Assembly (NCBI GenBank): GCA_026392155.1
Contig: JAPLCP010000149.1
Coordinates: 1-34,980, forward strand
Origin: Armatimonadota bacterium
GTDB lineage: Bacteria; Armatimonadota; Armatimonadia; Armatimonadales; Armatimonadaceae
Length of the DNA: 34,980 nucleotides
Direction: 5' to 3'
Made by a program: the position numbers and the translations under genes. How positions within the stretch are numbered: the stretch's first letter is position 1; each line of letters starts with the position of its first letter. The notes beneath the pieces were generated by a model. It made no database searches. It had not been told where the DNA came from and saw nothing but the letters and a program-made list of their open reading frames with translations. Below are positions 1 through 34,980 of this stretch, piece after piece.

Positions 1-113
1 GCCCGGCACGGGCTTCGCGGCCGCAGGCCACCCAGACGCCTCATTTCATGGGGCGGCGGAGCGATTCGTGAAAAAGGCTCTGTCAGAAAGGGGTTTTTTT
101 CGGGGGAGGGCTC

Positions 114-140
114 TTGCTGGGAACTCCGACGCGATATAAT
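114..140 (+). promoter_or_regulatory. Probable sigma70-type promoter of the iron-sulfur carrier gene
   Basis: A perfect TATAAT lies at 135-140. A partial -35 (TTGCTG, 114-119) is 15 bp upstream, which is a short spacer, so the -10 carries most of the weight. Transcription would begin near 147, giving a leader of about 55 nt. That leader contains a small GC hairpin (CGCGG 164-168 with CCGCG 176-180) before the ribosome binding site. Confidence 0.5.
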
Positions 141-202
141 CTATACTAAGTTGAGAAACACCACGCGGCTTTGACCCGCGCATGGAAAGGACACGAACTA
201 AA

Positions 203-646
203 ATGTCACTAACACTTGAAGCCGGTAAGGATCTGGAGATCCTGGCAGATCGCGCCTGTCCTCTGACGCTCACCGAGCGGGCAGTACAGGAAGTGAAAGA
301 TATTCTTGAGCAGCAGGGAAACCCGGAAGGCGTCCGCCTGCGCGTCTACATCAGCGGCGGTGGCTGCTCTGGTCTTCAGTACGGCATGGCGCTGGACGAG
401 ACCGTGGACGAGGGCGACGAGGTCTTTGTGGATAACGGCGTCGAGGTAGTGCTCGCTCCCATGGACATGCGCTACTTGGTCGGAGCCGTTGTAGACTACG
501 TCACCACCCCAATGGGCGGCGGCTTCAAGGTCGAGAACCCCAACGCGGTCAAGACCTGTGGCTGTGGCTCTAGCTTCTCCGCCGAGGACGATACCGAAGG
601 ACGCACCATCACCGGTGGCTGTGGCTCCTGCGGAAGCAACAAGTAA
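203..646 (+). CDS. A-type iron-sulfur cluster carrier (HesB/IscA/ErpA family)
   Basis: This 147-aa protein belongs to the A-type carriers that receive Fe-S clusters and pass them to apo-enzymes in the cytoplasm. The family's three cysteines are visible: Cys55 in SGGGCSGLQYG and Cys119/Cys121 in KTCGCGSSF. The start at 203 is preferred over the in-frame ATG at 182 because GGAAAGGA (about 184-191) is well spaced as its ribosome binding site. Compared with typical members of about 105-120 aa there is an N-terminal extension of about 20 residues (with Cys19) and a C-terminal tail holding a further Cys-Gly-Ser-Cys (140-143). No other isc/suf gene is adjacent. The gene has its own promoter and a strong terminator. 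The family call is secure, the subtype (IscA, SufA or ErpA) is not. Confidence 0.93.
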   Translation: MSLTLEAGKDLEILADRACPLTLTERAVQEVKDILEQQGNPEGVRLRVYISGGGCSGLQYGMALDETVDEGDEVFVDNGVEVVLAPMDMRYLVGAVVDYVTTPMGGGFKVENPNAVKTCGCGSSFSAEDDTEGRTITGGCGSCGSNK

Positions 647-658
647 ACGCATAAGAAG

Positions 659-689
659 GCCCCGGCACCAGCTCGGTGCCGGGGCTTTT
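659..689 (+). terminator. Intrinsic terminator after the Fe-S carrier gene
   Basis: A perfect 11-bp GC-rich stem (659-669 with 675-685), a 5-nt loop and TTTT at 686-689. It ends only 8 nt before the start codon of the next gene, leaving no room for a promoter between them. Confidence 0.9.
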
Positions 690-697
690 GGTGTTTT

Positions 698-3253
698 ATG
701 ACTCGAACTGCATTTCTACTCACGCTTTCTTTGCTGGCGGCTCAGGTGCATGCCCAGCACCTGCCCCTGCGCACTCCCGACCTAAAAGCCCCCAAGCTCT
801 TTGATGGAATGCCAAACTTCTCGCTCCGTCCCAGTGCCACGGCGGCGCAGAGTGGCGCGTGGGGTGACCCGCGAACCTGGGAGGGGGGGAGCATTCCCAA
901 GCCCACCGAGAGCGTGCTGATTCCTCCAGGCCTAAAAGTCACCGTGAGTGGCACCGAGACGGCCAAAACGGTCGCGGTGCGTGGCGTGCTAAGCCTGGTG
1001 TCGGGGGCACTGACGGTCAATACCCTGCAAGTTCTCCCCGACGGCTACTTAGAGCTAGGCAAGAGCGGCCAGCCCGTCACGGCAAAGCTGGTGCTCGGTG
1101 GGGAGCGCCTGCCCAAGGCCGATGACCCTGAGCAGCACGGTGCGGGCCTGCTGGTTCTCGGGCGGCTGGTGGCAGTAGGGGAGCAAAAGACGAGCTTTGT
1201 GCGCCTCGCAGCTGCGCCGAGCGCGGGAGCCAGCACACTGGCTCTGGGGCAGGCCGTGAGTGGCTGGAAAGTTGGGGATAAGCTTGCGATTCCTGACACG
1301 CGCTCACCGGCACGGCGTGGCAAGAGTGCTAGCCAGAGCGAGACGGTGGCTCTTTCGGGCATCTCCCCCGATGGCAAGGTTGTCACGCTGAGCACCCCCC
1401 TGAAGTTTGCGCACGCGGGTCAAGAGCGCTTCTTGCCACATGTCCTCAACCTCAGCCGTAGCGTGACCGTGACCTCGAAAAACGCCACCGTTCCGGGGCA
1501 TGTATTTCTGGGGGAGTCGGCCAGCACAGAGATTGCCAATGTCGCCTTCATGGGCCTGGGTCGCACGACCACCAGCCCGCTGGACCCGGACAAGAACCAT
1601 GTTGCCCGCTACGCCTTTCACTTTCACCACGCGATGGGGCCGTTTGTCGGGGCGTGGCGTGGCAAGCTCTCGGGGTGCGCCTTCGATGGTAGCCCGAAGT
1701 GGCAGCTTGTTCTGCACGGCACCACGAAAGTCCGGGCTGAGAACAACGCGTTCTGGGGCGCACGCGGAGCCGCTGTCGTGGTGGAAGACGGCCACGAAGC
1801 CTTCAATGAGCTCGTGGGAAATATCGCCGCCAGCTGCCCCGGTGTCACTCCCGCTGAAGTAGAGCCCGGACAGCGCACCGATAAAGAAGATGTGGGCTCC
1901 GAGGGCGTGGGCTTCTGGCTCGCCAACGCGGCTAATCTCTGCACCAACAATATCGCCGCCGACTGCGCCCTGGCGGGGATCCTCAAGTTCCCGCGGCCAG
2001 AGCGCCCGCTGCGCGGCACCTTGAGCTACTTTGCCTCACCGACGGAGGAGTTCGCTTCGCGTGCGCTGCGCTTCCCTTGGGCGGACAACGTGCCCTACCC
2101 GGTGCCTTTTGCCAATAACGAGGTCTATGGCTCCCTGCACGGCCATGAGTTCTGGGAGGAGTCCGCCTTCACGGTGCGCGACTCGGTTGCCTGGAACTGC
2201 CACCAGGGTCTGGTTCCGCGCTTCACGGAGCCAATGATCGTGGATGGCCTAATTGTCCGTGGCGACTCCGGGGCACTTGGCGATGAGAGCGATCCGACCA
2301 TCGGTGTTCCCAACCGCTACTATCCCGTCACGGGGCACCTCAAGCGCTTAGACATTTCGGGGATGGCTATCGGGGTCAAGCAGCAGACCCCGCGCGGCAC
2401 CAACGAGCCGGGCGGACAACAGTTCGATGTGCTGATCGAGGACAGTGTCTTCGCCTGCCCCGTCGGGGTGCGCGTAGACGGCGACCTGCACTACAAGCGC
2501 GATGCCGTCGGTCAGAGCCGCACGCTGCTCAAAAACTGCAAGTTCAGCCCCCTAACCCCCAATAATGGGGGAACCCGTGCTGTAGACATGATCCTCGACT
2601 TTGGCAACGACATCAATGCGCTGGCTGCCGACGAGGTCTATGTCGAGAGCTTCCAGGGCAAGCCCGGCGCGAACTTCCGCCTCTACTACGATATTCAGGC
2701 CCCCAGTGTGATTGTTCCTTTTGCCACCCCCGACAGCGGCATCCACAACCTCCCCGCCGAGCAGGACAGTGCCCGCTACCACGATGGCCAGGACCACTTT
2801 CGCATCCGAGGGCTCAAGGAAAAAGGTCTGACCAATGCGCAGGCATGGGCAAAGTACAAGAAAGCCTGGGCGGGGAGCGTTGCCCCCACGACGGCCAAGA
2901 AACACCCCACGCTGGGCGGCCTCGTCCTGCCGATTGCCACGGTTCCACCGCTCTTTGTCCAGCCCCGCGCCCTCACCGGAATCCAGCTAGACGGCGATAG
3001 TAGCGCCTGCTGGGGGGCAAACCACGACTGGCACCTGCTCTGGGTACCGCTGGAGCTAGAGATTCGCGTGGACGGCAAGAAGATCGGCAGCATCCGCGCC
3101 GATCAGTACAACGCCACCAGCCGCCGCACCGACGGCTTCCGCTTCCCGTTTCCCAGCAGCATCCGTGATGGCCAAGAGCATGAGATCGCCGTCGTGGTTG
3201 CCGGAACCAACGAACACCTCCCCGGCTCCCCGATGCGGCGTGTCCTTCGGTAA
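698..3253 (+). CDS. Secreted G8-domain / right-handed beta-helix protein
   Basis: An 851-aa exported protein. Residues 1-19 form a signal peptide (hydrophobic TAFLLTLSLLAAQ, probable cleavage after VHA). Residues about 50-165 match a G8 domain, including the entry motif GAWGDPRTWEGG and IPKPTESVLIP. A long beta-helix-like region follows, with the signature RYAFHFHHA at about 304-312, which resembles the HFH motif after G8 domains in CEMIP/PKHD1L1-type proteins. The C-terminal ~70 residues look like a small beta-sandwich ending in LPGSPMRR. There is no membrane anchor or sorting signal. G8 proteins of this type bind or process polysaccharide at the surface, but no substrate can be read here. 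The start must be 698 because the signal peptide begins there, yet no good ribosome binding site is visible and a terminator sits just upstream. Confidence 0.85.
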   Translation: MTRTAFLLTLSLLAAQVHAQHLPLRTPDLKAPKLFDGMPNFSLRPSATAAQSGAWGDPRTWEGGSIPKPTESVLIPPGLKVTVSGTETAKTVAVRGVLSLVSGALTVNTLQVLPDGYLELGKSGQPVTAKLVLGGERLPKADDPEQHGAGLLVLGRLVAVGEQKTSFVRLAAAPSAGASTLALGQAVSGWKVGDKLAIPDTRSPARRGKSASQSETVALSGISPDGKVVTLSTPLKFAHAGQERFLPHVLNLSRSVTVTSKNATVPGHVFLGESASTEIANVAFMGLGRTTTSPLDPDKNHVARYAFHFHHAMGPFVGAWRGKLSGCAFDGSPKWQLVLHGTTKVRAENNAFWGARGAAVVVEDGHEAFNELVGNIAASCPGVTPAEVEPGQRTDKEDVGSEGVGFWLANAANLCTNNIAADCALAGILKFPRPERPLRGTLSYFASPTEEFASRALRFPWADNVPYPVPFANNEVYGSLHGHEFWEESAFTVRDSVAWNCHQGLVPRFTEPMIVDGLIVRGDSGALGDESDPTIGVPNRYYPVTGHLKRLDISGMAIGVKQQTPRGTNEPGGQQFDVLIEDSVFACPVGVRVDGDLHYKRDAVGQSRTLLKNCKFSPLTPNNGGTRAVDMILDFGNDINALAADEVYVESFQGKPGANFRLYYDIQAPSVIVPFATPDSGIHNLPAEQDSARYHDGQDHFRIRGLKEKGLTNAQAWAKYKKAWAGSVAPTTAKKHPTLGGLVLPIATVPPLFVQPRALTGIQLDGDSSACWGANHDWHLLWVPLELEIRVDGKKIGSIRADQYNATSRRTDGFRFPFPSSIRDGQEHEIAVVVAGTNEHLPGSPMRRVLR

Positions 3254-3255
3254 AT

Positions 3256-3279
3256 CCTCCTCCCAGGATTGGGAGGAGG
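3256..3279. terminator. Stem-loop between convergent genes
   Basis: A perfect 10-bp inverted repeat (3256-3265 with 3270-3279) around a 4-nt loop lies between the stop codons of the G8 protein and the convergent thioredoxin-like gene. Neither strand has a clear T tract, so it may act as a weak two-way terminator or mRNA 3' stabiliser. Confidence 0.5.
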
Positions 3280-3282
3280 GCC

Positions 3283-4368
3283 CTACTTCAGCCCGAGCTT
3301 GGCGAGAGCGGCTTTCATCCCGGCTTCGTCAAAGCCGACGGAGCTATAGACGACATTTCCTTTTGCATCCAAAATATAGTTGGTGGGAAATGCTTGGATG
3401 CCGTAGGCGCTGAGGGTTGCAGGGACGGCCTTCACCACAGGGAATGTCAGCTTGGCGCTTTTCAGATAGCTGGTAATGGACTTGCTATCGTCGCCCTGGT
3501 TGATCCCCACCATCCCAAGCCCCTTGGCCTTGAGAGCGACGTAGAGTTTTTGCAGCTCGGGATGCTCCGCCCGGCAGGGAGGGCAGCCCACAAACCAGAA
3601 GTTGACCAGCACCGCCTTCTTGCCCACCAGTGCCTTCGCGAGTGAGAGCTTGGGGCCCGCGGGAGTCGCCAGGTTGAACGCGGGGGCCTTCTTGCCCACT
3701 TTGATCAGCTTGGCGGACAGCTCGTCCATTCCTTGGCTGCCAGGAGCCTTCTCTTCCTCAAGACCGGTTGGAAGGGTCAGGCTGGCGGTGGCGATCTCAC
3801 CATCGAGCTGGACATGGGAAAGCGTGAGCTCCTGCCCCAGCGCCTTTCCCTCAATTGTCATGGACATCACAAAGCGCTGGATGAGCTTCTCGGGGCTGAC
3901 AAAGAGGCGCAGGGTCCGAGGGCCTTCTTTCATCTCCAGAACATCAAAGCTGATCTCACCGATTTTTTCCACGCCAACATGGTTGAATTTCTTGGGGTCG
4001 GTGCCAGGCACGCCGGTCAGAAATGGCCAGAGAGAGGTAGGGGAGACAGGCTCTTTCGTGTATTTTTTTCCCGTGATGCTATAGGCGTACTTGCCATCGG
4101 CGATCACCAGGACACTCTCGCCTTTTTCCGCTTTCTCGGCTTTTTCGGAGGCTAGCTCGACGCGTCCCTGGTTCGGGTTCTTGATCAGCAGCTTACCCGT
4201 GAGTTTCTGAGGCTGTGGGCCGGTCATGAGCATCGTCATCTCTGCCGAGAGACTCTTGAGAGACTTGCCTTTAGCAGCGACCTCAGCGAGAAGCGCGACA
4301 GCTTTCTCATCATAAAAAGCAGGGGCCGCCAAGATAAGCGCAGGGGCCACCAGAAAGGGAATGGGCAC
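3283..4368 (-). CDS. LolA-like domain fused to a TlpA-type thioredoxin
   Basis: A 361-aa protein starting at GTG 4368, with CAGGAG about 9 nt upstream. It begins with a short hydrophobic segment (PFLVAPALILAAPA) that looks like an export signal. Residues about 20-205 resemble the outer-membrane lipoprotein-sorting/DUF2092 fold (repeated beta strands, VIADGKYAYSITGKKY, LRLFVSPEKLIQRFVMSM). Residues about 225-361 form a TlpA/AhpC-TSA thioredoxin fold with the redox pair GCPPC (Cys262, Cys265), the lead-in VNFWFVG and the cis-proline region IQAFPTNYIL. The likely role is a periplasmic thiol-disulfide reductase or reporter tethered to a lipid- or protein-binding domain. It is transcribed alone and converges on the G8 gene. 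The thioredoxin call is firm. The function of the N-terminal half is not known. Confidence 0.85.
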   Translation of the reverse strand: MPIPFLVAPALILAAPAFYDEKAVALLAEVAAKGKSLKSLSAEMTMLMTGPQPQKLTGKLLIKNPNQGRVELASEKAEKAEKGESVLVIADGKYAYSITGKKYTKEPVSPTSLWPFLTGVPGTDPKKFNHVGVEKIGEISFDVLEMKEGPRTLRLFVSPEKLIQRFVMSMTIEGKALGQELTLSHVQLDGEIATASLTLPTGLEEEKAPGSQGMDELSAKLIKVGKKAPAFNLATPAGPKLSLAKALVGKKAVLVNFWFVGCPPCRAEHPELQKLYVALKAKGLGMVGINQGDDSKSITSYLKSAKLTFPVVKAVPATLSAYGIQAFPTNYILDAKGNVVYSSVGFDEAGMKAALAKLGLK

Positions 4369-4458
4369 GGTTTGTTTCTCCTGAGAAATATTCTACAGCC
4401 AATGCCCTCTCTCTGCCGAAAATACAGATGCCTGGTATGGTTACTAGGAACACTCACG

Positions 4459-5394
4459 ATGAAAGCCATGATTCTTGCCGCCGGGGAAGGCACACGCCTG
4501 CGCCCCCTGACTCTCACCCTGCCTAAGCCCCTGGTACCGGTCGCCCATACGCCGCTTCTGGTGCGCACCGTAGCGCTCCTCCAGGCGCAAGGCATCTCTC
4601 AGATCGCGGTAAATCTCTACCACAAGCCCGAGGCGATCCGGGCTCACTTCGGCGATTGCCTCGCGTACTCAAACGAGGCGCAGCTCTTGGGCACCGCCGG
4701 TGGGGTAAAGCGTCTGGCGGGCTTTTTGGACACGACCTTTATCGTGCTCTACGGCGACAATCTCTACGACTTCAAGATCGCGCCACTGCTGGCTGCGCAT
4801 CGCGCGAAAAACGCCTTGGCGACCATCGCGACCTTTGAGAGCCCCAACCCGACTGCCTGCGGCCTGGTCGTGACAGACTCCAAGGGACGTGTCACGCGCT
4901 TCCAGGAGAAGCCAAAGCCGAGCGAGGTCTTTACCAACACGGCCAATGCGGGAGTTTATATTCTGGAGCCGGAGGTGCTGGAAAGTATCCCTGAGGGGAT
5001 CGCCTGCGACTTTGGCAACGATACCTTTCCCAAGCTGCTGGAGCGTGTGCCAGGCCGTATCGTTGCCTTGCCGCTCGGGGGCTATCTGCGCGACACAGGC
5101 ACGCCGGAGAACTACCGACAGGCCAACTGGGATTTGTTAGAGCGTGGTGAGCCGGGTGTTCATCCCCACGCGCAAGTCTCTCCCGAGGCGACTCTCACAG
5201 GGCGCAATGTGATTGGGGAAGGCTGCCAGATCGCTGAGAAGGCTCAGCTCTCAGAGAGCATTCTGTGGGAAGGCTGCCAGATCGGCACGGGGGCACAAGT
5301 GCAGGGTGCTATTCTAGGGCGCGGCGTGATCGTCGGGCCGGGAGTGATGGTGCCGGTGGGAGCCATTATCGGTGACGGAGAAAGACTACGATGA
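4459..5394 (+). CDS. hddC: Sugar-1-phosphate nucleotidyltransferase (HddC/ManC-like)
   Basis: A 311-aa enzyme that would transfer a nucleotide to a sugar 1-phosphate. The start is 4459 (MKAMILAAGEGTRLRPLT), with AGGA about 10 nt upstream. The longer open frame from 4372 lacks conserved sequence. The N-terminal signature GEGTRLRPLT..PKPLVPV, the GTAGGV loop, YGDNLYD (metal-binding Asp) and FQEKPKP are typical of the RmlA/GMP pyrophosphorylase superfamily. The C-terminal third is a left-handed beta-helix of hexapeptide repeats, longer than in minimal HddC proteins. Its stop overlaps the start of the heptose-phosphate kinase by ATGA, and GmhA/GmhB genes lie downstream, so D-glycero-alpha-D-manno-heptose 1-phosphate with GTP is the likely substrate. 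Mannose 1-phosphate is the main alternative. Confidence 0.8.
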   Translation: MKAMILAAGEGTRLRPLTLTLPKPLVPVAHTPLLVRTVALLQAQGISQIAVNLYHKPEAIRAHFGDCLAYSNEAQLLGTAGGVKRLAGFLDTTFIVLYGDNLYDFKIAPLLAAHRAKNALATIATFESPNPTACGLVVTDSKGRVTRFQEKPKPSEVFTNTANAGVYILEPEVLESIPEGIACDFGNDTFPKLLERVPGRIVALPLGGYLRDTGTPENYRQANWDLLERGEPGVHPHAQVSPEATLTGRNVIGEGCQIAEKAQLSESILWEGCQIGTGAQVQGAILGRGVIVGPGVMVPVGAIIGDGERLR

Positions 5395-6368
5395 TCATTG
5401 TACAAACACCCCTGCGTATCTCGTTTGCAGGCGGCGGGACGGACTTTCCCGACTACTACGAACGTGATGGAGGCTGCGTCGTCTCCACCGCGATTGATAA
5501 GTACATCTATGTGATCATCAAAGACCGCTTTGATAAGAGCATTCGTATCGGCTACTCCCGCACCGAGCTCGTGGCCAGTGTGGACGATATCGAGCACGAG
5601 CTGGTTCGTGAGGCGATGAAGAAAGTCGGGGTCCACTACGGGATCGAGATTGCCACCATGGCCGATATTCCCTCGGAAGGCTCTGGCCTAGGGTCGTCGT
5701 CGTCGGTGACTGTGGCGCTACTCCATGCGCTCTACACGTTTAAGGGGATGCTGGTGACGCCGGGGCAGCTTGCCCGCGAAGCCTGTGAGATCGAGATTGA
5801 TATCCTCGGCAAGCCCATCGGCAAGCAGGATCAGTACATTGCGGCCTATGGCGGTCTGCGCCGGATTGACTTTCAGGCTGATGGGACTGTCAAGGTGAGC
5901 TGGATCGCCATGCCCGAGGAGCAGAAGCGCCGCTTTAGTGAGGGGCTGATGCTCTTCTACACCGGGATCACCCGGAAAGCCGATCCAATCCTCTTTGAGC
6001 AGAGAGACAATATCGAGGACAAGCGCACCACGTTGGACAAGATGAAGGTCCTGGCAGACGAAGTCCACAATGCGCTGCTCGATGGCAACCTCAACCGAAT
6101 TGGTCGGGTGATGGATGCCGGGTGGCGGCATAAAAAGCAGCTTGCCACCGCGATCTCAAACAGCAGTATCAATGCCTACTACGAAGCCGCACTAGATGCA
6201 GGCGCTATTGGGGGAAAAGTGGCAGGTGCCGGTGGGGGAGGCTTTCTGCTTCTCTTCTGCCCCCCCGACCGTCAGGCCACGGTTCGTCACGCTCTCGCTA
6301 GCATGCAGGAGCTTCCCCTTCAGCTAGAGCGTGACGGCACCAAAGTGATCCTCAACGCGCGGCGCTAG
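5391..6368 (+). CDS. hddA: D-glycero-alpha-D-manno-heptose-7-phosphate kinase (GHMP family)
   Basis: A 325-aa GHMP kinase. Visible motifs are the N-terminal TPLRISFAGGGTDFPDYY, the ATP loop PSEGSGLGSSSSV (about residues 94-106) and the C-terminal KVAGAGGGGFLLLF. This combination, including the GGGTDFP start, is that of HddA-type kinases, which phosphorylate heptose 7-phosphate at C1 to give the 1,7-bisphosphate. The gene overlaps the upstream nucleotidyltransferase by 4 nt (ATGA), so the two are almost certainly translated together. It ends 5 nt from the stop codon of the convergent pilin operon, with no obvious terminator. L-fucose kinase-like activity on another deoxysugar cannot be excluded from sequence, but the neighbouring GmhA and GmhB support heptose. 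Confidence 0.87.
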   Translation: MIIVQTPLRISFAGGGTDFPDYYERDGGCVVSTAIDKYIYVIIKDRFDKSIRIGYSRTELVASVDDIEHELVREAMKKVGVHYGIEIATMADIPSEGSGLGSSSSVTVALLHALYTFKGMLVTPGQLAREACEIEIDILGKPIGKQDQYIAAYGGLRRIDFQADGTVKVSWIAMPEEQKRRFSEGLMLFYTGITRKADPILFEQRDNIEDKRTTLDKMKVLADEVHNALLDGNLNRIGRVMDAGWRHKKQLATAISNSSINAYYEAALDAGAIGGKVAGAGGGGFLLLFCPPDRQATVRHALASMQELPLQLERDGTKVILNARR

Positions 6369-6373
6369 CGTAC

Positions 6374-8245
6374 CTAACCCAGCGAGGTGATTGCGCGCTG
6401 GTAGGAGAGGATCTGGAACTGCTTCTCCACGGCGGGGAAGGCAGGGGGCGGAGTGTCCATGACCCGCTGGTCGTAGTTGCGGTTCGTCAGGAAGCCATTC
6501 TCCACCGTACCGTTCGGGAGGGCGCTTCCAAAGGTCCCGTTGTTCTTGACGATGTAGCCGCCGATGAGGCTGAAGACACCCGCCGGACGGGTCGAGGGGT
6601 TGGTGGCGTTGAAGGTTCCGTAGGCCATACAGATCGCATGCACCGAGACATTGGTCAGGGGCGTCCCCCCGTCATCGCTATCCGTAACCCGTATATTGCC
6701 TGCAACAAGACCCATCATCCCACAGGCGGCCGACGCAGACGCCGCTGTAGAGAGTAGGTTGTTGGGGTTGGCGCTATTGCTGATGAGTGTCTGGTAGACA
6801 ATCCCCCCGTTGATATTGACCCCCATGGTCTGCTCCGTGGCGATAGTCATGCCCCACTGCCGGGTGACATTGCCATTGGTATCGGTGATACTATTGGCGA
6901 CTGCGCCCGTGAGTCCTCCACGTAGCGAGCCTGTCTGCTCCCCGATATTGCCATTGACATAGATAACCCCATTGGGCACACCCGAATAGTTCGTGACGGA
7001 GTCTGTTGCGAAGCCGGTCGTATCGGAGATATTCCAGGCGGCGGTGGTGTTGCTTCGGGTCCGCACGTGGACCTGGGTGGTATCGGCTACCGGGTTCATG
7101 GTGATGACGGTCCAGCGGTCCTGCTGGTTCGTGGTGTCGTACTGCTTAACATCGATGATCTGGGTGGTGTTGTTACTCCCGGAGGTGGTTAGGTTCATGT
7201 CCCGGACATCTCCGTTGATGTAGATACCCGCACTTGGAGCAGCAGTGCCAGGAACCTGGATTCCCGTGGTGGTAATCGCCGTTGTGCCCCCCAGCGCCGC
7301 GACTCTCTGGTTGGTGTTGGCCACAGGCATCGTCACGATCGGAATATCGGTCTTGGGCGGACGTTTGGCAGCGGTGATGTGCTCCCAGATAGGATACCAC
7401 CAGTTTGGATCGTAGAACATGGCGCCACCTGAATAGCTATACTGCCAGTTGATCTGGGAGTAGCTCATCGAGGTGGTAAAGTAGTCCTCGTCAGGATACG
7501 TGAATATCCAGTCGTTCCGGTAGGGAGGGGTAAAGTCGAGATACTTCCAGAGGATATTGAGGCGTGCGGCGGAGTTGACCGCGTTGCCTGTCGCGTCCAC
7601 ACCATTGACATGGACGGGGCCTTGGAAGCGTGTCAGGCCCGCTACCCAATAGGAGGTCGGACAGACGTCGCTGAAGTAGGCGTAGCGCGCAAACGAGCTC
7701 TGGCGGACAAAGACGCGGCTGAGGAAGACAAAGCCCATGTACTCGCCGCGGCTCTCGATCGCGTACATCTTGCGCGACCCGGTCGCGTTGCTCGTGAAGG
7801 GGTAGAAGCGGACATAGATATCACCGGACACCTGCGGGATGTTGGTGAGCTGAGTGGTGCTGGGGCCTTGGCTGAGGGTGATCTTGGTCCAGCCTGACGA
7901 CTCCGTCCCTCCGTAGAAACTGGAGACACTACCCGGCGAGAAAGCACTCGTGTTGGTAGGAGCGGTGGTTCGTTCGACAAGCCACTGTATCGACAGCCGG
8001 ATACCGGTCTCGGAGAGGACCTCCGCTTGGTAGCGATTTCCCACCTGTGTGGACTGGGAGAGCTGGTTGTGGGATTCCTCACTCAGGCTTCCATTGAATA
8101 CACGGGCATCGCTCAGTGACTTGAGGGTTCCGACGATCACCACGGAGGTAATGCCGAGGAGAACGAGCATGGTGCCCACCATCGCCATTCCGTTTTCTTG
8201 TTTTTGGGGCGAGCGACGAGATTGTTTTTTGGTTAAGTACGTCAT
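6374..8245 (-). CDS. PilX-like minor pilin with large DUF4900-type ectodomain
   Basis: A 623-aa protein if started at ATG 8245. A TTG at 8257 would add four residues, and neither has a strong ribosome binding site. A basic stretch (KKQSRRSPQKQ) is followed by GMAMVGTMLVLLGITSVVIVGT, the single hydrophobic helix of the PilX N-terminal family. There is no FTLIE motif. The large exported part is rich in Asn, Thr, Gly and Tyr and contains RYAYFSD and FQGPVHVNG, the pattern I associate with DUF4900 domains in Deinococcus-type pilus proteins. It is the third gene of an operon with two prepilin-like genes, so it probably forms part of a type IV pilus or type II secretion pseudopilus tip. The family assignment of the ectodomain is from memory of motif style. 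Confidence 0.75.
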   Translation of the reverse strand: MTYLTKKQSRRSPQKQENGMAMVGTMLVLLGITSVVIVGTLKSLSDARVFNGSLSEESHNQLSQSTQVGNRYQAEVLSETGIRLSIQWLVERTTAPTNTSAFSPGSVSSFYGGTESSGWTKITLSQGPSTTQLTNIPQVSGDIYVRFYPFTSNATGSRKMYAIESRGEYMGFVFLSRVFVRQSSFARYAYFSDVCPTSYWVAGLTRFQGPVHVNGVDATGNAVNSAARLNILWKYLDFTPPYRNDWIFTYPDEDYFTTSMSYSQINWQYSYSGGAMFYDPNWWYPIWEHITAAKRPPKTDIPIVTMPVANTNQRVAALGGTTAITTTGIQVPGTAAPSAGIYINGDVRDMNLTTSGSNNTTQIIDVKQYDTTNQQDRWTVITMNPVADTTQVHVRTRSNTTAAWNISDTTGFATDSVTNYSGVPNGVIYVNGNIGEQTGSLRGGLTGAVANSITDTNGNVTRQWGMTIATEQTMGVNINGGIVYQTLISNSANPNNLLSTAASASAACGMMGLVAGNIRVTDSDDGGTPLTNVSVHAICMAYGTFNATNPSTRPAGVFSLIGGYIVKNNGTFGSALPNGTVENGFLTNRNYDQRVMDTPPPAFPAVEKQFQILSYQRAITSLG

Positions 8246-8273
8246 TTTCGTTTTCAAATCTTCTCTTTAAAGA

Positions 8274-9452
8274 CTAGCCAATCGGAACCGGTGTTGGCTT
8301 AGGCGTCGGCGTTGGCGTCGGTGTAGGCGTCGGTGTCGGCGCCGGGGTCGCTGTCGGCCTAGGCGTCGCCGTCGGTACAGGTGTCGCGGTGGGCACGGGC
8401 GACGGTGTCGGTGTCGGTGTCGGTCTAGGCGTCGCTGTCGGTACAGGCGATGCTGTCGGTACAGGCGTCGCTGTGGGCCTAGGCGACGGTGTCGGTGTCG
8501 GTGTCGGGACCGGCGTCGCGGTGGGCACGGGCGTCGCGGTGGGCACGGCCGTCGGTACCGGTGTGGATGTCGGTACCGGTGTGGGAATCGGGGTCGGTGT
8601 GGGAACCGGGGTCGCGTTGTTGGGCTGGGGGATCAGGTTCGCATCCGTCGGGTAGGGAACGGTCACCGACGAGTAGAGCGCGGAGTTTGCCATGTAGATC
8701 GTGCGTCCCGAGACCAGGTTGACCCGCTTGATGCCATCGGAGCTATCGTTGGTCTGCTCTCTACCGGCGTAGGAGTAGTCGCCACAGACCACCTTGATGA
8801 TCACACTACGCTTGGAGCCGGTCGTTCGAATAAACGAGACCGCGTTCCAGGCAGTGGAGACATTGTTGGTCAGTAGCAGCTGCGCCGTGCGGGCGCCATT
8901 GACATAGCGCCAAAGCCACAGACAGCTGCCGTAGCTCGCATTGGCGGTCCCATTGGGGTTGCCCCGGAAGATCAAGGAGGTATTGGTAATACTCGTGACC
9001 GAGCGGTCCATGGGCTGGAGTGCGCCACTGAGCGTGACCGTGGTACCTGTACCACTCTGAACCGAAGCACTCCCCGAGGCCGGAGCCATGACATACATCG
9101 CGGTATTGAGCTGGCTTGACCAGCCGGCCTCACTCGTGGTGTTGTTGGTGATGTAGTTGCTGGCTGCTCCCAGGGCACTGTTCCAGGTCACTCCTGCCAC
9201 AGCGGTGGTATCGAGTGGCAAGATCACGCCATAGGACTCCTCAATCTCTAGGCTCAAAAACTGCTGGATTCGGCTCGCTTCGCGGGAAGCGATCAGCCCC
9301 GAGCTGAGCTTGGCGACCGTGCGGCCGGAGATGACAAAGAGCTGTATGGCGGCCGTGAAGATTAGCGCCATCAGAGCCGACGAAAAGCCCACCTCGATAA
9401 GGGTGAAGCTTTTCTTGGCCTTTTTAAGAGAAAATAATAGATGTTTTTTCAT
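8274..9452 (-). CDS. PilW-like minor pilin with a long Pro-Thr tail
   Basis: A 392-aa prepilin-like protein. The start at 9452 ([14 protein letters not shown]) overlaps the stop of the upstream pilin gene as TAATG, which indicates coupled translation. The prepilin motif is [20 protein letters not shown]: basic leader, then FTLIE with Glu at +5 and a hydrophobic helix, but with Ser rather than Gly just before the cleavage point. The middle is a beta-rich pilin-like domain. The last ~111 residues are almost only Pro, Thr, Val, Ala and Ser in P-x-P-T steps, ending in KPTPVPIG. Such tails are extended, surface-exposed and often glycosylated. The protein probably sits in the tip complex of a type IV pilus or pseudopilus. 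Confidence 0.85.
8277..8609. repeat. Degenerate hexanucleotide repeat coding for a Pro-Thr tail
   Basis: Read on the plus strand the region is a run of GTCGGT/GTCGGC-type hexamers with GTGGGC, GTAGGC and CTAGGC variants. On the minus strand it encodes the P-x-P-T tail of the PilW-like protein. Codon-level variation suggests an old repeat that is mostly kept at protein level, though short perfect stretches remain and could slip. Confidence 0.85.
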
Positions 9453-10039
9453 TATTGCACGAGAGTTTTTGAGATAAGAGTACTGGCTGAGTAGTGGTGC
9501 ATCTGGGTAACACTGCCCCAACCCCACCACTGGACCACGATGGTTACACGGATAAGGCTATAGGTAGTAACGCCTCCTGAGGTCGTGGCACTGGGGGTAA
9601 AGGGCTCGATAAAGATGTAGCCTCGGGGACGGGTTGCACTGGTCGTGTCCTGAGCACCTAGGGAGGTCATCCCGCCTGGGAAGTACCGCCAGAGGTTGTC
9701 GGTCGTGGTGAACTCGACGGTTGCAGAGACATCTCCATTGGAGTTATTGAGAGGAGAAGTGCCGGTCCCGTCAATAATCTTGAGATTATTCTGGTTGAGC
9801 TTGCTACCTTCGATATTGGAGTAGCCTGCCTCTTGGAGCTGGGCGATTTTATGCATCACCAGCATCTGGGCTTGATTAAACTCAGAGGCATAGCGTACCG
9901 AGCGGGCCATGACCGGCAAGGTCGCACCTATCAGGATGAGCATTGAGCTCAGGATTATCATTGCCAGCATTACCTCGAAAAAGGTAAAGCCACGTCGAAG
10001 ACGTCTTGTTCTGGGACCATGTGGTGTTCGGATAGCCAT
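9452..10039 (-). CDS. PilV-like prepilin
   Basis: A 195-aa protein with a classic type IV prepilin N-terminus: basic leader RTRRLRR, then [20 protein letters not shown], giving Gly at -1 and Glu at +5 of a prepilin peptidase site. The remainder is a short pilin-like globular domain rich in Thr and Ser. It is the first gene of a three-gene minus-strand operon (PilV-like, PilW-like, PilX-like) and overlaps the second by TAATG. No good ribosome binding site precedes ATG 10039. Its role is probably a minor pilin that primes or caps a pilus or pseudopilus. No pilus motor or secretin gene is in the window. Confidence 0.85.
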
Positions 10040-10246
10040 GTTCGTATTGTTAATTTTGGGAGAGAATGGGTATTTGGGTTAGGGCTATTTCGCCTTGGCA
10101 GAATACCTGTTTTTGGTAAGATTACGGGCTATTTTGTGATGTGTTGTAACTATTTGTTAAATACTGTTGATATTTAATGGAGCTTTAAGGGGGTGAGGAA
10201 AGCGCATGGGACGCAAGATTTGGTACAGGGGAGGTATCATAAAGGT
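10040..10246. promoter_or_regulatory. AT-rich divergent promoter region, pilin operon / gmhAB
   Basis: About 200 nt between divergent genes and clearly more AT-rich than its surroundings, especially 10080-10180. It must contain the pilin-operon promoter (minus) and probably the gmhA promoter (plus). I could not single out a convincing -35/-10 pair on the minus strand. On the plus strand TATCAT at 10235-10240 is 6 nt before the gmhA start codon. Confidence 0.45.
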
Positions 10247-10855
10247 ATGAGTGATATCCTTCCTGACACGAGCCTGGGCACCCCCGCCTACGTGTCTGAC
10301 TACCTGAGCAAGCTGGCGGCACTGCTGGCTACGATCGACACGGCACAGGTGGCGACCACTGTCGAGCTGCTCTTTGACTGCTGGCAGAACAACCGCCGCC
10401 TTGTCTTCTGCGGCAACGGCGGCTCGGGAGCCACGAGCACCCACATGGTCTGTGATTTTCAGAAAAATATCTGGCTAGAGGGTGGCAAGCCCTTTGAAGT
10501 CGTCTCCCTCACGGACTCCCCCGCGCTTCTACTCGCTTGGGCCAACGACACGGACTTCTCCAATGTCTTTGCGGGGCAGGCACGCACCTGGCTGCGCAAA
10601 GATGACATCCTGATCGCGATCTCCGGCTCGGGCAACTCCCCCAATGTCTTAGAGGTGGTGAAAGTGGCACGTGAAGTGGGCGCGATCAGTATCGGGCTCT
10701 GCGGCTACGGCGGTGGAAAGCTTGCAGAGCTTGCCGACCATGCGCTGGTGGCGGATCTGAGAAACATGCAGCTTGTGGAAGACATTCACATGATCCTCTG
10801 CCATATTTTGTTTTCCGCGCTCCGTGATCGGATCAAAGGGCTCTTAAGCGCGTGA
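10247..10855 (+). CDS. gmhA: Phosphoheptose isomerase (GmhA-like, SIS domain)
   Basis: A 202-aa SIS-domain protein, the usual length for GmhA, which converts sedoheptulose 7-phosphate to D-glycero-D-manno-heptose 7-phosphate. The start chosen is ATG 10247 with GGGGAGG 12 nt upstream. A longer frame from GTG 10193 adds non-conserved residues. Sugar-phosphate motifs CGNGGSG (about 55-61) and ISGSGNS (about 125-131) are present. Placed against E. coli GmhA from memory, metal/catalytic positions H61, E65, Q172 and H180 read as His66, Asp70, Glu178 and His186, so two acidic-amide positions differ. The stop overlaps the next gene as GTGA. The context with GmhB, HddA and HddC strongly supports a heptose role. 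DiaA-like function is less likely. Confidence 0.85.
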   Translation: MSDILPDTSLGTPAYVSDYLSKLAALLATIDTAQVATTVELLFDCWQNNRRLVFCGNGGSGATSTHMVCDFQKNIWLEGGKPFEVVSLTDSPALLLAWANDTDFSNVFAGQARTWLRKDDILIAISGSGNSPNVLEVVKVAREVGAISIGLCGYGGGKLAELADHALVADLRNMQLVEDIHMILCHILFSALRDRIKGLLSA

Positions 10856-11370
10856 AGCGAGCCGTCTTTTTAGACCGCGATGGTGTGCTCAATGTCTACC
10901 TGCCAGGCGACTACGCCAAGACCCCCGACGAATTGGTGCTATTGCCTGGCGTCGGGGTGAGTGTCCAGAAGCTACGGGACGCGGGCTTTCTGACCGTTCT
11001 GATCTCCAATCAGCAGGGGGTTGCGAAAGGCCTAATGACCCCATCCGACTTAGACGCGGTCACCGCAAAGCTCCGCGCCGAGGTAGCTCTTGATGCGGTC
11101 TACTACTGCCCGCACCTGAAGTCTGAGGACTGCACCTGTCGCAAGCCCAAGCCGGGGATGTTGCTCCAAGCGGCACAGGAGCACGGCATTGATCTCACCC
11201 AGTCGGTCTTTATCGGCGACACCCCCACCGATGCCCAGGCCGCTCTGGCCGCCGGAGTTGCTTTTGTACTCGTCCTCAGTGGTCAGTCCAAGACCGCCGA
11301 GGGCTTTTTACCCGCACCCACGGTTGCTGTCGAAAACTTAGATGCCGCCGTGGAGTGGGTGCTCTCTTGA
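10852..11370 (+). CDS. gmhB: D-glycero-D-manno-heptose-1,7-bisphosphate 7-phosphatase
   Basis: A 172-aa HAD-superfamily phosphatase. The nucleophile motif FLDRDGVLN is at residues 6-14, followed by ISNQQGVAKG (motif II region), the GmhB zinc-binding loop YYCPHLKSEDCTCRKPKPG and the acidic motif FIGDTPTDAQAA. It would remove the C7 phosphate from heptose 1,7-bisphosphate, the step between HddA and HddC. It starts at GTG 10852, overlapping the stop of the isomerase by 4 nt, so the two are translationally coupled. The zinc loop makes GmhB much more likely than a HisB-type histidinol phosphatase. Confidence 0.92.
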   Translation: MKRAVFLDRDGVLNVYLPGDYAKTPDELVLLPGVGVSVQKLRDAGFLTVLISNQQGVAKGLMTPSDLDAVTAKLRAEVALDAVYYCPHLKSEDCTCRKPKPGMLLQAAQEHGIDLTQSVFIGDTPTDAQAALAAGVAFVLVLSGQSKTAEGFLPAPTVAVENLDAAVEWVLS

Positions 11371-11371
11371 T

Positions 11372-11392
11372 CGCCCCGCTCTCACCGGGGCG
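11372..11392 (+). other. GC-rich hairpin between gmhB and the next gene
   Basis: CGCCCCG (11372-11378) pairs with CGGGGCG (11386-11392) around a 7-nt loop, directly after the gmhB stop. There is no T tract, and the hairpin abuts the TACAAT that precedes the next gene, so it may be a weak terminator or lie within the next promoter. Confidence 0.5.
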
Positions 11393-11393
11393 G

Positions 11394-11399
11394 TACAAT
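11394..11399 (+). promoter_or_regulatory. -10 element placed for a leaderless transcript
   Basis: TACAAT ends 5 nt before ATG 11405. A start site 6-7 nt downstream of a -10 would fall on or beside the A of the start codon. No ribosome binding site and no clear -35 are visible. Confidence 0.5.
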
Positions 11400-11404
11400 A
11401 GCGC

Positions 11405-11974
11405 ATGTCTGCGCCGATTCGTTTTTGGGGAAGGGTGATCTCGCTTCGCCCTCGGCTCGTCCTGACCAAGTTTGAGGGCGCGACGGAGGCAAGCTGTCCC
11501 GGCTATATTCTGACACTCGAGGGGACAACAACCGAAGGGGCAGAGCCGCCTGTAGGAAAGACCTTCACGGTGGCGATTGGCCCGGCGACCATGCAGAACC
11601 GCGAGCTCGCTTTGGGGGACCTGCTACGCGGCGATGCGCACTATGTTCCTGAGGGCTTGCCGGACACGCCTGCGGAGCTCTATAAAGTGGGGGTGCTACG
11701 GCTCATTGCCCGCACCGAGACTCCCATCACCCCCGACCTGCCACGCACCGATCCGCCGCTCAGCCCCGATGCCGTCGAGAAGGCTCCCCGGCGGGCACTG
11801 GCGATCAAGTGTCTTCTCTCTGAAAAGGGAAGCTGTCGAGACTGCTCGCATGCGGTGCTCGCCTGTGTCGTGCGTCTCACCGACCCACGCAACTACCGCA
11901 CTGGGCGCTGGACACAAGTCCCCGCTTGTTTAGGCCCCGAGGACTGTCGCCACTTTATTCCGCGTGAGGATTAG
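11405..11974 (+). CDS. Orphan Cys-rich protein of unknown function
   Basis: A 189-aa protein I do not recognise. The first ~110 residues look like a compact beta-rich domain (IRFWGRVISLRPRLVLTKF, GKTFTVAIGPATMQ) that could be OB-like, but this is only an impression. The C-terminal part carries a cluster of six cysteines spaced C-x7-C-x2-C-x6-C, then C-x5-C after about 27 residues (KCLLSEKGSCRDC, PACLGPEDCRHF), suggesting a zinc site or an Fe-S cluster. There is no signal peptide or membrane segment. The real-gene call rests on protein-like composition, codon use like its neighbours and a TACAAT just upstream. It lies between the heptose genes and a NIL-domain gene, which says little about its job. 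Confidence 0.75.
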   Translation: MSAPIRFWGRVISLRPRLVLTKFEGATEASCPGYILTLEGTTTEGAEPPVGKTFTVAIGPATMQNRELALGDLLRGDAHYVPEGLPDTPAELYKVGVLRLIARTETPITPDLPRTDPPLSPDAVEKAPRRALAIKCLLSEKGSCRDCSHAVLACVVRLTDPRNYRTGRWTQVPACLGPEDCRHFIPRED

Positions 11975-11976
11975 GG

Positions 11977-11982
11977 TACAAT
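11977..11982 (+). promoter_or_regulatory. -10 element before the NIL-domain gene
   Basis: TACAAT begins 3 nt after the upstream stop codon and ends 8 nt before ATG 11991. A weak TTTATT lies 17 bp upstream. Again there is no ribosome binding site, consistent with a very short or absent leader. Confidence 0.45.
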
Positions 11983-11990
11983 AGGCCGAT

Positions 11991-12272
11991 ATGATTGGCA
12001 GTGCCGTTTACAACCTGACATTTAACCGCGAGATGATGGATACCCCGATCCTGGGGACAATCGCGCGACGATTTCGTATCTCGCTGACTATTCGGCGGGC
12101 GAGCCTTTCCGAAGAGGGGGGAGTCGCCGAGGTCTTGCTCTCGGGGCCGTCCGAGGAGATCGAGCGAGCCATTGCGGACTTGCAGACCTTTGGAGTCACA
12201 ACGCAAGGGCCACTGGAGACCGTCGTGGGAGCTGCCACGGGGGCGATCCAGAACCCTGGCCGTGGAACCTAG
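11991..12272 (+). CDS. Stand-alone NIL-domain protein
   Basis: A 93-aa protein matching the NIL domain, the ferredoxin-like ligand-binding domain found at the C-terminus of methionine-importer ATPases (MetN) and fused to ferredoxins. Visible pattern: VYNLTFNREMMDTPILGTIARRF, followed by ISLTIRRASL, the conserved EVLLSGPSEEIERAIADL and GVTTQG. It has no ATPase or ferredoxin partner in the same chain, so it may be a small amino-acid sensor or a subunit of a complex encoded elsewhere. It is followed by a strong terminator and appears to have its own -10 sequence. Confidence 0.8.
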   Translation: MIGSAVYNLTFNREMMDTPILGTIARRFRISLTIRRASLSEEGGVAEVLLSGPSEEIERAIADLQTFGVTTQGPLETVVGAATGAIQNPGRGT

Positions 12273-12291
12273 AGGGAAAAGAAACATTCAG

Positions 12292-12326
12292 AAAGCCGGG
12301 AGTCTCTCTCCCGGCTTTTTCTTTTT
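12292..12326 (+). terminator. Intrinsic terminator after the NIL-domain gene
   Basis: AAAGCCGGGA (12292-12301) pairs perfectly with TCCCGGCTTT (12309-12318), followed by a T-rich tract (12316-12326). Confidence 0.92.
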
Positions 12327-12398
12327 ATAAAAATATTTCATGATATTATATGAGTCTGGAACGCTCAAGTAAATTAGGATGTATAAAGAACTGAAGCC

Positions 12399-12809
12399 AT
12401 GACAAGATTTACCGAAGAAGCACTACGGGCCTTTCTCGACAACCAGGGAGGAATCTCTCGGTTCTGGCAGCCCGCCGCCGATATTCACGAAACGGGCGAT
12501 GCGCTCGTTATTAGACTTGAGGTCGCCGGGACCACCACCGAGACTCTCTCCGTGATGCTCTCGGGCGATGGGCGACACCTGACGGTCTCCGGCTCACGCG
12601 GCGAGGGAAGCAGTGAAGAGAAGCTTCTCTGTCACCAGCTAGAGATCTACTTTGGCCCCTTTGAGCGCACGTTCGAGGTGCCCGAGGACTTTATTGCGAA
12701 CCGTGATGGGATCACCGCGACACTGAAAAATGGCTTTCTAACGATCCGACTGCCCGAGCGAAAATCTACACCCTTGCCGACTCGGACGATTCCGATTGAG
12801 ATGGAGTAG
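12399..12809 (+). CDS. Small heat shock protein, Hsp20/alpha-crystallin family
   Basis: A 136-aa chaperone that holds unfolding proteins. The alpha-crystallin core runs from about residue 24 (WQPAADIHETGDALVIRLEVAG) to the family's closing motif ATLKNGFLTIRLPER, with the beta-strand GPFERTFEVPEDF between. The C-terminal TRTIPIEME contains an I-P-I tail motif of the type that mediates oligomerisation. It sits 18 nt upstream of lon in the same direction, so the two probably form a protein quality-control operon. The AT-rich 12327-12398 must carry the promoter, but no CIRCE element or clear heat-shock sigma site was seen there. Confidence 0.92.
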   Translation: MTRFTEEALRAFLDNQGGISRFWQPAADIHETGDALVIRLEVAGTTTETLSVMLSGDGRHLTVSGSRGEGSSEEKLLCHQLEIYFGPFERTFEVPEDFIANRDGITATLKNGFLTIRLPERKSTPLPTRTIPIEME

Positions 12810-12827
12810 TAAGGAGTAACAAAGAAA

Positions 12828-15359
12828 ATGGAAGAGAACACCGATAGTTTAGCCGATGAGCTAGAGAATGTCTTTGATCAGCTCAATACCGAGACACAAG
12901 AGACCCCCCCAATCCCCGAGGAGCTAAACCTGCTCCCGCTGCGTGATGCCGTGATCTTCCCGGTTCTCGTGGCCCCGATTGTGGTGGGGCGTGATCCCTA
13001 CATCCGCCTGATCTCCGACTCCGTGCGCGATGGCAACCGCATGATCGGCATTGTCACCCAGCGCGAGCCGACCACAGAGCATCCCGGCGCAAAAGATGTC
13101 TATCCCACAGGTGTCGTCGTCACCATTCGGATGATGAACCGCAACCGGGATAGTACCCAGCTTCTGGTGCAGGGAATCCAGCGCTTCCAGATCCAGCAAG
13201 TGCTTCAAGAGGAGCCGTATCTGCGAGCGAAGATCACGCTGATTGATGATGCCGTGGTGCTAGACGACGAAGAGAAAGTCCAAGTGGAGGCTCTTCGGCG
13301 TGAGCTGGCCGCCACGTTTGGGAAGATCGTCGAGCTCAGCAACGACATGCCCGATCACTTCAAGGAGATCGAGCAGGTCACACCCGTCTGGACCATGACC
13401 GACATGATCGCGGCCCATGCGCATCTCTCCACGACCGAGAAGATGCAGATCCTGGAGACACTGCCTCTCATCGAGCGCATGCAGACCCTACACTCGTATT
13501 TAGTGCGTGAGTCGCAGATCATGGAGCTGGGGGCGAATATTCATAGCCAAGCTGCCAGTGAGATGGGCAAGGCCCAGCGCGACTACTACCTGCGTGAGCA
13601 GCTCAAGGCGATTCATAAAGAGCTAGGTGAGGGCGATGAGCGTGGCCGTGACGTCGACGAGCTCCGTGAGCGCCTCGATGCGGCACAAATTCCCACTGAG
13701 GCCCGAAAAGAGGCCGATCGTGAGCTGGAGCGCATGAGCCGCATGGCCTTTGGTGCCCCCGAGTACACGGTCGTCCGAACGTATCTGGACCTGATGGCGA
13801 GCCTCCCGTGGGCAAAGTCTACCGAAGATAACCTCGACATTCCGCACGTGAAAGATGTCCTCGATGCCGACCACTACGGCCTCGATAAGATCAAAGACCG
13901 CCTGCTGGAGTTTTTGGCGGTGCGTAAGATCAAGCTAGAGCGCGGCGAGCCCGTGCGCCAGCCAATTCTCTGCTTTGTCGGGCCTCCTGGAGTGGGCAAG
14001 ACGAGCCTAGGCCGCAGCATTGCCCGTGCAATGGGCCGCGAGTTCTACCGCCTCTCGCTAGGCGGTGTCCGTGATGAGGCCGAGATCCGGGGCCACCGGC
14101 GAACCTACATCGGGGCGATGGCGGGGCAGATTATCACGGGGCTGAAGCGGGCGGGCACCAACAACCCGGTCTTTCTGCTCGATGAGATTGACAAGCTTGC
14201 CCACGACCATCGGGGCGATCCGAGCTCGGCGCTCTTGGAGGCACTGGATCCGGAGCAGAACGTCACGTTTCGAGATAACTATCTCGACACGCCTTTTGAT
14301 CTCTCCAACGTGCTCTTCTTGACCACGGCCAATAGCTTGGACACCATCCAGGGGCCGCTACGAGATCGCATGGAGATTATCGAGCTGACCGGTTACACAG
14401 AGCAGGAGAAAGTGGCGATTGCTCGCCAGCATCTCGTGCCCAAGCAGCTCGGAGAGCACGGTCTCACGGCGGAGCAGGTGACGATCACCGATGATGCTCT
14501 GATGGCTCTGGTGCAGGGCCACACCCGTGAGGCGGGAGTGCGCAGCATGGAGCGCCAGGTCGCGGCGATTTGTCGCAAGGTCACACGCCTCTTTGCAGAA
14601 GGCCGTACTGAGCCACTGGTCGTAAACCGAGGCAAGGTTGCGGAGTTTCTCGGGGCACCCCGCTACGAGTTCGAGGAGCTGGACGATCGCACGAGTGTCC
14701 CCGGTGTCGCCGTTGGCCTCGTATGGACTCCTGTAGGCGGCGACGTGATCTACATAGAAGCTCAGAAGATGGAGGGATCCAAGACTCTCCAGCTTACCGG
14801 GCAGCTTGGCGATGTGATGCAGGAGTCTGCAAAAGCGGCGCTCAGCTACATCCGTGCCCATGCCAACGAGCTGGGAATTGCCGCAAATTTCTGGAGTGAG
14901 ACGGAGATCCACATCCATGTCCCCGCCGGCGCTACCCCAAAAGATGGGCCGTCAGCGGGGGTTACCATGACCACGGTGATCACGAGCTTGCTGACCGGGC
15001 GACGGGTAAAGCCGCGCTTGGCAATGACGGGCGAAGTGACTCTTACGGGCCGTGTCTTGCCGGTCGGGGGAGTGAAAGAGAAAGTCCTAGCGGCCAAGCG
15101 CTCCGGGGTCACCACGGTGATCTTGCCCGCACGAAACCGTAAAGACCTAGAGGAAGACATTCCCGCCGAGCTGCGCAAGGGCATGACGTTTCACTTCGTG
15201 GACTCGGTGCGCGATGTGCTCGACCTTGCGCTGGAGCCGATTGGCAAGCCGCGCCGGATTCGGGTGAAGACTGGTACGGAGACGCAGCCTACCGCCATGA
15301 CACCACCACCACTCCCGGAGCCCCTGCAGCAGCCCAGTGTCCCCCCTGCGCGGGCATAG
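12828..15359 (+). CDS. lon: ATP-dependent Lon protease
   Basis: An 843-aa protein of full Lon length. It has the N-terminal substrate-binding domain (LNLLPLRDAVIFPVLVAPI), the AAA+ module with Walker A GPPGVGKTS near residue 385 and Walker B VFLLDEIDK near 449, and the C-terminal serine protease domain with the Ser-Lys dyad: Ser709 in PKDGPSAG and Lys752 in GGVKEKVLAAK, the same spacing as in E. coli Lon. AAGGAG stands upstream of ATG 12828. After the protease domain there is a Pro- and Thr-rich tail of about 35 residues (TPPPLPEPLQQPSVPP) that most Lon proteins lack. It degrades damaged and regulatory proteins in the cytoplasm, and its pairing with Hsp20 fits that role. Confidence 0.98.
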   Translation: MEENTDSLADELENVFDQLNTETQETPPIPEELNLLPLRDAVIFPVLVAPIVVGRDPYIRLISDSVRDGNRMIGIVTQREPTTEHPGAKDVYPTGVVVTIRMMNRNRDSTQLLVQGIQRFQIQQVLQEEPYLRAKITLIDDAVVLDDEEKVQVEALRRELAATFGKIVELSNDMPDHFKEIEQVTPVWTMTDMIAAHAHLSTTEKMQILETLPLIERMQTLHSYLVRESQIMELGANIHSQAASEMGKAQRDYYLREQLKAIHKELGEGDERGRDVDELRERLDAAQIPTEARKEADRELERMSRMAFGAPEYTVVRTYLDLMASLPWAKSTEDNLDIPHVKDVLDADHYGLDKIKDRLLEFLAVRKIKLERGEPVRQPILCFVGPPGVGKTSLGRSIARAMGREFYRLSLGGVRDEAEIRGHRRTYIGAMAGQIITGLKRAGTNNPVFLLDEIDKLAHDHRGDPSSALLEALDPEQNVTFRDNYLDTPFDLSNVLFLTTANSLDTIQGPLRDRMEIIELTGYTEQEKVAIARQHLVPKQLGEHGLTAEQVTITDDALMALVQGHTREAGVRSMERQVAAICRKVTRLFAEGRTEPLVVNRGKVAEFLGAPRYEFEELDDRTSVPGVAVGLVWTPVGGDVIYIEAQKMEGSKTLQLTGQLGDVMQESAKAALSYIRAHANELGIAANFWSETEIHIHVPAGATPKDGPSAGVTMTTVITSLLTGRRVKPRLAMTGEVTLTGRVLPVGGVKEKVLAAKRSGVTTVILPARNRKDLEEDIPAELRKGMTFHFVDSVRDVLDLALEPIGKPRRIRVKTGTETQPTAMTPPPLPEPLQQPSVPPARA

Positions 15360-15369
15360 GACATGGAAA

Positions 15370-15411
15370 ACAGCCCCCTTCTTACCAAGCGTGAGAAGGG
15401 GGCTGTCTTTT
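15370..15411 (+). terminator. Intrinsic terminator after lon
   Basis: A perfect 13-bp stem (15370-15382 with 15394-15406), an 11-nt loop and TCTTTT-type run at 15406-15411. Confidence 0.92.
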
Positions 15412-15424
15412 GCGGAAAATGCGG

Positions 15425-15452
15425 TTGCCATCTGTAAAACACGTGATATACT
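15425..15452 (+). promoter_or_regulatory. Promoter of the rho operon
   Basis: TTGCCA (15425-15430), a 16-bp spacer and TATACT (15447-15452), immediately after the lon terminator. It predicts a start near 15459 and an untranslated leader of about 120 nt before the preferred rho start. Confidence 0.6.
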
Positions 15453-15459
15453 GCTCTTG

Positions 15460-15581
15460 GAGTAACCTCAAGGTTTGTGGTTTACTTCATATTTCAACTC
15501 TCCCCGGCGAGTCCTTCTTCACGCATTCAGCGCGTTTCGTCGTTTCCCTCGCCGATTACTTCGCCCTCCCGGAAAGTCCGC
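15460..15581 (+). promoter_or_regulatory. C-rich, G-poor leader of rho (candidate autoregulatory rut site)
   Basis: Between about 15485 and 15570 I count about 34 C against 13 G, with many pyrimidine-C steps and little stable pairing. That is the base bias of sites where Rho loads on RNA. Rho genes are autoregulated by leader termination in E. coli, so this leader may do the same here. This is an inference from composition. Confidence 0.4.
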
Positions 15582-17279
15582 ATGCCCAGACGCCGTTTGA
15601 CCACGCCCGCCGACACTGACAGTACCGAGCCTGTGACCAGCTCCGCTGATATAGCCAGCCCTGCTGAGAGCGTGCCTGTAGCACCTGTTGCTGAGGCTCC
15701 TGTCTCCGTCCCTTCTCCTTCTCCCACCCTCCCTCTTACTCCCGCTCCCGAGCTTGTCGCTGCTGCGGAAGCCCTCTTAGGCTCCTCGGCTCTGCCTCCT
15801 CCCGCACCACCCTCGCGTCGCCGACGCTTGCTCCAGAGTAGCGCCCCGCCGCCCCTTACCCAGCAAGAGGCGCTAGAGCTTGTCGCCGACTTACCTGAGC
15901 GCGTCGCCGAGCCTCTGCCTCCCCCCCGCTCTGAGCGTCCGGAACGCGCTGAGCGTCCGGAACGCGCTGAGCGTCCCGATCGTCCCGAGCGCCGTGATCG
16001 TCCGGGCCACAGCATGCGCCCCGCCCGTGGAAATAGCGGCAATAGCGGCGGTGGCAACTACAGCGCCCCTCCACCTCGGCGCAGTAGTGGCGCCAGCCTA
16101 GGGCCAGGGAGCGACCTGCGCGATCTCGATGAGGCAACCCTCAATGGGGAAGAGCCGCTGACGGGCGAGGGGATTCTGGAGCTTCACAGCGAGGGCTATG
16201 GCTTCCTGCGGCGGCACAATCTGGTCGCCAGCAACGATGATATCTATGTCGCACAGGCACAGATCAAGCGCTTCGCTCTTAAAACGGGAGATCAGGTGCT
16301 CGGGTTCGTGCGTCCTCCCAAAGACACCGAAAAGTTCTTTGGGCTGCTGCGGGTGGAGAAGATCAACGGCTTTGACCCCGATGTCGCACGCCTGCGGCCC
16401 AACTTCGATGAGCTCACGCCGATTTTTCCGGACTCCAGAATTACGCTGGAGCTAGACCCGAAGAGCATCTCCATGCGCTTCATGGACTTAGTCTCGCCCA
16501 TTGGCAAAGGCCAGCGTGGTCTGATCGTCGCGCCTCCTAAAGCCGGTAAGACGATTCTTCTCAAGCAGATCGCCAACTCGGTGGCAATCAATCACCCGGA
16601 CATTCATCTGATGGTGCTGCTGGTTGATGAGCGCCCGGAAGAAGTGACCGACATGCGGCGCTCCGTTCGGGGGGAAGTGATTGCCTCGCCCTTTGATGAG
16701 CTACCGGATAACCACATGCGGGTCGCGGATCTCACTCTGGAGCGGGCCAAGCGCTTAGTCGAGATGGGCCGGGATGTGGTGATCTTGCTCGACTCGCTCA
16801 CCCGATTTGCACGCGCTTCAAACCTGACCGTGAACCCTTCAGGGCGCACCCTCCAAGGTGGTCTTGATCCCGCGGCGATCTACCGTCCTAAGCGCTTCTT
16901 TGGCGCGGCTCGTAACATTGAAAACGGGGGCTCACTGACCATTATCGCCACCGCGCTTGTTGAGACGGGTAGCCGCATGGACGACATTATCTTCGAGGAG
17001 TTCAAGGGCACGGGAAACATGGAGCTGCGCCTGGATCGCTCACTGGCAGAGCAGCGCATCTTCCCGGCCATTGACATCAAGCTCTCGGGAACCCGCCGCG
17101 ATGAGCTCCTTCATGGCGAGGATGACCTGCGCAAGATCTGGCAGGTGCACCGCATTCTGGCCAACTTGGGCAACAAAGAGGCAACCGAGCTACTTCTGGA
17201 TCGCTTAGGCCGAACCCGCTCCAACCGGGAGTTCCTTGCCGCGATCGGTGCCGCCCCGACGGTCAGCAAGCCGGAGTAA
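15582..17279 (+). CDS. rho: Transcription termination factor Rho with long disordered N-terminus
   Basis: A 565-aa Rho helicase, well above the ~420 aa of E. coli Rho. The start 15582 ([13 protein letters not shown]) has GGAAAG 6-7 nt upstream. An in-frame GTG at 15477 would add 35 residues and cannot be excluded. Residues 1 to ~190 are low-complexity: a Pro/Ala/Ser/Val part, then an Arg-Pro-Glu repeat block and a Gly/Asn/Ser patch. The RNA-binding domain follows (about 195-265, [15 protein letters not shown] and [14 protein letters not shown]). The ATPase core has Walker A APPKAGKT (317-324), Walker [29 protein letters not shown] and the secondary RNA-site region [13 protein letters not shown]. 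All catalytic motifs look intact. Genes for a BFN protein and an MFS transporter follow closely. Confidence 0.97.
15931..15976 (+). repeat. 18-bp tandem repeat in rho coding for ERPERA
   Basis: CTGAGCGTCCGGAACGCG occurs twice in perfect tandem (15931-15948, 15949-15966), followed by a partial third copy to 15976. It encodes the Arg/Glu/Pro block in the Rho N-terminal region. Perfect identity indicates recent duplication. Confidence 0.9.
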
Positions 17280-17287
17280 AACGGGGG

Positions 17288-17770
17288 ATGTCCAGCCCAT
17301 ACGATGAGACTAGCGAGAACGAGAACCGCCAGCCCCGCGCTCTTGAGGAGAAAGAGGTGGAGGTTCTCGGGCTCTGGGAAGCGCACACCGAAGGCCAGCC
17401 CGAAAACTCTCCGATCGGTGACGTGATGCTGATGCTGCGCGATGGCCGTGGTCGCCGCCTGCCAGTGAACATCGGGCCCTTTGAGAGCATGGCGATTCAG
17501 AACGCGCTCCAGAAAACGGCTCCTGAGCGGCCCCTCACCCATGACCTGCTCCGCAATCTCTTAGACAAGCTGGGAGCATCTCTGGAGCGTGTCGTGCTCG
17601 ATGACCTCTGGCAGGGGACATTTTATGCCAAGCTCCACCTTACCCGCGAGAAAGCGCCTGCCTTAGAGATAGACTGTCGCCCCTCGGATGCCATTGCTCT
17701 CGCTTTGCGTGTCCGCGCTCCAATCTTTGTTGCCGAGCGTGTTCTGCTTGAAGCTGCGCAGCAGGATTAA
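17288..17770 (+). CDS. Bifunctional nuclease (BFN/DUF151) domain protein
   Basis: A 160-aa cytoplasmic protein with the BFN domain over about residues 18-155: LPVNIGPFESMAIQNAL, RPLTHDLLRNLLDKLG, YAKLHLTRE and the most conserved IDCRPSDAIALALRVRAPIFV. Characterised plant members have RNase/DNase activity. Bacterial members are mostly uncharacterised. The gene starts 8 nt after rho, so it is in the rho operon, and its stop overlaps the start of the MFS gene by one base. Association with rho might hint at RNA turnover, but that is inference. Confidence 0.9.
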   Translation: MSSPYDETSENENRQPRALEEKEVEVLGLWEAHTEGQPENSPIGDVMLMLRDGRGRRLPVNIGPFESMAIQNALQKTAPERPLTHDLLRNLLDKLGASLERVVLDDLWQGTFYAKLHLTREKAPALEIDCRPSDAIALALRVRAPIFVAERVLLEAAQQD

Positions 17771-18933
17771 TGGCGACTCCTCGGCTGCTTCTTGCGGTTC
17801 TCTGTTGCACCGCGATGCTCCTCTACTCCGTCTATTTAGGCGCTTTTGGGGTACTTCTTCCGTATCTGGGGACGGCATTCTCACTCGGCGTTGAGGCGCA
17901 AGGGCGGCTCTTTCCCGCCAACTTCGCGGGCTTTGTCGTGGGTGTGCTGCTCTGTGGCTATCTCTCAGATCGCTGGGGACGCAAAGCCGTCTTACTGATG
18001 GGGCTAGCGGTCTATGCTGGTGGGCTGGTGCTCTTTGGGAGCGCAGGTAGCTATGTTCTGGCGCTGGCGGCGGCGCTGCTGGTGGGGGCGGGAAGTGGGG
18101 CGATGGAGGTGGTGGCCAATGCGCTCGCCGCTGATCTCTACCCCGAAAAACGCGCGTTTCTGCTCAATGCCCTCCAAGTGGCCTTTGGTGTCGGAGCTGC
18201 CGCCTCCCCAACCCTCTGTCGTTACTTACTCACGCATGGCACCGATTGGCGCTGGCTGTACTTTGGGCTAGCCGCGATCAATCTCGTCGTGTTTGTGATT
18301 CTTAGCGCCTGCCGCATTCCCAAGAGCGCCGCACCCGAGGCGCTGGAGCTCTCGGCGCTTCGGACGGTCTTACAGAAGCCCAGCTTTGCGATTCTGTGCG
18401 GGATGCAGGCGCTCTACGTGGGAGCCGAGGTGAGCTTTTTCTCCTGGCTCCCGACGTATTTTGAGAAGCAGCTAGCCGGTGGTGCCGCCTGGGTGGCGGG
18501 TGTGGGGACACTTTTCTGGATCACGATGACGATCGGGCGCTTTGCTTTGGGGGGGCTGCTCGGGCGCTACCCTCTGATGCGGCTCACCGCGCTCTGTGCC
18601 GGGGGGGGCGTGTTTTTTGCGGCACTGGCACTGCTCCTGCCGGCACTACTGCCCGTCTTGGTCTGCGTCGCTCTTACGGGGCTCTTTATCGCGGGTATCT
18701 TTAGCCTGGTACTCGCCGAAGCAGGTGAGCGCTTCCCGAGCGTGGCGGGCACGGCTTTTGGGGGCGTGGTTGCTGCCGGAGGAGTCGGTGGTGCCGTGAT
18801 TCCCTGGGGGATTGGCGCACTCGCCTCTACCAGCCTTGGCTGGCAAGGGGCACTGGCGCTCGTGCCCCTTGCACTGATCGGGACGCTCTTGCTCAGCCTA
18901 CGCCTACAGCGCCGCGTCCCCAAAAATTTCTAA
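17770..18933 (+). CDS. MFS transporter
   Basis: A 387-aa integral membrane protein with about 12 hydrophobic segments. The family's motif A is clear between segments 2 and 3 (GYLSDRWGRKAVLL), and the N-terminal half shows FPANFAGFVVGVLLCG and GAGSGAMEVVANALAADLYP, the latter resembling sugar-type (FucP/glucose) members. The start ATG 17770 overlaps the stop of the BFN gene, implying coupled translation. The substrate cannot be assigned. A sugar or organic acid is plausible. Confidence 0.9.
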   Translation: MATPRLLLAVLCCTAMLLYSVYLGAFGVLLPYLGTAFSLGVEAQGRLFPANFAGFVVGVLLCGYLSDRWGRKAVLLMGLAVYAGGLVLFGSAGSYVLALAAALLVGAGSGAMEVVANALAADLYPEKRAFLLNALQVAFGVGAAASPTLCRYLLTHGTDWRWLYFGLAAINLVVFVILSACRIPKSAAPEALELSALRTVLQKPSFAILCGMQALYVGAEVSFFSWLPTYFEKQLAGGAAWVAGVGTLFWITMTIGRFALGGLLGRYPLMRLTALCAGGGVFFAALALLLPALLPVLVCVALTGLFIAGIFSLVLAEAGERFPSVAGTAFGGVVAAGGVGGAVIPWGIGALASTSLGWQGALALVPLALIGTLLLSLRLQRRVPKNF

Positions 18934-18952
18934 AAAATTCTTCCCTTTGGGG
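18918..18952 (+). other. Possible hairpin covering the DinB-gene ribosome binding site
   Basis: CCCCAAA (18918-18924) can pair with TTTGGGG (18946-18952), with a weaker inner AATTT/AAATT stem. The GGGG of the downstream Shine-Dalgarno (GGGGAGG, 18949-18955) would be hidden by the pairing. Confidence 0.3.
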
Positions 18953-18959
18953 AGGTATC

Positions 18960-19496
18960 TTGGGCTATCTTGGCAAACATCTGTTTATAACGAGGATAAC
19001 CCAATACCGCGAGCTCTACGACTACGAGAGAGACGCCAACGATAAGATGCTGACCATGCTGGAGTCTGTGCCCGAGGCCAGCCGCACCGACCCGCGCTTC
19101 TCGCGTGCATTAACCATTGCCGCCCACCTGGCTGCCTGCCGGGAGAACTGGCTGACCTGGATGGCGGGGGAAGACCGGCCCATTGGGTGGTGGTTTGAAA
19201 AAGACGTCACGCTAGAGTCGCTGCGCCCGCGCTACGCCGTCTCGGAGGAGCGCTGGGTTGCCTACCTCGCCGCCCTCACCGACGACGACCTGGAGGTGAC
19301 TTTTAGCTTCAAAGAGGGCGATGGCAACACGTATCGTGTGGTGCGCAGCGGGCAGCTCACCCAGCTTGAAGGGCATGCGTGCTACCACCGGGGGCAGGTT
19401 GTGCTGCTCGTGGACATGCACGGCGGCACGACCGTGGACACCGACTACATCGACTGGGTCTACCCCCGTGATCCGCGCTACGGGGTGGTTGCTTAA
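18960..19496 (+). CDS. DinB-fold metalloprotein
   Basis: A 178-aa four-helix-bundle protein of the DinB/YfiT superfamily. The three metal-binding histidines of the fold are apparent: the first in AAHLAACRENWLTWM (about residue 60) and the pair in EGHACYHRGQVVLL (about 139 and 143). Helix 1, RELYDYERDANDKMLTML, is typical. It starts at TTG 18960, with a strong GGGGAGG 4 nt upstream. An ATG only occurs inside helix 1. DinB proteins bind a divalent metal and many are thiol-dependent transferases or stress-induced enzymes. No specific reaction can be read. It is 26 nt after the MFS gene and convergent with the GH4 gene. Confidence 0.87.
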   Translation: MGYLGKHLFITRITQYRELYDYERDANDKMLTMLESVPEASRTDPRFSRALTIAAHLAACRENWLTWMAGEDRPIGWWFEKDVTLESLRPRYAVSEERWVAYLAALTDDDLEVTFSFKEGDGNTYRVVRSGQLTQLEGHACYHRGQVVLLVDMHGGTTVDTDYIDWVYPRDPRYGVVA

Positions 19497-19541
19497 GAGG
19501 GGCAACAGCGGGCTCATTTATGTGCCCGTCTGAATCCGCAT

Positions 19542-21104
19542 CTACGCGTTTGTCGTCATCTTGCCCTTGTCGGCGGCTTGGGCATTTTTGCGCGACTCTT
19601 CCTTGGCAGCGGCCATCTCCTCAACGGTTTTGGTGTGCTGGCGCGCGGTGCCCTTGAAGCCGACCATGCGGTGCACGCGCGTTCCGTTGGCAGTCTGTGC
19701 TTCTAGCTCGACTTGGGCGGCGGCTACTGCACCGCTGGCGACGTACTGTGGGAGCCACTCCGACTGGGCGACGAGCATCTGATCGGTCATCTGCCAGATC
19801 TCCTCGGGATCACAGACCGCGCCGGTGAGTGGGTCGTGGAGCATGGCTTGCTTGAGCAGATTTCGGTCGCCGGTGAGTGCGGCGTGTACCGACATGCGCT
19901 GGACATTGATCGAAGCCGTGCAAGTCGCGGCACAGGCAAGCGGCAAGTCCCCGACGATCGGGATATTGATGCCGTTGCGGTCCACATAGCCAGGCACCTC
20001 CACAATCGCATCGTCGGCAAGATTCGGGATCGCGCCGTTGTTGACCACGTTGAAGTGCCCCCGGTAGATGCGGCCTGTCTCCAGCGACTCGATAATGTAG
20101 CTCCCGTGCTCCTCGCTGCGCTTCTCAGCCGTAAACTGCGGCGGGTCTTGGGCGAGCCAGTTGGGGAAGTCAGTCTCAAACCAGTTGCGGCCCTCGGTGC
20201 AGACTCTCAGATAGCCGCCGGTCTCCCCATTGATCCAAGATGACAGATCAATCCACTTGGTGACTTCATCGAGGCGCTTACGGTACCAGGGCAGGTACTC
20301 AGAGAGGTGCCCGTTGCTCTCGGTGGAGTAGTAGCCAAAGCGCTTGAGCGCATCGATACGCACTTTCTCTGTGGTGGGGTATCTATCGTGGCCCGTGAAG
20401 AGCTCGTAGAGCTTGGGAATCAGATCGATCCCGCGCCAGAGAGCCTTGACGCACCAGGTCTGGTGGTTGATCCCCGAGAAGACAAAGTCAATGTCTTTTC
20501 GATGCACTTTCTCGCCTTCGGTGAGCATTCCCTCGCGCTTGGCCCACTGCTCGACGCAAGAGGCGATCTGATGCTGCGCGCCCTGGACGCCGTGACAAAG
20601 CCCCACGGTGTTCACACCGCCATAGTGGTTTGCGGCCCAAGTCAGCATGGCCATCGGGTTGGCATAGTTCAGAAAGAGCACGCCCGGCTTGGCGACTTCG
20701 CGGATGTCTTTGCAAAAATCCAGGGTCGCGGCGATACCGCGCTGGCCGTACATGATCCCGCCCGCGCAGAGCGTGTCGCCCACGCACTGGTCAATGCCAT
20801 ACTCCAGCGGAATATCAATATCATCCGCAAACGCTGAGAGTCCGCCGATGCGCACGGTGCTAATCACATAGTCCGCGCCCTCTAGGGATGCTCTGCGATC
20901 GGTCGAGGCGCCGATGGTCGCGGGTAGGCCATTGCCCTTGATATCGCGCTCGGCGAGCTGCTTGACCATGTCTAAGTTCTGGGCATTGAGATCGTGAAAC
21001 GCGAAGTGCATGTCCGCGAACTCGGGTACGGTGAGTAAATCCGCCATCAGGCGACGGGTGAAGCCGATACTTCCGGCTCCGATCATGGCAACTTTTAGTG
21101 GCAT
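19542..21104 (-). CDS. Glycoside hydrolase family 4, alpha-galactosidase/glucosidase-like
   Basis: A 520-aa cytoplasmic enzyme. GH4 enzymes use NAD+ and a divalent metal to cleave glycosides by oxidation and elimination. Seen here: the Rossmann start KVAMIGAGSIGFTRRLM, VISTVRIGG, the metal/substrate motifs FLNYANPMAML and GLCHGVQG, and GINHQTW. The GLCH-x-VQG form is typical of MelA-type alpha-galactosidases and related glucosidases. The gene seems to have its own promoter (TACAAT 5 nt before the ATG) and lies at the far end of the polysaccharide gene cluster on the same strand, so it may recycle sugars from it. The exact sugar specificity is not assignable. Confidence 0.93.
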   Translation of the reverse strand: MPLKVAMIGAGSIGFTRRLMADLLTVPEFADMHFAFHDLNAQNLDMVKQLAERDIKGNGLPATIGASTDRRASLEGADYVISTVRIGGLSAFADDIDIPLEYGIDQCVGDTLCAGGIMYGQRGIAATLDFCKDIREVAKPGVLFLNYANPMAMLTWAANHYGGVNTVGLCHGVQGAQHQIASCVEQWAKREGMLTEGEKVHRKDIDFVFSGINHQTWCVKALWRGIDLIPKLYELFTGHDRYPTTEKVRIDALKRFGYYSTESNGHLSEYLPWYRKRLDEVTKWIDLSSWINGETGGYLRVCTEGRNWFETDFPNWLAQDPPQFTAEKRSEEHGSYIIESLETGRIYRGHFNVVNNGAIPNLADDAIVEVPGYVDRNGINIPIVGDLPLACAATCTASINVQRMSVHAALTGDRNLLKQAMLHDPLTGAVCDPEEIWQMTDQMLVAQSEWLPQYVASGAVAAAQVELEAQTANGTRVHRMVGFKGTARQHTKTVEEMAAAKEESRKNAQAADKGKMTTNA

Positions 21105-21107
21105 GAG

Positions 21108-21296
21108 CTATTGTAGCCGCTTCACCCGCACGATGGCAATGGGGCCACCGGAGAGCCCGACGGGAACGGGGTAGATTGCGATAGCCTCGCCGTTGATCAT
21201 CATGGCCATCTGCCCCACTTCCGCTTCCAAGCCCTGCTGTACAAACGGTAGGGGCGCACCAAACGGACGCTCGACCAGGCTAGCGTTACAGGGGCG
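21108..21296 (-). pseudogene. Protein-like open frame: gene remnant or unannotated small protein
   Basis: The minus strand between the lipoprotein and GH4 genes holds an open frame of 62 codons ending at 21108-21110. Its translation is very protein-like in the last ~57 residues (LVERPFGAPLPFVQQGLEAE, then INGEAIAIYPVPVGLSGGP and IVRVKRLQ). It has no ATG until 21209, which would give a 33-aa peptide beginning MAMMINGEA. It could be the surviving C-terminus of a decayed gene or a short gene with an unusual start. Family unknown. Confidence 0.35.
21110..21139 (-). promoter_or_regulatory. Promoter of the GH4 gene, placed for a leaderless mRNA
   Basis: On the minus strand, TTGCCA (21139-21134), an 18-bp spacer and TACAAT (21115-21110) stand 5 nt before ATG 21104. 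No ribosome binding site lies between. Confidence 0.55.
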
Positions 21297-21951
21297 TTAC
21301 AGGCGCGGCTTTACTCCAGCTTCCCTTGCCCGTCCGCTCCACAACCGTACTCGTCTCCCCGACCACAAAAGTCAGGCGCGTGGTGGAGGGAGCAATGGTT
21401 TCGTAGTGGATATCGGTGGTGCTGCTGGGAGCCGAGACAATGCTGGCGATCCTAAGAAAGTCACTCTTGCCAAAGAAGAGCCCCGCCGCGCGGTTGGCTC
21501 GCAGGTAGGTGTCGAACGTGACGGCAAACCAGCTCTGGTCGCCATCTTGGTTGAGAAAGTGCACGGCATTGGCATCGAACTCCTCAAAGACCGAGTCGAG
21601 GTCACGGACACCTGTCGCGAGCTTACCCGCTTTCCAGCTAGAGAGCCAAGGAGCATCGTTGCTGATGGCGAAGTGGAGCTCATACGCATTAAAGCTGGGG
21701 GCAGCGTGGATCTCTTTCAAGTCCGGAAATGCCTGGCGGGCCGAGCGCAGCTCACTGTCACGGTCACGAACGGCCTGTATGGGGACGACATAGCCCTGAA
21801 CGGAGCGAGCCGCGATCAGGAGCGCATCGGGATCAAGGCTGGTCTCTGAGCGCGTGGTGACGATCTCATCGCCCGAGCTACGGCCTCCGCACCCCGAAAA
21901 CAGGCACAGAGCAACCACAAGAGTGACGAAAAATGTCTTGGAGCGTCCCAT
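21286..21951 (-). CDS. Predicted lipoprotein of unknown function
   Basis: A 221-aa protein starting at ATG 21951 (MGRSKTFFVTLVVALCLFSGCGGRSS). The hydrophobic segment ends in the lipobox LFSGC, so it is probably acylated at Cys21 or so and held at a membrane. The rest is a mixed alpha/beta domain with no motif I can name. The start codon is only 4 nt downstream of the stop of the upstream glycosyltransferase, so it belongs to the polysaccharide operon. The stop codon lies in an 11-bp tandem duplication (21283-21303). Confidence 0.8.
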   Translation of the reverse strand: MGRSKTFFVTLVVALCLFSGCGGRSSGDEIVTTRSETSLDPDALLIAARSVQGYVVPIQAVRDRDSELRSARQAFPDLKEIHAAPSFNAYELHFAISNDAPWLSSWKAGKLATGVRDLDSVFEEFDANAVHFLNQDGDQSWFAVTFDTYLRANRAAGLFFGKSDFLRIASIVSAPSSTTDIHYETIAPSTTRLTFVVGETSTVVERTGKGSWSKAAPVTPL

Positions 21952-21955
21952 GGCG

Positions 21956-23044
21956 CTATGGTACCGTATTTTTGCTCCCACTGGAAAGAATCGCCGCGCA
22001 GAGGCTCTCCACCCACTGATCTAGCGTGGCACTCTGCTCGATCCAAAGTCGAGCATTTTTACCCAAGCTCTGCCGGAGCTCGGGGTCGGCTTGCAGGCGG
22101 CGGATCGCGTTTTCCCAGGCTCCTGAATCGCCTACGGGCACGTAGAGACCGTTCTCCCCATCAAAAATGGCATCGGTCTGGCCCTCGGTTTGGGTCACAA
22201 CCACCGCTTTTCCACAGGCCATCGCCTCTAAGATCGCGGTAATCCCTGCCTGGAAATCGTTCTCGTAGAGCGGGACGGCCACGATTGCCGAGGATGCGTA
22301 GAGCTCGCGCAGCTCGCCATACTCGTAGCGGCGAGCCGAGACATTGGTGGGCATGGTGCGCTTGTCTGTCTCGTTGTTGTGCTTGGACCAAGGCGAGGCG
22401 GCAGCGAGGGGGAAGCTCGTGTCGGGGAGGCGCTCAGCGGCGGCAAGTAGCGTCGGGTAGTCGCGCCACTCCAGCCCGGCAGCGCTGACTTGCTTCTCGT
22501 TTTCCGTCACTTCTGGTCGCGGTCGCCAGAAGCGTGTGTCGGCGTGAAAGGGAATTAATCTCAGGCGCTCTGCCGGAATGCCCAGCACGCTCACGCCATG
22601 CTTTTGCTGCGTCGTGGCATAGACAAAGACCGTGTCCATCTCTTGCCAGAGCTTGAGCGTCCCAAAAAACAGCTTCTTCTTGCCCGTCGAGAGCCGGTGC
22701 CCAATGGTCACATGGCCGGGGCGCTTCTTCCCCGAGAGCCGCAGGAGCAGTGCCAGAAACAGCCCGACATTCTCGCCGTTGGTAAAGAGAGTGTTGTAGC
22801 GTTTGCGCCGTCGCCAACCCGCCACCGCAAGGGCGATATCGCGCCCGAGCGTCTTTCGTGCCAGCTTGACCAAGGAGTCTGAGTCGGCCTCCAGTGCGCG
22901 GTAGTCGTAGAGCTCCGCGCACGTGCCCCGCGACTCTAGGCCCGCAGCGAGGGCATCGTAGTCCATAGTAGGGTGCTGGTCGGCAGAGATCGCGGCGGCA
23001 ATGTTTTCTTTACGGTAGCTAGGGATCAGGAGCAGGGTCTTCAT
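21956..23044 (-). CDS. GT-B glycosyltransferase (GT4-type)
   Basis: A 362-aa glycosyltransferase. The C-terminal nucleotide-sugar domain shows the GT4 pattern: SAAGLEWRDYPTLLAAAE, then VPLYENDFQAGITAILEAMA with the E-x7-E arrangement, and CGKAVVVTQTEG. The N-terminal acceptor domain begins MKTLLLIPSYRKENIAAA. ATG 23044 is preceded by GGAGG, which is contributed by a palindromic repeat just upstream. It lies in a run of polysaccharide genes (sugar transferase, WecG-like, two GT-B enzymes), and would add one sugar to the lipid-linked unit on the cytoplasmic side. Donor and linkage are unknown. Confidence 0.87.
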   Translation of the reverse strand: MKTLLLIPSYRKENIAAAISADQHPTMDYDALAAGLESRGTCAELYDYRALEADSDSLVKLARKTLGRDIALAVAGWRRRKRYNTLFTNGENVGLFLALLLRLSGKKRPGHVTIGHRLSTGKKKLFFGTLKLWQEMDTVFVYATTQQKHGVSVLGIPAERLRLIPFHADTRFWRPRPEVTENEKQVSAAGLEWRDYPTLLAAAERLPDTSFPLAAASPWSKHNNETDKRTMPTNVSARRYEYGELRELYASSAIVAVPLYENDFQAGITAILEAMACGKAVVVTQTEGQTDAIFDGENGLYVPVGDSGAWENAIRRLQADPELRQSLGKNARLWIEQSATLDQWVESLCAAILSSGSKNTVP

Positions 23045-23046
23045 GA

Positions 23047-24222
23047 TTACCTCCCCCCCATCCCCCGCCCAGCGGGGGGGATAAGAGGAAATACTTTTTT
23101 GTCCCCCCGCCCGGCGGGGGTTAGGGGGGCAAGCCCTTTGAGACGGGCGAGAATTTGCGGATAGTTCTTGGCGGCATCGTAGCGAGCGAGTGCCTCCTGG
23201 CGAGCCGTACTTCCCAGGCGCAGGCGCAAGCTCTGGTCGGTGAGGAGGTGCTCCAGGGCAAGAGCAAGTGCTTTTTCATCTCCCACAGGAACCAGCTTGC
23301 CCGTCTCGTTCTCGATCACGGCCTCTGGGATCGCCGCCACAGGGGTCGTGATGACCGGAAGGCTGGCGGCCATGGCTTCCAGAACCGCTTGGGGCAGACA
23401 GTCGGCGCGGGTGGGAAAGACAAAGATATCCGCCTCGGCAAAGAGCGTGCGCAGGCGCTCCGAGTTGGGCGTGACACCGTTGTGCACCGTGATGTTTGCT
23501 GTGGGCGCAAGCTCCGTGGCCTGAGTGACCAAGTGCAGGTGTGCCGCTCGACGAACGGGCTCAGGAAGAAGATCAAACGCTGCGAGAAGCGTGTCGCCGC
23601 CTTTTCGGATAAAATCTCCCCCCACAAAGAGCACGTTGAGCGGGGCATCGACAGCACGGGGTTTTCGGAGCGCACGGGCGGAGTCCCAGGCAGCGATATC
23701 CACACCTGGCGGGATCACAAAGATCTTGTCACCAGGCACGCCATAGTCGCAGATCAGGGAGTCTTTGGCCCACTGGCTCCAGGTGAGGAGCCCGCGCGCC
23801 GCCAAGAAGGCTCGCTGGTTGAGTCGAGCTTTCAGCACTTCGAGCCGCGAGTTTCCCGGTGTGTGGCCGTAGTGCGCCCCCAGCCGGTCGTACTGAAGTG
23901 GCGTGGCATCCAGCGAGATCAGTCCCGGCGTCTTTTTGAGCATCCCCGAGGCTAAGAGCGCGGTGACTTGCGTGTGAAAGAACAGCGCATCGAAGCTCTG
24001 ACCACGCAGACCAAGAAAGGCACCTAGCGAGGCGCGGAGCGACCAGTTGGAGCGCACACCAGGGAGCCTTGCCCAAGCTCCGGGTGTGTTGTGGTAGGGC
24101 AGCTCGATTAGCTCTGGCTGGACAAAGAGATCCTGGGCCAGAGCTGCCTGGAGGTTTCTCGCGTGAGTTGTGTGGCCCAGGGAGTGCTCTAGTGCGAAGC
24201 CAATACGAAGAGACGCAGACAT
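23047..24222 (-). CDS. GT-B glycosyltransferase (GT4-type) with repeat-derived C-terminus
   Basis: A 391-aa glycosyltransferase. Seen: MSASLRIGFALEHSLGHTTH at the N-terminus, KIFVIPPGVDIAAW, NVLFVGGDFIRKGGDTLL, and the C-terminal FPTRADCLPQAVLEAMAA with VITTPVAAIPEAVIENETG, all characteristic of the family. Its ATG overlaps the stop of the preceding 128-aa protein gene (TAATG), indicating coupled translation. The final ~25 residues (LTPAGRGDKKVF, PPAGRGMGGR) are encoded by a palindromic DNA repeat and repeat PAGRG twice, so they are probably a non-functional graft on a normal enzyme. Substrate unknown. Confidence 0.88.
   Translation of the reverse strand: MSASLRIGFALEHSLGHTTHARNLQAALAQDLFVQPELIELPYHNTPGAWARLPGVRSNWSLRASLGAFLGLRGQSFDALFFHTQVTALLASGMLKKTPGLISLDATPLQYDRLGAHYGHTPGNSRLEVLKARLNQRAFLAARGLLTWSQWAKDSLICDYGVPGDKIFVIPPGVDIAAWDSARALRKPRAVDAPLNVLFVGGDFIRKGGDTLLAAFDLLPEPVRRAAHLHLVTQATELAPTANITVHNGVTPNSERLRTLFAEADIFVFPTRADCLPQAVLEAMAASLPVITTPVAAIPEAVIENETGKLVPVGDEKALALALEHLLTDQSLRLRLGSTARQEALARYDAAKNYPQILARLKGLAPLTPAGRGDKKVFPLIPPAGRGMGGR
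23050..23130. repeat. Palindromic, REP-like repeat element
   Basis: Two GC-rich hairpins (CCCCCGC 23062-23068 with GCGGGGG 23072-23078, and a like pair at 23104-23120) face each other around an AT-rich spacer (about 23080-23100). Both are flanked by further C7/G6 runs, so the whole unit is roughly an inverted repeat. It overlaps the last ~25 codons of one glycosyltransferase and reaches the ribosome binding site of the next. Its form suggests a dispersed genomic repeat, but no second copy is in the window. Confidence 0.7.
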
Positions 24223-24608
24223 TAGGCCCGAGGATTTGTGCCGGTGAAGTTCTCAAAGGCTGCGGCGGGCTCTTCCAGGGGGGCGGAGCCAACTTCGTCG
24301 CGGGTGAGTAGGTGGGTGATGAGGTGCTCCAGACGGTGCTTTGGGAGGCGGGCCGGGGCGAAGATAAAGACATTCTCGTCAATTTGCAGCAGGCTCATGC
24401 GGCGACGCTCCGTAGTTAGTCCTAGAAAGGTATTAGGAGCAATCTCGCGGCAGATAATCTTGCCATGGCTGGTGCGCACCAACATCTGGCGGTCGTTGGT
24501 AATGGCATGTGCATGGTTGGCGGCAGCCTCGTTGATCTTCCCAATCGGATACTCAAGATCCTCCAGATCAACCGTTGTCGTGACAACGATTTTTTTTGAA
24601 TTGTTCAC
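24222..24608 (-). CDS. Small conserved-looking protein of unknown function in the polysaccharide cluster
   Basis: A 128-aa cytoplasmic protein. I do not recognise the family. It starts at GTG 24608 with AAGGA about 10 nt upstream and begins MNNSKKIVVTTTVDLEDLEY. The middle (MLVRTSHGKIICREIAPNTF, then SLLQIDENVFIFAP) looks like a compact alpha/beta domain, and the end is acidic and Ala/Pro rich. No signal peptide or membrane helix. It overlaps the next gene, a glycosyltransferase, as TAATG, so it is made in step with it and could be a regulator or partner. It is 37 nt downstream of the WecG-like gene. Confidence 0.75.
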   Translation of the reverse strand: MNNSKKIVVTTTVDLEDLEYPIGKINEAAANHAHAITNDRQMLVRTSHGKIICREIAPNTFLGLTTERRRMSLLQIDENVFIFAPARLPKHRLEHLITHLLTRDEVGSAPLEEPAAAFENFTGTNPRA

Positions 24609-24645
24609 AGTGTGTCTTCCTTAATTTCTACTTCTACTTCAATTT

Positions 24646-25530
24646 CTATTTCGGCACGACAGCTTCTGAAGGCTCTGCAGGTGCGGTTGTCATGTTAATC
24701 CGCGTCACGAGGGGACGTGGCTCTTCAATTAGCGGACGCGGTTTGGGCTTTTTTAGTCCCAAGCGGAGTAGACCTGCCTCGGTGACCAAGTGCATCAAGA
24801 GGGGCAAGTCGCGACCAATATAGCGGTGGTACAGACGCTTCGGATCCTGCAGGAGCCTCCAGACCCACTCCATTCCGATGCGCTGAACCAGCCGTGGAGC
24901 ACGAGAGACCATGCCCGCTGCCATCTCAAAGCTACCACCAACCCCAATGCTCACGGGAACGCCTAGCTGCATTTTATGTCGGGCGATCCACTTCTCTTGC
25001 TTAGGGGCACCCAGACCAACCAGTAGAATATCCGGGTTCGCCGCCTTTAAAATCTGCGCGATCTTTGCCTGCTCCTCAGGGGTATCAAAGGTCTCTTTCG
25101 GAGGGCAGTAGGTACCACAAACTTGCACGCCCGGGAAGCGCTCCTCCAGAACCTTCTTCGCTGCCTCCGTTGCTCCAGGAAGGCCACCTAAGAAGAAGAG
25201 CTTAAGGCCCGTCCAGGCCGAGGCGCGGCAGAGCTCATAAAGTAAGTCGCTCCCTGCCACACGCTCGACTAAGTTGGCTGTATCGGGGCGAAGTTTTGAG
25301 AGCCAGACAATGGGCATACCATCGGCGAGTACCAGAGCCGCACTGGAGTAGATCGCCCGAAACTCGGCATCTTGTTTTAGCAAAGCCAGGTGATCCATAT
25401 TGCCTGTGCAGATATGCTGGGGGACGTTAGCCTTCTGCACGAGCTGCAAGATGCACTCTACAGCCTGCGTCATAGTTATATTGTCAAACCGGGTTTCTGC
25501 AATAACAACTTGTTTATTAAGAGGCGGCAT
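24646..25530 (-). CDS. WecG/TagA/CpsF-family glycosyltransferase (GT26)
   Basis: A 294-aa membrane-associated glycosyltransferase that typically adds the second sugar (often N-acetylmannosamine or its uronic acid, or glucose) to a lipid-linked first sugar. Family motifs are clear: TGNMDHLALLKQ, LVLADGMPIVWLSKL, KLFFLGGLPGATEAA, LLVGLGAPKQEKWI and SIGVGGSFEMAAG, with RIGMEWVWRLLQDPKRL near the end. The start at 25530 (MPPLNKQVVIAE) is supported by GGAG upstream. The longer frame to 25596 adds unconserved residues. It follows the initiating phosphoglycosyl transferase by 96 nt on the same strand, the expected order of action. Confidence 0.93.
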   Translation of the reverse strand: MPPLNKQVVIAETRFDNITMTQAVECILQLVQKANVPQHICTGNMDHLALLKQDAEFRAIYSSAALVLADGMPIVWLSKLRPDTANLVERVAGSDLLYELCRASAWTGLKLFFLGGLPGATEAAKKVLEERFPGVQVCGTYCPPKETFDTPEEQAKIAQILKAANPDILLVGLGAPKQEKWIARHKMQLGVPVSIGVGGSFEMAAGMVSRAPRLVQRIGMEWVWRLLQDPKRLYHRYIGRDLPLLMHLVTEAGLLRLGLKKPKPRPLIEEPRPLVTRINMTTAPAEPSEAVVPK

Positions 25531-25626
25531 TTCTATAGTTCTCCGAAAAATTACTGAGGGGGAAGCCAAGCAAATTCCATGCCGAAGGGACAACAAAAGT
25601 GCTAAAGTTAAAAAATCTAATAAAAA

Positions 25627-26289
25627 CTAGTACGCTCCATCTCCTTTAAGGATCGCAGGGATCGCTCGTAGGAGAATCGAGAGGTTTAGCCAAAAAGAGC
25701 GTGTCCGAACATACTCCAGATCTAGTGCGATCCACTCCTCGAAGGTGAGTGTGGAGCGGCCCATTACTTCGCGGAGGCAAATGAGCCCAGGAGTGACGGA
25801 GAGTCGCTCTATGGGGTAGTTGTCATAGCTCTCGATCTCGCTTGGAAGATGCGGGCGTGGCCCCACCAAGCTCATATCGCCACGGAGAACATTCCAGAGC
25901 TGGGGCAGCTCGTCTAGGGAGTAGCGTCTCAGAGTCCGCCCAATTCGGGTAATGCGGGGGTCGTTCTTCATTTTGAAGATGGGACCCGTGGCCTCGTTTT
26001 GTGCCTGGAGGTTCTTTTTTAAGGTTTCCGCATGGGGAACCATGCTGCGAAACTTATAGAAAGGAAAGCACTTGCCCCCTTGGCCGACACGCTGTTGGGA
26101 AAAGAGAATGGGACCACGATCCTCTACCCAGACGAGGGCAGCAATGGTTCCAAAAACCGGAGCCAGAACAAGCAGTGCTCCTGCGGATACCACAATATCC
26201 AGGGCACGGTTCAGGGGCTCGCCCTTTTTCACGCTCTCTTTCGAGGGAATTTCCATAACCACAGACAGCTTAACCATTCGTCTTAACAT
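25627..26289 (-). CDS. Initiating phosphoglycosyl transferase (bacterial sugar transferase)
   Basis: A 220-aa monotopic sugar transferase of the WbaP/PglC type, which starts repeat-unit assembly by moving a sugar 1-phosphate onto undecaprenyl phosphate at the inner membrane. A single hydrophobic segment (ALDIVVSAGALLVLAPVFG, about residues 30-48) is followed by the catalytic core: FYKFRSM, DPRITRIGRTLRRYSLDELP, QLWNVLRGDMSLVGPRP and TPGLICLREVMGRS. The size is that of the minimal class, without the extra membrane helices of WcaJ/WbaP. The start is either 26289 or ATG 26277: AGGAG is only 2 nt from the first and 14 nt from the second. It is the first gene of the minus-strand arm of the cluster. 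Confidence 0.94.
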   Translation of the reverse strand: MLRRMVKLSVVMEIPSKESVKKGEPLNRALDIVVSAGALLVLAPVFGTIAALVWVEDRGPILFSQQRVGQGGKCFPFYKFRSMVPHAETLKKNLQAQNEATGPIFKMKNDPRITRIGRTLRRYSLDELPQLWNVLRGDMSLVGPRPHLPSEIESYDNYPIERLSVTPGLICLREVMGRSTLTFEEWIALDLEYVRTRSFWLNLSILLRAIPAILKGDGAY

Positions 26290-26720
26290 TTCTCCTAAGT
26301 TTTCTCCGCGACGAAGGCGGACGGAACTAAACCCCTACCGTTTGTGTGCCAAAAATGAGGTGGTAACCCAAAACTGGTATTTTTTCGGATAACGAATTTG
26401 TATATTTTTGTCTTGAATTTTACGTATTTAATTGTAATGTTAGATGTGTAAGCTGGGTAAATTACGAGGTGATGGTGATATATTTACGGGTTTTTAGTTG
26501 ATTTGTGCGTAAATCACTAAAATGAATCTGAGAATGCATAGTGCTTTGATCCGATCTACTAGACGTGATCATTTTGGTAAGAGAGAAATTTAGAAATTTA
26601 TTCTGGTTGCAAGAGAAATGGCACGGTGGTTGCTTTAGTACTCTGAGTAGCTGTGCCGGAGTATTTCGCTCAAGCACGAACAATTTCACTCAAGCACTTG
26701 AAGAATAGGGAGTTTGCAAA
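26290..26720. promoter_or_regulatory. AT-rich divergent control region of the polysaccharide cluster
   Basis: About 430 nt without a gene between the two divergent arms, much more AT-rich than the genes. It holds a weak plus-strand promoter candidate (TTGAAT 26413-26418, 16 bp, TAATGT 26435-26440), a perfect 8-bp tandem repeat GAAATTTA (26585-26600), a small inverted repeat TACTC-T-GAGTA (26639-26649) and a pair of 14-bp direct repeats next to the export gene. An open frame of 75 codons at 26462-26689 (minus) does not look like protein. Promoters for both arms must lie here. Confidence 0.6.
26664..26697 (+). repeat. Pair of 14-bp direct repeats, 20 bp apart, before the wza-like gene
   Basis: TTTCRCTCAAGCAC occurs at 26664-26677 and 26684-26697. 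The second copy runs into TTGA, making TCAAG-CA-CTTGA. The 20-bp period equals about two helical turns, as for a dimer or tandem binding site. The pair ends 23 nt before the start codon, so it lies in the leader or at the promoter. Confidence 0.55.
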
Positions 26721-28049
26721 ATGAGAAATAAACAAGCAACACGTTACATGATCGCACTGGGAGCCGTTGTCAGCAGTCAGTCCGTGTGGGCCAGTGGGAT
26801 TGTCCCAAGCTCTGCCGTTATCCCCATCGTGCTTGGACAGCAGGCGCTGCGTAAACCTGAGTCACGCCCCGTGCTCCTCCCTTCAACTCCTGTGTCAAAA
26901 AACACGGCTCCTTTGCCCGTGGCTCCTACGCGCTACAAAGTGCGCTCTGGCGATTCCCTTGAGATCAAGATCATGGGACGACCAGAGCTGACCCAGTCCA
27001 TGACCGTCGCCCCGGATGGCACCATTATCTACCCCTATGTCGGTGAGGTCGCCGTGGCAGGCGACTCCGTGATGCAGATCATCAGCAAACTCAAGATCGG
27101 CCTGAAGCGCCAGTTCGAAAATCCTCAGCCTATCGTCTCCGTGCTCAAGCGCCAGATGGGAGAGGTCTCTATTCTGGGGCCGGTGAAAGAGCCCGGTAAG
27201 AAAGAGCTAGGAGATGACTGGCGTGTGCTCAATCTGATTGCCGAGGCAGGTGGGATGACAGTCGAGCGCACGGAGTTCGTGACGATCCGCTTGGTGCGCC
27301 GTGGTGGGCAAGTGACCTTTAACGTGGATCCTGTCCAGCTCCTTGGCTCGGGCGATCCTAATCTCAACTACCTGCTTGAAGACGGTGACCTCTTGGTGAT
27401 TCAAGAGCGCGACAAAAACGAGACCATGGTGCAGGTTCTGGGAGAAGTGGGCAAGCCCGGCTATGTTGTCGCACCCCGAGATGGCTCTCCCCTTGCAGCC
27501 TTGGCGGCGGCAGGTGGCTCCAGTAGCAAGGCTGCTCTCTCCCGAGCAAGCATCCGCCGTGGATCGGGTGGCACCCCCATTCCTGTGGATCTCACGAACC
27601 CGGATCGCCTTCCGCAGAGCCTCCAGCTTGGCCCTGGTGACACCCTGGTGATTCCTGCCAATGTCAGCCAAGTGTTCCTGGCGGGCAGTGGCGTCATCAA
27701 GCCCGGCATGGTGGAGCTACCCGACAAAATTCAGCCCACGATCTACTGGGCGATCCAGCAAGCGGGTGGCACGACTCAGGAGGCAGATCTTAAGAACGCC
27801 TCAATCACACGCCTCGCACCCAACGGAGCTCCGATTACAGAGAAAATTGACCTGGAGAAAGTGATGAAGAACCGCACTGCTCAAGGTAAAGATGCCGAGG
27901 TCGCTGCCCGGCTGAACCGAATGCTCATGCCGGGTGACATTCTTGAGATTCCCACAAAAAGACGGCGCTCGGGTGGCTTTCGGTTAGGATTCAATGAGCT
28001 GGCACTGGGGCTCTCAACGTTTCTGATGCTCCGTCAGGCGGGTAATTAG
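26721..28049 (+). CDS. Polysaccharide export protein (Wza-like, SLBB domains)
   Basis: A 442-aa exported protein. A signal peptide (MIALGAVVSSQSVWA-S) is followed by a Pro-rich linker, then the Poly_export domain from about residue 72 (YKVRSGDSLEIKIMGRPEL, VAPDGTIIYPYVGEV). After it come three SLBB-type segments, each ending near a G-D-x-L-x-I motif: LLEDGDLLVI, LGPGDTLVIP and LMPGDILEIP. It would form the outer channel for polysaccharide export. Unlike E. coli Wza there is no lipobox cysteine. The C-terminus has a hydrophobic stretch that may be a membrane helix. AGGGAG stands 8 nt before ATG 26721. It is the first gene of the plus-strand arm and the Wzz-like gene starts 1 nt after its stop. 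Confidence 0.92.
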   Translation: MRNKQATRYMIALGAVVSSQSVWASGIVPSSAVIPIVLGQQALRKPESRPVLLPSTPVSKNTAPLPVAPTRYKVRSGDSLEIKIMGRPELTQSMTVAPDGTIIYPYVGEVAVAGDSVMQIISKLKIGLKRQFENPQPIVSVLKRQMGEVSILGPVKEPGKKELGDDWRVLNLIAEAGGMTVERTEFVTIRLVRRGGQVTFNVDPVQLLGSGDPNLNYLLEDGDLLVIQERDKNETMVQVLGEVGKPGYVVAPRDGSPLAALAAAGGSSSKAALSRASIRRGSGGTPIPVDLTNPDRLPQSLQLGPGDTLVIPANVSQVFLAGSGVIKPGMVELPDKIQPTIYWAIQQAGGTTQEADLKNASITRLAPNGAPITEKIDLEKVMKNRTAQGKDAEVAARLNRMLMPGDILEIPTKRRRSGGFRLGFNELALGLSTFLMLRQAGN

Positions 28050-28050
28050 T

Positions 28051-29580
28051 ATGTATCGTCGGACAAACATTCTCTATCGCGTGGTAGATGCCCTCTTTCG
28101 GAACCGTAACTTGGTTCTGATCACGATGCTCTGTGTGGCAGTTCCGGTGGCGCTTCTGCTGATCTTCAAGGCCAAGGGGTACACGGCCACAGCGGCGATT
28201 CGCATTGCTTCCGAGGGTGATGGGATGAAGACTCTCGCCGGAGGTGGACTCAACACCGATCAGCTCGGCTGGAAGAGTCCTTCCGAGGTCCATGTCGCTA
28301 ACCTCACCACCTTGTTGGTAGATGCCAAAGAGGGGGGATTTGTCGACGATGTCTTCAAGCGTGCGGCACTCACGAACCCTATCTCACTGGCACCGGGCGT
28401 AGACGATAAGCGTGTGGGAGCTTTCTTAAAGTCCATCTCGATGAAAAACGAGCAAGATAAGCTCTTCTCTATCAGCATGACCTGGGACAATCCTGAGGAG
28501 TGTAAAAAGCTTGTTCAGGCAGTCCAGGAGCAATATATCGACGAGCAAGTAAAGGCAAAACAGCGAGCGTCCGAAAGCTCTGCACTGTTTCTGAAGGGCC
28601 AGATTGATCAGCAAGAGCAGCGAGTTAATGCGGCAACCATGGCGCGAGAGATCTTTCGTAAGAAGCACCCCGAGATTGGCCCTACTTCTCACGAGCAGGC
28701 ACTCGACTATATCCAGATGCTCCAGGAGCGTCTCCGCCGTGACCGTGCCATTGTCGCAGAAGGCGGCGAGGGCGCACTGCTTCCCCGAACTGAGAGCAAG
28801 TACATCGAGAGCGAGGGTGACCCCGCTCCCACCTTCAACCTGGGGGATACACCGGCACAGAAGCACCTGATGGAACTGCAAGACAAGCGTAACCTGCTCA
28901 CCAGTGGAGCCGGAGCCATGCGGAAAGATTCAGATGAGGTGCGTGCGCTGGATCGCCAGATTGACCAGGCGCGGCTTGATCTTGCGCGAGAGCGCCGCCA
29001 GAAGCCTGTCGGAGGGGGCACCAAGCGCCGTGTGCTCAACCCACTCTACGCGGAGATGATGAGCGAGTCTAATCGCTCCAAGCTCACCACACGCTCGGCA
29101 AAGGCAGAGATCGCGGAGATCACGAAGCAGATCGCGGCGTTGCAGCTCCAGCTCAAAGAGCTACCCAAGCTTCAAAATGAGATGGAGAAGCTCGATATCC
29201 GAGTCAACTCGGAGCAGGACAGCCTTGGGGTACTTCGCAAGAGCTACAGCGCTGCTCTCTCTACCTCCAACTTGGAAAAAGAAAAGGCCAGTCAGAACCT
29301 CAAGCCTGTGGGTCAGGTGGTTGCCGTCAGCCTCTCAGGAACCAAGAAAAGCATCACCATGGGGTTTGTGAGCCTGCTGCTGGGAGCCGTTGTGGCGGGC
29401 CTAGTCGTGGCGCTACGGGAGTGGTCTGATCCGACGATTCGCTATGAGACGGACATTGAGCAGGTGCTGGACATCCCTGTCCTAACAGGCCTGCCAGATA
29501 CCCGCGCGGTCCTCGCTCCCAAAAGCGTAAACAGCAGGTCGAAGAAAAGTCGGGCGCTTCTGCCCTCACTGGATAACTAA
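28051..29580 (+). CDS. Polysaccharide chain-length determinant (Wzz/GumC-like)
   Basis: A 509-aa inner-membrane protein with two transmembrane segments, near residues 23-40 (LVLITMLCVAVPVALLLIF) and 430-450 (ITMGFVSLLLGAVVAGLVV), and a long periplasmic coiled-coil region between them (QIDQQEQRVNAATMAREIF, further helices to about 400). This is the polysaccharide co-polymerase layout. After the second membrane segment there is only a short cytoplasmic tail (ETDIEQVLDIPVLTGLP, the usual junction to a kinase domain), so the ATPase is encoded separately by the next gene. It controls chain length and links synthesis to the export channel. Confidence 0.9.
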   Translation: MYRRTNILYRVVDALFRNRNLVLITMLCVAVPVALLLIFKAKGYTATAAIRIASEGDGMKTLAGGGLNTDQLGWKSPSEVHVANLTTLLVDAKEGGFVDDVFKRAALTNPISLAPGVDDKRVGAFLKSISMKNEQDKLFSISMTWDNPEECKKLVQAVQEQYIDEQVKAKQRASESSALFLKGQIDQQEQRVNAATMAREIFRKKHPEIGPTSHEQALDYIQMLQERLRRDRAIVAEGGEGALLPRTESKYIESEGDPAPTFNLGDTPAQKHLMELQDKRNLLTSGAGAMRKDSDEVRALDRQIDQARLDLARERRQKPVGGGTKRRVLNPLYAEMMSESNRSKLTTRSAKAEIAEITKQIAALQLQLKELPKLQNEMEKLDIRVNSEQDSLGVLRKSYSAALSTSNLEKEKASQNLKPVGQVVAVSLSGTKKSITMGFVSLLLGAVVAGLVVALREWSDPTIRYETDIEQVLDIPVLTGLPDTRAVLAPKSVNSRSKKSRALLPSLDN

Positions 29581-29599
29581 GGAAGACGAGAAGAAAAAC

Positions 29600-30430
29600 G
29601 TGATTATCCGTAACCCCGATACCCATCCGCTCCCTAAGGACGAAATGCTCGAATCTGGAGCGATGGAGCGAGGCGCTGTCTCGCTGGCTCCCAACGTGAC
29701 TGTGGTACCCTCTGAGGCGCTACGACGGGTTCATGTGGCCATTGAGCGAACCGATGCCGACTTTGCACAGCTCCATGCCGCCATGGAGTGGCAGCTTGCC
29801 GAGTGTACTAATACCAACCACTGGGACGATGCCGCGGAGCACCTGACCGACCCGCTTCGGGACATAGATAATGTCTTTGGGATCACCAGCGCGGTGCCGG
29901 GCGAGGGCAAGACCACGATTGCGATGCACCTTGCGTTTAGCATCGCACGGAACAGTGGCCGAAAAGTCTGCTTGATTGATCTGGGGCTTGGCGACAATGA
30001 GATCTGCCGCCGCATTGGTGTGCGCACTGAAAAAGGGCTCATCAATGTGCTTGAAGGAGACGACTACGTTATCCGAACCCTTCAGCTCTCGGACTGCGGT
30101 GACCTCTCGGTGATGCCTGCCGGGAAGCTCCCTCGCAATCCCAATAAAGCCGCACGCTCCGCCGCTGTCACGGAGATTATCGCGGCGGCTCGTGAGATCT
30201 ACGACACGGTTATTGTGGACCTGCCTGCCGTCTCGACGGGCAACGCTCTGCCGATTGCCGAGCATCTCGATAAAGTGATGCTGGTTGTCTGCTCAGGAGT
30301 GACGCCCAAAGATATGGTCCAGCAGGCCGTCGATCGGCTCGGACGCAAGCGGGTGCTTGGTGTGGTGCTGAACCGCATGAAGTCTTCGATGCCCTACAAG
30401 ATTCAGCAGTTCTTCCGAAAGGTCGCTTAG
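29600..30430 (+). CDS. CpsD/CapB-like ATPase, tyrosine-kinase family without a tyrosine tail
   Basis: A 276-aa cytoplasmic ATPase that would pair with the Wzz-like protein, as in split BY-kinases. Starts at GTG 29600. The first ~85 residues are a linker helix region (ALRRVHVAIERTDADFAQL). Walker A is SAVPGEGKTTIAMHLA at about 96-110. The A' motif reads CLIDLGLGDN, with the first Asp but not the usual second one. The Walker B-like motif is TVIVDLPAV. The C-terminus (MKSSMPYKIQQFFRKVA) has one Tyr and lacks the Tyr cluster that BY-kinases phosphorylate. It may be an ATPase that drives the co-polymerase without autophosphorylation. Confidence 0.85.
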   Translation: MIIRNPDTHPLPKDEMLESGAMERGAVSLAPNVTVVPSEALRRVHVAIERTDADFAQLHAAMEWQLAECTNTNHWDDAAEHLTDPLRDIDNVFGITSAVPGEGKTTIAMHLAFSIARNSGRKVCLIDLGLGDNEICRRIGVRTEKGLINVLEGDDYVIRTLQLSDCGDLSVMPAGKLPRNPNKAARSAAVTEIIAAAREIYDTVIVDLPAVSTGNALPIAEHLDKVMLVVCSGVTPKDMVQQAVDRLGRKRVLGVVLNRMKSSMPYKIQQFFRKVA

Positions 30431-30439
30431 GAATCCAGA

Positions 30440-31762
30440 ATGAGTGAGCTTTATACGGCATTTACCTATACCTGCCTCACAGGCTGGATGGTGCTCGGGA
30501 CCGCAACCCTAGGAAGCACTGTCTACTTGTCGGAGCTGATGGGCCGTGCCGCTATTGTGCAAGACCGGCGACAGCGCACGACGGCCTGTCTCTTAGCAGA
30601 GCAGCAGCCTCGATTGGTTATCGTCATTCCCGCTCACAATGAGTCGGTTGTGATCCGCTCCACGCTGGAGAGCCTGCTGGCGCAGACCTACTCGGCCTTG
30701 CACTTTGAGACCGTGGTAGTGGCAGACAACTGCTCCGATAACACAGCGAGCCTAGCTCGTGATGCAGGTGCGACCGTCTTGGAGCGCTGCAATCCGGAGG
30801 AACGAGGGAAAGGCTACGCCTTGGAGTGGGCCATGAAGCGGCTTTGGACACGCGAGCAAAAGCCCGATGCGGTCGTGATCATAGATGCGGATACAAAAGC
30901 GGCTCCCAATTTTGTTGCCGTGATGGCACAAGAGCTCTTTGGCGGCGTGGCTCCTGAGAGCTGGCCGACGCATCGCAAGGCAGTTCAGGGACGCTACGGG
31001 GTGCTCAATGGCGCGGAGTCATGGCGGGCAGCGCTCATGGAGGGGGCTTTTGAGCTGGTGAACCATGTCAAGCCTCTGGGACGGAGCCATAAGGGATTCA
31101 CGGTTGGCCTGAAGGGCAACGGCATGGGCTTCACACGAGCCGTGCTCGAAACCACTCCGTGGAGCGGCAGTAGCATCACCGAGGATATCGACTACGGCCT
31201 CAACTTGCTTCTCAAGCAGGGGATTGTGGTTGACTATGCCCCCCAAGCCATTGTGCGAGCCCAGATGCCCAACACGAGCCAGCAGGCGACCTCGCAACGA
31301 GCGCGCTGGGAGCAGGGACGCTACCGGCTTTTGCGGCAGCGCGCTCCCCAGCTTTTTCTCGCGGGTCTCCAGAGACGTGATGCACGTCTTATGGATGCTG
31401 GACTTGATCTCCTCATTCCCCCACTTGCGGAGCTGGCGGCCTTTCACGCCGCCTGGGCAGGTCTGACTCTCCTCTGTCTGAGACTATGGATTCTGCTGCC
31501 CGTCTGGGCACTGCTGGTGCCTTTTTCCTTGGTGCTCTACGGTCTCTATATCTTTGGTGGGCTCAAGGTCTCGGGAGCACGCCCTGAGGTGTATAGCGCA
31601 CTGATTCGTGCGCCTTTTTATGCTCTCTGGAAGTTTGCTCTCTATAGTTTCATGAAGCTCAAGGGGGGGAAGAAGACCTCCCAAGAGTCACCGGAGTGGG
31701 TGCGAACCGAGCGGATGCCAATAGGCGATGAGTCTCAGCGTCTGCTGGAGGATGCCGCGTGA
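30440..31762 (+). CDS. Membrane glycosyltransferase, family 2, with QxxRW-type motif
   Basis: A 440-aa inner-membrane glycosyltransferase. An N-terminal membrane helix (CLTGWMVLGTATLGSTVYL) precedes the GT-A domain: LVIVIPAHNESVVIRSTL, VVVADNCSDNT, IIDADT (DxD, about residue 150), the acceptor-site TED near 248 and QRARW near 286. Two further hydrophobic segments lie near 345-385. QxxRW is the motif of processive beta-glycosyltransferases such as cellulose and hyaluronan synthases, though non-processive enzymes also carry versions of it. AGGA stands upstream of ATG 30440, and the stop overlaps a 45-codon gene by GTGA. It may make the backbone or a beta-linked step of the exported polymer. Confidence 0.9.
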   Translation: MSELYTAFTYTCLTGWMVLGTATLGSTVYLSELMGRAAIVQDRRQRTTACLLAEQQPRLVIVIPAHNESVVIRSTLESLLAQTYSALHFETVVVADNCSDNTASLARDAGATVLERCNPEERGKGYALEWAMKRLWTREQKPDAVVIIDADTKAAPNFVAVMAQELFGGVAPESWPTHRKAVQGRYGVLNGAESWRAALMEGAFELVNHVKPLGRSHKGFTVGLKGNGMGFTRAVLETTPWSGSSITEDIDYGLNLLLKQGIVVDYAPQAIVRAQMPNTSQQATSQRARWEQGRYRLLRQRAPQLFLAGLQRRDARLMDAGLDLLIPPLAELAAFHAAWAGLTLLCLRLWILLPVWALLVPFSLVLYGLYIFGGLKVSGARPEVYSALIRAPFYALWKFALYSFMKLKGGKKTSQESPEWVRTERMPIGDESQRLLEDAA

Positions 31763-31896
31763 ACCTGGTGATCGGAATCGTCTTCATGACGACTTTGATG
31801 GGGCTCTTTGTGCCACGCTGGCAGACCCGGCACTGGGTTTTTCTAGGCGGCTGGGTGATCCTGATGGTGGCGTTTTCTTATCTTAAGTCGCGTTAG
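31759..31896 (+). CDS. 45-aa two-helix membrane protein
   Basis: A small open frame starting at GTG 31759 inside the stop of the glycosyltransferase gene (GTGA). Two hydrophobic segments (LVIGIVFMTTLMGLFV and WVFLGGWVILMVAFSYL) flank a short basic turn (PRWQTRHW), and it ends LKSR. The overlap with the upstream gene, the membrane-protein composition and its filling of the whole gap before the GH44 gene support a real gene. It may be a small subunit or regulator of the GT2 synthase. No family is known to me. Confidence 0.65.
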   Translation: MNLVIGIVFMTTLMGLFVPRWQTRHWVFLGGWVILMVAFSYLKSR

Positions 31897-31920
31897 ATTC
31901 TTTAGGTTAGGTTAAGTGAG

Positions 31921-34293
31921 ATGTTTACAACTATGGCAGCAACTCCCGTTCGAGAATTAAGTGAGGAAGATCGTCGCCGCCGTGCTCAGGCACGTGCGGC
32001 ACGTCGTCGTCGTGAGGAAACAGATAAGAAACGTCTTCGTAAAGAACGAATCACCTTTGTTCTTCTGGGAAGCGTCGGGAGTGTCGCGGTTTTAGGGGCT
32101 GTCTGGGGGATAAAGAAAATCCATGCGGGTGGTGGCGTGCGCGAGACTGCCAAAGGTATCGTCAAGAGCTTTGCCGCCACAACAGGAATCGGCCCGCAAG
32201 GCATGGTTCCCGTTGCACCCACCGAGCGTGCCGATGAGCCTATTCTGGTCTACCGCGATGGGCTTGGCGAGGGCTGGGAAGACTGGTCTTGGGCCACTCA
32301 TGATAAAGCCTCAGTGGCAATGGCCGCTAACGGCATCAACGGTGTCTCGATGACTCTCAAGGGGAGTGAGGGGCTCTACTTCCACCACACGGCACTCCCT
32401 GCCAATGGCTATGGCACCCTGGAGTTTCTCTACAAAGGGACCCCCAATGCCGTGATGGTGACGGTCTTTGATGAGTCCAACAAGCCCCGCCGTCAGCTCA
32501 CGCTGGATCAGTATATTGTCAATGGTGCCGAGGGGCTTAAGCCCAATTGGCGCAAGATCCGGGTTCCTCTCAAGGCAATGGGAGTGGGCAACGGAGAGAA
32601 GATAAGCGGTGTGGTTTTCCAGTGCGCTATCTCGACGGCAAGTGGTGAGGTTGGCTTTGATGATATCTACCTGATGCCCGATACCAGCTTGCCGGAAGCA
32701 CCCAAAGCCCTGACAATTCCCGTTGCGGTTGATGCGCAGGCAGAGAAGCGCCCCATCAGTCCGTATATCTATGGCGCTGCCCATGCGAGTAAACCGGAAG
32801 CGGAGGCACTGGGGCTGACCCTCAACCGCTGGGGAGGTAATCCCAACTCGCGCCACAACTGGGTGAGCAATTTCTGGAACTCGGGAAGTGACTGGGAGTT
32901 TCGCAATCACGCGGGGGAGAAAGCGTTCACGACACCCGGTGGGGCTGCCGATGGGTTTGTACAAGGCAACCGTGATCTAGGGATTGCCAGCTACCTGACC
33001 GTGCCAACACTGGGCTGGGTCGCCCGTAGCGGTGATACTGCCGCTAAATCGGAGAACGTTCCCTGGAACACGGGCCCTGGTGTCTCGGGCTGTGATGGCC
33101 CGGTTGCAGGCTACGACCCGGCAGCAAATCGCCAGCGTACTAGCGTGCGCTCCATGGCACGCAAGGGGCGGGCTTTTGAGCAGAATCCCAAGCCTGGTAC
33201 CACGGTCTACCAAGACGAGTGGGTGGCGCACTTGGTCAAGGCCCATGGCAATGGGGCAGGCAGTGGCGTGCGCTACTACGCCATGGACAACGAGCCCGAT
33301 CTCTGGTCTTTTACCCACCGTGATGTTCACCCTGCACAGATGGGCTACGACGATGTGTTGAAGAACTTCACGGAGTATGCCACCGCTGTGAAAGACGTCG
33401 ATCCGACTGCTCTGGTCGCTGGGCCTGCGGTCTCGGGATGGACTAGCTACTTCTACTCAGCGCTCGATAGGGGCAGTGACAACTTCCGTACGGGAGCGGA
33501 CCGTCAGGCACATGGGGGAACGGCCTTTATCCCGTGGTTCCTCAAGCAGGCGCGGGCATTTGATGTCAAGCGTGGCAAGCGGACACTGGATGTCTTAGAC
33601 ATTCACTACTACCCACAGGGCGAGAATATTTACAGCGATGCCAAAGATCCCGCGACCCGTAACCTGCGAATTCACTCTGTGCGAAGCCTCTGGGATGCGA
33701 ACTACCGCGATGAGTCCTGGATCGCTAACTCGGGTGATGGCCCCACGGTCAAGCTGGTACCTCGGATGAAAGAGTGGATCGCGCAGAGCTACCCTGGGAC
33801 AAAGCTCGCTATCGGGGAGTGGAGCTTTGGAGCTGAGGGCGATATCAGTGGTGGCTTAGCGGCAGCCGAGGCACTTGGGGTCTTTGGAAAAGAGGGTGTG
33901 GACATCGCCTGCTTCTGGACACGCCCCAAGGAGTTCACGCCTGCCGCCGCTGCCTTCCATCTCTTCCGACGGCCCGCTCCGGGGCAGTCAGGCTTTGGGG
34001 ACATGGCCTGCAAGAGCACCTACGAGCAGAACGAGCGTCTGGCAGTCTTCTCGGCCATCGAGAGCAAGACGGGCGCACTGACACTGGTGCTCATCAATAA
34101 AACTCCCCAAGCGACGATCACGGTGCCTCTGAGCCTTCAAGGGCATGATGGGGGCGCTACCAAGCTCTGGCGGTTCTCCGCAGCAAAGCCCAATCAGCTT
34201 ACGGAAGAGCCTGCTCCAAGAATCAAGAGCGGAAAAGCAAGCATGAGCCTGCCACCCTACTCCGCGACTCTCCTGCGAATCGGGGGGAACTAG
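31921..34293 (+). CDS. Membrane-anchored glycoside hydrolase family 44 enzyme
   Basis: A 790-aa type II membrane protein. A highly basic cytoplasmic start (RRRRAQARAARRRREETDKK) leads into one membrane helix (FVLLGSVGSVAVLGAVWGI, about residues 43-61), placing the rest outside. Residues about 100-265 look like a carbohydrate-binding beta-sandwich (GYGTLEFLYKG, EVGFDDIYLMP). From about 285 the GH44 domain follows: RPISPYIYG, LNRWGGNPNSRHNW, then the acid/base Glu458 in YYAMDNEPDLW and the nucleophile Glu633 in LAIGEWSFG. Their spacing (175) is close to that in Clostridium Cel44A (from memory 173). A C-terminal beta domain closes the protein. GH44 enzymes are endo-beta-1,4-glucanases and xyloglucanases. 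Here it sits in a synthesis and export operon. ATG 31933 is an alternative start. Confidence 0.9.
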   Translation: MFTTMAATPVRELSEEDRRRRAQARAARRRREETDKKRLRKERITFVLLGSVGSVAVLGAVWGIKKIHAGGGVRETAKGIVKSFAATTGIGPQGMVPVAPTERADEPILVYRDGLGEGWEDWSWATHDKASVAMAANGINGVSMTLKGSEGLYFHHTALPANGYGTLEFLYKGTPNAVMVTVFDESNKPRRQLTLDQYIVNGAEGLKPNWRKIRVPLKAMGVGNGEKISGVVFQCAISTASGEVGFDDIYLMPDTSLPEAPKALTIPVAVDAQAEKRPISPYIYGAAHASKPEAEALGLTLNRWGGNPNSRHNWVSNFWNSGSDWEFRNHAGEKAFTTPGGAADGFVQGNRDLGIASYLTVPTLGWVARSGDTAAKSENVPWNTGPGVSGCDGPVAGYDPAANRQRTSVRSMARKGRAFEQNPKPGTTVYQDEWVAHLVKAHGNGAGSGVRYYAMDNEPDLWSFTHRDVHPAQMGYDDVLKNFTEYATAVKDVDPTALVAGPAVSGWTSYFYSALDRGSDNFRTGADRQAHGGTAFIPWFLKQARAFDVKRGKRTLDVLDIHYYPQGENIYSDAKDPATRNLRIHSVRSLWDANYRDESWIANSGDGPTVKLVPRMKEWIAQSYPGTKLAIGEWSFGAEGDISGGLAAAEALGVFGKEGVDIACFWTRPKEFTPAAAAFHLFRRPAPGQSGFGDMACKSTYEQNERLAVFSAIESKTGALTLVLINKTPQATITVPLSLQGHDGGATKLWRFSAAKPNQLTEEPAPRIKSGKASMSLPPYSATLLRIGGN

Positions 34294-34294
34294 C

Positions 34295-34980
34295 GTGGTG
34301 AAGAGACGACGACAGGAGCAGGTCTACCAGCCGACAAACGTCCTAGGCCTTCGTGAGACAAAGAGGCGGCAGCATCTTCAGCAGACCCTTTTAGGGATTT
34401 TTGCAGGACTACTCTCACTGAGTGCAGGAGTGTCCTATGTGTTGGTTGAGCCAACGACACTCTTGGTACCTATTCTGATACTGAGCGTGACTCTTCTTCC
34501 TGCAATCCTATGGTACTACCCAAGGCTGGCCTTATATGGATTCTTTAGTTCTGCACTTCTCTTTGAGGTTTTTCAGCAGATAAAAAGCGGGGAAGGCTTA
34601 ACCGATGCTGTTCCCTTTTTCTGGAATATCAACACGATGTTTCAGAGCTATCTTGGCACGAATCCTAAAGTCGCTCCGATGAATTTTTTTGAGCTGGTTT
34701 TGATGATCTTCGCGGGAGTGACTCTACTTCGTTTTGCCACACATCAGCGAGTTCATATTCGTTGTGGCTCTCTATTTTGGCCGATTCTAGGGTACTTGGG
34801 GTTTGTTGCTGTTGGCTGGCTCAATGGAATGGCAACAGGGGGTAACTTTAATGAGGCTCTTCAGGAAGTTCGTGCACAGGTCTATTTCGGGGTTGCTTAT
34901 TTTTTGTCTGTTAATGCTGTCAAGACAAAAGAAAATATTGATAAATTGATATGGATTACTTTCTTATGTATAGTTTTTAA
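34295..34980 (+). CDS. Polytopic membrane protein, O-antigen polymerase/ligase-like (5' part, runs off the window)
   Basis: An open frame starting at GTG 34295 (or GTG 34298), 1 nt after the GH44 stop, and still open after 228 codons at the window edge. A basic cytoplasmic start (VKRRRQEQVYQPTN, KRRQHLQQ) is followed by at least four or five hydrophobic segments (LLGIFAGLLSLSAGVSYVL, LVPILILSVTLLPAILWYY, FFELVLMIFAGVTLL, FWPILGYLGFVAVGWL, FGVAYFLSVNAV). The stretch RAQVYFGVAYFLSVNAVKTKENIDKLI resembles in style the middle of O-antigen ligase/polymerase family proteins. Its place in the operon fits Wzy. Codon use becomes distinctly more AT-rich along the gene. Confidence 0.7.
   Translation, partial: MVKRRRQEQVYQPTNVLGLRETKRRQHLQQTLLGIFAGLLSLSAGVSYVLVEPTTLLVPILILSVTLLPAILWYYPRLALYGFFSSALLFEVFQQIKSGEGLTDAVPFFWNINTMFQSYLGTNPKVAPMNFFELVLMIFAGVTLLRFATHQRVHIRCGSLFWPILGYLGFVAVGWLNGMATGGNFNEALQEVRAQVYFGVAYFLSVNAVKTKENIDKLIWITFLCIVF

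Follow-up and report, generated by a model that had tools for sequence, protein, structure and literature searches.

The window analysed here, one entire contig of 34,980 nt from an Armatimonadota bacterium, carries the genes for export and polymerisation in an exopolysaccharide (EPS) locus, along with part of its glycosyltransferases. With a probability of roughly three in four, we regard this as a Wzx/Wzy-dependent EPS locus homologous to Myxococcus xanthus eps, in which a GH44 protein serves as an accessory, EpsB-like endo-beta-glycanase that trims or clears the polymer. The original prediction had named Wza-, Wzz- and CpsD-like genes, a GT2 enzyme, a 45-aa reading frame, a GH44 protein and a Wzy-like protein. 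All of them were verified at their coordinates by an ORF check, and Pfam and NCBIfam back every gene call between 26721 and 34980 with the exception of the small ORF and the incomplete Wzy. The features of the locus are the following:

21956..23044, minus strand: GT4 glycosyltransferase GT4b (Pfam Glycos_transf_1, 4e-17); syntenic and 85% identical in the sister genome G001
23047..24222, minus strand: GT4 glycosyltransferase GT4a (Pfam Glyco_trans_1_4, 2e-23; top NCBIfam matches TIGR03088, 1e-20, and EPS_EpsE, 1.1e-20)
24222..24608, minus strand: 128-aa protein without a Pfam match, found in this genus only; single homologue, 81% identical, in G001
24646..25596, minus strand: WecG/TagA/CpsF glycosyltransferase, EpsA-like (PF03808, 7e-59; top NCBIfam match NF041872 EPS_EpsA, 1e-50, under its cut-off)
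25627..26289, minus strand: PHPT (PF02397, 7e-62; TIGR03025, 263 bits; NF041877 EPS_EpsZ, 250 bits)
26721..28049, plus strand: OPX outer-membrane polysaccharide export protein, Wza/EpsY-like (PF02563, 4e-19; SLBB, 3e-21)
28051..29580, plus strand: PCP/Wzz-type copolymerase with a putative EpsV-like role (TIGR03007, 4e-23; Wzz, 0.002, under cut-off; two TM segments)
29600..30430, plus strand: BYK/CpsD-like ATPase, not fused to the PCP (TIGR03018, 1e-27; TIGR01007, 5e-26)
30440..31762, plus strand: membrane GT2, EpsU-like, with DxD, TED and QRARW (NF041865 EpsU, 4.5e-79; AF2 pLDDT 90.8; fold comparison)
31759..31896, plus strand: TM45, a 45-aa microprotein with two TM segments (profile matches, dN/dS, GTG start)
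31921..34293, plus strand: type II membrane-anchored GH44, EpsB-like (PF12891, 6e-58; NF041873 EpsB, 1e-104; PDB 3ii1, 1e-100; AF2 and Foldseek)
34295..34980 (contig end), plus strand: Wzy polymerase, N-terminal part (65% identical to G001 Wzy; rest on G000:C225)

The Wzy-like ORF is incomplete because the contig ends there, and this does not represent a biological truncation. A second contig of the same genome (C225) carries the Wzy C-terminus, Wzx, two hexapeptide acetyltransferases, a GT4 and EpsD; Wzy, Wzx, acetyltransferases and EpsD are likewise found in G001. The full-length Wzy of G001 matches Wzy_C (PF04932, 7e-12) and also NF041870 Wzy_EPS, and its Wzx matches PF01943 (2e-22). Together with the PHPT, the WecG-type glycosyltransferase, OPX, PCP and BYK of the window, the Wzx/Wzy pathway components found thus include PHPT, PCP and OPX as well as Wzx and Wzy (G001; own C225).

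The M. xanthus eps locus encodes a Wzx/Wzy EPS pathway, with EpsB being MXAN_7450 and EpsU being MXAN_7422 (PMC7484181). Our comparison with it draws on NCBIfam models and published papers as well as on L224, a related locus of a myxobacterium with PHPT, OPX, PCP, EpsU, GH44 and WecG within ~10 kb. Myxococcus EPS models were the top NCBIfam match for Wzx, Wzy, EpsU, EpsB, EpsA and EpsC, and a close second for EpsZ. EpsD of G001, to which the copy on C225 is 79% identical, passes its cut-off (435 vs 370 bits). With the exception of EpsD, homology stays under the equivalog cut-offs. As these are missed by far, both by the GH44 in the EpsB model (351 vs 1250 bits) and by the GT2 in the EpsU model (266 vs 700 bits), the two proteins can be called homologues, rather than strict orthologues, of EpsB and EpsU. 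No genome among those searched for M. xanthus passed the EpsB cut-off. Both loci share PHPT, Wzx, Wzy, PCP, OPX, an EpsU-type GT2, EpsA/EpsD-type glycosyltransferases and a GH44, as well as a serine acetyltransferase, which is present here in the sister genome G001; an EpsC-type acetyltransferase was not found on C225. However, the GH44 gene adjoins epsA in M. xanthus, whereas it lies between TM45 and Wzy in the window, which also differs in its short PHPT, a separate BYK-like ATPase and the presence of TM45.

The earlier claim of an undescribed system finds no support. M. xanthus EpsB is a GH44 within a Wzx/Wzy EPS locus (NCBIfam NF041873; PMC7484181) and sets the precedent, so that a GH44 in such a locus is not new. 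The literature found on GH44 in EPS loci consisted of the M. xanthus papers alone, in which EpsB is termed a glycosyl hydrolase, with its family unnamed.

The predicted family of the window protein was upheld by the Pfam profile search (PF12891, 6e-58; 197 vs a cut-off of 25.1 bits). Foldseek of the AF2 model matched Cel44 structures (8e-59 to 3ii1). In fold and in both catalytic Glu, the protein resembles the GH44 endoglucanases/xyloglucanases CelM2 (3ii1), Cel44A (2e0p) and Cel44C (2ykk), but it differs from them in its N-terminal TM anchor and beta-sandwich, its EPS-operon setting and its clade. A single TM helix (46-64), as expected for a membrane-anchored enzyme, precedes the beta-sandwich (108-253) and the GH44 domain (~263-787). 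The catalytic residues Glu458 and Glu633 are retained in all 27 aligned EPS-locus members (27/27). Many EPS-linked relatives have lipobox-like N-termini; the window protein has a TM anchor. GH44 enzymes of known structure cut beta-1,4-glucans. Most likely, the window protein works as an endoglycanase tethered to the membrane, with the cell's own EPS as its target; as the substrate, this EPS would contain a beta-1,4-glucosyl-type bond.

On the GH44 tree, EPS-linked proteins group together. EPS linkage is explained by 6 changes across 72 scored rows, and for the EPS label of the group table 7 changes suffice vs a shuffled mean of 28.9, with 0 of 500 shuffles equally low. Besides Armatimonadota (19/19 genomes with this GH44 type), Chloroflexota, Myxococcota and Burkholderiales/Telmatospirillum have GH44s in EPS loci. 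In the 19 Armatimonadota genomes, Wzy always adjoins the GH44 gene, mostly accompanied by PCP, BYK, GT2 and WecG. Against the favoured reading, some GH44s on the EpsB branch (L190, L227) had no EPS genes within the sequence stretch covered. Ten further Armatimonadota genomes have such an EPS operon without GH44, which makes GH44 an optional part and does not support the earlier description of the system as GH44-dependent. A GH44 loop motif, GYDPxxN...TS, was considered as an EPS marker and dropped, as it was not clean (16/35 EPS rows vs 2/37 stand-alone rows).

Several Armatimonadota additionally carry stand-alone GH44s. This, together with the 34% identity of the catalytic domain to CelM2 (3ii1), would fit an ordinary secreted scavenging endoglucanase that lies beside the EPS operon by chance. 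We consider this improbable, as the anchored Armatimonadota clade is encoded in EPS loci in 18/18 rows, in line with the predicted placement in polysaccharide operons, and is distinct from the stand-alone GH44 paralogues that these genomes also carry. Furthermore, the gene keeps a constant place just 5' of Wzy in many genomes. That same position and the membrane tether could instead suit a remodelling enzyme, i.e., a transglycosylase joining chains or a release factor freeing EPS from Wzy/PCP. GH44 is a retaining family, making transglycosylation chemically possible; we regard such a role as unlikely.

The membrane GT2 contains the predicted DxD, TED and QRARW motifs (D149xD151, E248D249 of (T/V)ED, Q286xxR289W290), which are kept in 19 relatives. 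The sole variation in these motifs across the 19 homologues is T/V in TED. The original prediction had proposed a QxxRW-type GT2 and a beta-glucan-like backbone, which would correspond to a synthase-dependent system where this enzyme polymerises and extrudes beta-1,4-glucan and the GH44 takes the role of the GH8 enzyme BcsZ. The conserved motifs are consistent with it, as are the beta-1,4-glucan cleavage by GH44 enzymes of known structure and a fold that can be superposed on BcsA (Z 25.3; 376 residues, rmsd 3.9) as well as on hyaluronan synthase (Z 24.3). However, PcManGT, a 345-residue membrane mannosyltransferase, is about equally near (Z 25.0), and the fold comparison thus scores alike for processive synthases and a smaller mannosyltransferase. 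The top family of the GT2 is EpsU, from the Wzx/Wzy pathway, and the CelA model gave merely 22.5 vs 699 bits. Moreover, the locus has a PHPT, WecG, several glycosyltransferases, Wzx and Wzy, and no PilZ, BcsB or BcsC was detected among the locus proteins scanned with Pfam and NCBIfam. A synthase-type beta-glucan system was rejected on account of this gene content, and we hold the reading as a whole to be improbable.

For the favoured Wzx/Wzy pathway, we infer the following assignment of steps. The PHPT would put the first sugar onto the lipid carrier, and the repeat unit would be lengthened by WecG-, GT4- and GT2-type enzymes, the EpsU-like membrane GT2 among them. Wzx would flip the repeat unit, Wzy with PCP and BYK would polymerise it, and OPX would provide the export step. 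The GH44, as an accessory rather than a core component, would be anchored on the periplasmic side of the inner membrane and cleave nascent or stray EPS made by the same cell, which may set chain length or clear the periplasm. Of the earlier claim that GH44 trims or releases the cell's own polymer, action on that polymer stands as the best explanation, because the protein is a true tethered GH44 of a clade found in polysaccharide operons; trimming is a putative role. Other EPS systems possess periplasmic hydrolases or lyases such as BcsZ (GH8), PslG (GH39) and AlgL. Like these, the GH44 would be a polymer-cleaving enzyme encoded within the biosynthesis operon of that polymer, but it belongs to an unrelated family, is membrane-tethered and is part of a Wzx/Wzy pathway.

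A Myxococcus-type EPS locus including GH44 is thus no myxobacterial peculiarity but recurs in Armatimonadota and Chloroflexota, with GH44 also found within EPS loci of Burkholderiales/Telmatospirillum. The role of EpsB thereby becomes open to comparative testing, for which loci with and without GH44 inside one family offer a natural contrast.

The comparison also adds a conserved microprotein. TM45 is a conserved part of the EPS operon, apparently without prior description, and no Pfam or NCBIfam model covers it. Profile matches at E ~5e-6 or lower came from 29 Armatimonadota genomes, and in the cases examined the gene lay within an EPS operon. TM45 is present in 19/19 GH44-EPS genomes and also in GH44-less operons and Chloroflexota; it was not found in the myxobacterial (L224) or Burkholderiales loci. 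Tentatively, and at clearly less than even odds, TM45 could belong to the EpsU/Wzy machinery of Armatimonadota and Chloroflexota as a new subunit, e.g., a Wzy/EpsU chaperone or regulator, with EpsB-type GH44 being an editing enzyme for such machinery that was recruited repeatedly across several phyla. If so, some Wzx/Wzy systems would possess a dedicated cellulase-fold chain editor. The dN/dS of TM45 (0.06-0.39 in informative pairs) indicates purifying selection, and there is a 4-base overlap between its GTG start and the stop of the GT2 gene.

An ORF check confirmed all genes named in the original prediction at their coordinates, and searches against Pfam and NCBIfam identified the OPX export protein, the PCP copolymerase, the CpsD-like ATPase (BYK), the GT2 enzyme and GH44 in the window. 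The window is the complete contig C73 of a 4.77-Mb genome in 228 contigs, and its end interrupts the Wzy gene. Contig C225 of the same genome begins with the rest of Wzy and continues with Wzx, a pair of hexapeptide acetyltransferases, a GT4 and an EpsD-type GT2. In the sister genome G001 the same genes lie on one contig, together with an EpsC-type serine acetyltransferase. As the opposite strand of the window carries a short initiating sugar transferase (PHPT), a WecG-type glycosyltransferase and two GT4s, these genes, the export genes and the Wzy/Wzx set of C225 make up a full Wzx/Wzy-dependent pathway. The PHPT (25627-26289, -) has only 220 aa, comprising the catalytic part and one TM segment, compared to 459 positions in the EpsZ model. 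The divergent EPS gene cluster also encodes a 128-aa protein (24222-24608, -) of no family, with a homologue in the sister genome only. By eye, the BYK-like ATPase (29600-30430) has a Walker A motif and lacks a C-terminal tyrosine cluster.

The system had been proposed to be undescribed. However, the best NCBIfam matches were the Myxococcus xanthus EPS models for EpsA, EpsB, EpsU, Wzx, Wzy, EpsC and EpsD, with EpsZ a close second for the PHPT. Since EpsD alone exceeded the narrow equivalog cut-off (435 versus 370 bits), we term the locus homologous to the M. xanthus eps locus, its closest known system, without classing the other proteins as equivalogs. It is a real, well-preserved system of an already known type, and the proposal of an undescribed, GH44-dependent beta-glucan system is dropped. 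A 2007 analysis named Chloroflexi as the nearest source to EpsU and counted eps genes among those laterally acquired (PMC2129111), with which the EPS-type loci found here are consistent.

A beta-glucan product had been read from the QxxRW motif of the GT2 enzyme. DxD, (T/V)ED and QxxRW are kept across 19 relatives, and the AlphaFold2 model (pLDDT 90.8) shows one N-terminal TM segment and C-terminal membrane helices. Its fold fits BcsA (Z 25.3), the mannosyltransferase PcManGT (Z 25.0) and hyaluronan synthase (Z 24.3) almost equally well. Neither the predicted fold nor the motif is therefore proof of a processive beta-glucan synthase, an assignment that the surrounding genes speak against. In M. 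xanthus, the Gal-1-P transferase activity of EpsZ (PMC7484181) argues against a pure glucan as EPS.

Assignment of the window protein to GH44 is beyond doubt: it matches PF12891 (6e-58, Pfam scan) and the Cel44 structure 3ii1 (1e-100, phmmer), and the ten best PDB matches of its AlphaFold2 model (mean pLDDT 87.8, pTM 0.82) are all GH44 structures. Behind a basic N-terminus lies a single TM helix (46-64); a beta-sandwich domain (108-253) then separates it from the GH44 domain. The catalytic pair, Glu458 (in DNEP) and Glu633 (in GEW), is present as predicted, and each of the 27 EPS-locus sequences in a 32-row alignment keeps both residues. The sole loss, Glu633 to Gln, occurs in a stand-alone Chloroflexota member (L198, 9324-11480, -), which is probably inactive. 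By eye, lipobox-like N-termini replace the TM anchor in many EPS-linked GH44s of Chloroflexota, Burkholderiales and myxobacteria, and also occur in some stand-alone GH44s; membrane tethering of the EPS-linked enzymes thus appears to recur. We retain the idea that the enzyme serves the cell's own polymer: anchored on the outer side of the inner membrane, it would best be seen as trimming nascent EPS chains or clearing stray ones, activity and substrate being putative.

A profile built from nine EPS-locus GH44s and run against 291 genomes separated 19 Armatimonadota genomes (at least 797 bits) from other GH44s (at most 583 bits). Wzy adjoins GH44 in all 19, usually with PCP, BYK, EpsU-type GT2 and WecG nearby, while no such marker lies near the remaining Armatimonadota GH44s for which long flanks were available. 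EPS-linked GH44s also occur in Chloroflexota, where OPX was not found in the loci, as expected in single-membrane cells, and in one myxobacterial locus (L224). About 20 species of Pandoraea, Paraburkholderia and Burkholderia have them as well, as do Robbsia and two Telmatospirillum. In loci L099-L118 and L126 (Pandoraea, Paraburkholderia/Burkholderia) an OPX-GH44 neighbourhood is conserved, with PCP, WecG and PHPT close by; a literature search found nothing on this neighbourhood.

On a tree of 99 GH44 sequences, the EPS-linked state requires 6 changes across the 72 rows that were scored. For the EPS label of the group table, 7 changes are required, whereas shuffled labels average 28.9 and none of 500 shuffles came down to 7. 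The Armatimonadota clade containing the window is wholly EPS-linked (18/18 rows, support 87). Since the Burkholderiales/Telmatospirillum group is placed apart, the link between GH44 and EPS loci probably has more than one origin.

A GH44-dependent type of system, as originally proposed, is contradicted by ten more Armatimonadota genomes with a like operon lacking GH44 at that place, most with PCP, BYK, EpsU-type GT2, TM45 (described below) and Wzy. In three of these ten (G015, G068 and G074), whole-genome searches with the GH44 profile gave weak matches or none. GH44 presence requires 6 changes over the 34 rows of the GT2 tree, so that GH44 is readily gained or lost. Worth following are the recurrence of GH44-EPS loci across phyla and the microprotein TM45:

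31759-31896, + strand, TM45, a 45-aa ORF with two predicted TM segments

Its start overlaps the GT2 stop by 4 bases, no Pfam or NCBIfam family scored above cut-off, and it is apparently undescribed so far. Profile matches (E ~5e-6 or better) occur in 29 Armatimonadota genomes: each of the 19 that have an EPS-type GH44, plus 10 more (Fisher 7e-23, relatedness ignored). Three Chloroflexota loci also carry TM45. Matches whose surroundings were read lie in an EPS operon near EpsU, BYK, WecG, GH44 or Wzy; TM45 is conserved with or without GH44. In the informative sequence pairs, silent changes per site exceed replacements (dN/dS 0.06, 0.12 and 0.39). Its position suggests that TM45 may work in the EpsU/Wzy step.

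Elsewhere in the window, translations read by eye indicate a nucleotidyltransferase, GHMP kinase, SIS isomerase and HAD phosphatase (4372-6368 and 10193-11370), which look like a GDP-heptose set (HddC/HddA/GmhA/GmhB). They are split by three genes (6374-10039, -) whose products resemble, by eye, type II secretion/pilin-type proteins, with a long Pro-Thr repeat at the end of one of them (8274-9530).
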